This document shows, in pieces, positions 1 through 64,000 of a stretch of DNA of 64,000 nt (its first letter is position 1; the number at the start of each line of letters is the position of its first letter). The stretch covers positions 9,155,001-9,219,000 of the forward strand of contig NC_134028.1 of the NCBI RefSeq assembly GCF_964204645.1, in the 5' to 3' direction. This DNA comes from Tubulanus polymorphus. Its lineage: Eukaryota > Nemertea > Palaeonemertea > Tubulaniformes > Tubulanidae. The notes beneath the pieces were generated by a model. That model was not told where the DNA came from and did not search any database. It was given only the letters and a program-made list of their open reading frames with translations. A program made the translations under genes and the position numbers.

Positions 1-885
1 CGTTAGAATGAAATTTAAAGATTTAACAATTAGTAATCGAAAACAAATCTAATGGGGAACCTGTGGCAATCGATGATTAATGGCAGGCGAGGATGCAAAA
101 GGTTTGCTAGTAGTAACTCGATCTTCCGCGTTCTATTTATTCTACATCAATTTCTTCTTACACAGATCAATTTTCGATGAAAACTAGCATTCGAATGTAA
201 TGTAAATGTGGTGGGTCCTGTGATGATATACGCATTCGGGAGCCTTTGGTTCAAAGTTCATCGAAAATGAACTAACTTAGATAATATGAGACTGAGTACT
301 CGTCACGCCATCTGGTAGGTTAGCTGGCGTTGTGGTTCACCATTATTAATGGTCACGAATACTTTGGACTCTTCATACTTTGCACTCTGGCCTGAAAAAT
401 TTTTCAAATCTGAGTCTTTTATCTTTGTCAAATGCAGACTATAATTAACATTTAGAAAATTGAAGCAAATAGCTTATTAAAATGTGTTCTTTGTGCGCTA
501 TTACCTTTATAATGCGTTTATGATCAATATCTATCGATACATACCCACTCATACTTGAAACATTTTGCTGACTTTGGGTAGCCTCAACATACCCATAAGG
601 TAAGACTCATTTCACAAAACATGTGCTTACCATCAACCAATATCGTAAGAAATGTTCGCCAAGAATGCAACACTAATAAAAGATAACGAATTTTAATGTG
701 TACTCCAATAAAAGATGTTCCGTTCAGGTTTCTGGTGACTACTTTCCCGTAAAATGAAGTCAACGGAATTTTGTGATAGATTTCTCCGCATGCGTTGAAA
801 CTTTTGAAAGCTGGTTTCATAATGAATTGTCAAATATTATATGGGTTGCATTTGTCTAAAGACGATAGTATCTTTATATTTTGTA
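1..885. other. 5' flank of the first gene; mostly no recognised feature
   Basis: No convincing coding exon is seen. Positions 57-330 hold a diverged dispersed repeat, listed separately. A pyrimidine-containing tract ending in TTTTGTAG at 878-885 looks like a 3' splice site. The exon holding the first start codon may therefore begin at 886 and be preceded by an untranslated exon outside or early in the window. No TATA box or promoter could be assigned. Confidence 0.4.
57..330 (+). repeat. Dispersed repeat family R1, copy 1
   Basis: Several blocks match a second copy at 21350-21600 in the same order: CTGTGGCAATCGA, GGCAGGCGAGGAT, a GTGGGTCCTGT/GTGGGTACTGT block, and TTCAAAGTTCATCGAAAAT. The end of this copy, with CTCGTCACGCCATCTGGT near 300-317, recurs at 26125-26145. 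No protein is implied. This is an old mobile element or its non-autonomous derivative, type unknown. Confidence 0.5.
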
Positions 886-931
886 GATAAACTGGTTGAC
901 ATCAAACTTAAAAAGAAAACAGTGTCCCACC

Positions 932-3900
932 ATGTCCACCAGCCATACCCTTGATGAGCACGATGCAGTTAGGCAATTCGAGGAAGAATACCAAGATAAA
1001 ATTCACTTTTATATTTCTGATGACGACATCGGTGCAATCGGCAGTCGTGATAGCGGAAAAACCAGGCCAGGTCTCTCGCAACAAATTAACGAGTCAGGAG
1101 AGAAGAAACGAACGACTCACGAAGCTATAGCGGAATCGATCGAAGAAATACCAACGACGACTATGGCAGCTACATCACCATCGGCCGTAGCGAGAACAAT
1201 AGCTTCCCGAGGTAGAACAGCCAACCCGAGTGGGTTAAAACTAGGCTTATCGACTGGAGAAGAGCGTGGTAGGAGACGGGCGAGTTCGTACGATCCTCGC
1301 ATCGTTCAGGATAGCGTGAAGTCTCACCCAAAACGAGCTTGCAGTGTGTCGGAATCAGGACCGGGTCGAACAGGACCCATTTCCCCACCACCCGTCACAG
1401 AACTCATCGACGAATTTCTCGCCAAACAACCACCTAAAAGTCCGGGTGCTCCTAAAATTGTCATGTCGCGAATTCCTTTACCTCAAATTCATACAGCGCG
1501 CAAAGATCAAAATGTAAGCACACTGAAAGGTGGAATTACTGTTGGTCTAGATCATCTAGATAATCTATGCCGTTTAATGCATCAACTCGCCTTACTTCGG
1601 GAGGAAAATTCCAAGCTACGAAAACGCGTGAATTATCTTGAAGATACGAAGGCTATGCTAAAAATGAAAAATGAAGTGCTAGACGCGAAGGTGAAAAAAT
1701 GGGAATACTTGGAAGACGCTTGGAAAAGGTCGAGCTTACAAAAAAATCGAAGTGATAGCGCCCTGAATAGCACGACGCCTGAGAAGGATCTCGATGATGA
1801 GGTATTTGGCAAAGGAACAGTCATGCAAATGTACCCTCGCTCTGGTCGACATCAGAGAAGTTTGTCAGTGGGTTCTGTAGAAATGCCTGAGGATATGGAA
1901 CATCCCCGGGACGAAAATACTGGGTGGGGATATGGTAAATACGCCGAGAAGATATTCAAGAAATCGATACGTTTGACACGATGGCCTCGTGAAACAGTAA
2001 AGAAAGTCTTCGGAACCAAAGGCAAGAAACTTGATGAAGGTGTGCAATCCGAAAATACTGTATCGATAGTGAAAAAGAAAACCCCGACTGCAACCCTATC
2101 GGATCTGAAACGACCAGGAAGCGGCAGTTTAGCACGTAAACAAACTGTGGAACCGCGGCAAAAGAAAGTATCGTCATCTTCTGTCGAACCATCATCTCCG
2201 AGTCCATCTTCCTGTCAGAGCGAACCCGGTGGTGGCATCTTTCACGACGATGACGACGATCTTACGACAGAAATATGGATGGGACCACCCGGAAAACAGG
2301 ATGTTACCAGTCCAACAACCCCACTTAACGAAGGTTCGTTGTGGTTCGAACAGAAATATTTTGGTGGAAAAGATTCGTCCAGAGCTTCCGGGTCGACTCG
2401 TGGTGGAAATAAAGATCAATTTGGCGACGATTCTGATATTGAAAATGACAAGTCAAGCACGCTAAAAAGAGACGAACCGGGAGTTCTAGTTCGTCGTAAA
2501 TCTAGTCCAGAACTAATCACATGGGAAGAACGTGAGGCCAAAGCAACGCCGAGTCCATCTCGGTCCCTGAGCGCTAGTATACGCAGCAAGAGGGAACCAT
2601 CTCCCGATGTCGAGAGGGGTTCTAAACTTGACCTTAGTAATCGGAGTCGGACCCAAACGGCTTGGGGAAAAGTAAAAGATTATATCCACACAAGGAAAGA
2701 CAGTTTGAAAAAAAGAGGTAACAAAGGTAAACTAAACGAGGATTACAGAAAGAGCATGAACGAGTCAATTCTCACTGAAGCGGCGGCTGAATATAATAGA
2801 AAAACATATCCGACGGTTTCCGGTGGTCCATCCGTATCGGATTCCGCTCCAGACTTATACCAGTCTGCAACACCGTGTAGATCTCCGGAACGACCGAGTC
2901 GCAGGAGTGAGGTACAACCACCGACAAGTGATGCTCTTATACGAAAACCAGCTGCACCACATCCAATCCCTACTTCACCGTCCCTTAGATCTCCAAGATC
3001 GAGGCACACCCCAACGCACGAAGCGACATCTAGCGGTGGGATGTCAAGATCGGTTGATCTCCAATCTTTAATAGGTAAGCTCTTGAACATACTCATCTAT
3101 GTTTACGCATATACGTTCTCAAACAACATACGCTGCTTATGATATATATTATTAACAAGATTTTTTAATGTATATATACGAGCATGTACTTTAAAAGTAG
3201 TTAGATAATATTCATGGAGTTAGTGTCAATAGAGATACTACAACAAGAATGCCGAATCCACCAACGATACGCGTGTTGATATGAAAAGAAGTTCGATTTT
3301 GTTGTTTTCGTATATTATTTTGGTGAAAATCTCGGTCAAAGCCTCGAGGTTCATTGCTATTTTGCTATATATCTCAGATAATGTCAGCGAAGAATTTAGT
3401 AAAAAGATGCAAGAATGGGAACAGAGAAAAACTCCTAAAACATCCATCGCAAAAGGTGAAAATCCTCTCCTCCTCTCCACCATTACATTAAACATCACAA
3501 TGTAAGCGGATTCAGATTTCAAGTTCCTATTTCCCAAGGATTTTTCCGACATGATTCTGTTCGATTTGAGTGGCGTGATTTGAACCTGGGATCAACTGAC
3601 CAAATCTATCAGCCTGCATTTTCTTTCTCGATTTACATATCAATCATCCCTATACATAATAAAGAAGATTTTCACTCCGTTAAGAAACTGTTGGCTAGAC
3701 TAATCTACATCTAGACTCGTACAGTTTTAGAACTTGCATGCTTTCCGCGCAGCTATGTGTTTTACAGTGTAACGGAATGTTCCAACATCTTATGTTTTGC
3801 ATGCAGAGGGAACTCAGAGGTAAAGTATACCGTACGATACGCAAACACATTGTGATGATTGATATATGCTTTAGATATTTAATGCATAATAACAATTAAA

Positions 3901-6900
3901 ACTAGCACGTAGTGTAGTGTGGTGCTGGATATTGTTTTCTATCGATACATCTGTATCATGACTATATACTTAATCCGCATGGATTTTCCAACGGTTCTTC
4001 TAGAAAACGATACTTTTGGCAATTTCCTTTTCTCTTTTGTGATTCTTTCCGTTCGTCTCAGAGAATCGTCATAATATGAGTAGCTCTTCGTAGAAGTTTT
4101 ACATGTACATTATTTCATGATGTCTGCTTTTAACTATCTCTGCACATTGCTTCCTCTACTTTACATCGAATTTTCATTTGTTTGTACGTATTGCAACGTG
4201 CGCTCTTCATTGACAAATTGACAGGATTATAAGTACGGTGTTAGTTCGGTGGCGTAGGTTGGTTGTTTTTCAAATAAGATATCTTTATATTCGTAGATCG
4301 CAGTTCACCTGATGGCGTTTTTGAATTTTCAAGCGGGGAATTACACGAGGACAGAACCATATCCCCAACACATACAGGTAAAAAGCATGTTGATGGTACA
4401 TGGCTGCGTGCGCAGATTAAGCCATTATTAATGTGCCGAATTCGTACTTAAACATGCAACGTGTGGTCAACTTATGCTCCACAACTAGAATAGTTCGAAA
4501 TGTGATAAATCCCATTGAAAAAATGCATGTTTTGTTCTAAATTCAGCTTCCTCGTCTTCCTCAACCACACCGCTTCGCCAACATCGATCTATGGAGATCG
4601 GGACACCGAAGGACACAGGCACACCAAAGGAGGGTGCTATCGGTCCCATTATAGTCGAAGAGATGCAGAAGAAACTCAGCGACAGTTTTTCGCGTAAACT
4701 TCAGGAGTGGGAGAAAATTCGATCTCGCACGGACACAAGTCCAACAGAGAAAAAAGAGACATTGAAGAAAGACACCTGGCGGAATAAATCCGACCGAAAA
4801 TCAGCGGGTGATAGAGAAAAACAAAGGATGGAAAAAGAATTGGCTAAAGTGGAGAGAGAGCAACAAAAACTGGAGGAAAAGCGACAGCGCCTGGAACGAG
4901 AAAGAGACAGGACGTTGAAGAAAGAAGAGAAGCTGGAACGAAAACGTGAACAGTTGGAGGTGATGGTTATCGATGGTATACCATCACATCGTAAATTCAA
5001 ATACGTCAACGTCGGTGAATACGAGATACAAGGAATATCAGAGGAGTTTGCCAAAAAATTACACGAATGGGAAATCCTCAAGGGTCAAAAGAAGGAACAC
5101 CCTGAAATGACGTCAGATTCTAAAAACGCTTTGAAATGCAGTGATTTGAAAGCTTTAACTCGTGGTGATGCGGTTCGGGTCAGTAGGCGACCTGCTGAAG
5201 TTATTCTTCCTCCGACATTTAAAGAGGGCCAACTGCCGTTACCTCGAGTCGTGAAGGGTCATACGGCTAAACCTTTGCTGCTATCGACCGCTATAGCAGC
5301 GGAGAGCGAAGAGTTACAGCACGTCGATGCAGCGCCGCAGGTTATGCGCGTGGATCCTATTGTACATAGACATCATAGAATATCAACTCATCATCTTAGG
5401 TTTAACAACCGGGAAACTCAAACGTCCCCCATCGAAACCGATACTGATCAAAGTTTTAATTACGATTCGACGGAAGGGTAAGGACATATGGTATACCACG
5501 GCATTCCGAAGACGTAGATAGTTCCAAAACACATTGTTATTGATTGATGAAGCATATATTTTCAGGTTAAGAACTATCAACACTGGCCTGAAAGAACAAC
5601 TGTCCCGTCAAGAACAGGCCTACCAAGGCATAAAGGACAATCTTGACAGACAAGGCCACACTATGCAAATAATGAACCAGAATTATATAAAGGAAATATG
5701 TAAGATAACATCATAATTTTTCTCCGATTGATTGTAATGGTAACAAATTCATTACATCACCCTTGTAGGATTGTAATATGTTGTTTTCAAATTTTGCGTA
5801 ACTACCTTTGCGATCTACCAAACATTATACTATAGCAATGAAATCAGATTGAGCGCGCAGGATTCCAAGGCAATTGTTTGCAGTGATGATTAACCTATCG
5901 CCGATGAAGTGATGATATCTATAGATTACAAATTAATAAGCACTGGGCTTCATTCATTGACCATCTTCAAATAATTGTGAAGTTTGTGATTTTCAAGTAA
6001 AGGAGTCGTCGCACTCATTCCCGCACACTAGGCCGATGATGCGACTTACGTGATACGCGTTACGAAGACGTCAGGTGACCCTAATAACTAATAACTGCAT
6101 CTTTTGTATATTTTGTTTGCAGCTGCTCTGAGACGACAACTTGCATCCAGTAACCGTCTAGAGAGTGTTATCGGACAAAGTAACTCAGTAGGTGACACTG
6201 TCACCGAATTGTGGAACCGAGTTCAACAACTCGAGAAGATGCTTCGCAAAGAACAAAGGGTAACATGAAACTAATCATACAAACAGTCTATTCCTTATCC
6301 GATTTGTTAGATGTCAATTTGGTGTTCATTCGAATTTTTGTCGTAGTAGTTCTTCTTTTTCCGTGGGACCAGGACCATACAACAGTCCTGGAGCCAGAAT
6401 TCAAATCTAAAACCGGAAACTTTGCAAATTATTCCTAAAATTCTGTATTTAAGCTTGGCGAGATGCCCATAAGGCGTGTACCAGCGTTCCGAGGTCGCGA
6501 CAGCAATAAACCTCAACAAGATTTCACCTTCAATGAATGTGACATTCCTCCGAAACTAATAGAATACATCAGCAAGTTACACACTCAGGTAATATGAAAG
6601 AATATGCATGAAGCGTTACTGTAAAGGTTAGAAGATCCATAACATACATCGGTATTCCGAATGTAGAGACTCGGAATGCAACGACACTGATGCCGTGGCC
6701 CATAATTGGATCTATACTAAAGCATATTCATATTCTGATAAACGTAAATAAGGTTGTCATTTTTCATTTCCATCGCATTTTCACAGGTCAATGACCTACA
6801 GCTCGGAGTTTTGGAAAGGAACAAAATGATTGCTGATATGAAGAAACATTTAGCTATTCAGGAAGCAATGCAAGTGCTTCTCAAAGTCGATCTTCAACGT

Positions 6901-9450
6901 CGTGAATTCGAGACCAACTTGTATAGAAGAACTAGGAAACTGAGATGTAGAAGACATTACACTGTTGCCGGGCACGAATTTGCTAAAAGAGAGGTAAAAT
7001 CATTGAGCTGATAAAATAAATAGAGAGAACCTTACAGGGCATTTGTTTTCCTTTTTTTATTCATGGGCCGTATTATCGAACGCTATGATCGTTAATCACA
7101 CTTAAAAGTCACCTTGCCTCCATGGTTGCCTGTTTCATCTAAACCTGGCATAAACTAACATTTCGTACTTCTTTACTTCAAGTTTGTTGAAAAAGAGACG
7201 TTGAAGCACGCCGTCAAAGTCCCCGATGAGAAAAAACTTGCACAGAATTTTGAGATGCAATTCAAACAGTTACCACACGGGAAGGTAGACCAAATTACAA
7301 CGCCACCAACTGATACGGGGGAAGTTATTGATATCATTAAAACCTGCTGTAAGTGATAAAGATTATTGTCATCTTCATCTAATCCAGGCCGTTATGGAGA
7401 ACGATTTCAAATGGTTATTCGCTTCGTATTTTTTTTTGAAGGTACGGAACCAGATATAACGACACAAGAGGCATCCGAACAATTTCACAGTTGTTCGTCG
7501 AGTCCTGTGCATTCGAGTAGTCCTGTCCGATCCGGAGCAACATCCCCGAAACCTTCCCGATATAACAGCGAACAACCACGAGTCCGTCCTAGATCTAGAC
7601 AAGAGTCATGTAACTCGTCATATAGCGAATCCTACGGGAGTAGTAGTGGCTACCAGGACCCAAACCGTATTGGTTATTCAAACTCGCGAGCGCAGCTGCC
7701 GTACACAGGGTCTAAGTCTGACACTAGTGTTTACACGCCTCAAATACGTCACGAAACATCGAGACACGGCGACAAATATTTGCATAGTGTATCAATAGCT
7801 AGAGCTACCAGTCCGATGAACAGACAGCTCGCTAACCGTTCGGTCAAAGTGGAAATAAAAAGTCCAACTGAATCACTCGACGAGAGTATAGATCGTGAGG
7901 ACACAGGCCGTACTCGGGCACCTCGACGAACAAGAGCGGAGACAAGAGCGTATCAGCAACAACAGCAACAAATGCAAGCAGCAGCAGCAGCAGCAGCGGC
8001 GACAGCAGCGCGGACGAGTTTCCAAGATCGTCATCCTGTGATAAGTTCACCACAACCGGTCCAACATCACACCTGGCAACCGAGTTCAATGCGACATTCT
8101 CCGTCACCGTACCGCGAACAACCTTACTACAGCGGAGCCATTCCCGAGTCGAGCCCGTCATTTCGAGTTGCGAACCTCTCATCGCAGGTAACCTATCACC
8201 AACCCGCGCCGGTTCAAACTCACAAACCTCCCGATTCAGAGAAATCATTCATGCGTCGTTCAGCTTCCTATTTCTCGCCGAAACCGTACAATCCGCGCAG
8301 TGCCGATACTGAAAGTGTTAGTCCGATCCGCCAGCGGGGACAGTGGTCCAGTAGTAGCGCCAGCGCCTCCAGTTCGCCTTCGGGAACTGTTTTTATCCAT
8401 CGAAGGTCTCCGTCGCCGCTTCGTAAACTAAACTCCGACAGCGAATTGATGATCGGTTATCACTCATCTGCCACGTACAGCTCCCCCGCGGACCAACTAC
8501 AATCTCCACACGCGGCTCACGTACGGAAACCTTCCGACCAGGAAAACAACAATTTCTGGCAGGAACAGTCGAGTGCCGCGGCGCAGCACGGCCAGGTGTA
8601 TTTATCGCCTAGTACTCCCTACGTACAGACGGCAATGCGTAAACTGTCGTGTGGCCCGGAAATGCACGCAAACGGTAAAACAATCGTAACTAGCGACGGT
8701 AAAGTGAAACGATTGACGGAAGCGTTCGGTGACAGTGACGCCGAACGCTTCGCTTCATCACCGCTATTGAGAAGGCGAAACTCACGGGAAATACCGAAAG
8801 AAGGCACTGTACAAAAACGTTTAGAGGAATACGTTTCGCAGGCGGCAGCTCATCCGTCTCCGGGCCCTGTGCATTCTCAATCGCGATTTATCAGGCGACA
8901 GTCCCATGAAATTCCGTCCGAAGGAACCGTTGCTAAGCGACTTGAAGAATTACGTCAGTATTACGTAGATGAAGAAGACGAGAATGACGACGATGAGTTT
9001 AGCGACGCGCTGCAGAGCCGACGATTGTCAGAATCTTCCGAGAGTACGGTACACGCGTCGTACACGACATCACCGGCTACGATCAGCCCGCAATCATCGC
9101 CGGAAATTAAACCAGCACGTGAAGCTCACGTGCCGGTGACCACTTCGCAAACCGTTTCCATCAGAACATCTCACGGCGTTCCAGAAGCTCCTCCCAAGAG
9201 TCCGCGATTTCTTCGATCGATGCGTTCGGGAAAACAAACGCAACAGAAACGTTTGAGTCCGTTCGAAATGTTGGTTCGCGATACGTTAACGTTGAACTTA
9301 GAAACTCAAAAAATAGGTGGCTCTGCAGTAGAGGATAGAGAGCCTCGTTGTCTGCCGGTACAACAGCTAGACGTATCTAGCGGTACGGAAGGAAACGAAC
9401 GTAAGAGGTCTAGGGGTAGATTCCTAGGATTTTTCAAGGCATCGAAGTGA
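932..9450 (+). CDS. Large nine-exon gene for an unrecognised Ser/Pro-rich coiled-coil protein (1979 aa)
   Basis: Coding exons: 932-3074, 3378-3455, 4547-5477, 5566-5699, 6123-6259, 6454-6588, 6787-6993, 7183-7348, 7442-9450. All introns are GT-AG and phases agree across every junction. The total is 5940 nt, or 1979 codons plus TGA. The start at 932 is the first ATG after a likely acceptor at 885 and has a good context (CCCACCATGT). Features: coiled coil at residues ~206-267 (HQLALLREENSKLRKRVNYL); charged coiled coil at ~826-881; a repeated F-x-x-K-x-x-E-W-E motif at ~717-730, ~784-797 and ~904-917; more helical exons at ~1050-1310; a Gln/Ala run near nt 7950-8010; a duplicated E-I-P-x-E-G-T-V-x-K-R-L-E-E motif at ~1753 and ~1794; then an acidic patch and a basic tail (GRFLGFFKASK). 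There are no membrane segments. A cytoskeletal or scaffold role is inference only; I do not recognise the family. Confidence 0.88.
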
Positions 9451-10495
9451 TTCTGATTATCACATTAGGTACGAACTTTCGATTAGTTTATTGTGTTTTA
9501 AGTGGAATAAGAAACGGTTAAGTTTCTACGAAATATGTTTGACATTAATTCCATCATAATGAAGATAATCCTGTTTGTAGTGACCTAATTTAAGTAAACT
9601 AAGTAAACGAATCGTTTCATACTTCTTAATTTTTCGTTTTAGATACTGACTGAATGGAAGTATCGACCAAATGGATGTTACAAATGGAAGAACGTATTCA
9701 AAATATACCTAGCCTCCATAAGCATTATGAACTATCCTCTGAAACATTAATTTCGATTTTAAACGATTACTTTTGAACCCGAGCCAGAATGAATTCGCAT
9801 GGAAAGATTTCTCAGTATCAATGGATCGCACATAATATCAGTTGGATAAAAAGTTTTTTTCGCAATTCTGGCACCTTGTTTGAGGCACTTGGTGCAACGT
9901 CGCCGCGGGTTTCGAGTAAATTTTCACTTAATTATCTACATATGAGAGCTTTCTGCTTCTAATTCAGATCAAATTTAGGATAACTACAGTAGACTCCACC
10001 CTCTCCCCAAAGTTGCGAACGATCGCAAAACGAGTGAGTATCAATATGAATTCGATCCGTAAAAAGATACGTCTTATTAGAAGTACAATATCATTTTCAT
10101 TCAAGATCAGCGAGAAAAGACTTGGTAATATAATTTGGTCACGTCGTGTGCAGGTTACTGTAGTTAACAAAGCGTCACAATATTAGGTCAACTTTAGAAA
10201 ACGGTCGATATGGTAATATTTTTTGAGCTTTTACATTCAGATAGTGTCAACGATGCCTGAATTAGTTTTCTGTTTGCCTTGTCATTACGTAATGCATGTG
10301 ATTGATGTGATGGGTGTAAGTGATTGTGTTAATATCCCTGGCAGCAAAGAATACAAATGATTTTTGCGTTTAGACCATTCGTTGAATTCTAGGCATTCTG
10401 TGAACTATTTGAAATTGTCATATCTGATCGTTGTTCAGTGGTATGTATATAGTTGGCACAATTAATAATACAAACGCCAACTGGGTGCGTGGTGC

Positions 10496-10500
<5 letters not shown>
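9451..10500 (+). other. 3' UTR and downstream spacer of the large gene
   Basis: There is AT-rich sequence after the TGA at 9448-9450. A GTTTTAG|ATACTG sequence near 9640 resembles a splice acceptor, but no open frame follows. No clear AATAAA lies close to the stop, so the transcript end is unresolved. No other gene is seen. Confidence 0.35.

Positions 10501-10532
<32 letters not shown>
10501..10532 (+). repeat. (TG)16 microsatellite
   Basis: Sixteen uninterrupted TG dinucleotides, preceded by imperfect GTGCGTGCG. Confidence 0.97.
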
Positions 10533-10538
<6 letters not shown>

Positions 10539-13500
10539 TTGAATATGTTGCTGCGAAATAATTTATTTGATTGATAAATGGTTTTTATCATGCACAGAAA
10601 ATGTTGTCGTTGTTTCTTTGATTCGAAATCCGGTGTCATAGAATGAAATGCATCCCCTTATTCATGCTCCTTAGAATAGATTTCAGGATTAAGGGTTAGG
10701 GATAGGGTCAGCGAGCAGCCCCGGGTGCGGTTTCTGGGTGCCGAACCTGCAGAAGGCAGTCAGAATGTTAATGCCCTTTTCCCGATGAGAAACTAGGATT
10801 TTCTAGAGAGCTGGAACATGGAACAGAAATGGCATATTTACATTTTTCATGATTCCACACTTATAAAAAGGCACTAATTGAAGGCACTCTTGCCCTTTCC
10901 TCGGGTGCTCATTAAATTCTACAGAATACTTCTAGGTAATGGCACTGAAAATAAGTATCCTCTATCCCTCGGCGCTCACATGACATCTAGATCGTCACGG
11001 TTCGTCAAATAATTGCCTTTTTCAAATTAAGAAGGCAGTCAAATTCTGCCCCTGACCCCCTTATGACTTTCCACTTAATCTGTCAATTTTGAAGGGGGCA
11101 TCTGTTTCTATGTCACCGGTAATCTATTCACTAGTAGGGGATGTCTGAGGGTGGGTGAAGGTAACAAATTAATATTTACATTCATGTGGACCTACCAACC
11201 ACAGCACTTGGTCGCGATCGTGAAATTAATTCACCTTCGCACGCGCATCGATCGCAGCCGAGAACACAAGTATTTCAAAAATTGCAACAACAATTATCTT
11301 AAATTGCTCCACAAAAAGATTATATTTACGCAGGGCGCATGGACGGGTTCGTACACGAAATGTGAATGCATACATTCATGAATTCTTACGTAAAATAAAT
11401 TATTACGTAAAGCTTTCTAAACGTGTTAATAGTTTACATAAAAGCGTCATGAAGTGCGTTATATCCTTATTTAATTCAAATATCTATTCTGGACTTGCAT
11501 TTTCCGAACCAAGACATACGTAAACTAACGTTACGGCTCATAAATTCTGTACTTATTAGTTACCTAAACAATCTTGTTTTGTCAGGTCAATGTATTTAAT
11601 TTTCGCGATTTAATCGCATCAAAATCATGTCGAATGCATTGTTTAGTGGACTAAACGGCGCAGTATGTGACTTTCAATCCGTTATGGTGTTTTCCTAAGA
11701 AAGTACGTATGACTAATCCGAGCAAACAGTAGTCAGACAGGATTACTGTAAATAAAATGTATAATGTACGCTTGAGACTCAAAATTAGACACGCACATTT
11801 CATTAGCCCTTTATATTGCGCATACGATCATAAAACTTAGTTGAACCAAACAGTGCAGGAGAAGGCATAACGACCGAGATGAGACAGCAGCGACTCAACT
11901 ATGAACCGGTTAGTACGACAAAAACTTATACAGAAGTCCTTTTTTGAATTACTTCGAGTATTAAGGATTATTTCTCAAGAAAAAGTGGGTGGGCGGAGGA
12001 AAGAAATAAAAGTAAATTTGTTTAGGCGTTTTAAAATTGAAGGGAACAGGAAAAATGAAAATAATGATACCTCGGATGGACTACATTGAAAAGGAATGAA
12101 AATTGTGATGAATTCTATTCAAATAATGAGAGAAATGAAAAAAAAACTAAGGTTTTTTTTTGCTTAGCATGAGATTGAACATTAAGATGAACATAACAAA
12201 AGATTCTTGAACAAATTCGATGAAAACACGAAGGGGGTCTGAAAAGCTTTTTTTCAGTTCGATGATCTTTGCAGAATTCCGGTAGGCGGATCCGTACTCC
12301 AAGTAATTAAAAAAGGCTTTAGCAAGAAGAGTTTTTATAATCTATTATATCACGATACTGTACTTAAAATGAAATACCAATGCGCTCTTAGTTGCCTAAA
12401 AGGTGGAAGGTGAATTATTTTTCATGCCGTAACTGAAAATTGTTAAATAGAAAATATCTTAAGACTGATGTAAGAAGCTTGCATTAATTCAATTAGATCT
12501 TTGTACTTGGATTGTGCAGTGTGCAGACTTAAAAAAGAATTGAATTTACAAGTATGAAATATAAATAAAAAGGAAACTTAAACGTATAATGACGCCTTGA
12601 AAAATTACATGCATTTTGCTAGATATTATTGAATCATGAACAGCTCGACGGCTAATAGTAAAATAACGTTGAACTCGATGAATCGATTAAGATCCTTAAA
12701 TCGATTTAAGATTTAAGATTTTTTTTGGTGAAACCTGGCCATGGGCCCAACCGCGACAAATGGCGTTCCATTGAATATTCAGTCACATCATATCAAAAAG
12801 TAAATTAAATTGATTTTTAATTGAATTCAATCTTTAAATTGAATTGATTTCTAATTGAATTTGATTCAACCGTCAATTTTGGATGCTCTTATTGCCATTA
12901 GAATTCATTATTCAAGACATGAAAAACTCATTTGATAGGAAAGAACTGATGAAATTTGATTTAAGACAAAATAAAGGCCAACATACACAAATGTAATTGT
13001 TACTTATTTTGAAACGCCGGAGTCGCTGTACACATCCACTCACACACACAACCATAATCTACAATGAAATAACGATTAAGATGTATCAATTCATTGAATG
13101 AGAGTCATGAACTAATTGAATACAATTTTGCGATTAGTTTATTGCTCCACGAAAAAAATTACATTTGCACAGAGCACAAAAAACAGGTTCACACATGATA
13201 CACGCATCAACGCAAATGATTCATACAAACACAGTTCAAATGAGAAGAAATACATTGAATACTTATCAATTCAAAATGGTGTCGATGCCATTGTACACAA
13301 TTGCAGGTTGTTATTTTGAAACGCCGGATCGTTGATCGCATATAGTGCATTTCCATTCGTATACAACCCCTTGAATAATGCATAGCGGTTTTCAACGTGT
13401 GAACATTTCTTTGAAACGGTTTTTACCGCGTCAAAAACGATTATATTTAAATAGCATATTACGATCTCGTTAAAACGTTGCGGCGATAAGCGAATCAAAA

Positions 13501-14860
13501 ATTGCCGGTGATTTCAACCGGGTTTCCTTCCCTGCGTATGGAACAAATGGATAAAGCTAAACGACACTGCCGTCTTGGGGTAGGCCCATATTCATGTTTT
13601 GTCTGTCTTCAATGCCAGACGAATTTTAGTTGGGTTCTAGCCACTGTCAGATCTCTAAGGCCTAACTCAGCCGTCGGCAATGAGATCGGTGACGGATCGT
13701 AAGGACGACCTAAGTAAGGCTTTAGAAAGCTGGGAATAAGGGTCGTATCTAATGACAGATTTTCAAACGATTGGTTATTTCGACACATTCAGATTTTCCG
13801 CAAATCCGTTTAACAATTACGAGGAAAACTATTGAAAATTAAACCGTAAATAATTCTAGAAAATTTTCATATCCTATTTCCTGATAGTATTGAATATAAT
13901 GTGTCCCGTTGAATCATCTATTCAGCGTAGAAAGTAACCTACAGTGAAACATGTATAGAAAACATAATTCATAGAAAATAAAAGCGATCTGAAATATTTT
14001 CGTTTGAAAAAGACCGGTTTTATATTGAATACATTTTATAATGTATCGTATATATACATATATTTATATGTATATATATACGTTCTGATGGTATATGTTA
14101 GTCGTTAGAGTTTGGGACGGTTATATTGGTAAAGTTCCGTATTACAGAGGATACCGCCATAAAAGGATATATTTAAGATAATGACAACCAAGGTCAGTTT
14201 CTTCATGATTAACCTAAGTGTAAAGGTCACAATTTGATTGATTTTGATCGTACAACGGATGCTATGGATTATGTTGTTATGAAAATCGATGCTGTTATGT
14301 TCCCAGGAATTATAAGTCGTAAAAGGGAAATTTAGTATTCAATATTCGGAACGTATAATAAAACTTCATGTACTTTTATGATCATCCTAAATAACGGCCA
14401 ACTTGAATTCATTGCGCAACTAAGCATGAGTATAATTGTCAATTAGCGACGGTACTCTAGTAATTTCGTGAGTTAGATACAAGAAAATAAAATGAAACGG
14501 AAAAAAATATCTGGGCTCTATAGAAAACTATGTTATTCTTCGGAACCCGGTTTTATGAAGAAAAGTTAACCCCCCGTTCGTGAAAGAAGGCCCTGGTGAA
14601 AAACTTGTGAATGCATAATGAAACCTAATGGAAATCAAAGTCGTCTATCTTTTCGACGAACAAAAGATCTTTAAATCAACTGAAACTGATTGTTTTTAGC
14701 TATACGTATTACTGCGTTTAGATTCTGAATGCATTTCTGAAATCAATGATTTTCTAACGCAAAACGATACTGGATTTTATCTATTCATGTTACAAAAAAA
14801 CAGGATCTAAACATCTAGGTATACAGAGTACTTAAAGCACCATGAATGTGGTTGGGCGAA
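10533..14860. other. Gene-poor AT-rich intergenic stretch
   Basis: No ORF here has recognisable protein character. A diverged repeat pair lies at about 11300-11365 and 13140-13200, sharing ATTGCTCCAC followed by an A-run and a GGGTTCGTACACGA/CAGGTTCACACATGA block. A telomere-like fragment (GGGTTAGGGATAGGG) is at 10689-10706. A TATA-rich run is at about 14045-14085. The missing first exon of the calmodulin-like gene could lie here but cannot be fixed. Confidence 0.4.
14091..14160 (+). repeat. Dispersed repeat family R4, copy 1
   Basis: GAGTTTGGGACGGTT followed by AGTTCCGTA recurs at about 19912-19955 with the same spacing and further matches around it. Two diverged copies are 5.8 kb apart. 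The element type is unknown. Confidence 0.45.
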
Positions 14861-15300
14861 TGGACCTTTGGGCGCAAGTCCAGTATACGACATTATAGTG
14901 CGTGTGTAGAGTTACACTGCGTTATTCGGTCAGTGTTCACGCCAGTTGACCGTAGACAGCCGACACCAAAAGTAAACTACGAGAAAAGGTGGCAACCTGT
15001 GAACCCATCAACCAGAACTGACGTATGACAGTTATTCCATCCCTCCAACTGCCATTTGTCTTCATGATTTTCATTGTCTCCCATAAATTCATTGCGTATT
15101 ATGAAGTCGCGGATGATTTGGATGATAATGGCATTTCGAAACACAAAAGGCACTTATGTATATATAACATTCAAATATAATATATCTAGATAGCTTAATG
15201 ATTATTGGTTAAAGGGTTTTTGGAGGTCACAGTCTTTTATGTTGATGTAACAAAAAATAACCTTATGGGAAGGTTTCTAGCATAGTTTAAAATGTGAATG

Positions 15301-15334
15301 ATTAGGGTTAGGGTTAGGGTTAGGTTTAGGTTTA
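15301..15334 (+). repeat. Short telomere-like TTAGGG array
   Basis: Three perfect TTAGGG hexamers are followed by two TTAGGT variants. The sequence lies inside the inverted-repeat element at 14870-15944. It matches the ancestral metazoan telomere repeat. Confidence 0.85.
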
Positions 15335-15566
15335 CAAGGAGACATCAAAACTAAAATGAAATAAAAACATTTCGTCCATATTGCTACCTTTTGGAAGATG
15401 TGCGTGGAAATTAGTGAACTATACCATTGGCAGTTGGGAGAGTATTTCTCTGTTAAGGAACATGAATATATCATTTAGTATTATAGACATGTGACGCTGC
15501 TGTGTATGTCTCCACTGATGTGTTGCCCTATAATGTCGTATATCGGACTTGGGCCAATGTTTGTAT

Positions 15567-15760
15567 GGTGTCATCTGTCAACCGTCTTGTGGAGTCGTCA
15601 CCTAACTGGTGTGTGGGGTGTCATCTGTCAACCGTCCAGTGGAGTCGTCACCTAACTGGTGTGTAGGGTGTCATCTGTCAACCGTCCTGTGGAGTCGTCA
15701 CCTAACTGGTGTGTAGCTAGGGTGCCATCTGTCAACCGTCATTTAGAGTCACAACCCCAG
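15567..15760 (+). repeat. 50-bp minisatellite, about four copies
   Basis: Units start with GGTGTCATCTGTCAACCGTC at 15567, 15617, 15667 and 15721. Each of the first three continues with GGAGTCGTCACCTAACTGGT. The period is 50, 50, then 54 bp, and the fourth unit is diverged after its first 20 bp. Confidence 0.93.
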
Positions 15761-16397
15761 AATGTAAGGTGTTGCGTGTCATCAGCTGTAGAATATGGAT
15801 CCCCAATCAAGGATCTATTTTCATGGAACTTCTTTTAGTTCCATATTACTACGCTTTTATATTTCAGTTTGCGCATTTATTCCCCGATTTACTCCAAAAG
15901 TATCTCTACACGTTGCACTATAATGTCGTATATCGGACTTGGGCCGACCTTTGAATTCCAGTCAAAAGTCGTGGACTGGTTACCGGCACCAATTAAATCA
16001 ACTCAATATTTTTTCGTCGCCGTTTTGCCTCAAGAATGTTCGTTTTACACATGATTATCGTATTGTGGTAGCGAATTGCGTGAGGCGACTCGGGAATAAA
16101 AATCGGCAATCTGATTTGATTTTATTGTTCGACGTCGTGTCACACGGTTGATACGTATATTCCAAGATTTCATTACAAATATTGGCATCCTAAAAGTGGC
16201 ATCAATGTCGTTATGCCAAATGGTGTACATGTAGACCGAACAAATTAAGGAGGCAATTGATTAAGACAATTAAGACAATTGAATTAAATTGTTTTTGGAA
16301 TGGATTCAAACATAATTGAATTATTGACCTGCTTGTACAATCTAAAATTCTAACTTACAGAAAATCGAATAATAATGGCTTTTCTTGAGGAGTTCAC

Positions 16398-16802
16398 TAT
16401 GGTGGCTGATTCGGGCCATGTAATAAAAAAAATCACAAACGTTACAAATTTTTTTTGCAAACGCTTTAAAGTCGTTTTATTGCGCAATAAAATGAAAATT
16501 ACCACGTTAAAACGAGAAATTACCGCGATAAAACAAGAAAAAGTCGTTTTATTGCGCAATAAAACGAGAAAAAGTCGTTTTATCGCGCGATAAAACGAAC
16601 TTTTTGTTTTATTGCCACGTTAAAACGAAAAATAGCGCGATAAAACGAAAATTACAGCGTTAAAACGAGAACAAGTCGTTTTATTGCGCGATAAAACGAC
16701 TTTTTCTCGTTTCATCGCGCAATAAAACGACTTTTAGGCGTCTGTAAAAAAAAATTTGCACCATTTGTGATTTTTTTTACATGGCCTGAATCAGCCACCA
16801 TA
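16398..16802. mobile_element. 405-bp palindromic MITE (element A of the TATGGTGGCTGAT family)
   Basis: The two ends are inverted repeats of about 80 bp beginning TATGGTGGCTGATTCGGGCC (right end one mismatch, TTCAGGCC), followed by an A-rich block and ATCACAAA. Flanks are GTTCAC (16392-16397) and GTTTAC (16803-16808), which could be a 6-bp target duplication with one change. The interior is built of modules such as GTTTTATCGCGCGATAAAAC and its variants, so the whole unit can fold back on itself. No coding capacity. Confidence 0.8.
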
Positions 16803-17144
16803 GTTTACCCCAAGATTTACTGTAGTTTTCAATATGACAGCTTCGCCTCTTTCCCAATCGCTTGCAACATTGTTGGGTACAATTCATCGATCCATGACAA
16901 GAGTACGGTGTAAATTAGCTAGAGATTGTCTATTCATTTCCAGGTCGCTTCATGACCGAGTCCGGTAGGTGGTAATAATGACAAAGGTTAATATGCCAGG
17001 TATTTTACCTCTGGCATTATTACGTACCTCGATTTACCGAGTCCACGTGCTTCAAATTCTACATCACAATCCCACTTCATACATTTAGGTTTGAGAAATT
17101 CGTCAAATTGTTTATCAACTACATGGATTTACAATTATTTTCAG

Positions 17145-19098
17145 GGAGCAGATGCGTTCACAGAAGATCAGATCGAAGGTACGTTCACAAACATCTGAAT
17201 TACACCATTTCATTCGTTCAGAATATGTAACAACGCTACATCTGTTCAGGGGCATCAATAAGATTGTTTTCTTTTAAGTGGGATCAAAGCTAATACAAGC
17301 GGAACTATATATGTCATACTTTGCACCGTATCCACCAAGCGCCGAAGGCAAACGATCATTTCTGAATCCTTGAAATTGCTTGTACGCCCTTATACATAGT
17401 CTTGATTTTTGAAATTCGAAGCTGAAGGGGAGCGTTTTCTGGAAATCTTAAGGCAATATTCATGTAATGCGAGAAATGTGATGTGAGAAAAGAAAATTTG
17501 TAACTTAAAAAAATCTGGAACCTGGATTTTAGAAAGGGGATCGTCGGCACCTTCGACCCCTTTTGGTGACGCCCATGCATCGTTTCCATATCGCAAAATT
17601 GCACTTGATTTGGTATATTACGTGATATTATTTGTTAGCATTTAGAGAAGCATTTAAATTGTTTGATAAAGACGGCGATGGAACGATTACGACTGAGGAA
17701 CTAAAGCAAGTTATGAGTTCGATAGGTCGCAATCCAACTAAACAGGAACTCACGGATATGATCAGTGAAGTTGACGAGGATGGTAAGTATAGCAACTATC
17801 GAAATCTCCACGATGATTCAATGATGTTTTTACACGTTTCAGGTTTCGACCGAGTTCGACTGATCTCTTCGCGTCCTTTTCGAGAGAAAAATACATGCAA
17901 ACGTACACTTTGATAGGATAAAAACCCATTACGTACAAATTAAACGAATTTGATATCGATAAAATCGAAACTTACACTTTGTATCTATTCATTTCTTGAA
18001 AAGGACGCGAAGAGATAAGTCGAAATCGATCGAAACGTAAATCGTGTACAGGAAACAATTTATTCATTAGAAGATTTTGATAGTAACATTTTTACTACTA
18101 TTCTACTATCTGGATACTCATCCGATATTATATCAGTATCGATTTACCTGTATATCTAACCTGACTTCATACGCCTTGACTCATTCACCCTATCATTATC
18201 ACTATTGTTATTATCATTGATGATATTATTATAATCATTATTATTATGGTTATTGATATCATTATTCAATTCTCTGCACTTGCACATCTTCGTATACTCT
18301 AAGCATCGGGGTGCAGTGACCTGTACAGCCCCAAGACTCTCACTGTTACCTTCATTCAACTTTACTTCATTTATCTATGCTGTCAAAATTCATGAAAATG
18401 TAAGTCAAATGAAAAATAAGTCATTATCATTTATTATTATGAAGCTGGTATACGTACACAATTATAGCGAAAGCTCGTGCGTCTAATAAAAAAGTTAACC
18501 TTTAAAGTACTGCTCGTCTCTTTGTATTTATTCATGCACCTCTGTGAACTTCATTCATTTTGTGAAGTGGTATGGAAAACAACTATTTCACGAAAATAAA
18601 TTGTTTCGTTTGCAGGTAATGGTCAGATAGAATTTGACGAGTTCGTGGATTTGATGGCTAAAGGAGGAGCGGGAAGTGGGGATCCCGAGGATGAACTAAA
18701 AGCAGCGTTTAGGGTGTTTGATAAAGATGGCGATGGCGTCATATCGAAAGATGAACTAAAACAGGTCAGATTCAGTCCTAGCCGAAAATTTTTCAAATCA
18801 TTCAGGGGTAACCACTTGGAGCTCTTGTGCAATATTTACAATATTCTCTCTACCCCTTTAATGTTTAATAGGTGATGGCAAGTTTAGGGGAACAGCTGAG
18901 CGAAGATGAAATAAAAGAAATGATTAGCGAAGCTGACATCGATGGTGACGGACAAATAAATTACGACGGTAATTTCCATTTTTCACAGTAAAGGCATTCA
19001 TGCTTAACACGCGACTGCATTTATTGAGATTCAACTAATAGAATTTCTTATTGCTGCCATATCTTGTAGAGTTTGTATTCATGATGATGAGTAAGTGA
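17145..19098 (+). CDS. Calmodulin-like EF-hand protein (first exon not located)
   Basis: Exons: 17145-17178, 17639-17782, 18616-18764, 18872-18968, 19070-19098. GT-AG borders and phases match throughout, ending MMMSK then TGA. The product has four canonical EF-hand loops: [36 protein letters not shown] and [12 protein letters not shown]. All have the Asp/Asn and Glu ligands for calcium. Length is about 150 aa including the missing Met, as in calmodulin. It differs from true calmodulin in the N-terminus ([17 protein letters not shown]), the central linker ([18 protein letters not shown]) and many helix positions, so it is a paralogue. Known role of the family: Ca2+ sensor that binds amphipathic helices of target proteins. 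As in many calmodulin genes, the ATG is on a separate small exon. A weak candidate is ATGACAAAG|GT at 16978. Confidence 0.9.
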
Positions 19099-19680
19099 AG
19101 AAGCACACAAACGAGGACCGGCTGTACATAGTGAAATTAGATAGACCCTAAACGGACTAAAAGTCCATACGATCAAGCGGAGGCTGAAAATGTGTTCTTT
19201 CGATTGAAATTCTGGACATGGATCTCTCTTGCTTGTAGCAGGGCTAATGAAAACTGTTGCTTATTGAAAGTCGGAACGGGGGAGATGTGGTAGAGATTGC
19301 GCTCGGAGGAAATCTCTCTTAATGCCTCTTTATCAACAAATTTGAGGTCGAATCAATAAATCATTAAAAGCAAGCATTAGAAATGCAAACATCGTTAAAC
19401 CTTCCGTGTGATGTGTTTTGTTTTCTTTCCTTATGATATCGTCGTTCTGTGCTGCGATGCAGTCTTTGATTAACGGCATACCTATTTCGAAAATTGATTA
19501 CACGCAGCAAATTGACCAGAAGGGTCGAATAACACATGTTGATTTAGTTAAGATGATCGTTTCTTACGCAAGTATCTCAAGGGGCATTAACGCTTCCATT
19601 ATGTAATTAAGATTTTGTTAATTCTATTGTAAAATGTAACTTAAATTTTCAAATAAAAGTGCTTCATAGAAATAATTTGA
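19099..19680 (+). other. 3' UTR of the calmodulin-like gene
   Basis: Non-coding sequence follows the TGA. Candidate polyadenylation signals AATAAA are at 19355-19360 and 19652-19657. A 62-codon open frame at 19418-19606 has no family features and is probably chance. Confidence 0.5.
19652..19657 (+). terminator. Candidate poly(A) signal AATAAA
   Basis: Canonical hexamer about 550 bp after the calmodulin-like stop codon. An earlier one at 19355 is an alternative. Confidence 0.4.
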
Positions 19681-19904
19681 CAAATCTTGTTTTCGAATTT
19701 GTGACTTAAAGTTCATGCCATCAAAACAAAATATTGTGTTGAAGTTATTTTCAAATGTGATATATTCATAAATATCAAATATGCTACTGGTTCGAATTAG
19801 TTATGCATATATTAAAGTTACATCTGATTAATCACGGAAAGTACAATTTTGATGGATATGCTGCCCCGTCGTGGGATCCTATATCTCATGTGTTTTGATG
19901 GTTA

Positions 19905-19985
19905 TTTAGTACTAAGAGTTTGGGACGGTTTTACTTATCAGGTTCCGTACCAGCGCTGGATACAGCGCTAAATTCTGCTGGATAG
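19905..19985 (+). repeat. Dispersed repeat family R4, copy 2
   Basis: AAGAGTTTGGGACGGTT and GTTCCGTACC match the copy at 14091-14160. Confidence 0.4.
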
Positions 19986-20007
19986 AGTATCAAGAAATTA
20001 GAAAAGG

Positions 20008-20225
20008 TAAATATTGTCTCGGTCTAATTCTAGATCTATCTATAAGCCTTTCGATACACTTGAAACAACATTACTACATGACATGAAATGGTTTTTATCA
20101 TATCTCAAAAATAGGCAAATGTTTGTTGAACGTCTAAGTTCTCGTACCAAACAATCAAGTGTTGGTGTACCTCAAGATTTAGTGCTAAGACCCCATTTGT
20201 TCTCAGTTGTATGTTCTTTGTCATG
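20008..20225 (+). pseudogene. Reverse transcriptase relic of a non-LTR retrotransposon
   Basis: Translation gives a decayed version of the RT core. A broken LDLS...FDTL motif comes first, then WFLSYLKNRQMFVE. GVPQDLVLRPHLF follows, corresponding to the conserved GVPQGSVLGPLLF of LINE RTs. The first motif is frame-shifted and key glycines are lost. Only about 70 codons remain. Confidence 0.75.
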
Positions 20226-21340
20226 ATCTTAACAGATGGTACCAATTTGTTGACTATCAAATTAAATACAATATTCAAACCCCAATTTAACATACTATCA
20301 TTTTTTAAACACAGTTTAAATTTATACACCCTTATTTTCACTTTCACCGGTATTTCCTTATAAACAACCCCTTTTTTAATCATCTCGGGGATTTCCGCCC
20401 GTGATTGGAATCAATTCTATAACCATTTTCCCGTGAAATTAAGGCATATGTTGAAGGAAGTGGTCCGCCCGGGTTTTAGTCGTGGAAAATGACATTAAAA
20501 TGAACTCGTAGTAGTTGCCATAGCAATGATGTTGATGGTAATGCAGCAAAATTACCTGATAATTGGATTCTGGTACTAGATATCAAGGGCTACGTTCAGA
20601 AAAAAGAAGATTCACAAAGTCTTTCCACTCAGTCGAAAAGTCAATTGCTTAGGCTCGTATAGACCAGACTAATTCGCATGTAACGCCCGCGCGAAATGTT
20701 GAAATATAGACATTTAACGATATGAACGTTCATTACCATTTCATGTTTCCTGTTTTTTTTCGAATGAATCAAGATTACAGGCGTAAGTTATTAATTCTTA
20801 TCGAACGTGTCAGATAGTACTAATCATTTATTATATGAATTAATACAGCCCCGTTTGACACAAATGGGTCTTTAATGAATGTTATTATAGACATAATCTC
20901 CGATCCTCAAATAATCCTAGGCAATTTTAACTTAGTAACTCCTCGACTGGTTGAACGTCATATGTTTTATATAGGCTAATTCATGCAAATATGGTACGAC
21001 TTTTCAAATCTCAATTATTCAAACGACTGTTCAAAACTTTGCAATTATGGTTACAATATTATTATCCTCTACTTATTGCCGTATTTACAATTCATCTAGA
21101 AGTCTTTACAAATCTGCCACCAGACGCATAATAACATCAGATGATGTAATGCCCTGATAAGGTCACCCGACGGAAATCACCCTTGCTTGCTTGCCAGGGT
21201 TTGGTTGCCTCCCGGCGAAGCTGAATAGATCAGCTTTAAACGGGTTTTTATACTCCCGAATCTTAATACGTTTATACTTGTATTATCATGCGAGCTATCA
21301 AATACAATATATAGTTTAGTGTAGTTTCCAATCATAATCA
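20226..21340. other. Intergenic, no feature seen
   Basis: AT-rich sequence without credible ORFs or tandem structure. It may contain more decayed LINE sequence downstream of the RT relic. Confidence 0.3.
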
Positions 21341-21349
21341 TGGGGTACC

Positions 21350-21600
21350 AGCAGTGCTACTGTGGCAATCGAGGATTCCACGGTACGGCAGGCGAGGATC
21401 TACAAGGTTCCACATTTCAATTAAATCTGAATGAACTTATCTCTGAAATGAATCAATTATCTATGAAAGCTATCCGATATCCGACTAGAAGAATGAAAGT
21501 ATTGTATATTTGGTGGGTACTGTCAGTATACATGGATTGGGAGATCAAAAAATTCCAGTTCAAAGTTCATTGAAAATTAACTTATTTTGACAACGTAAGG
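21350..21600 (+). repeat. Dispersed repeat family R1, copy 2
   Basis: Matches 57-330 block by block (CTGTGGCAATCGAGGATT, GGCAGGCGAGGATCT, TTCAAAGTTCATTGAAAAT). The 77-codon open frame inside it is not supported as a gene. Confidence 0.5.
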
Positions 21601-21807
21601 TTTAGGTTTAGGTTTATTTATTTCGCTCAAACCAAACATTGGTATATAGAGGTTACAAGAATTTGTACAATAAAATTTATAATTTACAAAACTTAAAAAC
21701 AAGAAAACAGAGATACACATAGAATAGAATAATAATAGAGATAACAGATATGTATACGTGAATTTTACTTAAGTAGCTTGAGACCAGCATTTACAAGCGA
21801 GTTTAAT

Positions 21808-21838
21808 TAGGGTTTTCTGTTATTTCACAGAAAACCCT
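21808..21838. repeat. Perfect short hairpin
   Basis: AGGGTTTTCTGT and ACAGAAAACCCT are separated by six bases. This is probably the terminal or subterminal palindrome of a small DNA element. A short ATT run follows at 21856-21872. Confidence 0.6.
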
Positions 21839-21875
21839 ATTGATATCCGCGTGATTATTATTATTATTATTTTCT

Positions 21876-22802
21876 TCCACACTATTTTTACCAAAAGAAC
21901 ATAGGCTTTGTTACCTTACCATATACAATCCATATAATATCGTTCAGCTCAATGAGATCTACAAATAGCCCGCGTGTTTTTTCACGAATCATCGTTACAA
22001 AAGCGCTGTCGGGCTGTAAACATCGAAAATTTAGCCCCATTCAATGGGGCGACATGTTTTTCGAGTCGTCATCCCGAAATCAACCCGCAGGCCGACTGTC
22101 ACTTCGATTATCAATTCAAGTATAAATGAACTAATTTATTGCCGCAGACTTCACATTCAGTCGCGGTCTTCAAACAGTGATTTTAACAATAGCCCATTTT
22201 CCTCATCAAATCATATTACCGATACACTGGAAATTTACTACTTTAGATTTTAAAAGCACTGTCGAGCCGTTAACATCGACGAATCGACGTGTGTTACTAC
22301 ATCGACGTTCCGGGGATGAGCTGCGAGTTTCTCCTCATCATGAGAATCGAATCGAGTACAAATTAATTTATTACTACCAGTGATTTGGCTGCGGGTTTCA
22401 AGGAGTTAGTTTAACAATACCTATTTTTCTTTACCGAATTAACCGTGTATTTACTAAGATAAATCTTTAGTGTACCGGGGAATCGTAGGCCTAAACTAAA
22501 CAGGCCGAAGAGATATGGCGGAGAAAAGCTGTTATGTCGACGAGGTATCAAAATAAAAGAATATATTACTTTATTCGGCCGCGGGCTTCAACCATTTATC
22601 AATACTCTATATTTCCTACACTACATACCGATCATTGTCAAATGCACAAGGTATTTACTAAATACAAGTATATAACACACTCCTATCCGTATGCTGGACT
22701 CACACTTGACATTCGGAGTAAGCGTTCGCTGTGGGGGAAAGGAGATCGTTCGCTGTGTCGCTTGAAGTGTTTATCGAGTTTTACGCGACCTTAAGGCTTT
22801 AG
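21876..22802. other. Intergenic, no gene seen
   Basis: Contains short hairpins, for example AGCCCCATTCAATGGGGC near 22032. Small open frames have no recognisable features. Confidence 0.3.
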
Positions 22803-22907
22803 TATGGTGGCTGATAAGATAAAAAAAACACGAATATGCAAATGAGGGCGACATAACGACAAAACGACAAAACTAAAATAACGCGAGAAAACAATGATTT
22901 TGATTTT

Positions 22908-23935
22908 GTCGCCCGCGACAATTCATTATTTTAGTTTTGTCACACGCGACAATTCAATATTTTGGTTTTATCGCCCGCGACAATTCATTATTTTGGTTTT
23001 ATCGCTTGCGACAATTCATTATTTTGGTTTTGTCGCCCGCGAAAATTCAATATTTTGGTTTTATCGCCCACGACAATTCACTACTTTGGTTTTATCGCCA
23101 GCGACAATTCATTATTTTGGTTTTGTCGCCCGCAACAATTCTTCTTTTTGGTTTTGTCGCCCGCGACAATTCATTATTTTGGTTTTATATTTTGTTTTTG
23201 TCGCCCGCGACAATTTTTTTTTGGTTTTCTCGCCCGCGACAATTCAATATTTTGGTTTTATCGCCTGCGACAATTCAATATTTTGGTTTTATCGCCCGCG
23301 ATAATTCATTATTTTGGTTTTGTCGCCCGAGACAATTCATTATTTTGGTTTTATCACCGGCGACAATTCATTATTATGGTTTTATCGCCGGCGACAATTC
23401 ATTATTTTGGTTTTGTCGCCCGCGACAATTCACCATTTTGGTTTTGTCACCCACGACAATTCATTATTTTGGTTTTATCGCCCGCGACAATTCATTATTT
23501 TGGTTTTATCGCCCGCGACAATTCATTAGTTTGGTTTTGTCGCCCGCGACAATTCAATATTTTGGTTATATCGCCCACGACAATTCATTACTTTGGTTTT
23601 ATCTCCAGCGACAATTCATTATTTTGGTTTTGTCGCCCGCGACAATTCTTCTTTTGGTTTTGACGCCCGCGACAATTCATCATTTTGGTTTTATATTTTG
23701 TTTTTGTTGCCCGCGACAATTTTTTTTGTGGTTTTGTCGCCCGCGACAATTCATTATTTTGGTTTTATCGCCCACGACAATTCAATATTTTGGTTTTATC
23801 GCCCACGATAATTCATTATTTTGGTTTTATTGCCCGCGACAATTCATTATTTTGGTTTTGTTGCACGAGACAATTCATTATTTTGGTTTTATCGCCCGCG
23901 ACAATTCATTATTTTGGTTTTGTCGCCCGAAGAAA
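22908..23935 (+). repeat. 31-bp tandem array, about 33 units
   Basis: The typical unit is TCGCCCGCGACAATTCATTA followed by TTTTGGTTTTA or G. Each unit contains the palindrome TTGTCGC-CC-GCGACAA. Units differ by point changes, with occasional larger indels (near 23180-23220 and 23690-23730). The array is open in all three plus-strand frames only because the unit lacks stop codons. The long open frames are not genes. Confidence 0.95.
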
Positions 23936-25061
23936 ATTTTGAAGACGCTTTGATCTTTCGTTTATATTTGAATCTACCAAAGGCCCATCAGCATAAGAAA
24001 ATTGGGTCGATCTGACTCATGATGGCCGTCCTATGACCTTTTTAGTGCCCAAAAATGTCAATTTTGGCCAGAATTCTAGGTCCTGTAGCTTCCTTCTGGT
24101 TTGCCATTTCTCATTGCAATTGCTGATGGATATTCTTTAGAGAGGGATGTTATATACCTGGGACAGGTATTTTTGATCAGCCAATTATGACGCAATTGGC
24201 AGCCATCTTGGTGTCATCAGTACTCATTCGTAGGTGGGAAAAAGTTTTTCCACAATTAATTGATACCTAAGCATATTGTGTTACTATATTCAATTGAAAA
24301 GTTGTAGCCCATAACGTGTTCCATGATTTTGGTGAGTTTCAAGGTCATTGGTTTTTGTATGTGGCCATCAGGGGGCGTTGAATAATACAATAACTTAGTA
24401 TCGCTATATTATATTTGTACCAAGGCATATTTTGTTACCATGATCAATGGCAAAGTTGTAGTTCATGACATCGTCTTTGATTGTGGTGAGTTTTTAAGGA
24501 CATTAGTTATTCCATATAGTCACCAGGGGGCGTTGAATAGTAGAAAAGCTTAGTTTTTCCTTATTAGATTGGTACCTAGGCATAGTTTGTTACCATGATC
24601 CATTGCAAAGTTGTAGTTCATGACATCGTCTATGATTGTGGTGAGTTTTTAAGGACATTAGTTATTCCATATAGTCACCAGGGGCGTTGAATAGTAGAAT
24701 GACTTAGTATTTCCTTATTAGATTGGTACCTAGGCATATTTTGTTACTATGATCAATTGCAAAGTTGTATTTCATGACATGTACTACGATTGTGGTGAGT
24801 TTTAAGGTCATTGGGTTTTGCATATGGTCACCAGGGGGCGTTGAATAGTAGAATAACTTAGTAGGTCCATATTAAATTGGTAACGAGGCATATTTTGTTA
24901 TCACAATCAATTACAAAATCATAGCTGCTCATATGTTCTTTGATTGTGGTGGGTTTCAAGGTCATTGGTTTTTGTATATGGTCACTAGAGGGCGTTATGT
25001 ATTGAAATTGTTAGATTGTTGAGCATTTGAAACCACTGCACAAGTCCCTGGACCCCTAGTT
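23936..25061. repeat. Insertion in the 31-bp array: R2 repeat plus ~155-bp tandem repeats
   Basis: Positions 24060-24260 match the R2 family found at 35230, 51125, 63242 and 63745 (GGTCCTGTAGCTTCCTTC; CAGCCATCTTGGTGTCATCA). From about 24240 to 25010 there are four to five tandem units of about 145-165 bp. They are marked by CACCAGGGGGCGTTGAATAG at roughly 24371, 24536, 24681, 24834 and 24990. There is no coding content. Confidence 0.75.
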
Positions 25062-25365
25062 TGGTTTTGTCGCCCGCGACAATTCATTATTTTGGTTTTG
25101 TCGCACGCAACAATTCAATAATTTGTTTTTGTCGTCCGCGACAATTCATTATTTTGGTTTTATCGCCTGCAACAATTCAATATTTTGGTTTTAACGCCCA
25201 CGACAATTCATTATTGTGGTTTTATCGCCCGCGACAATTCATTATTTTGGTTTTATCGCCCGCGACAATTCATTATTTTTTCGTTTGTCGTCCGTGACAA
25301 TTCAATATTTTGGTTTTGTCACCCGCGACAATTCATAATATTGGTTTTGTCGCCCGTGGTTTTGT
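25062..25365 (+). repeat. 31-bp tandem array, second block, about 10 units
   Basis: Same unit as 22908-23935, more diverged at its right edge (TCGTCCGTGACAA; final unit broken). Confidence 0.92.
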
Positions 25366-25477
25366 CGGAACATTAAGTTTTTGGTCGAACAGTGTGTTAA
25401 GGTTGTTTTGGAAATTTACTCGGTCTGGTATATTTTGGATTACTGTGTATGTCATTTGTCAGGACATTTAACAGAAG

Positions 25478-25705
25478 ACGACTTAAGATACTACCTTGCG
25501 TGACTCCACTAGTTAGACCGTCTCATTCCAAGATGAGGCGTTCCGTTGATTTCGGTTACAAGTTTCCGTTCAGAGATAACTGCTGTGCCATTTGGGCGAC
25601 CTATCATTGATACTGTTTCCTAATAGCCTGTTCAGTAATGGCTGATGTTGAGCCTTATCAAATGCTTTGTTGAAATCCACCGTTGAACAGGATTCTAAGA
25701 CTGTG
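25478..25705 (-). pseudogene. Reverse transcriptase relic (minus strand)
   Basis: Read from 25705 leftwards it gives VDFNKAFDKAQHQPLLNRLL, then SYLSERK, then GVTQGSILSRLLLNVLTNDI. These are the conserved LINE motifs around the first RT aspartate and the GVPQGS(I/V)LGPLLF region. Stop codons and frameshifts lie between them, so it is dead. Confidence 0.8.
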
Positions 25706-25861
25706 CTGAAAACCCGTTATCGCTGCTTTGCAGCTATATTTAATATATTGTTATTTACAGCATTAAGTAATTGTGACATTTTAAAAAGTGTTGGGTCTAT
25801 TTACATAAAAAGGTGTTAGGAAAGCTCTTCGTATATTGTTTAGTTTGGAACATTCAAAAAG

Positions 25862-26098
25862 AAAATGGAATTCATCGCCGATTTTGTTAAGACTAACGAT
25901 TTCGTCAAATTGGCGATCTCCGCGATTAGATTTTCTAGTACATCCAGTTTATCGAGCTTCTTTAGTTGGCTAAATATTTCCGAAATCGCCGAATGTACAT
26001 CCAACTCGTCTTGCGATTGATTTTTATTCTTGGCTCGCAGCTTTGTATCTGGTGAAGACGTAATAGATTTCGTGGTTGGTGCATTGTATCTGTAGTTG
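25862..26098 (-). pseudogene. Coiled-coil ORF1-like fragment
   Basis: The minus frame stays open for about 78 codons and reads in part LDVHSAISEIFSQLKKLDKL, with heptad-like leucines, resembling the coiled coil of LINE ORF1 proteins. It lies upstream, in transcription order, of the RT relic at 25478-25705. Both may come from one truncated element. Assignment to ORF1 is inference. Confidence 0.45.
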
Positions 26099-26114
26099 TC
26101 GTGTTGAAATATTG

Positions 26115-26165
26115 AGAGTACTGCTCGTCACGCCATCTGGTGGGATAGCTGAATTCGCAGGTTCC
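26115..26165 (+). repeat. Dispersed repeat family R1, short copy
   Basis: CTCGTCACGCCATCTGGTGG matches the right end of the copy at 57-330. Confidence 0.45.
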
Positions 26166-26356
26166 CCGTTGATCTATTTAAGATCTTAATTGAACTGTTG
26201 AATGCCAACGGAATAACTTCAAGCGAACCTGGACGAACTTCGGTTCATCGGAGTTAGTCGACTTTTGCGAACTAAACGAATGTCAGTTATTAGTCGGAAA
26301 TATAGTTAGCCCGGAAAAAGTGTGAACGCGGCGCGGAAGATCGGACCCGTTACAAG

Positions 26357-26425
26357 ATGGCAGATTTCAAATGCGTTGAAACCGAAAATGCGTTCGATTA
26401 TCAGCTCCCACCACTAGTCGATTAC
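26357..26425 (+). CDS. Possible first coding exon (23 codons), orphan
   Basis: ACAAGATGG at 26352-26360 is a good start context. The frame runs MADFKCVETENAFDYQ and then LPPLVDY up to a candidate donor at 26426 (GATTAC|GTATGA). If not spliced, it ends at TGA 26429-26431. The sequence composition (fairly GC-rich, balanced codons) differs from its AT-rich surroundings. No partner exon was found downstream, so it may be a relic or chance. Confidence 0.25.
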
Positions 26426-26523
26426 GTATGAAAACCGAAGGGGGATCCTCAATCAGTATAACCGTTTGAGGGGTGAATATAGTCCAATTGAACGCAAGAT
26501 CTGGGGCCGGTTCATAGACTGGT

Positions 26524-26591
26524 ATTATCTTAAACCCGGGCACTAACTCAATTTATTTTCGATTGAGTTAACCCCTACGGGTTAAGATAAT
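26524..26591. repeat. 68-nt imperfect hairpin
   Basis: ATTATCTTAA(A)CCCG pairs with CGGGTTAAGATAAT, and inside it TAACTCAAT pairs with ATTGAGTTA. This is most likely the core of a small palindromic element, though a structured RNA cannot be excluded. Confidence 0.5.
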
Positions 26592-26963
26592 GATATTCAT
26601 CATAAACGGAAAATTCTATCGAATATATAATAACTGACCGTTAGCGAAAATCGATATCTCTAGACACTCAGCAGAAAATGGAGAGGAATTTCGGCGGAAT
26701 ACATTTCGGTTACGTTACCACTTGTCAAATATTTGAATAATGTTACTATGGACATTCGACGGAGATTTAAAATGCGAACCCTTTTCGGACAAACCTTTAA
26801 ACCATTCCCTGAAAACGCTCGAAATTTGCAAGAAATTATCCTCTCTGTCAGGTACCAGGTGAAAACTTGCGTAGTTCAGATGTATATTAGTGACTGTCAT
26901 ATTCGGAGAGGATTATAGTCGACTTGTCGCGATTAGTATCGATAATATATGACTAGTAACAAC

Positions 26964-27042
26964 TATATAAACAACAGATTTCGGGTCGTCTGCTATTCAA
27001 GTTTCACGCGTCGAAAAGCGTTCACCTGAATTCAAAATGAAG
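26964..27042 (+). promoter_or_regulatory. Candidate core promoter plus two-codon first exon
   Basis: TATATAA at 26964-26970 is followed about 30 bp later by a pyrimidine-adenine-rich start region (CTATTCAAG). A 40-nt leader follows, then AAAATGAAG|GTAAGA with ATG at 27037-27039 and donor GT at 27043. A TATA box, a short leader and a start exon coding only Met-Lys is a layout seen in genes for abundant secreted proteins. No downstream coding exon was found before the repeats at 27.6 kb. Confidence 0.35.
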
Positions 27043-27640
27043 GTAAGAAAAACAGAATAACAGATTGCACTTTATGGTACCAGTTGGAATTCGACCGCTA
27101 GCAGTCTACCGACTACTGTCTGTCACACCACCTCTCCGTGCGACGTTTTGGTCCGTAATTTCGTTAATAATGTACCGATTTACCTTATTCATACATCAAT
27201 GTCTTCAGTAAAAGATTTGCATTCAGAAATATATCATTTTCTTCGTCAAATCTGTCTTTGTTGTTGTTTATCGACAAATATTTACGCAGCATACGACCGC
27301 ATAATGCTTCAGCGCTGATGTCGCGAGCGCAGTTCCGGCTCACTGCGCACGCGCATAATCCTACATAGCAACGGCCGATAGGTGGCGGAGAGCGCCGATT
27401 ACAAAAGAGTGCAGAAAAGAAATAGAAAATGGGTAAAACGGCGACTAATGTCTATTTCAACCTGACTTGAGAGCATCCCGAGTGGCCAAGCTCGCTCATT
27501 TTTGGTAGTACATAGCAGAGAAAGGTCTTAGTAGGACCAGAAAGGTCAGGCAGTCGACCTAAATCATCATTTTTTAATCCATTTGAAACTGTATTGAAGG
27601 ATATCCAAAAAGTCTTCACTGAAAGGGGTTCATGAGAGAA
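27043..27640. other. Intergenic or intronic, no coding exon seen
   Basis: Locally GC-richer around 27290-27380 (GCGAGCGCAG, GCGCACGCGC). No exon with recognisable protein content. Confidence 0.3.
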
Positions 27641-27644
27641 AAGA

Positions 27645-27747
27645 GACTCCATGATTTGAAAGTTTAACAATATGTTTCCATGCCTACCAACTGAAGTTTG
27701 GTATGTAGGCATGGAAACATATTGTTAAACTTTCAAATCATGGAGTC
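27645..27747. repeat. Perfect 43-bp inverted repeat with 17-nt loop
   Basis: The arms are 27645-27687 and 27705-27747, with no mismatch over 43 bp (starting GACTCCATGATTTGAAAG). The loop is 27688-27704. It is either the core of a recently inserted foldback element or a hairpin-RNA source. Confidence 0.9.
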
Positions 27748-27974
27748 ACTTCTCTTCATTTAATTTTTTTTATTAACTTGACGATCTCAATACATAAAAA
27801 TGCTAGACTCAATAGTGCCTTACATATTCATTTCATTTCCTGCGTCGACGACGTGTTTGTAACGAGTAACGAATGACAAAATTATCTTGGTTCCAAATCG
27901 CTGGGCTAACGTAAAGTTAAATATCAAACCTCGTATTAATTATGCGTGATTTTTCACCTGTATCATTCCAGAAT

Positions 27975-28490
27975 AAAGAAGTTTCCAGTTTCTAGGCGCC
28001 ATTTTGTGGCGGTCACTCGAGGTCCCCCTTGTTGCGATAATTTGCGCTCATTTTTAAAACATAAGTTTTGATTGAATATCATATAGTTCTGCAGTCCCTT
28101 GCTCAACGAAATTAATTTATACACCATTTTAAAGGAAATGAAATGCAGATATTTGCTGGCGATTCTTGGAATTTTTGAACGCAACAATTGAGAACAGTGA
28201 CGATGTGAAACCAAGGACCGCATATCTTAACCACGCGTAAAAGAAATCGCAATATTTATTAATTTTGAAATATCTAATATCTCTTGAAGCTATATTTCCA
28301 ATTTTCACAGAGGTTAAAGTGGGTTATTTGCAGTGTTGCCTGCGTTGAACTTTTGTATCTTTCCTGACGACTGATCTGTACCTGCTTGAGTTTGAGATTA
28401 CGCGCAAAAGGGGTCTCCAACTGCGCACCGCCATTTCACTGAACATTGAGAGGCGCCACAAAATGGCGCCTAGAAACTGGAAACTTCTTT
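27975..28490. mobile_element. 516-bp MITE with perfect 37-bp terminal inverted repeats
   Basis: The left end 27975-28011 (AAAGAAGTTTCCAGTTTCTA, then GGCGCCATTTTGTGGCG) is the exact reverse complement of 28454-28490. The inner part of each terminal repeat is itself nearly palindromic. The 86-codon open frame inside has no protein character. Target-site duplications are not obvious, so the superfamily is unassigned. Confidence 0.85.
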
Positions 28491-28835
28491 GGGTTCACGA
28501 GGTAGTTAGAAGACAAACCAGACCACACTTTCCGTCATCGTCGCAGTGTCAATGCCCGTGTGCATGTGGATCCAATACACAGCGAAGTAAAGAGTGGATA
28601 AAAGGGCATTTGTCAAGATCGGGATAAATCTGTTCCATCTGTTATTGGCACATGTTGCGACGATGGTTTATCATCATACTGCTCATTGACGGGCATTTAT
28701 CATTTGATTAGCTTAGATTGAAAAAATAAAAATTATTGAATGCAATACATCGTCGGTTTCAAACTGTATCAAAGTGTGCCTAATATTCGTTTTTATGATT
28801 ATCTAATATTAATAACCTCTATCACAAGAGTGATA

Positions 28836-28898
28836 TAAAGACATGTCGTTCAAGCATATGTATTTGAAATATGAAATTGCTTGAAGGACAGGTCTTTA
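28836..28898. ncRNA. miRNA-precursor-like hairpin
   Basis: The 63-nt unit folds into a stem of about 20 bp with two single mismatches. TAAAGAC-A-TGTC-G-TTCAAGCA on the left arm pairs with TGCTTGAA-G-GACA-G-GTCTTTA on the right. A short inner stem and loop follow (CATAT / ATATG). Size, spaced mismatches and AT-rich flanks resemble a pre-miRNA. I do not recognise either arm as a known miRNA, and the strand cannot be decided. Confidence 0.35.
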
Positions 28899-29977
28899 GA
28901 TAATTTATTTTTCATAATTTGTTAAGCTACCGCGTCAAGCCCCTTTTGGTAGGCTCACATAAACCTCGCATACCTACAACCTAACGCACCCTAGTGGACA
29001 TCATCATTCGTATTAAACAGAGTACGATCCTCGGATACAACGGTCACACATGACCATCATAGGCACAAACCAACGAGTAAGCCATGGGCGCAATATGAAC
29101 ACTTCATATTGAGGGAGACCAAAACCTGAAGCAGTACAGTATTCAAAGGTCAGTGAGATGACGGAAAGAATGGTGCGACGTGACTTCAGAATGAAATAGC
29201 AAGACTATAAATGCCTTAAGGTGAAACGGCATGAGATGAGGTCGCGAGTTATGACTTCAAAATAGAATGGCGTGAGATGACCTCAAAAGTTTGCCCCTAA
29301 AGATGAAAGTTACGAACTGTTTTGATCTTTATTAACAAATTCGAATTGTCTATCAAATCCGTTCTTCTAAGAATACCGCAAAAAATATCGACACCGAAAA
29401 TTCTTCACAAAATCATCCTAAGTATCAATAAATTGATATGAACTAGGAATCCAGATACCTCGGTAGCGTTACCCAGAGCTGCAGGTCAATTTCAGTTTTA
29501 AGGATCACTAGTATTTTGTATGAAGTACAATTCACCTAGTATTCAACTCTTCATCTTACCTAATTCACACCTAACAACACAAACTGTCGAAAATATTCAA
29601 CTGAGTTCAATAATAGATAAATTATTAGATAACCACACTGACCAGGCAAACTGTGTGACTCTATGTGTCACTACAGAGCTGCGGTGTGGTGACTAGGTTG
29701 ACATGCTAATGGTCACTGGTTAGGTATAATCAAGGCTATGGTACAGCTATTAAAGTGGGCCAGGTTTATGCTCTTCGCAGGAAAATTTCTGATTCTAGTC
29801 AGATTAACTGTAGGTACAATTAATTCTGATTTCTTAAATCTCTGATTCAAATAACGTTATCATATCGGCACAGTAGTTCTTGCGTGTCTCCGATATGCTG
29901 CAATTCCTACAATAAATGCTTAGTAAAATCAATCCAAATTTATTGAGTGAACGCCAACGATTCACGCTGTGACGGCT
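28899..29977. other. Intergenic, no gene seen
   Basis: Contains short repeated phrases such as GGCATGAGATGAGGTC/GGCGTGAGATGACCTC near 29230-29285. No ORF of note. Confidence 0.3.
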
Positions 29978-29983
29978 AATATC

Positions 29984-31582
29984 TATGGTGGCTGATTCGG
30001 GCCAAGTTAAAAAGAATTTCGTGCGATAATCCGCGCAAAAAATATATTGCTTCGTTTCTGCGTCCGTTTCTGCGCGCCGCAGATACGTTTCTTCACGACG
30101 ATTTCTCGTTTTGGCGACCCGCCGAAATGAACTTCGTTTCTTCGCCGCGAAGAAACGAATTTTACCGCGCAGAAACGCTCCAAAATGCGCGCAGAAACGA
30201 ACCTTTTTCTTCACGCGTTTCTTCACGGTGATTTCTTGTTTCGGCGCCCCGCCGAAACGAACTTCGTTTCTTCGCGGCGAAGAAACGAATTTTACCGCGC
30301 AGAAACGCTCCAAAACGAGCGCAGAAACGAACCTTCGTTTCTGCGCCCGTTTCTGCGCGTTTCTTCACGGTGATTTCTTGTTTTGGCGCCCCGCCGAACT
30401 TCGTTTCTTCGCCCGTTTCTTCGCCGCGAAGAAACGAATTTTACCGCGCAGAAACGCGCAAAAACGAGCGTAGAAACGAATTTTCGTTTTAGCGCCCGTT
30501 TTGGCGCGTGTCTGCGCGGTAAAATTCGTTTCGGTGCGGTAACATTGCTGTTTTACGACGCGATGCAGTTCCGAGGCCAAATACGAAAATAATCAAAAAT
30601 CATCGAATACTTCTTAGATCAGCTTTCTCACTAACAATTGATTAACTAATGAGAAAAGTTGGTTCGAATTTGATTGAATTGAAGCGGGAAATTGAAGCAA
30701 GGAAACCCAGTGCCACTAGCGATCCTAGTGGATCATCGCTTGCCACAGCAGCGATGCCGGTATCCCATTGATTGAGTTTAGTTTTTTCCAATTAAACTTC
30801 CTTTAATCGATGGTTTATTGATTCTCTGCTGAAGCCAGTTAAATGAATCATTTGCAAATGAACAAATTCAAATGCATTTTATTCCTACTAATTGACGTAG
30901 AGGCGGCAACTAGTACGTTGAAATATTTGAGTTAACAATTACTAAAATTGAAGATAATTTTACTTTACTAATCTTTCAATTTATTGTCAAAAATATTTGG
31001 CGATAATATTCGATTTCGGGAACAGATACGCCCAGCTTGGTAAAGTAAAGGGCACTTTAGTAGGCTGCGATTAGAATGAATTATTGAACTTTGGAAATAA
31101 CCTTACAACGTCACGTGCCGTTGTGATCTACTTATCGAGAATACACGTGCCATCGGGACTGCACCACGTGGTAAAACAGAAATATTAACGCGCAGAAACG
31201 AAACGGACGAAGAAACGAAGTTCGTTTCGGCGGGTCGCTGACACGAGAGATCACCGCGAAGAAACGCGCCAAAACGGGCGCATAAACAAAGGTTCGTTTC
31301 TGCGCTAGTTTTGGTGCGTTTCTGCGCTGTAGAATTCGTTTCTTCGCGGCGAAGAAACGGGCGAAGAAACGAAGTTCGTTTCGGCGGGTCGCCAAAACGA
31401 GAAATCACCGCGGAGAAACGCGCAGAAACGGGTGAAGGTTGGTTTCTGCGCCCGCTTTGGTGCGTTTCTGCGCGGTAAATTTTGTTTCTTCGGCTCGCAG
31501 AAACGAAGCAATACATTTTTTCCGCGGCATATTGCGCGGAATTTTTTTTTTGTTTCTAACTTGGCCCGAATCAGCCACCATA
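29984..31582. mobile_element. 1.6-kb palindromic element (element C of the TATGGTGGCTGAT family)
   Basis: Both ends carry TATGGTGGCTGATTCGGGCC, then AAGTTA, in inverted orientation. Flanks are AATATC on both sides (29978-29983 and 31583-31588), a likely 6-bp target duplication. From each end inwards the DNA is built of modules such as CGTTTCTTCGCGGCGAAGAA, TTACCGCGCAGAAACG and their complements. About 550-600 bp of ordinary AT-rich sequence lies in the middle (30590-31150). Open frames on both strands are by-products of the stop-poor modules. Confidence 0.82.
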
Positions 31583-31620
31583 AATATCAGCGCGGAAGAA
31601 TACTATGTTGAACACATCTT

Positions 31621-31715
31621 CACCCGTCAAGGGATTCGAACCCGCTACGCTAAAGCTGTTCCCCGAAACCCTTGACTTCACGAGTCGTTGGAGTCGTCAC
31701 TAGCCGACCAGAATC
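31621..31715 (-). repeat. tRNA-like sequence, probably SINE head or tRNA pseudogene
   Basis: On the minus strand a perfect B-box-like GGTTCGAATCC lies at 31632-31642. About 55-70 nt upstream there is a weaker A-box-like region (CGGCTAGTGACG). The arms GTCAAGGG and CCCTTGAC can pair, but a full cloverleaf with a 5-bp T stem does not form. I therefore do not call it a functional tRNA. Confidence 0.35.
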
Positions 31716-32210
31716 CGGTCGTACCAATCACAGCGCTTGTAACAAACCGTCAGTAGTCTTCTGTTGGTTTTTCCGTTAAATTGACCAATCAGCGAACGTT
31801 TTACCGAACAAGGAAGTATTTCGCAAATCGATATGACGTCACGCGCAACAGCGCCAGTAATGAAATCACGCTTCGTGAGGCCAGGGGGCTGGTGGAAGCG
31901 AGTTCGGGAGTGATACCGGACCCCTGGCAAGCGAGGATGTGTTTAACACAACGTAGTGTAATCTTTATAAAGCTATGAGAGAGACGAGGGTGACTGTGCA
32001 CCTTAACGCATGGTTTGTTTCTGTTGCGTGAAAGCAATACATCTTTATCTAATTGATTCGTCCGAATCGCTTTCAAGACCCACCCTTCAATTGCAAGAAC
32101 ATTCGGCTCGAGTAGGGTATTGCATAGTTCCCACGCGTATGCTTACTACGTTGTTCGGTTTATGTGTGTCCCAAAGAAAGTTGTCATGTCGACACATTCA
32201 CATCGCCAGC
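31716..32210. other. Intergenic, no supported gene
   Basis: Open frames of 65-91 codons overlap on opposite strands and show no family motifs. Confidence 0.3.
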
Positions 32211-32213
32211 CAT

Positions 32214-32485
32214 TTACATTCCATGTGTCAACGTGTCGACGTATCTACCAACCAACAAATTAACTATTAACGATCTATTAACCTCATACACCAAACACAC
32301 CACGTGACCAAACACATGATGAACCCGTGACACCGCCAGCTATTAACACTCCGGCCAACATTCCATGTGTCAACGTGTCGACGTGTCTACCCACACAGAC
32401 AAATATGAATTAATTATTAACAATCCATTAACACCATACACCAAACACAACACGTGATCAAACACATGATAAACACGTGACAATC
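32214..32485 (+). repeat. Tandem duplication, two units of ~145 bp
   Basis: CCATGTGTCAACGTGTCGAC starts at 32221 and again at about 32364. Both are followed by ATACACCAAACACA and CACGTGAYCAAACACATGAT blocks in the same order. Confidence 0.8.
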
Positions 32486-34190
32486 ATACACTACATCCAA
32501 TCGTTCATGCCATACCACACTATAGCCATGGCCACTTCTAGAGAACAAGCTAAGAATTTAAGAATATTATTTGCAGGTTTCGTTGCTCTAACCATACCCT
32601 ATCTATAGAAGTTGGTAGTTACCAACATATCCCAAGGGAGGACAGACTGTGCACGGTATGCTAGCTTGCTGTTGTTTGTGATGAATACCACTTCATCTTG
32701 GTATGCCCTTTTTGGAAAATACTAGGCAGACCTACATCAAAGAATACTATAGGAGTAACCCAGGTGAAGTGAAATTTCAAAAACTGTTGAATTCCTCTGG
32801 TAAGACACGTTTGTCTCTTGTTAATTACATAAGAAAAGGCATGGCCTTTTATTAAATAACATATATAGTGACATAATCATGATGTTTTCTCACTGTCGAT
32901 TTATGTACACCTAAGCCTGTCATTTTCCTGTATTGTTTTCTTTTTTGACGCCTTATAAAACGTTACCATTATGAAACCTAAACAATGTTTACCATTCAGC
33001 GTCATTTTACAAACGACAGCCGTAAATCGATGTGCAAAACGTCACAGGTCTATGTGTACACAAATAAGCTATCTGGCAAAATATTATTGACATAGATGTA
33101 GAATGGCTTCCTTTGATTATATAATGACCTATATTTGAACGTCGAAATGTTATATTGCATTGAATATCATAAGAAGACGTATTGTAATAGTAAAGGATGT
33201 ATGATTATATCAGAAGCGGCAGGCATAAATAGAAATGATAAGTAAATCGGATTATTCGGTTAAAGGGCGGATGTATACACGATTTGGAAGTCCGATATAA
33301 AAGTCAGACCCTGACGTGGGCATGCCGGTGGAATGACGAAGCTATCTACGATGTGTGTAGGGCCGGCGTGAATTTCATCAGCGGCTACAAGCGGTCAATA
33401 TGAAAATGTGTAAACATATAATTTCAATATTCAAACGTTTTAGAAAATATGTTTGATATCAGGAGTATGCAGGTTTCGTGAGATTAGCAATTTGTAATAG
33501 CATAGCTATCATATACGGCTCCGCGTCCTCTGATGGCATGTGTATTAGGTGACAACTCAATCCAATTCTTTATTGATCCTTATTACATTGAAATTTCGGG
33601 ATAAAATTCCCAAATTCAATAAATACAAATTTTAAAATAAATTAATACAACATACATGACACACGGGTAATTCATACAGAACAACATAAGCATGTTATTT
33701 TAAATGACAATGTCTACTTCAACCCACCCAGACTCAAGACTCTAGGATATCGAGTGACAGCCAAACCCGTGGCCCGGGCCGGCTGGCTAGGCCACACGAT
33801 ATGCTCGAAGTCATGATGAAGCAGACATCAGAAGAGCTCGTTCTTCAACCATGGAGGCAATGAAGTTGCAGACCAGCTTAGAGGCATAAGTAAATGAAGT
33901 CGGTCGCAAGTTCGCGATCAATTATTGAGAATTTTCAATAAAAATATTTAAACCACTACTAGAGTCGAAGACCCGCTGTATCATCTACCCAATCGCCAAA
34001 TCTCATTATTCCCCAAATTTCTTAAAACGTCGATTTCAAATTTGCAATTCCACATGAGCTTAGCCCAGAAATTATACATTTTTTTCGCAGGCGTCAAATA
34101 ATTTTCTAAAATTAATTTTCTTGTTTCGTATTTATCTGCTCTGTGCAAAAATGTCTTTTGTTGAGAAAAAAACTTGAATTGAATTGAACT
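32486..34190. other. Intergenic, no gene seen
   Basis: No open frame over 60 codons with protein character. A 26-codon frame with a good start context at 32526-32609 (MATSREQAKN) is probably chance. Confidence 0.3.
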
Positions 34191-34193
34191 AAC

Positions 34194-34240
34194 TTATAAC
34201 ATAGAACTCAAATCATTTTATTTGAGTTCTATGCTTATAA
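34194..34240. repeat. Stable 47-nt hairpin
   Basis: CATAGAACTCAAAT (34200-34213) pairs exactly with ATTTGAGTTCTATG (34220-34233). Outside it TTATAA pairs with TTATAA with one bulged base. The loop is six bases. Confidence 0.75.
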
Positions 34241-34519
34241 TTAGACTTAACGCTGATATGACGGGTACATGATAATTTATATATTTCGTATGATAGTTTG
34301 AATTATCTTCTATTACTAAAATCTTATTTAAAAATATTTTATGGACCCTCAAGGAGCAACTTCCGATATGCAAATGCTTTTGTTAGAAAAGTAGCAACAC
34401 GTTTTGTTATAGCACCCGAATTCACCGAGAAAGTAAATTTATAGATTGATGCATTGATGCTCGATGTACGTAGTAACCTTAGGATATACATGTAGTTGCT
34501 CCTCGGGGGACCATACGCA

Positions 34520-34650
34520 GGACAAGCATCATCTCTGTGGAACTAACTACCCATCAATGTTAAAAGGTGTGATTCTCTTAATGCTTTTAAAAATTGCCTT
34601 AAAACATATTTCTTTCTTAATGCTTTTAACTGAATGCTGATCTCTGTCTT
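34520..34650 (+). pseudogene. LINE ORF2 C-terminal relic
   Basis: One frame reads SLWN*LPINVKRCDSLNAF and then KNCLKTYFF. This matches the typical C-terminus of CR1/RTE-type ORF2 proteins (LWNSLP...FK..LKTYLF) except for one stop. It is a 5'-truncated LINE copy. Confidence 0.6.
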
Positions 34651-35229
34651 ATTTTTATTATGTAAAGCGGCAACGATGAGCATTTTGTTTTATATGGAAT
34701 TAAGGCTCGTTAAATTATCATTATTATTGATTATTAAGTTAGCATGAAGAATAATTCATCTACCACATCCGATTCAGAGTGCATATGCGTTGATCATTCG
34801 AAATTGCAGGTCTTACTCATCTGCCCGTTTCAACATATAGGTTCGGCCAGCAAAATATTGAACATATTTCACTCATTTCACCAGTGCGTTCACTTTTCGT
34901 TCGTCCATTGTGATCCGGTAATTTTTGGAAGTTTTAAATACGCTTCAATGGATTGTCTTGATATGTGGTTTATACATGTATCTACCTTAGGCACATTTCA
35001 GCCAAAATACCAGCCCGATCAGAATTAAGATGGCCGACTCACGGCTATTTTTGTTCGTCAGCAATTTCTACTCATATTTGGAAGTTTTCCAGGGAGATTT
35101 TTAAGAGTCTTCAATCAATTATGTTGATATCTCATATGTGTTTGTATGCCGCGCCCATCAGCATTGGGACAATTGGACTGATCGTACACAAGATGTCTTG
35201 AGACCTTATCATGTCAAAAAGATGTTTTT

Positions 35230-35400
35230 TTGCCTGAATTCCAAGATCTGTAGCTTCCGTATGATTTGCGCGCCATTTCTCGATGGTTATACTCTGAGAT
35301 GGGCCGTCAGACGTGTCTTTCAATCAGTCAATTGTCACACAATCGGCGGCCATCTTAGTGTCATCAGTCCTCATTTGTAGATGGAATAAGGATTTTGAGG
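35230..35400 (+). repeat. Dispersed repeat family R2 copy
   Basis: CTGAATTCCAAGATCTGTAG, GGGCCGTCAGACGTGTCTTT and GTGTCATCAGTCCTCATTT recur at 24060-24260, 51125-51310, 63242-63420 and 63745-63930. The repeat contains short ORFs but no gene. Confidence 0.85.
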
Positions 35401-35628
35401 AAAATATCAACAGGAATATTGAATTATAATATTATGATATTTGAAATCAAAATGTTTCTTTTTTAATTTTCAAATGTTCCAACATGTTCTAAAACGAGGT
35501 TTTCATGTTCATTTCATTAAGCTATGACTATTTTCGGGGGGCGGTTTCTCTGTGTATCTCATAAGTCGTTATCTATTTTGTACAGATGTACATTTACATT
35601 TTTTTTCGATATTTGCGGTACAAATTTT

Positions 35629-36663
35629 CTACATTCGCTTTTCTAGCCGATGACAGCTCAAAAACCAAATAAGTGTTTTTCCGAAACCTTTTCGGATACC
35701 CAAATATACGAATAGATTTATCATCGAATTGATGGCGTGTAATAACTGCGCAGAATGATACGGCCGATACCATTTTTTGCTATTGTTTTCCGGTAAAAGC
35801 GCCGGCAAAAACGTGTTTATAACACCCATCATGTATTCAACCATAAATATAACGTTTAGGACTAGTATTGTCATTGTTATTTGTCGACCTTGTTTGCTTT
35901 CGGTCGAATTCGATTCATCGTCCTCGTCGATTTGTTGAAGTTTCCGGCGCGTGCGAGCCGCGTCCCGCACCAATAAATACATGTGACCGTTACACGCTAA
36001 AACAAAGGTACCTGGGATAAACAGAAGCACAACTTTGGCAAATACAAAATCGTAATACATTGCATATCGTTTATTTAGAAGTAGTAATTTTCTAAGATGC
36101 ACATATGCGCATGGGTGATTGGGCATCACCACGTAAGACTCTTTATCCCAAATAGTCGGTATCTCGAAGATAAAAGTAAGAATCCAAATGGCTATCGAAA
36201 CGCGTAATGCATTTTGAATTGTGCATATTTGTCTCGCAGAAAGGGGAAATCGAATCGCTATATAGCGGTCTATACCCAACGCGAAAAGCAGCCACGGACT
36301 TGTAGTCTTGGTCATCTGAAATATGAAATCAACATAAATATAAACGTGACGGAAATACTGTTGATAAATGCGATTATACCGAACGTGTTCGAACGGGTAG
36401 TCCCTCGAAAGAATCATCAAATCGCGCCCGAACATTACTGCAGTTAAACAATTCATCATATCGGCAATAGCGAGCACTTCCAAGTATAAAATACTGCTTC
36501 CTCGAACTTTCATCAGGCGGAGAACTATGAATGCGAGACAGTTGGCGACTCCGCCGATGCTGTAAAGGATCACACGAATTAACGTCATGACGGTAGCGTA
36601 CGTGTACGTACCTTCGGCACCGTCGCATGATTTACCGCAACATATAACCGTTTCATTTGCCAT
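35629..36663 (-). CDS. Class A (rhodopsin-like) orphan GPCR, type A, copy 1 (344 aa)
   Basis: Intronless ORF with seven hydrophobic segments at residues ~24-50, 58-78, 107-133, 152-170, 203-232, 261-287 and 301-322. Landmarks: LAIAD in TM2; IDRYIAI at the end of TM3 (D132-R133-Y134); NLFVY at 316-320 in place of NPxxY (Pro replaced by Leu). TM6 lacks the usual CWxP proline. The basic third loop, with an acidic QQIDEDDESNSTE stretch, would face the cytoplasm. Expected to be a plasma-membrane receptor coupling to G proteins; the ligand cannot be read from sequence. It is part of a lineage-specific pair, 98% identical to 51484-52518. A TATTATAA box lies about 35 bp before the ATG. Confidence 0.92.
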   Translation of the reverse strand: MANETVICCGKSCDGAEGTYTYATVMTLIRVILYSIGGVANCLAFIVLRLMKVRGSSILYLEVLAIADMMNCLTAVMFGRDLMILSRDYPFEHVRYNRIYQQYFRHVYIYVDFIFQMTKTTSPWLLFALGIDRYIAIRFPLSARQICTIQNALRVSIAIWILTFIFEIPTIWDKESYVVMPNHPCAYVHLRKLLLLNKRYAMYYDFVFAKVVLLFIPGTFVLACNGHMYLLVRDAARTRRKLQQIDEDDESNSTESKQGRQITMTILVLNVIFMVEYMMGVINTFLPALLPENNSKKWYRPYHSAQLLHAINSMINLFVYLGIRKGFGKTLIWFLSCHRLEKRM

Positions 36664-37620
36664 CGCTACGTATTGTTAGCTTTCATCGCAACAAAAAAAT
36701 CAAGTTATAATACCCGCACATAATGCCGCACATCTTTTCCGACGCTTGGTTTGCCTTCGTACGAAACATTTTTACGTAGCGTTTTCTAATAACAATCTTC
36801 GCTCGGTGTCTGTTGGCATCCCTTCCTAGTCTGTAATTTTCCTCACGTCTAGAGGTATAATTTCTATCCCGATACTCTTAGCTCAGCAAAGGTTGTAATT
36901 CAAAGAACAGCGCACATTCATGGAAACTAACGTACGTATGAGATTCTTTTATTCGAATGCGCTCTGTTCACTACACTAGCTCATGAAAGCTATGAAAGAC
37001 TTACAAATTCTAATCCGAGATAAGAGAAATGAGTGTAGGTCATTTATATTCTATTTTCCCACGCAGTAGAACACATAAATCTCATAACAAGTTTGAAATG
37101 GATAAGAATGTCACCACGTCCCCTAATGAAACCGCTTATTTTTTGATTCTATATCAATAGGTCTTAACAGTGATAGAAATAATACACGTGTTTGCAGTTT
37201 ACCCACGGTCCAAGCAGCAACCTTGCAGAATTAAGTATTTCAGCTGAAATGTATCTGCCAATTCTATCGAAAGTTCATTAATGACTTCGTTGAATTGCTT
37301 TATCTTTTTGTGCTGTAATATAATGTAGTAAATATGTAGTAAATGATTTAATGTGCCGAAAATTGGAAAATTGCATCATGGACTATAAATTTCGTCTCGG
37401 ATTTCCCTGAATGATTTCTCTGAATGATTTCCAAAGCAAAATCCAACCAAAGGCATGAGTAATTGTATATATGTCGTTTCAGATCAAAGGTCAAAAGGTC
37501 GAGCTCATAAAAAAGAAAAAAAGAAATCCTCGCATGCTCGAATTTATTTCTTATTTCTTAATCACTCAACGTTTCAACCTTTAATCTGAAACAATTAACA
37601 ATATTGATATATATGAACAT
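36664..37620. other. Upstream region of GPCR A copy 1
   Basis: Non-coding, but strongly conserved with 52519-53475, as expected from the recent duplication. It should hold the receptor promoter. No gene. Confidence 0.5.
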
Positions 37621-37629
37621 TATTTAAAA

Positions 37630-37987
37630 TGAATATTCAAAATATACAGTGAATTCTTAAATAGAATTAAAGATACTACAAATGTCAAATCTGTAGATTA
37701 TAAATTCAAAAAGTTAACAGAATTAACATTACATAAGAAATATTTAATTACAAATATTGAAACATATACTAGTAGATATGGTAATAAATTAGTTATTGAC
37801 TTATATATAGAATATATCCTTAGAATGTAAAGGACCAAAAGGAAATAAATACAAATTCAGTACATATTTACCAGATAGATTTCATAGATTATCTAGTGAA
37901 GATATTGAAGAATTATATTCAGGTGATTTCTATTTCATATACAAAGGTCAAGATGAAAAAGGGCACCATGATATAGATTTCGAATAA
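37630..37987 (+). pseudogene. Broken ORF of an AT-rich virus-like or transposon-like element
   Basis: The fragment reads KYLITNIETYTSRYGNKLVI, then after a frameshift and stop TYLPDRFHRLSSEDIEELYS, ending GHHDIDFE and TAA. It looks like a small conserved DNA-element protein (a YGNK strand, then L-P-x-R-F). The family is not firmly identified. It is very AT-rich, unlike the flanking receptor genes. The copy at 53485-53836 carries the same breaks. Confidence 0.5.
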
Positions 37988-37995
37988 AAATTCAA

Positions 37996-38270
37996 TTTTT
38001 AACATACAAAGTGCGAGTAAAGTGTAAGTGAAATAATTCATATCAAAAACATTGAGTATTTATATTTATATGCGTTAGATTCTTGATTTTTTAACATAAA
38101 AAGTGCGAGTAAAGTGTGATTGAATAAATTTTATATTTTAAACATATTTTGATATTCATATTTGTATGAGTAAGATTTTTTAACATTAAAAGTGTGAGTT
38201 AAGTGTGAGAAATAATTCATATTTTAACATTGAATATATATATCTTAATGAGTTAGATTTATTTTGATAA
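37996..38270 (+). repeat. Three ~90-bp tandem repeats
   Basis: Each unit begins TTTTTAACAT and contains GTGCGAGTAAAGTGT or GTGTGAGTTAAGTGTGA. Units start near 37996, 38087 and 38175. They lie between two decayed ORFs of the element and may have been its regulatory region. They are repeated at 53840-54115. Confidence 0.85.
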
Positions 38271-38285
38271 AAGTTTTGTTATAAA

Positions 38286-38600
38286 ATGAAGAAAGAAGAA
38301 GAGGAACCCAAATTTAAAATCGAAATCAATGAAACTAATAACTTATTTTCATTATTAAACATCAAAAGTTATATCTCAGAGATACTTTAGATATAATGCG
38401 CCAAAATTCCTAGAATATTTAATACAGTTTTAAAATGTAAAAGTAATTTAGATAAAAACATAATAAATATTCTTGAAACCCCTTTTAATGAAAGAAATGA
38501 TGATTTAATACTTTCTAAAGGGTCCAATGATTTGATTAACTTAAGAATTAATAAACAACAATTATATCATTTTATTTTGATAATAAACAAATTATATATA
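38286..38600 (+). pseudogene. Decayed ORF of the AT-rich element, plus-strand arm
   Basis: Starts at an ATG (MKKEEEEPKFKIEINETNN) and soon breaks. The part at 38395-38600 is the inverted partner of 39340-39570, so the element carries two copies of one gene in opposite orientation. Confidence 0.5.
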
Positions 38601-39130
38601 TAAGATGTAACAAATTGAGTATTTTAACACTCATTTGTATAGTTAAAATATGATAAATCAAATTAAAAGTCTTAATCCTCTAAATCATTTTCTTAGTTAC
38701 CTTTTTATTTTTTTTCTATTTCTATGATTATTTCCATTTGATTTCTTTAATTTCTTACTCAATTTCTATTTTCATTCATCAAATCTATATATCTAGTATC
38801 GTTACCGATATTCTCATAATAAAAGTATAGCGCAGCCAATATTAAACCTCCAGCAACTAAATAATGTTATAAATCACTTTTTCCAGTTGGAATGCTGAAA
38901 TCATTCTCATTCATTTATTTAAAATATTTAAGTAATTTGAAATATCTTATTTTCAATATTTTAGTTTTATAATCATTTTTAAAATGTAAAACTTTTAAAT
39001 GATTAAATCAAATAACAATTTAACATTTTAACAATTAAACAGTTATTCATTAACTAATTTCACAATGTTTTAACTATCATATATTTGAAATTTTGCAATT
39101 ACTCATACAGCTTATTTTTTCAATATAGAA
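38601..39130. other. Centre of the foldback element, no ORF
   Basis: About 80% AT. A block with TTGGAATGCTGAAATCATTC near 38886 recurs twice in the unit 2 element (about 54830 and 55600). Confidence 0.4.
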
Positions 39131-39570
39131 TCAATTATTATTCTTTCCATAATTGATATGTTTAATTGTCTGAAAATGCTTCGATTTATGTGATCTTAAA
39201 TACTTGCCGCCACAATAACAATACACTTTCTCATTAGGATTAAACTTTTTAAATTCATTATCTAAATCACATTTTATTCCAATATCTTTAAAAGATTTAT
39301 TATTATCTAATTCACATTGAATTCCAATATTTGATGAATTTTCATTATGGATAATTTGTTTATTATCAAAATTAAAATGATATAATTGTCGTTTTTCAAT
39401 TCTTAAGTTAATCAAATCATTGTAACCTTCCAAAAGTATTAAATCATCATTTCTTTCATTAAAAGGAGTTTCAAGAATATCTATTATGTTTTCATCTAAA
39501 TTACCTTTACAATTTAAAACTGTATTAAATATTCTAGGATTTTTGGCGCCATTATCTAAAGTATCTATAA
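39131..39570 (-). pseudogene. Zinc-finger-like ORF fragment of the AT-rich element, minus-strand arm
   Basis: An open frame of 100 codons (39131-39433) ends with CYCGGKYLRSHKSKHFQTIK, then H, a compact C-x-C-x(11)-H-x(5)-H metal-binding pattern. The coding character continues upstream to 39570 without a start. It corresponds to a fuller, still broken, plus-strand copy at 54137-54730. Probably a DNA-binding protein of a former transposon or virus-like element. Confidence 0.5.
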
Positions 39571-42249
39571 GTTCAGTAATTAAATGGTTCTATTAGGACT
39601 TTTGTAATCTATGTTCAGGAAAAATAATTTCGTTTTCATTATTTTCATGAACCCTTTGTTTGAGTGTCATATGGAATTCTCATTCCCAAGGTAATGCAAA
39701 TAGTCAACATTTACTTGTGTATTGTCTTGAATGCATGTTTTGTCTTCATGCGGTCAATTCGTGAAGATTATATATCTAACATCAGCGGAAAAGATCGAGT
39801 TTTTTGAAGTTTTATCTTGAATTTCCTTTTCTCATCCCACAGTCTCAATAGGTGTTAGAATGGTATGCGGCCCCATACTGATTGACTTCTCACAGATTTG
39901 TTGGTGACGGCGCCTTTGCAACACGATTGCTATTTTGTGTGAACATGTGGGAAGCGGCAAAATATGGCCTGGAATTTCCATAGAAAACTGGTAACCGGAA
40001 ATTTCATGAAAAGACATTTTTTCCACCAATATGTATCATCTAGGCAAAACAAGACCCTTAACACTAGAAAAAGTTTCGAGGATCAATTAATCATTCTACG
40101 CCCATTGCTATTCTACCTAAACTATCTTGAAAGTTTATTGACACCTTGAAAAGTAATACAATGCTTAATATTTTCGATGATGAATGATATATTATGAAAT
40201 CATATGATATTTAGGATAGTTTAAGTTATTTCGAATTTGAATATATCGATAATTGAATTGAATTGATCGGCAGCCGGTCTAACCCAGTCATATTGATGGA
40301 GGAGATGCACATGCGAATTTTTCACGAGCGAGTTTCAACCATCTTGTTTCTTGCAGTGCGCATGCTCTCCACTCTGATAGTTAACACAATCCAGGTGCCG
40401 TACGTACCAAAATAAATAATTTGCACCCAGGCACCAATTTCTTTCCTACGATTTTACATCTACATGATTTGATTTTATATTATGACAATCAATATCTGCC
40501 TTGGACACTTTTTTAAGTTGGGGAAAATTGATTTTCTGATGCAATTCTATTTTCATCTCACGACTCATCAACAAGATATTTTCTGTGTAAGTTTTGACCA
40601 TTGATCAGTTTACAAAAACGCTAGGTTGGCCCGCCTTGATGGGGAGGTGGTTTTCCATTCCATAAGCTGGGGATACAGACCTATAGTCTATACAGCGACA
40701 TTGCTGTCAACCACACGTTTGCTTATTTTGTTGGGAGATAGTTTAGTAGGTTAGATAAATGTACGTAAGCTGGAGTTCATGGCCAGTGTTGCTATTGCCA
40801 GACAACCTGCGTTGATGCGTACGTCATACATGAACAATAAATAGAAGTAATGTAAATAAACAAATCTGGAAGTAACGTATGTATTCACGTAGGGAAACCT
40901 AAATATGGTGCGGCCATGAGCTCCGACGAGTGCAAAAGGTATTTTCAGGTTATTGCGACGTGTGTAGGTATGTCAACACTCCATACATGGGTGAAAGAAT
41001 GTTGTGACGTATGAATACGTCACAATCCATGAATTCCAAGCCATGTATAGAAGAGGGCCTGCATACGTTACTAAATATGGAATAATATAAAGGAAAAGAA
41101 AGCTCAGAGGTAAAATGAGGCTTGAGAGAAAAGAGGGAGGTTTTAAAACGAAGAGAGCTCGAGGGAGAAAGATTTTGCACATCTGGTTTAAAAGAATGAA
41201 TACGAATAGATAACTTAAGAAGTTGTTCAAGTTATATACGGGAGCATTATAAGAAGTCAAGAACCAGCACCGAAGATCCGGCCTAGAACACAGTAACCCC
41301 TCACAACATCGCCTGGTAGAGATTGGCTTCCACAACAATTCCATGTGTATCTATTTACAAATACAGAAAAGAGCTTGTGCACTGCGAACAAAATGGTGGA
41401 AATTCTCTCGTGAAAAAAAATCGAAAAAAATATTTCGAATACAAAATAAACGATTAATGTATAATCATTTTGAACCACCAATATTGATGACGTAATGCAT
41501 ATCAATGCGCATAGAACCTCTTATAGCGCATAGTATTTATAATATCAATGTATACGAACATTATTATAACGGTTTTTACGGCGTCGAAAAGATTTGTAAA
41601 TAAGAAAATATTTTCGCTAGTATCCTTCATTAACCCTTAATTACACAATGTCAATGTAACTTTCACCTATAAATCTATAGTATCGAACCACTCTTAATTA
41701 CATTCACCATCGCTATATTAACGACCACGCTTTAGGTGTCATATTTGTGTTTTTTAGAACAGATTCTATATATCACCATACAGTGTAAAAATGTGTTTAA
41801 AAACAGTTGTTACGAAAAAACCATTTATGTTAATGATATCCGAGCTGTCTATGACGCAGATGCTATCTCGACGAATGATTTTTTTTCGCATTCATCGCCA
41901 GTTTTATGTAAAAATAAGCTGTAGCCAGACAGTAGCAGTTGTTCAAAAATACGACTTTATGATCGTTCTCATGTCACGTAAATACGCAGCATAGCCCATA
42001 ATGATAGGGATGGTCTTGTCGAACGAATTCATTTATTCATGTTGCAAGCTACTCTTTATCAACATTATGACTAGTACTGGCATGTCACAGCAGCACGTGA
42101 TTTTATAACCAAACCTCTTAGGAAAACAGGGTGCAGTTTCACAGTCCATGTCACGTTTTAGAACCGTTTTGGTTCCTGTAAGATACAGCTATTTTGATAC
42201 ACACACCTCTCTGTATAGGACACCGAGATTTCTTTTAGACGATAGTCGT
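39571..42249. other. Intergenic part of duplication unit 1
   Basis: Colinear with 56220-58960 at high identity. Open frames such as the ones on the minus strand at 40950-41344 and 57657-58051 are kept in both copies, but with substitutions that do not look protein-constrained and no motifs, so I do not call a gene. It contains the palindrome at 41002-41025. Confidence 0.45.
41002..41025. promoter_or_regulatory. Perfect palindrome with two CRE-like half-sites
   Basis: TTGTGACGTAT-GA-ATACGTCACAA. Each arm holds TGACGT, the half-site of bZIP/CREB factors. It is exact in unit 2 as well (57709-57732). Function is inferred from the motif alone. Confidence 0.35.
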
Positions 42250-42436
42250 CGATACAACGTTTTAAGTAATAATTTATTTTCGTAAACCGGTTACGAGGTA
42301 TCCAGTGCAAGCCAACAGGCTGTACATAAAATTAAGGCGCTGGAACCTTGTGCAGAGTGCAGGGGAATGTGCAGTGATACTTATAAATAATGCTATTAAT
42401 AATCTTAATGCTAACAATAATAATTATGCTAATCAA

Positions 42437-42471
<35 letters not shown>

Positions 42472-42589
42472 CAAATTCTAATAATGATGACAACAATAAC
42501 TTATACAAATACAAATGCAATGATAATCATAATTACGGCAATATACTATAACCATTAATATTTCAGTAATTTAGGTAAAGATACTCATA

Positions 42590-42622
42590 ATGATAATAAT
42601 AATAGTAATAATAATAATAATG

Positions 42623-42687
<65 letters not shown>
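42590..42687 (-). repeat. (ATT)n tail of the LINE
   Basis: Nearly uninterrupted AAT triplets on the plus strand, read as ATT at the 3' end of the LINE. A looser AAT-rich run continues at 42390-42480. Confidence 0.9.
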
Positions 42688-42689
<2 letters not shown>

Positions 42690-42824
42690 TTGATTACAAA
42701 TATGGAGAAAGCAAATGCCACAGATAATAATGATTACAAAGATAGATAGTCTAGTATAGCAGTCTAGTCAAGTTTAGTTAAGACTAAACACATACCAAGT
42801 TTTTCCTCAACGGGAGATGAATAA

Positions 42825-45800
42825 TTACGCGTATTTCAGTAATATTTGTTTTTTAAATTGGAATGATAGTGAATTTATGCTGGTGGATGAACGGATAACA
42901 TTTGAAGTATTTCGCCAAATATTAGGCATCTGAGCTAAGAAGGATTTACTGTATAATTTGGATTTATGGAAAGCAGCTCTCGCATAGTTAAACTGTCCGG
43001 TATTGTGGGAGTGGAAGTTAAAATTATGATGAAATAAATTTAGCAGTGGAGATGGGAGGGAGTTATGAGTGTATTGAAATCCTAATTTGATAATTTCCAG
43101 TTGAATCAGATCATGGAATTTAAGTATTTTATATTTTTTGAAAATAGGACCTGTTGGGGCGTTATAAGCTGAGTTTTCGATGAGTCTTAGTGCTTTTTTC
43201 TGAATAGTAAAGAGACTTTTGGATTGACTAGATGATAACAATGGCCCCCACGCAATAAGTGCATACGTTAGGTGACTTTGGATATAGATTATATATAACA
43301 GTTTTTTAGTCCAGCAGGGAATGAGATTTTTTAAGCTTCTTAAAAGATATAAATTTTTGTTTAATTTGTTAATTAATTGTTTTACGTGAGGTTCCCAATT
43401 TAGACGATCATCAATTAGCAAACCAAGAAATTTAGTAGAGTTTACTATTTCAAGAGAGTGTTTTCCAAATACTATTTTGTATAATGATTTGTCAATGGTT
43501 TTATCTTTTGAAAAAAGTAAGCACTTTGTCTTATCTATGTTAAGAGTGAGTTTATTTGAGTTAAACCAGTCAATGTTAATATTGAGATCAATTTTAGCAT
43601 TATGCAATAGTAAATTCATATGTTTGTTGGAAATAAGTAAGTTAGTATCATCTGCAAAGGAAACAGCTTTAGTGTAGCAGAGGTTGTGATTAAGATCATT
43701 GACATAAATAAGAAAAAGTAAGGGCCCAAGGACCGATCCCTGTGGGACACCAAATGAAACGGTATTATAGGAAGAGTAGGCATTATTGAATTTAACAAAT
43801 ATTTTACGATTGCATAAATATGATTTGAACCAATTATAGGCATGACCTCGAATACCATAGTGGGATAATTTAAATAATAATTTGTTGATATCGAGGGAGT
43901 CAAAAGCCTTAGATAAGTCCAGAAAGAGGCCAAGGGAGTGATCCCCCTTTTCAGGATTTTGTAGTATAGAGCCTGTAAATTCTGTGATTGCGTGAGTAGT
44001 AGAGTGTTTTGGTCTAAATCCATATTGGCTGTTATTCAGTATGTTATGTTTGCATAGAAATTTATAAAGTCTATTGTGAACTAATTTTTCTAGTATTTTC
44101 GACATGACCGGAAGTAATGATATTGGTCGGTAGTTATTAAGGAGCTGTTTGTTTCCATTTTTATATAGAGGAATTACCTGAGAAATTTTCATACTATCTG
44201 GAAATATACCATCCTGAAGGGATTTATTGCAGAGAATTGTCAGAGGATCGATAATATTGGATATAATTAGTTTAAGCATTCTATTATTCAGTAAGTCATT
44301 ACCACCAGTGGTCTTTTTTGGGGCTAGGTTGTTAATAATCCTCAAGATATCCTCCTTGTTGGTTGGATTTAAAATGATTGAGTGGGCATTCCTTGCCCCC
44401 ATGTAAGTTGTAAAATTGTTTTTAGAACTTGGACATTTGTTTGCATAAGAGCTACCAATCGAAGAAAAGAAGTTACAAAATTGTTGGCTTATTGATTTAG
44501 GTTCCTCAACAAGTTTATTATCGATGATGAATTTATTAGGGATCCCCGATTTGTCATTTAATTTACCAGTGGATTGCTTCAAAAATTGCCATAATTTGCG
44601 ACTATTATTGGAAAATAATACAATTTTGTTTGCATAGTACGATTTCTTTTGACGCCTTTTAATGTAATTTAAATTATTTCTGTAAAGAATATAGTTTTTA
44701 TAACGTTGGTCAGATTTGTCCAGATTCAATACTTTTTTATAAAGTTGATCGCATTTCTTAGAGCATTTTAAAATTGATTTAGACATCCATGGTTCGTAAA
44801 TATGAACTTTCTTCTTAACTTCTATTAGTGGGGATACGTTATTTATGATTAAATTTATATGCGACATAATGAAATCGTAACAACCATTACAATCGAGCAG
44901 GTTGACAGGAGTCCAGTCTAGTTGTGAAAGCATACGATTTATCCTATCGATATTCTGGGTATTAAAATTCCGAGTATAATGTTTACTGGTTGTTGAAGGT
45001 TTTCGTTTATAACGCACGGTCACGAGGCATGGTAAATGATCAGACAGGTGTGAAATCAGGATAGCACTTTGATGATCAAGACTCAGCGCCGGAGAGAGAT
45101 ATATATTGTCAATTAACGTGGCTGTCGCGTGTGTTATTCTAGTTGGCCGTAAAATAGTTGGAAAAAGATTATTTGATAAATTGATATCCAAAAATTTGGA
45201 AGTGTTTTTATGATGATTAATGTTCATATAATCTAGATTTTGGTCCATTCCTAATATCATTTCGCACTTTTCATTCTTAATTTTGCGTAATTCAATTTCA
45301 CTAGTTCCTGGGACACGGTAGAGTTCGCCAATGATTGTCCTTTTACTAGATTGAAAAGCCATATCAATTTCAATAAAACAAGATTCGAATTTACCTTCAA
45401 TGAACACTTCTAGATCCGGTCTCTTATTATAGGTTAAGTTATTACTTATATAAATTGCTACTCCTCCACGCTGTTTCAAAACTCTGTGATTCTCTATTAA
45501 TTGATAACCAGGAATTTTGCATAACATTGAATTGTAGTCAGTCAAAAAAGTTTCACATAGCATAATGATGTCAATGGTAACATTTTGGGATTTAAGTTTT
45601 TCAATCAATATTTTGAGTTGGTCAAATTTGTTGTTAAGACTATGTATGTTAAGTTGAATTATATTAAGGTTATTCGTATTCATACTGAAATGGTTTTTTA
45701 ACTCGTGCAATTCGAGGTACGGGCATTGATTACTGAACATTTCCAATTCACTATCATTATCTAATAAATTGTTGAGATGAAAATTTTCATTTTCCTTTAA

Positions 45801-45842
45801 TCTGTCTAAATACGTGAAAAAGTTTGTGTTACCGAGACACAT
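42825..45842 (-). CDS. LINE ORF2: endonuclease-reverse transcriptase (1005 aa)
   Basis: One intact frame. The N-terminal apurinic-like endonuclease spans residues ~55-275: LNIHSLNNKF, the catalytic Glu in MLCETFL, GMDQNLDYM, and the terminal SDHLPCL near 267. The central reverse transcriptase has FLDLSKAFDSLD (~642), GVPQGSVLGPLLF (~697) and the catalytic FADD (~728). The C-terminus is long and Leu/Lys-rich. Known role of the family: nick the target DNA and copy the element RNA by target-primed reverse transcription. The segment between GELYRVPG and KCEMILG looks short compared with relatives, so endonuclease activity is uncertain. The start at 45842 gives an N-terminal leader before the endonuclease. 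Confidence 0.95.
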   Translation of the reverse strand: MCLGNTNFFTYLDRLKENENFHLNNLLDNDSELEMFSNQCPYLELHELKNHFSMNTNNLNIIQLNIHSLNNKFDQLKILIEKLKSQNVTIDIIMLCETFLTDYNSMLCKIPGYQLIENHRVLKQRGGVAIYISNNLTYNKRPDLEVFIEGKFESCFIEIDMAFQSSKRTIIGELYRVPGTSEIELRKIKNEKCEMILGMDQNLDYMNINHHKNTSKFLDINLSNNLFPTILRPTRITHATATLIDNIYLSPALSLDHQSAILISHLSDHLPCLVTVRYKRKPSTTSKHYTRNFNTQNIDRINRMLSQLDWTPVNLLDCNGCYDFIMSHINLIINNVSPLIEVKKKVHIYEPWMSKSILKCSKKCDQLYKKVLNLDKSDQRYKNYILYRNNLNYIKRRQKKSYYANKIVLFSNNSRKLWQFLKQSTGKLNDKSGIPNKFIIDNKLVEEPKSISQQFCNFFSSIGSSYANKCPSSKNNFTTYMGARNAHSIILNPTNKEDILRIINNLAPKKTTGGNDLLNNRMLKLIISNIIDPLTILCNKSLQDGIFPDSMKISQVIPLYKNGNKQLLNNYRPISLLPVMSKILEKLVHNRLYKFLCKHNILNNSQYGFRPKHSTTHAITEFTGSILQNPEKGDHSLGLFLDLSKAFDSLDINKLLFKLSHYGIRGHAYNWFKSYLCNRKIFVKFNNAYSSYNTVSFGVPQGSVLGPLLFLIYVNDLNHNLCYTKAVSFADDTNLLISNKHMNLLLHNAKIDLNINIDWFNSNKLTLNIDKTKCLLFSKDKTIDKSLYKIVFGKHSLEIVNSTKFLGLLIDDRLNWEPHVKQLINKLNKNLYLLRSLKNLIPCWTKKLLYIIYIQSHLTYALIAWGPLLSSSQSKSLFTIQKKALRLIENSAYNAPTGPIFKKYKILKFHDLIQLEIIKLGFQYTHNSLPSPLLNLFHHNFNFHSHNTGQFNYARAAFHKSKLYSKSFLAQMPNIWRNTSNVIRSSTSINSLSFQFKKQILLKYA

Positions 45843-46169
45843 GTTTAATTAATTTATACCACGGTCAAATAAGGATTATGAATCAGGGAAAAGAATAAAG
45901 AATAATTATAAAATAAATAAATAAATATAAATATAAATACAATTCCAGAACTTGGATGTATGAGTATAGGTCAGAAATGCATTACTGCTTTATGGACATG
46001 GTTTAAAAGGTACACAATATATTGATCTACGACTGAATGGCCTACTCAGTGGTTTATATAGATACACGCTTTTCGGAACAGTTCATCGTAAAGATCATAA
46101 AGACACTACTCGCTCGTTGATTGTATTGTTTTCTCGAAGTCCGCATAACCACATAAATGAATTTTGATG

Positions 46170-47039
46170 TCATCGATGATGGCCCATACCTTCCCATCGA
46201 GTGACCACACTGCCGATACTTTCTTTTTCGTGTTTGTAGAGAAATTTAACAAAGTCAGCTCTCGGTTTGGTCAGGTCTTCGGATATAGAAATTTTCGTAC
46301 TTTTTAGTTTGCGTCGATTTTTTAGAATGTTCACTTTATCTAAGTGTCGAACGAATTTGACAATCATCGGTCTCGGCTTCCGGGGGTCTCTGGATTTTCT
46401 TCCGATGCGATGAATCCGATCTATTTGAAGAGGTTCGACTATTATATCTAGTTTTGTTTTGAATAGATTAATGCATTTCGATAGGCAATCCTCATTGTCT
46501 TCTTCTGTCAAATTGAAGATTCTTACCGAGTTGCGCCGAGTATACATCTCGAGTTCCTCTGTTGCTGAGTTTGATTCGAAGATGCAGTTATCGTATTCGG
46601 ACACAGTTTTTTCAAGAGCTTTAAATTTGGTTTGCAGTATTTCAATCTCCGAACTTAGTGACTGAATTTTATCGTTTATGGATGATTGAAGGTTGTCGAT
46701 TGATTTGCCCTGGTCGAAAAGTATGGAGTGTAGTTTGTCAAACTTGTCTTCAATGATTTGTTGAATATCGCTTTTAAATTGTACTAGAATGGATTTAACT
46801 ATCAACGTTATTAAGTTCTTGATGCTATCGGACGATAAGGCTTCCATTACATTTGCCTCAATTAAGTCCTGAGCAAGAGATGGTTCAGTTGAACTCTTAG
46901 ATGTTCTGTCAGTAAACACATCGTCATCACCAGTTGAGTTGCGACTAGCTGTTTTCTGCCTCTTTTTATCGTCTGATGTGGAGGAGGTGGACTGCTCAGA
47001 GATCTCGGAAGAGTTGTTTTTTCTTCGTTTCCTACCCAT
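46170..47039 (-). CDS. LINE ORF1: RNA-binding coiled-coil protein (289 aa)
   Basis: Basic, serine-rich N-terminus (MGRKRRKNNSSEISEQ). A coiled coil spans residues ~105-165 (DKIQSLSSEIEILQTKFKAL). An RRM-like region follows, starting RRNSVRIFNLTE (~173) and including KPRPMIVKFVRH (~226). The end is short (GMGHHR). This layout is that of L1/CR1-type ORF1 chaperones, which trimerise and coat the element RNA. It lies 327 bp upstream of ORF2 on the same strand. The frame is undamaged. Confidence 0.9.
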   Translation of the reverse strand: MGRKRRKNNSSEISEQSTSSTSDDKKRQKTASRNSTGDDDVFTDRTSKSSTEPSLAQDLIEANVMEALSSDSIKNLITLIVKSILVQFKSDIQQIIEDKFDKLHSILFDQGKSIDNLQSSINDKIQSLSSEIEILQTKFKALEKTVSEYDNCIFESNSATEELEMYTRRNSVRIFNLTEEDNEDCLSKCINLFKTKLDIIVEPLQIDRIHRIGRKSRDPRKPRPMIVKFVRHLDKVNILKNRRKLKSTKISISEDLTKPRADFVKFLYKHEKESIGSVVTRWEGMGHHR

Positions 47040-47064
47040 TTTGCACGGCTGAACTATTTACTAA

Positions 47065-47390
47065 GCGATCCTTTCACGATCAAACGAACATTTGACGAAC
47101 AAATTGAAATGATCATACATACGATCATACATACGAGAATGACGACAGTGAATTAAATCCGTACAGTGACGATGAAGATCACGATCATGAACAGTTGAGC
47201 TTTTCACAATAAACACATAAATCCAGACAGAATGATTAAATTACGATCGTTTAACGATCATACGTACAGATTGAAACGATCGTACATACGAAACTGACGA
47301 CAGTAACTGAAATCCATACAATGACGATCGCGATCATGAACGGCATTAACTTTTCATAATATGCTCATAAATCCAGACAGTAAAGTTGCC
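47065..47390 (-). repeat. Two ~157-bp monomers in the LINE 5' region
   Basis: Both units carry GATCATACATACGA/GATCGTACATACGA, GACGACAGT, CGATCATGAAC and end AAATCCAGACAG (about 47230 and 47385). They precede ORF1. Tandem monomers in a LINE 5' UTR often act as promoter units, which is inference here. Confidence 0.75.
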
Positions 47391-47555
47391 CATATCCATG
47401 ACGAATTTTGATGATAATACCTATCGAACTAGTTTAAACATACATCAACTTCGAAGGCTCATGCCATAAAATGAATGCACTTCTGACGACTTTTTCTAAC
47501 GGAGCGTCATGGGACTGGCTACCACATTGCCGCCATGTTGAATGTAACGTTCTTA

Positions 47556-48176
47556 ACGCGTAACAAGTTGTGTTGGAAGCTGCAATGGCGGGTTTTTCTG
47601 ATGGTATTTCATTCGATATATATCAAACGACTATTACGATGACACAGAACACCGACCTTCAACGACAACTTCTGCAGTGCTTAAAGAACTAGACAGTCTG
47701 TAGAAGTATATCGGTGTACTCGTCATGATAATTCGGATACATCTTGTAATAAATGCGGTCTTGCAAAAAATAGGTCATGAATTTCATGTGCTACTCGAAT
47801 GCAGTTCACTACGAAAAGAACGCCAGATACATATTTCTTCTGGCGGGCACCAAATATTTTCAAATAGTCAATACCACCGATGATGATTTAGAAAACTAGT
47901 CGATTGTTAAATAAATTTGATTTATAAACTTATGGAACAATTTACAGCACGGTGTTATGAATAATCTCTTATCCCACTAATAATTGTATGGAAAATGACC
48001 TCATTCGATGACCGTCCAACTTTTGTGATGAAGTCTTGATTCTGTTTACATTTCTAAATATCATAGGTAATAAACCCTTCCATCTTAAATTGTTAAATGT
48101 AATTTGTCACAGTTGCAAAATCCCAATTACCAATGCACTCGTTAGCTCTTTCAAACACCAAGGCAAAATAATCCCT
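47556..48176. other. Spacer between LINE and GPCR B copy 1
   Basis: Colinear with 58973-59900 except for a ~280-bp stretch present only in unit 2 (59540-59820). No gene. Confidence 0.45.
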
Positions 48177-49130
48177 CTAAGGCCTCAGAGATATACGGCT
48201 AATCTTAGTACAGAAATATTCACGTATTTCTCGTCCCAGTAAAAGATATATGTAAAAGTTAATGGAGTAGTTAGATAAAAGGAATTGACCGAATATATCT
48301 AACATAAATAATCTTTGGTCCATCGAGATTGGTATGAAAATAGCGATAGAGTTTGGAAGTGTAAAAATCGCGAATGCGATCGAAACTGTTACAAGCATTA
48401 TCGTTGTACGTTTAGCTTTCGTAGTTTTCTTATCAGACGATACCATTTGTGAACTTCTAAATAACTGAACTATTATAACAGAATTGGATACAATTATTAA
48501 AGTTAGAGTTAGGAGATAAACATAGATAACGTACGCTACAAAATATATGAATTCGACAGATAACTCGTAGTAGCATCCAAAAAATCGGTCCAAAAACTCC
48601 ATTATTACTATTGGGTAAGTACCCATTACCAACGCATTTATTACGAAAATAGTAACAATGACGCATCGGGCGAATCTCGGTGTACATATCAAACGAGATG
48701 TGAACGGGAAGAGCACAACTGCCGCACGTTCCAGAGATATAGCAACTACTAACCAGGAACTGCTAGCGCCGATGAATGTCATCAAAAATTCAGATATTTG
48801 ACAACCCATGAGCGAGTTTATCACAAATATTGGACCATTGTTTAGATGCAAGAGAAAATACTGTAAAACAGGCATCAGAGTAGAATTTATGCAGTACATC
48901 AAATCACAGATAGACAAAGCGATCAGATAGTTAGCGTATGATAAACCGCGGAATCTGCGACTTATCATAATCAAGAAAGAAGCCGAATTTCCGAATGCAC
49001 CTGAAAGGAATAAGATAAGCAGAATGACGATAGAAAGTGTACGGTAGTTGCCAGTTTTTAGTTCCAAAGACATGAGCACCATGTAGTTGTGAGGTCGAGA
49101 AACAACAAACTGTGTACGGTTAGAATTCAT
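48177..49130 (-). CDS. Class A (rhodopsin-like) orphan GPCR, type B, copy 1 (317 aa)
   Basis: Intronless ORF with seven hydrophobic segments at residues ~31-56, 65-88, 107-134, 153-177, 193-222, 242-266 and 273-297. The N-terminus has a glycosylation sequon (N4-R-T). GNSASF marks TM1. C110 at the top of TM3 and C186 in the second outer loop could form the conserved disulfide. The TM3 end reads ERA (134-136) in place of DRY, and TM7 reads NFYIY (291-295) in place of NPxxY. Basic KKTTKAKRTT before TM6 and GREIREYF after TM7 (helix 8) fit the family. Not closely related to type A. The ligand is unknown; a peptide receptor is plausible but unproven. Confidence 0.88.
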   Translation of the reverse strand: MNSNRTQFVVSRPHNYMVLMSLELKTGNYRTLSIVILLILFLSGAFGNSASFLIMISRRFRGLSYANYLIALSICDLMYCINSTLMPVLQYFLLHLNNGPIFVINSLMGCQISEFLMTFIGASSSWLVVAISLERAAVVLFPFTSRLICTPRFARCVIVTIFVINALVMGTYPIVIMEFLDRFFGCYYELSVEFIYFVAYVIYVYLLTLTLIIVSNSVIIVQLFRSSQMVSSDKKTTKAKRTTIMLVTVSIAFAIFTLPNSIAIFIPISMDQRLFMLDIFGQFLLSNYSINFYIYLLLGREIREYFCTKISRISLRP

Positions 49131-49439
49131 GATTCAACCGTGTTAACAGATTCGCTGTCTACTCACATACTGGAATACCGTTAACGTGAAAGAAATCCAC
49201 AAAGATACTGATTAAGCCTTATCACTTTATGATAGCTGTTCGTCATTTGTTACTTTCAGAGTTGATTTTTCATTTAGTTTCACCAATGAAATTGTGAGTT
49301 AAGATAATTTCCGCCCCAACTCATTTTCGTGAAATGATGTTTATCTAGTGTGTAAAATACGTCTCAGTTGAGTCGGAATTAAGTAGTTTATCATATGTTT
49401 AAAGTATATTCACGCTGGTATAACGAGATGATTTTATTA

Positions 49440-49896
49440 TGAGGCAACATTCATTCAATTTGTCTCTTTGATCAAGACAATTTCGCACAGAAATATTCGC
49501 GTAATATTTCTCGTCCCAGTAAAAGATATATGTAGAAATTAATGGAATGATTACATAGTTGGAAATTGGCTGAGTATAAATGATGGTTCGTTGAGATTGG
49601 AATGAAAACCGCAATAGAGTTTGGAAGTTTAAACACTGCAAGCATTATTGATGTTCGTTTTGATTATTTTGAAAGCAGTTGAGAACCTTTGATTAACTGA
49701 ACTAACAGAATTTGATGTAATCATCAAAATTTATGTTAGATAATAAATGTAAATAGCGTACGCTATAGAATATACGAATTGGACGGGTAACCTGAAAGGA
49801 ATAAGATATAAGCAGAATGATAGTATCAAAGACATGGGAACCATGTGTTTGTATAAAGGCCGAGAAACAACCCTCTCTGTCCAGGTAGAATTCATG
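49440..49896 (-). pseudogene. Internally deleted GPCR type B paralogue
   Basis: Starts like GPCR B (MNST, then VVSRPLY, MVPMSL) at 49896. It then jumps to the TM5 region (an IAYAIYIYYLT-like stretch) and TM7 (INFYIYLLLGREI) with stops and frameshifts between. TM1-TM4 are largely missing. The copy at 61140-61603 has the same deletion, so it predates the segmental duplication. Confidence 0.75.
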
Positions 49897-49899
49897 ATG

Positions 49900-50360
49900 A
49901 TTCACCAGAATCATCAGACTCATTGTCTACTTGCTTAATGTAATGTAATGCATATATTAATAATGTTTTATTCGCGTGACTGCTATTCCACTTTTTATTG
50001 CCAAAAGAAATATTATGTTGCCGCATTGTTGCACTTTTCAGCAGTCATTGCTATATGAACCAAATGATTTTTGGATGTCGATTTTGTAATATGAATATGC
50101 AAAACAACTCCAAAAGATATACTATCTTTCGATTAAGTTATCTTTAGAATGATAACCCCCAGAGAGCAGTTTGCCATGGAAAGTAAAAATTGTAATGATT
50201 TGTTGTAATATTTTAATGAATTTATTAAAAGAAGGTATTCTCCTTCACGGAGCATTACCGAACATATATACACGTGTACAGCTATACAAAATCACTGATC
50301 GTTAAAACTCTTACAGTCTTAAAGCCTCGTCATAACGACATTGAACTTAAACTACATGTC
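49900..50360. other. Intergenic, no gene
   Basis: Shared with unit 2 (61604-62510), except for a ~455-bp insertion there at 61917-62372. Confidence 0.4.
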
Positions 50361-50362
50361 GA

Positions 50363-50426
50363 CTGGGATTCGAACCTGGTGCCATCGGTAATCCGGTGGC
50401 ATGATGTCACCAGGTTCGAAAACCAG
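50363..50426. repeat. tRNA-box-like hairpin
   Basis: TTCGAACCTGGTG (50369-50381) pairs exactly with CACCAGGTTCGAA (50408-50420), with CTGG/CCAG outside. On the minus strand the right part reads GGTTCGAATCCCAG, a B-box match. Perhaps an inverted tRNA-derived SINE pair. A diverged copy is at 62517-62582. Confidence 0.5.
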
Positions 50427-50481
50427 CCAGGAGGGGATTGTAATCAAAATATATATCATATGTACATCATTATTCACTACC

Positions 50482-50574
50482 CATCCTCCCTCGACAGGGA
50501 TTCCTGATGGCATCACTCAGCTATGGCAAGGCTGAATGCCATCAAGAAGTTCGAATCCCTGCTGGGGGAGGATG
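50482..50574. repeat. 93-nt long hairpin with tRNA-like box B
   Basis: CATCCTCCC...CAGGGATT...GATGGCAT on the left pairs with ATGCCATC...AATCCCTG...GGGAGGATG on the right, around a ~22-nt loop. The right arm contains AGTTCGAATCCC. The outer 7 bp and the box suggest a tRNA ancestry, but the arms do not form a normal cloverleaf. In unit 2 only the right arm survives (about 62643-62702). Confidence 0.5.
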
Positions 50575-50779
50575 TCTATACAAAATTCAATAAGACCATA
50601 ACCGGTTAAAATTTATGATATTGCAGTAAGCACGTATCAACCTGCAGCCCGGAACCACTCCTAAGAGATTCACTATTTATAATCGAGTGTCTAGGACTGC
50701 AAGGATAGCAACGTGAATTTCAGTTGAACTTTTGATCTTAGGTGAAGAGTTCCGAGCTGGTGAACATATACAGAAACGA

Positions 50780-51060
50780 AATTCACCGTATAATCGGAAC
50801 AGGTCATGAGCTACATTTTTATCAAACGATTTTGAAATCGGGCTACGCCTAACTTAGTTAGCTACCTAATCGTTGGTGGCGAGCTCTTTTAATCGTATGG
50901 GCTTATACCAACGGTATATGCGGTTTGTGGAAATATCCGATCGTGAAACTAAACCACAGACAGGTCACTGACTAGGCCTACGCCTAACTGTCCAGGCTCA
51001 CCATGCCCACTTTGGAAGTAGTTTGAAATGCTCAACTGTATTTGTATACATGTACCTGCA
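50780..51060 (+). repeat. Unit-boundary repeat R3
   Basis: CTTAGTTAGCTACCTAATCG, GGTGGCGAGCTCTTTTAAT and GGTATATGCGGTTTGTGGAA recur at 62890-63175 and 63469-63675. It marks the end of each duplication unit. Confidence 0.9.
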
Positions 51061-51124
51061 AAATTGGACCGATCGGACACAGTCCTGAGACCTTATCATG
51101 TCAAAAAGATGTTTTGTTTTTGCC

Positions 51125-51310
51125 TGAATTCCAAGCTCTGTAGCTTCCGTGTGATTTGCCAATTTTCATTGAAATTCTTGATGGTTATACTTTGAGAAGG
51201 GCCGTCAGACGGGTCTTTCAATCAGTCAATTGTCACGCAATCGGCAGCCATCGGCTGTCATCAGTCCTCATTTTTAGATGGAAAAAAATTTTGAGGGAAA
51301 TATCAACAGG
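51125..51310 (+). repeat. Dispersed repeat family R2 copy at unit 2 start
   Basis: GAATTCCAAGCTCTGTAGC and GGGCCGTCAGACGGGTCTTT, as at 35230-35400. Nearly identical to 63242-63420. Confidence 0.85.
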
Positions 51311-51483
51311 TTTTTTCAAGGGAGTTGAATATTCCAACATGTTCTAAAACGTAGTTTTCATGTTGTTTTCATTAGGCTATGACTATTTTTTTGGTTCGTC
51401 TTCTCTGTATATTTCATAAGTCGTTATCTATTTTGTACAGATGTACATATAAATCTTTTTTCGATATTTGGGGTACAAATTTT

Positions 51484-52518
51484 CTACATTCGCTTTTCTA
51501 GCCGATGACAGCTCAAAAACCAAATAAGTGTTTTTCCGAAACCTTTTCGGATACCCAAATATACGAATAGATTTATCATCGAATTGATGGCGTGTAATAA
51601 CTGCGCGGAATGATACGGCCGATACCATTTTTTGCTATCGTTTTCCGGTAAAAGCGCCGGCAAAAACGTATTTATAACACCCATTATGTATTCAACCATA
51701 AATATTACGTTTAGAACTAGTATTGTCATTGTTATTTGTCGACCTTGTTTGCTTTCGGTCGAATTCGATTCATCGTCCTCGTCGATTTGTTGAAGTTTCC
51801 GCCGCGTGCGAGCCGCGTTCCGTACCAATAAATACATATGACCGTTACACGCTAAAATAAAGGTACCTGGGATAAACAGAAGCACAACCTTGGCAAATAC
51901 AAAATCGTAATACATTGCGTATCGTTTATTTAGAAGTAGTAATTTTCTAAGATGCACATATGCGCATGGGTGATTGGGCATCACCACGTAAGACTCTTTA
52001 TCCCAAATAGTCGGTATCTCGAAGATAAAAGTAAGAATCCAAATGGCTATCGAAACGCGTAATGCATTTTGAATTGTGCATATTTGTCTGGCAGAAAGGG
52101 GAAATCGAATCGCTATATAGCGGTCTATACTCAACGCGAAAAGCAGCCACGGACTTGTAGTCATGGTCATCTGAAATATGAAATCTACATAAATATAGAC
52201 GTGACGGAAATATTGTTGATAAATGCGATTATACCGAACGTGTTCGAACGGGTAGTTCCTCGAAAGAATCATCAAATCGCGCCCGAACATTACTGCAGTT
52301 AAACAATTCATCATATCGGCAATAGCGAGCACTTCCAAGTATAAAATACTGCTTCCTCGAACTTTCATCAGGCGGAGAACTATGAATGCGAGACAGTTGG
52401 CGACTCCGCCGATGCTGTAAAGGATCACACGAATTAACGTCATGACGGTAGCGTACGTGTACGTACCTTCGGCACCGTCGCATGATTTACCGCAACATAT
52501 AACCGTTTCATTTGCCAT
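51484..52518 (-). CDS. Class A (rhodopsin-like) orphan GPCR, type A, copy 2 (344 aa)
   Basis: Intact intronless duplicate of 35629-36663 with the same seven segments, DRY at 132-134 and NLFVY at 316-320. It differs at seven residues: D88N, K119M, G130S, V221I, D234N, M278I and N294D (copy 1 to copy 2). K119M and G130S lie in TM3, where they could alter ligand binding or activation. The rest are conservative or in loops. The same start is kept. About 1 kb of upstream sequence is also conserved, so expression is probably similar. Being open after duplication suggests it is either functional or young. Confidence 0.92.
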   Translation of the reverse strand: MANETVICCGKSCDGAEGTYTYATVMTLIRVILYSIGGVANCLAFIVLRLMKVRGSSILYLEVLAIADMMNCLTAVMFGRDLMILSRNYPFEHVRYNRIYQQYFRHVYIYVDFIFQMTMTTSPWLLFALSIDRYIAIRFPLSARQICTIQNALRVSIAIWILTFIFEIPTIWDKESYVVMPNHPCAYVHLRKLLLLNKRYAMYYDFVFAKVVLLFIPGTFILACNGHMYLLVRNAARTRRKLQQIDEDDESNSTESKQGRQITMTILVLNVIFMVEYIMGVINTFLPALLPENDSKKWYRPYHSAQLLHAINSMINLFVYLGIRKGFGKTLIWFLSCHRLEKRM

Positions 52519-53480
52519 CGCTACGTATTGTTAGCTTTCATCGCAACGAAAAAATCAAGTTATAATACCCGCAAATAATGCCGCACATCTTTTCCGACGG
52601 TTGGTTTGCCTTCGTACGAAACATTTTTACGTAACGTTTTCTGATGACAATCTTCGCTAGTTGTCTGTTGGCATCCCTTCCTAGTTTGTAATCTTCCTCA
52701 CGTCTAGAGGTATAATTTCTATCCCGATACTCTTAGCTCAGCAAAGGTTGTAACTCAAAGAACAGCGCACATTCATGGAAACTAACGTACGTATGAGATT
52801 CTTTTATTCGAATGCGCTCTGTTCACTAGCTCATGAAAGCTATGAAAGACTTTCAAATTCTAATCCGAGATAAGAGAATTGAGTGAAGGTCATTTATATT
52901 CTATTTTCCCACGCAGTAGAACACATAAATCTCATAACAAGTTTGAAATGGATAAGAATGTCACCACATCCCCTAATGAAACCGCTTATTTTTTGATTTT
53001 ATATCAATAGGTCTTAATAGTGATAGAAATAATACACGTGTTTGCAGTTTACCCACGGTCCAAGCAGCAACCTTGCAGAATTTAGTATTTCAGCTGAAAT
53101 GTATCTGCCAATTCTATCGAAAGTTCATTAATGACTTCGTTGAATGGCTTTATCTTTTTGTGCTGTAATATAATGTAGTAAATATGTAGTAAATGATTTA
53201 ATGTGCCGAAAATTTGAAGATTGCATCATGGACTATAAATTTCGTCTCGGATTTCCCTGAATGATTTCTCTGAATGATTTCCAAAGCAAAATCCAACCAA
53301 AGGCATGAGTAATTGTATATATGTCGTTTCAGATCAAAGGTCAAAAGGTCGAGCTCATAAAAAAGAAAAAAAGAAATCCTCGCATGCTCGAATTTATTTC
53401 TTATTTCTTAATCACTCAACGTTTCAACCTTTAATCTGAAACAACTAACAATATTGATATATATGAACATTATTTAAAAT
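52519..53480. other. Upstream region of GPCR A copy 2
   Basis: Non-coding. Matches 36664-37625 with few changes. Confidence 0.5.
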
Positions 53481-53484
53481 GAAT

Positions 53485-53836
53485 ATTCAAAATATACAGT
53501 GAATTCTTAAATAGAATTAAAGATACTACAAATGTCAAATCTGTAGATTATAAATTCAAAAAGTTAACAGAATTAACATTACATAAGAAATATTTAATTA
53601 CAAATATTGAAACATATACTAGTAGACATGGTAATAAATTAGTTATTGACTTATATATAGAATATATCCTTAGAATATAAAGGACTAAAAGGAAATAAAT
53701 ATAAATTCAGAACATATTTACCAGATAGATTTCATAGATTATCTAGTGAAGATATTGAAGAATTATATTCAGGTGATTTCTATTTCATATACAAAGGTCA
53801 AGATGAAAAAGGGCACCATGATATAGATTTCGAATA
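53485..53836 (+). pseudogene. Broken ORF of the AT-rich element, unit 2 copy
   Basis: Same as 37630-37987, with the same internal stop and frameshift, ending in TAA at 53834-53836. The breaks therefore predate the duplication. Confidence 0.5.
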
Positions 53837-53839
53837 AAA

Positions 53840-54115
53840 ATTCAATTTTTAACATACAAAGTGCGAGTAAAGTGTAAGTGAAATAATTCATATCAAAAAC
53901 ATTGAGTATTTATATTTATATGCGTTAGATTCTTGATTTTTTAACATAAAAAGTGTGAGTAAAGTGTGATTGAATAAATTTTATATTTTAAACATATTTT
54001 GATATTCATATTTGTATGAGTAAGACTTTTTAACATTAAAAGTGTGAGTTAAGTGTGAGAAATAATTCATATTTTAACATTGAATATATATATCTTAATG
54101 AGTTAGATTTATTTT
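53840..54115 (+). repeat. Three ~90-bp tandem repeats, unit 2 copy
   Basis: Same units as 37996-38270, with GTGYGAGTAAAGTGTRA in each. Confidence 0.85.
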
Positions 54116-54136
54116 GATAAAAGTTTTGTTATAAAA

Positions 54137-54730
54137 TGAAGAAAGAAGAAGAGGAACCCAAATTTAAAATCGAAATCAATGAAACTAATATTTTATTTTC
54201 ATTATTAAACATCAAAAATTATATCTCAGCAACGAATTGAGTGTATGCAAGACAATATAAAATTGATAATATTACTGTAATTAATCAAATATTATTAAAT
54301 GAAACATATTTAATTTACTGAACTTATAGATACTTTTGATATAATGGCGCCAAAATTCCTAGAATATTTAATGGAAGAAATGATGATTTAATACTTTCTA
54401 AAGGGTACAATGATTTGATTAACTTAAGAATTTATAAACGACAATTATATCATTTTGTTTTGATAATAAACAAATTATCTATAATGAAAATTCATCTAAT
54501 ATTGGAATTCAATGTGAATTTGATAATAATAAATCTTTTAAAGGTATTGGAATAAAATGTGATTTAGATAATGAATTTTAAAATTTTAATCCTAATGAGA
54601 AAGTGTATTGTTATTGTGGCGGCAAATATTTAAGATCACATAAATCAAAGCATTTTCAGACAAGTAAACATATCAATTATGGAAAGAATAATAATTCATT
54701 CTATATTGAAAAAAATAAGCAGTATGAGTA
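54137..54730 (+). pseudogene. Zinc-finger-like ORF of the AT-rich element, plus-strand arm, most complete copy
   Basis: Begins with the ATG of the same MKKEEEEPKF ORF, has a large gap and frame breaks, then an open stretch ending with the C-x-C...H-x(5)-H region (CYCGGKYLRSHKSKHFQT). A stop interrupts the middle (after NEF). It faces a minus-strand copy at 55829-56220, making a large inverted repeat. Confidence 0.5.
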
Positions 54731-55828
54731 ATTGCAAAATTTCAAATATATGATAGTTAAAACATTGTGAAATTAGTCAATGAATAACTGTTGCCTCTAG
54801 CAACTAAATAATGTTTTAGATTACTTTTTCAGGTTGGAATGCTGGAATCATTCTCATTCATTTATTTAAGCAAAAAAAATTAAAGTAATTTGAAATATCT
54901 TATTTTGAATATTTTAGTTTTATAATCATTTTTAAAATGTTTAACTTTTAAATGATTAAACTTTTCAATTTAACATTTTAACAATTAAACAGTTATTCAT
55001 TAACTAATTTCACAATGTTCTTTAACTATCATATATTTGAAATTTTCCAATTACTCATACAGCTTAATCTTTATTCAATATAGAATTATTATTCTTTCCA
55101 TAATTAATATGTAACGAGACGAGTAGTACTGTATATGGTAACTATTTATTTGACGCACGAGCTTTCGCTTCTAATGAATAGAAGCTTCATCAGGTGAATG
55201 ATTTTAAAACTGAAATATTCAAAATAAGATATTGGCTGCTTTAAACTTTTATTATGAGATTACCAGTAAGGATTTGATGAATGAAAATATGAAATTGAGT
55301 AAGAAATCAAAGAAATAAAATGGAAATAAGCATAGAAATAAAAAAAAATAAAAAAGTTAATTTAGAAAATGATTTATTTCTGTCTTAATCCTCTAAATCA
55401 TTTTCTAAATCAACATTTCTATTTTTTTTATTTCTATGATTATTTCCATTTGATTTCTTTAATTTCTTACTCAATTTCATATTTTCATTCATCAAATCTA
55501 TATATCTAGTATCGTTACCGATATTCTCATAATAAAAGTATAGCGCAGCCAATATTAAACCTCCAGCAACTAAATAATGTTATAAATCACTTTTTCCAGT
55601 TGGAATGCTGAAATCATTCTCATTCATTTATTTAAGAAAAAAAAATTAAAGTAATTTGAAATATCTTATTTTGAATATTTTAGGTTTATAATCATTTTAA
55701 AATTTTAAACTTTTAAATGATTAAATCAAATATTAATTTAACATTTTAACAATTAAACAGTTATTCATTAACTAATTTCACAATGTTTTATCTATATATA
55801 TTTGAAATTTTCCGATTACTCATACAGC
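54731..55828. other. Spacer of the large inverted repeat
   Basis: Holds two copies of the TTGGAATGCTG block. A 95-bp stretch at 55110-55205 contains ACGAGCTTTCGCTTCTAATG and AGAAGCTTCATCAGGTGAAT, a pattern reminiscent of Penelope-like or related element termini (uncertain). A short inverted repeat (GATTAAG...CTTAATC) lies near 55384. Confidence 0.4.
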
Positions 55829-56220
55829 TTAATCTTTTTTCAATATAGAATTATTATTCTTTCCATAATTGATATGTTTAATTGTCTGATAATGCTTTGA
55901 TTTATGTGATCTTAAATATTTGCCGCCACAATAACAATACACTTTCTCATTAGGATTAAACTTTTTAAATTCATTATCTAAATCACATTGAATTCCAATA
56001 TTTGATGAATTTTCAGTATGGATAATTTGTTTATTATCAAAATTAAAATGATATAATTGTCGTTTTTCAATTCTTAAGTTAATCAAATCATTGTAACCTT
56101 CCAAAAGTATTAAATCATCATTTCTTTCATTAAAAGGTGTTTCAAGAATATTTATTATGTTTTCATCTAAATTACCTTTACAATTTAAAACTGTATTAGA
56201 TATTCTAGGATTTTTGGCGC
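55829..56220 (-). pseudogene. Zinc-finger-like ORF fragment, minus-strand arm, unit 2
   Basis: Open for 91 codons (55829-56104), with the same C-x-C...H pattern as 39131-39433 but lacking a short internal repeat (the NNKSFKDIGIKCDLD segment). Confidence 0.5.
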
Positions 56221-58960
56221 CATTATCTAAAGTATCTATAAGTTCAGTAATTAAATGGTTCTATTAGGACTTTTGTAATCTATGTTCAGGAAAAATAATT
56301 TCGTTTTTATTATTTTCATGAACCCTTTGTTTGAGTGTCATATGGAATTCTCATTCCCAAGGTAACACAAATAGTAAACATTTACTTGTGTATTGTCTTG
56401 AATGCATGTTTTGTCTTCATGCGGTCAATTCGTGAAGATTATATATCTAACATCAGCGGAAAAGATCGAGTTTTTTAAAGTTTTATCTTGAATTTCCTTT
56501 TCTCATCCCCACAGTCTCAATAGGTGTAAGAATGGTATGCGGCCCCATACTGATTGACTTCTCACAGATTTGTTGGTGACGGCGCCTTTGCAACACGATT
56601 GCTATTTTGTGTGAAGATGTGGGAAGCGGCAAAATATGGCCTGGAATTTCCATAGAAAACTGGTAACCGGAATTTTCATGAAAAAGACATTTTTTCCACC
56701 AATATGTATCATCTAGGCAAAACAAGACCCTTAACACTAGAAAGAGTTTCGAGGATCAATGAATCATTCTACGCCCATTGCTATTCTACCTTAACTAACT
56801 TGAAAGTTTATTTACACCTTGAAAAGTAATACAAAGCTTAATATTTTCGATGATGAATGATATATTATGAAATCATATGATATTTAGGATAGATTAAGTT
56901 ATTTCGAATTTGAATATATCGATAATTGAATTGAATTGATCGGCAGCCGGTCTAACCCAGTCATATTGATGGAGGAGATGCACATGCGAATTTTTCACGA
57001 GCGAGTTTCAACCATCTTGTTTCTTGCAGTGCGCATGCTCTCCACTCTGATAGTTTACACAATCCAGGTGTCGTACGTACCACAATAAACAATTTACACC
57101 CAGGCACCAATTTCTTTCCTACGATATTACATCTACATGATTTGATTTTGACAATCAATATCTGACATGGACACTTTTTTTAAGTTGGGGAAAATTGATT
57201 TTCTGATGCAATTCTATTTTCATCTCACGACTCATCAACAAGATATTTTCTGTGTAAGTTTTGACCATTGATCAGTTTACAAAAACGCTAGGTTGGCCCG
57301 CCTTGATGGGGAGGTGGTTTTCCATTCGATAAGCTGGGGATACAGACCTATAGTCTATACAGCGACATTGCTGTCAACCACGCGTTTGCTTATTTTGTTG
57401 GGAGATAGTTTAGTAGGTTAGATTAATGTACGTAAGCTGGAGTTCATGGCCAGTGTTGCTATTGTCAGACAACCTGCGTTGATGCGTACGTCATACATGA
57501 ACAGCCACAAAACCTGCGTTGATGCGTACGTCATACATGAACAATAAATAGAAGTAATGTAAATAAACAAGTCTGGAAGTAACGTATGTATTCGCGTAGG
57601 GAAACCTAAATATGGTGCGGCCATGAGCTCCGACAAGTGCAAAAGGTATTTTCAGGTTATTGCGACGTGTGTAGGTATGTCAACACTCCATACATGGGTG
57701 AAAGAATGTTGTGACGTATGAATACGTCACAATCCATGAATTCCAAGCCATGTATAGAAGAGGGCCAGCATACGTTACTAAATATGGAATAATATAAAGG
57801 AAAAGAAAGCTCAGAGGTAAAAGGAGGCTTGAGAGAAAAGAGGGACGTTTTAAAACGAAGAGAGCTCGAGGGAGCAAGATTTTGCACATCTGGTTTAGAA
57901 GAATGAATACGAATAGATAACTTAAGAAGTCGTTCAAGTTATATACGGGAGCATTATAAGAAGTGAAGAACCAGCACCGAAGATCCGGCCTAGAACACAG
58001 TAACCCCTCACAACATCGCCTGGTGGAGATTGGCTTCCACAACAATTCCATGTGTATCTATTTACAAATACAGAAAAGAGCATGTGCACTGCGAACAAAA
58101 TGGTGGAAATTCTCTCGTGAAAAAAAATCGAAAAAATATTTCGAATACAAAATGAACGATTAATGTATAATTAATTTGAACCACCGATATTGATGACGTA
58201 ATGCATATCAATGCGCATAGAACCTCTTATAGCGCATAGTATTTATAATATCAATGTATACGAACATTATTATAACGGTTTTTACGGCGTCGAAAAGAAA
58301 ATATTTTCGCTAGTATCCTTCATTAACCCTTAATTACACAATGTCAAAGTAATTTTCACATATAAATCTATAGTATCGAACCACTCTTAATTACATTCAA
58401 CATCGCTATATTAACGACCACGCTTTAGGTGTCATATTTGTGTTTTTTAGACAGATTCTATATATCACCATACAGTGTAAAAATGTGTTTAAAAACGGTT
58501 GTTACGAAAAAAAGATTTATGTTAATGATATCCGAGCTGTCTATGACGCAGATGCTACCTCGACGAATGATTTTTTTCGCATAAATCACCAGTTTTATGT
58601 AAAAATAAGCTGTAGCCAGACAGTAGCAGTTGTTCAAAATACGACTTAATGATCGTTCTCAGGTCACGTAAGTACGCATAGCCCATAATGATAGGGATGG
58701 TCTTTTCGAACGAATTCATTTATTCATGTTGCAAGTTACTCTTTATCAACATTATGACTAGTACTGGCATGTCACAGCAGCACAGTTAGAAATAACGCCC
58801 AATTCATGATTTTTATAACCAAAGCTCTTAGGAAAACAGGGTGCAGTTTCGCAGTCCATGTCACGTATTAGAACCGTCTTGGTTCCTGTAAGATAAGCTA
58901 TTTTGATAATGATACACCTGTCTGTATAGGACACCGAGTTTTTTTAGACGATAGGAAACG
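56221..58960. other. Intergenic part of duplication unit 2
   Basis: Copy of 39571-42249. A 38-bp stretch with ACCTGCGTTGATGCGTACGT is tandemly doubled at 57470-57545 but single in unit 1. No supported gene. Confidence 0.45.
57709..57732. promoter_or_regulatory. Perfect palindrome with two CRE-like half-sites, unit 2
   Basis: Identical to 41002-41025. Confidence 0.35.
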
Positions 58961-59679
58961 GACGGTCTAAACGCGTAACAAGTTGTGTTGGAAGCTGCAA
59001 TGGCGGATTTTTCTGATGGCATTTCATTCGATATATATCAAACGACTATTACGATGACACAGAACACCGACCTTCAACGACAACTTCTGCAGTGTGTAAT
59101 TTCGCTCTGTCTAGTGCTTAAAGAACTAGACAGTCTGTAGAAGTATATCGGTGTACTCGTCATGATAATTCGGATACATCTTGTAATAATTGTGGTCTAG
59201 CAAAAAATAGGTCATGAATTTCATGTGCTACTCGAATGCAGTTCACTACGAAAAGAACGCCAGATACATATTTCTTCTGGTGGGCACCAAATATTTTCAA
59301 ATAGTCAATACCACTGATGATGATTTAGAAAACCAGTCGATTCTTAAATAAATTTGATTTATAAACTTATGGAACAATTTACAGCACGGTGTTATGAATA
59401 ATCTCTTATCCCACTAATAATTGTATGGAAAATGACCTCATTCGATGACCGTCCAACTTTTGTGATTAAGTCTTGATTCTGTTTACATTTCTAAATATCA
59501 TAGATAATAAACTCTTCCATCTTAAATTGTTAAATGTAATTTGATTTTGCTCGTCATACTACTTATTGTAAATATCAATTAGTAAATGTTGCTTTGTTGA
59601 TTGTAGTTTAAATTGATTTTGCTGTGCTGCTTTCTGTAAAGATCAATAAACTAGTTTCACTTGCATGGACTCTGTAAGA

Positions 59680-59755
59680 AAGTAGTTACGGATGATGGAA
59701 TTGTGAATGTCGCAAACGCGAATGACACTGTCCAAAGCATTGTTGCTGTACGTTT
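59680..59755 (-). pseudogene. TM6 fragment of a GPCR type B paralogue
   Basis: The minus strand reads RTATMLWTVSFAFATFTIPS, aligning with RTTIMLVTVSIAFAIFTLPN of GPCR B (residues 241-260). It lies in a ~280-bp stretch absent from unit 1, immediately downstream of the broken GPCR B copy 2. Confidence 0.65.
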
Positions 59756-59897
59756 CGAATACAGTGACGGAAAAATGCAACATGTTCTGATGATTTATAG
59801 TACATGTAACACCCAGAAAATAGTCAGTCACAGTCGCAAAATCCCAATTACCAATGCACTCGTTAGCTCTTTCAAACACCAAGGCAAAATAATCCCT

Positions 59898-60842
59898 CTA
59901 AGGCCTCAGAGATATACGGCTAATCTTAGAACAGAAATATTCACGTATTTCTCGTCCCAGTAAAAGATAAAAGTAAAAGTTAATGGAGTAGTTAGATAAA
60001 AGGAATTAACCGAATATATCTAACATAAATAGTCTTTGGTCCATCGAGATTGGTATGAAAATAGCGATAGAGTTTGGAAGTGTAAAAATCGCGAAAGCGA
60101 TCGAAACTGTTACAAGCATTATCGTTGTACGTTTAGCTTTCTTATTAGACGATACCATTTGTGAACTTCTAAATAACTGAACTATTATAACAGAATTGGA
60201 TACAATTATTAAAGTTAGAGTTAGAAGATAAACATAGATAACGTACGCTACAAAATATATGAATTCAACAGATAACTCGTAGTAGCATCCAAAAAATCGG
60301 TCCAAAAACTCCATTATTACTATTGGGTAAGTACCCATTACCAACGCATTTATTACGAAAATAGTAACAATGACGCATCGGGCTAATCTCGGTGTACATA
60401 TCAAACGAGATGTGAACGGGAAGAGCACAACTGCCGCACGTTCCAGAGATATAGCAACTACTAACCACGAACTGCTAGCGCCGATGAATGTCATCAAAAA
60501 TTCAGATATTTGGCAACCCATGAGCGAGTTTATCACAAATATTGGACCGTTGTTTAGATGCAAGAGAAAATACTGTAAAACAGGCATCAGAGTAGAATTT
60601 ATGCAGTACATCAAATCACAGATAGACAAAGCGATCAGATAGTTAGCGTATGATAAACTGCGGAATCTGCGACTTATCATAATCAAGAAAGAAGCCGAAT
60701 TTCCGAATGCACCTGAAAGGAATAAGATAAGCAGAATGACGATAGAAAGTGTACGGTAGTTGCCAGTTTTTAGTTCCAAAGACATGAGCACCATGTAGTT
60801 GTGAGGTCGAGAAACAACAAACTGTGTACGGTTAGAATTCAT
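59898..60842 (-). pseudogene. GPCR type B, copy 2, truncated before TM7
   Basis: Nearly identical to 48177-49130 but with a nonsense change CAA to TAA at the codon matching Q282. The open frame is thus 278 codons (60842-60006) and ends after MLDIFG. TM7, the NFYIY motif and helix 8 are lost, though the sequence downstream still matches in frame to the old stop at 59898. Other changes: G62S, F153L, D233N and a 9-bp deletion removing three residues in the loop before TM6. A six-helix receptor is unlikely to signal. The gene is recently dead, or the truncated form acts otherwise. Confidence 0.88.
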
Positions 60843-61139
60843 GATTCAACCGTGTTAACAGATTCGCTGTCTACTCACATACTGGAATACTGTTAACGTG
60901 AAAGAAATCCACAAAGATACTGATTAAGCCTTATCACTTTATGATAGCTGTTCGTCATTTGTTACTTTCAGAGTTGATTTTTAATTTAGTTTCACCAATG
61001 AAATTGTGAGTTCAGATGATTTTCGCCCCAACTCATTTTCGTGAAATGATGTTTATTTAGTGTGTAAAATACGTCTCAGTTGAGTCGGAAATAAGCAGTT
61101 TATCATATGTTTAAAGTATATTCACGCTGGTATAACGAG

Positions 61140-61603
61140 ATGATTTTATTATGAGGCAACATACATTCAGTTTGTCTCTTTGATAAAGACAGTTTCGTAC
61201 AGAAATATTCGCGTAATATTTCTCGTCCCAGTAAAAGATATATGTAGAAATTAATGGAATGATTACATAGTTGGAAATTGGCTGAGTTGATGGTTCGTGG
61301 AGATTGGAATGAAAACCGCAATAGAGGTTGGAAGTGAAAACACTGCAAGCATTATTGTTGTTCGTTTTGATTTTTTTGAAAGCAGTTGAGAACCTTTGAT
61401 TAACTGAACTAACAGAATTTGATGTAATCATCAAAATTTATGTTAGAAAATAAATGTAAATAGCGTACGCTATAGAATATACGAATTGGACAGGTAACCT
61501 GAAAGGAATAAGATATAAGCAGAATGATAGTGTCAAAGACATGGGAACCATGTGTTTGTATAAAGGCCGAGAAACAACCAACTGTGTCCAGGTAGAATTC
61601 ATG
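61140..61603 (-). pseudogene. Internally deleted GPCR type B paralogue, unit 2 copy
   Basis: Matches 49440-49896, including the loss of TM1-TM4 and the surviving NFYIYLLLGREI end. It carries further frame breaks. Confidence 0.72.
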
Positions 61604-61916
61604 ATGATTCACCAGAATCATCGGACTCATTGTCTACTTGCTTAATGTAATATAATGCATATATTAATAATGTTTTATTCGCGTGACTGCTATTCCACTT
61701 TTTATTGCCAAAAGAAATTACGTTGCCGCATTGTTGCACTTTTCAGCAGTCATTGCTATATGAACCAAATGATTTTTGGATGTCGCTTTTGTAATATGAA
61801 TATGCAAAACAACTCCAAAAGATATACTATCTTTCGATAAAATTATCTTTAGAATGATAACCCCCAGAGAGCGGTTTGCCATGGAAAGTAAAAATTGGAA
61901 TGATTTGTTGTAATAT

Positions 61917-62372
61917 TAAAACTCTTTCGCTGGGGATATATTTCTTCATTATCCATTCAATGTGGGGGAATTAATTTTGTCTTATGATTTCTATGTAAAG
62001 TTCGATACATTTCCAGTGTAGAAACCCTCCTAAAACCAATATCTGTTATGAAGCTAATAGGTATCTCTACCAGAAAATGTTAGTTATAAAAAGTTTGGAC
62101 CTACGGGTGCAAGGTAGGACCCCCAAAACCTGAGGTCAAGTTGAGGTCACGCAACCAAAAAAGTCGACGACAACCAGTACATACTGCCTGTGTGTGTAGA
62201 GTGTATACAATCGCTTGTGAGCTCTCTATAGAGCATGCTGACTCAGTGTCAGCAGCCAGGCGCGACTAGTTTGCCATCTATCGGGGGTAATAGGAACCGT
62301 CACTTGAGGCGTGACCACGACCTAGTCTCTTTGTTTAAGCTGTCACGTGAGGCGTGACGACGCCAACTTAAA
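61917..62372. mobile_element. ~455-bp insertion specific to unit 2
   Basis: Unit 1 reads TAATATTTTAATGAATTTATT straight through, while unit 2 is interrupted here. The insert is GC-richer than its surroundings. It has GCTGTCACGTGAGGCGTGAC near its right end and a second GTCACTTGAGGCGTGAC about 40 bp earlier. It is likely a non-autonomous element; target duplication and class were not resolved. Confidence 0.55.
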
Positions 62373-62960
62373 GAATTTATTAAAAGAAGGTATTCTCCTT
62401 CACGGAGCATTACCGAACATATATACACGTGTACAACTATACAAAATCACTGATCGTTAAAACTCTTACAGTCTTAAAGCCTCGTCGTAACGACATTGCG
62501 CTTAAACTACATGTCGACTGGGATTCGAACCTTGTGCCATCGATACTCCGGTGGCATGATGTCACCAGGTTCGAAAACCAGCCAGGAGGGGATTGTAATT
62601 AAAATATATATCATATGTACATCATTATTCACTACCCATTATTCACTGCCACGGCAAGGCTGAATGCCATCAAGAAGTTCGAATCCCTGCTGGGGGAGGA
62701 TGTCTATACAAAATTCAATAAGACCATAACCGGTTAAAACTTATGATATTGTAGTAAGCATGTATCAACCTGCAGCCCGGAACCACGACTAAGACATTCA
62801 CTATTCATAATCGAGTGTGAAAGACTGCAAGGATAGCAATGTGAATTTCAGTTGAACTTTTGATCTTAGGTGAAGAGTTACGAGTTATACATAAACGAAA
62901 TTCACCGTATAATCGGAACAGGTCATGAGCTACATTTTTGCAAACGATTTTGAACTGGGG
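62373..62960. other. Intergenic end of unit 2
   Basis: Copy of 50215-50830. The left arm of the hairpin seen at 50482-50574 is deleted here, leaving the right arm near 62643-62702. Confidence 0.45.
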
Positions 62961-63940
62961 CTTCGCCTAACTTAGTTAGCTACCTAATCGTTGGTGGCGA
63001 GCTCTTTTAATCGGATGGGCTTATACCAACGGTATATGCGGTTTGTGGAAATATCCGATCGTGAAACTAAACCACAGACAGGTCACTGACTAGGCCTACG
63101 CCTAACTGTCCAGGCTCACCATGCCCACTTTGGAAGTAGTTTGAAATGCTCAACTGTATTTGTATACATGTACCTGCAAAATTGGACCGATCGGACACAG
63201 TCCTGAGACCTTATCATGTCAAAAAGATGTTTTGTTTTTGCCTGAATTCCAAGCTCTGTAGCTTCCGTGTGATTTGCCAATTTTCATTGAAATTCGTAAT
63301 GGTTATACTTTGAGAAGGGCCGTCAGACGGGTCTTTCAATCAGTCAATTGTCACGCAATCGGCAGCCATCGGCTGTCATCAGTCCTCATTTTTAGATGGA
63401 AAAAATTTTGAGGGAAATATCAACAGGTTTTTTCAAGGGAGTTGAATATTCCAACATGTTCTAAAACGGCTTCGCCTAACTTAGTTAGCTACCTAATCGT
63501 TGGTGGCGAGCTCTTTTAATTGGATGGGCTTATACCAACGGTATATGCGGTTTGTGGAAATATCCGATCGTGAAACTAAACCACAGGCAGGTTACTGACT
63601 AGGCCTATGCCTAACTGTCCAGGCTCACCATGCCCACTTTGGAAGTAGTTTGAAATGCTCAACTGTATTTGTATACCTGCAAAATTGGCCCGATCGGACA
63701 CAGTCCTGAGACCTTATCATGTCAAAAAGATGTTTTGTTTTTCCCTGAATTCCAAGATCTGCAGCTTCCGTGTGATTTGCGAATTTTCATTGAAATTCTT
63801 GATGGTTATACTTTGAGAAGGGCCGTTAGACGGGTCTTTCAATCAGTCAATTGTCACGCAATCGACAGCCATCTTGGTGTCATCAGTCCTCATTTTTAGA
63901 TGGAAAAAAATTTTGAGGGAAAGATCAACAGGTTTTAGTT
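62961..63940 (+). repeat. 509-bp tandem duplication of the unit boundary
   Basis: CTTCGCCTAACTTAGTTAGC occurs at 62961 and 63470. Each copy consists of R3 followed by an R2 copy (63242-63420 and 63745-63930). The second copy diverges from the unit pattern after about 63935, so no third GPCR unit can be confirmed in the window. Confidence 0.9.
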
Positions 63941-64000
63941 TATAGTCTTTATGTTTGAATTGGAATTCGGATTACCTAGTTATTCTTTATCGCCACCAAG

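Follow-up and report, generated by a model that had tools for sequence, protein, structure and literature searches.

IS3EU/GingerRoot elements are described, in the available parts of the sources, as having TA..TA termini (TAYGG..CCRTA in fungi), usually 6-bp target duplications and an IS3-like DDD/E transposase (PMC10045372, PMC12730594), and fungal members carry accessory genes; the IS3EU elements of PMC12730594 have TET/JBP and alpha-kinase genes. Two further groups are known for repeats in their subterminal regions; as far as the available text of each source extends, CACTA elements (En/Spm, Tgmt*) combine a short conserved end with direct and inverted subterminal repeats, which vary among the subfamilies of a single species, are capable of stem-loop formation and are considered targets of a DNA-binding protein encoded by the element (PMC2613891); in Galileo and Foldback-like elements the inverted arms are long and internally repetitive, and their tandem repeats hold many binding sites for the transposase (PMC3688188).

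The transposon family described here was met in a 64-kb window of Tubulanus polymorphus DNA (the whole stretch analysed, 64,000 bp) and is placed in or beside IS3EU because of its TATGG..CCATA ends, its 6-bp target duplications and its IS3-like transposase. In these three traits it resembles the IS3EU/GingerRoot elements of the available text (PMC10045372, PMC12730594), the TA..TA form of the termini being present as TATGG..CCATA in elements 1 and 3 of the window and in the gene-carrying member L068. Unlike the IS3EU elements in the available part of PMC12730594, where the words 'subterminal', 'HECT' and 'ubiquitin' are absent, the present family has a HECT gene and half-site arrays that differ by subfamily; a literature search on HECT and transposons likewise found no report. 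The family shares with CACTA elements a conserved end and subterminal repeats that differ between subfamilies (PMC2613891, in part), but CACTA elements have CACTA ends, a 3-bp duplication and another motif, and membership was rejected on the TATGG ends, the 6-bp duplications and the lack of any exact 3-bp match (0/39). The long repetitive inverted arms recall Galileo and Foldback-like elements (PMC3688188, in part), whereas Galileo has a P-superfamily transposase with a THAP domain and the present family an IS3-like one; membership of Galileo or the P superfamily was rejected, since the L068 transposase matched only rva_4, HTH_21 and rve_3. Subterminal repeat arrays therefore have precedents in CACTA and Galileo elements, and the variant seen here appears to be new.

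The shared end and its target duplications

A sequence-only reading of the window had proposed one transposon family and recommended a genome search for its 20-bp inverted end. That search returned 314 exact copies (150 + 164) in the 267.8-Mb genome and none for the reversed control, so the end is far above chance expectation; the TAAGGGCC/TTAGGGCC variant of the end had 482 copies genome-wide, again with none for its reversed control. The 20-bp end was absent from the viral contig and genome contig collections searched, and an Rfam search of the window gave no match. Among 39 fetched elements, a non-random sample drawn from the top matches of elements 1 and 3 and from pairs among the first 100 of the 314 ends, the target duplication was exact at 6 bp in 21 and had at most one mismatch in 25. 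With shuffled flanks, 6-bp duplications averaged 1.6, with a largest value of 6 in 1000 shuffles, and exact flank matches of 3, 4, 5, 7, 8, 9 and 10 bp numbered 0, 0, 0, 1, 0, 0 and 0 in the same 39 elements. The proposal of one transposon family is supported, and the expectation that 6-bp duplications would narrow the transposase class held as well, pointing to an IS3EU-like enzyme.

Elements in the window

Elements 1 and 3, whose features carry no strand assignment, are real non-autonomous DNA transposon copies with 20-bp inverted ends and 6-bp target duplications, as had been read from the sequence. Element 1 (16398..16802, 405 bp, subfamily A) has its ends at 16398-16417 and 16783-16802, the right one with one mismatch, and is flanked by GTTCAC (16392..16397) and GTTTAC (16803-16808), which differ at one position. 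Its array of GTTTTATCGC-type half-sites spans 16474..16735. Element 3 (29984..31582, 1,599 bp, subfamily D) has exact ends at 29984-30003 and 31563-31582 between two copies of AATATC (29978..29983 and 31583..31588). Its left arm array (30086..30520), dominated by the words CTG and CTT, and its right arm array (31208..31508), inverted relative to the left, enclose a central core without modules (30541..31190, limits approximate and set by eye), most of which is matched at 90% by C3:12070377-12071072.

The third proposed element (element 2, 22803-25370) did not stand as an element in its own right. Its match to the end is confined to 13 bp on the left side, and no right end was found when up to 2 mismatches in 13 bp or 3 in 16 bp were allowed. 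The 60 bp to its left were identical in six of seven sampled genome copies, the seventh sharing the last 19 bp, and differed at 2 of 60 positions in two more copies inside locus L092; since this flank is common to the sampled copies, 22803 is no fresh insertion boundary. Element 2 is therefore no independent transposon but an old end, TATGGTGGCTGATAAG (22803..22818, + strand), of a subfamily-G-like element, without a right partner and embedded in a larger high-copy repeat. On the same strand, that repeat holds an array of a 31-bp module, GGTTTT(G/A)TCGCCCGCGACAATTC, in two stretches (22897..23929 and 25060..25356), and between them a 154-bp tandem repeat (24243..24996) that recurs as the core of L083, an element of subfamily B (85% over 786 bp). 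The interiors had been called unrelated; this 154-bp repeat and the GTTT...CGC shared by the modules show that this does not hold for all of them.

Gene-carrying relatives

The sequence-only reading had suggested looking for a member with a transposase, and one such gene-carrying element is L068, of 7,353 bp, with TATGG..CCATA ends and an exact GGATTG target duplication. Its joined transposase exons matched rva_4 (PF24764) at 1.2e-33, the IS3-type helix-turn-helix HTH_21 at 4.4e-4 (20.9 bits, below the cut-off of 28.1) and rve_3 at 0.16; D, D and E residues were recognised by eye in the exons. IS3EU enzymes are also characterised by the lack of an HHCC zinc motif ahead of the core, and none of these three Pfam matches is to a zinc-binding integrase family. 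Copies with ordinary interiors had been named as a finding that would count against the proposal, and L068 answers to this in part: it has genes inside, but module arrays are kept in both of its arms.

More generally, the transposase (PF24764) of larger relatives is split by introns, and some of these relatives have a HECT ubiquitin-ligase gene as well. Relatives of the L068 exons adjoin arrays of subfamilies A (L089), D (L023, L025, L026, L033) and G (L090), with a stop within an exon match in each of L089, L090 and L091. A subfamily B transposase was not found, none of 70 PF24764 matches lying near the 100 B ends by eye.

Half-site arrays

The palindromic filling of the elements is formed by the subterminal arms, in which a 10-bp half-site, GTTTnnnCGC, is repeated in arrays. 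The interior modules noticed earlier are real: half-sites of the form GTTTnnn[CT]G number 15 in the 405 bp of element 1, 47 in the 1599 bp of element 3 and 36 in the 2568 bp of element 2, against 83 in the remaining 59,428 bp of the window. The flanking GTTT and CGC are the same in different subfamilies, and it is the three-base word between them that differs. Several module types, as noted earlier, do exist, and the word goes with the subfamily, being TAT, TCT, TTG, TGG or a mixture. In the 39 elements the word was TAT in 17/18 of subfamily A, TCT in 9/10 of B, TTG in 2/2 of C, TTG in 5/7 and CTG in 2/7 of D, and TGG in 1/2 of G; three elements, in A, B and G, had no half-site. Counted over the whole element, element 1 has TAT 11, TAA 3 and CAT 1 times, and element 3 has CTG 16, CTT 13, TGG 6 and CGG 5 times. 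Subfamily B and the element-2 repeat have a common 31-bp frame in which the word differs on both arms throughout the array. Subfamily D mixes at least four words within one array, and a code of one word for one protein is therefore not general.

Half-sites mostly lie one to three helical turns apart. Same-strand spacings of up to 65 bp were no more than 1.5 bp away from a whole number of 10.5-bp turns in 182/203 cases in subfamily A, 25/28 in B, 68/69 in C, 272/350 in D and 26/29 in element 2, against an expected one in three for whole-number spacings; subfamily G was the exception (5/11). Because the arrays are duplicated these spacings are not independent, and with each distinct spacing counted once 40 of 73 were in phase.

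The amplification of palindromes proposed earlier fared differently in the two subfamilies compared. In subfamily A, palindrome arms matched in 28/90 cases against a shuffled mean of 29.9, and tandem half-sites were as common as facing ones; in subfamily D, arms matched in 60/84 against 45.4, so palindromes may have been copied there. Overall, the unit of repetition seems to be the 10-bp half-site and not the palindrome.

Interpretation of the arrays

Elements 1 and 3 are probably internally deleted, non-autonomous IS3EU-type members whose half-site arms are candidate binding sites for an element protein, with the word shifting along with the subfamily. The 20-bp end would be the cutting site, and the arrays would bind a protein encoded by the element, the likeliest candidate being the transposase with its helix-turn-helix part, which may draw the two element ends together. 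Arrays would have been enlarged by tandem duplication, and at a subfamily split the word may have shifted along with the specificity of the protein. Non-autonomous copies would have lost nearly everything except the arms, since it is these that must be recognised, and this would give the copies their hyper-palindromic look.

The arrays could instead be functionless satellite-like expansions, with palindromes multiplying through slippage and fold-back copying and concerted evolution keeping each array uniform. This is a possible but rather unlikely account: higher periods of 154-155 bp and tandem arrays in subfamilies B, C and D agree with it, as do the matched arms of subfamily D, and the available part of PMC8268682 quotes a proposal of stem-loop amplification of tandem repeats in MITEs and relates two oyster satellites to IS3EU. 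However, GTTT and CGC stay constant across subfamilies while the middle word changes, arms do not covary in subfamily A, and the transposase genes of L068, too, lie between module arms.

Retention of the arms for their structure, as a hairpin or cruciform fold-back that serves transposition or helps to evade silencing, is improbable. The arms are long inverted repeats, their covariation in subfamily D favours a hairpin, and element 1 as single-stranded DNA had a folding energy of -126.9 kcal/mol, where shuffled sequences averaged -52.5 (z -19), but long inverted arms would fold in this way whatever their role, many half-sites are in tandem, and the palindrome arms of subfamily A are matched no better than shuffled ones. 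Less probable still is that a host factor, such as one of the E2F type, binds the half-sites and is put to use by the transposon for timing or expression. The E2F consensus is TTTSSCGC, and the TGG word (GTTTTGGCGC) fits it; the TAT, TCT and TTG words do not, and the words track the transposon subfamily within one host genome, a pattern that one host factor would leave unexplained.

If the arms are indeed binding sites, the words bear on how sister transposons that share a genome evade one another's transposase or make use of it, and branch-specific flank words may let the enzyme of each branch recognise its own copies. We tentatively consider a word code within one genome, somewhat doubtful as it is, in which sister IS3EU families share a cutting end and are insulated by a three-base word in helically phased arrays; each transposase would read its own word, the mixed arrays of subfamily D would fit several transposases, and the HECT ligase would be a second gene of some of these transposons. 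With at least five subfamilies that have one end and differ in a short word, cross-recognition is directly testable with a few DNA-binding domains and arrays. The HECT gene would extend the accessory genes of IS3EU-type elements by a ubiquitin ligase.

The IS481 transposase model NF033577 gave 67 matches, none of which on C1-C3 lay near the listed 20-bp ends by eye. In one matched locus, L088, inspection by eye placed a frame resembling reverse transcriptase next to that of the integrase, and a TATGG end was lacking; this locus was rejected and is read as a Gypsy-type retroelement. Unlike NF033577, the PF24764 profile led to the transposase loci of the family.

Ends, target duplications and transposase

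Elements 1 (window 16398-16802, subfamily A) and 3 (window 29984-31582, subfamily D), both non-autonomous copies, are best read as members of an IS3EU-type transposon clade with word-coded subterminal arrays that represent putative binding sites. The sequence-only reading had proposed one transposon family with three members in the window, and for these two the proposal held: inverted ends bound both elements at the coordinates that it had given, with 6-bp flanks of GTTCAC/GTTTAC (element 1) and AATATC/AATATC (element 3). Across the searched genome (267.8 Mb, 77 contigs, window included), the exact 20-bp end was found in 150 forward and 164 reverse copies and the end variant with TAAGGGCC or TTAGGGCC in 256 and 226 copies, with controls of 0 in both searches. 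Among 39 distinct end-to-end elements shorter than 8 kb from the fetched loci and the window, chosen after leaving out pairs that lacked flanks or had an end with more than 3 mismatches, the 6-bp target duplication was exact in 21 and had at most one mismatch in 25, compared to a mean of 1.6 duplications for shuffled flanks.

A transposase was found in L068, a 7,353-bp locus (C2:6483115-6490467) with perfect ends and the duplication GGATTG; its module arms, located at both ends, are 87% alike over 663 bp and together hold 64 copies of GTTTTTGCGC. The transposase is split by an intron, and its joined exons matched the rva_4 transposase profile PF24764 (1.2e-33), HTH_21 (4.4e-4, below the curated cut-off) and rve_3 (0.16). 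A tblastn search located relatives of these exons next to module arrays in subfamilies A (L089), D (L023, L025, L026 and L033) and G (L090), and also in L091, which is G-like but has no half-sites. In the D element at C2:9566513-9579165, the D-type locus on C12 and the G copies on C1, the putative transposases are single weak exon matches to PF24764, below its cut-off. No transposase was found for subfamily B.

Half-site words and array structure

The arms contain repeats of a 10-bp half-site, GTTTnnnCGC, whose variable triplet (the word) is specific to the subfamily. With subfamilies assigned from the sequence just inside the end, by rules set after the elements had been seen, and words counted in the remainder, the word was TAT in 17/18 subfamily A elements (none in 1/18), TCT in 9/10 of B (none in 1/10), TTG in 2/2 of C, TTG in 5/7 and CTG in 2/7 of D, and TGG in one of the two G elements (none in the other). 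Mixed words in D speak against a strict one-to-one word code. In a count that assumed no motif, subfamilies A, B, C, D and G each had as their most frequent 10-mer the half-site or a segment of its palindrome; that of element 2 was neither. Genome-wide, GTTTNNNCGCGNNNAAAC occurred at 564 sites vs. 26 for the reversed control, and among the matches listed (50 sites on C1) the word was TGG nearly throughout.

Adjacent half-sites lie in tandem, back to back or face to face. Same-strand spacings of up to 65 bp fell within 1.5 bp of whole 10.5-bp helical turns (expected 1/3 for whole-number spacings) in 182/203 cases for A, 25/28 for B, 68/69 for C, 272/350 for D, 5/11 for G and 26/29 for element 2; these raw counts are inflated by duplication, and when each distinct spacing was counted once, 40/73 were in phase. 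Palindrome arms matched in 28/90 cases in A, no excess over the shuffled value of 29.9, and in 60/84 in D (shuffled 45.4), a subfamily with strong array duplication; the comparison covers A and D, since its search pattern picked up too small a number of palindromes in B and G, and in C and element 2 none at all. Folded as single-stranded DNA, element 1 is much more stable than its shuffles (z -19), as is to be expected of any long inverted arms. A higher period of 154-155 bp was also observed in arrays of B, C and D (L068, L037, L079) and in the central repeat of element 2 (window 24243-24996), which is unrelated to those arrays.

Element 2 and its enclosing repeat

For element 2 (window 22803-25370), an array-bearing repeat, the three-member proposal was not supported. 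A single 13-bp end match was found, at 22803, and a search for a right end found none. A search with its first 138 bp gave 840 candidates; the 40 copies scored among them all had at least 96% identity. The 60-bp left flank of the window copy was identical in 6/7 copies whose left flanks were compared, the seventh sharing its last 19 bp, and two further copies in L092 on C4 differed at 2/60 positions. Therefore, the end at 22803 is an old end inside a larger repeat. It is still homologous to the family of elements 1 and 3: L090, a copy of subfamily G, has the same first 16 bp, and at a more internal position TATGCAAATGAGGGCGAC corresponds to TATGTAAATGAGGGCGCC. The core of L083, an element of subfamily B, likewise consists of the 154-bp central repeat of element 2 (85% over 786 bp).

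A 31-bp frame, GGTTTTnTCG..CGAnAATTC, is common to subfamily B and element 2. The B modules have C on both arms in 19/20 cases, while those of element 2 have G on the right arm in 20/23 and A (14), G (8) or C (1) on the left. Between B and element 2, the word thus changed on both arms throughout the array with the frame kept.

In L092 (C4:15545150-15547650), which by eye contains a zinc-finger-like frame, the enclosing repeat makes up a tandem unit of 2,029 bp; on C2 (C2:10635367-10663745) this repeat recurs at ~4.7-6.0-kb steps.

HECT companion gene

L068 also encodes a HECT-domain stretch (1.7e-13) on the strand opposite to the transposase. With its HECT exons as query, matches were found within three large D elements: C2:9566513-9579165, C6:17977599-17991693 (exact duplication GATTCG) and C8:2430985-2451337 (no exact duplication). 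No HECT was among the matches listed for a fourth D-type locus (C12:9297947, array at C12:9299357, weak transposase match), and the query matched neither of the G elements on C1 (C1:4406522-4416409, C1:21785906-21794736), nor anything next to the subfamily A copy on C4. On these matches, the HECT gene is established in C and three D copies but not across the clade. Separately, PF24764 matches at C10:4849757-4851934 and C10:5248532-5250895 (G000) have weak HECT matches (E 0.008) within 2 kb, which may mean that transposase and HECT are also paired outside the IS3EU-type clade of elements 1 and 3.

Relation to known transposons

The ends, duplications and transposase of the family fit those of IS3EU as presented in two papers (PMC10045372, PMC12730594). 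Its anatomy combines a constant end, half-sites repeated in both arms, helical phasing and a subfamily-specific word; this is the anatomy of the subterminal binding arrays of CACTA (PMC2613891) and Galileo (PMC3688188), and such an arrangement is already known from other superfamilies. The protein binding the arrays would be the transposase, with the word reflecting its specificity. Neither subfamily words of this sort nor a HECT companion gene were found for IS3EU elements in the searches of open-licence literature.

Other features of the window

Two near-identical pairs of receptor-like open frames, GPCR-like by eye (window 35629-36675 with 51484-52530, and 48177-49133 with 60006-60845), point to a recent duplication spanning more than 10 kb. 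Another candidate short element, at 27975-28490, has perfect inverted repeats of 37 bp separated by 442 bp. The minus strand has an open frame of 1007 aa (42825-45848) that looks by eye like a LINE-type endonuclease and reverse transcriptase. A short interstitial run of telomere-like TTAGGG (5.5 copies) lies at 15302-15334.
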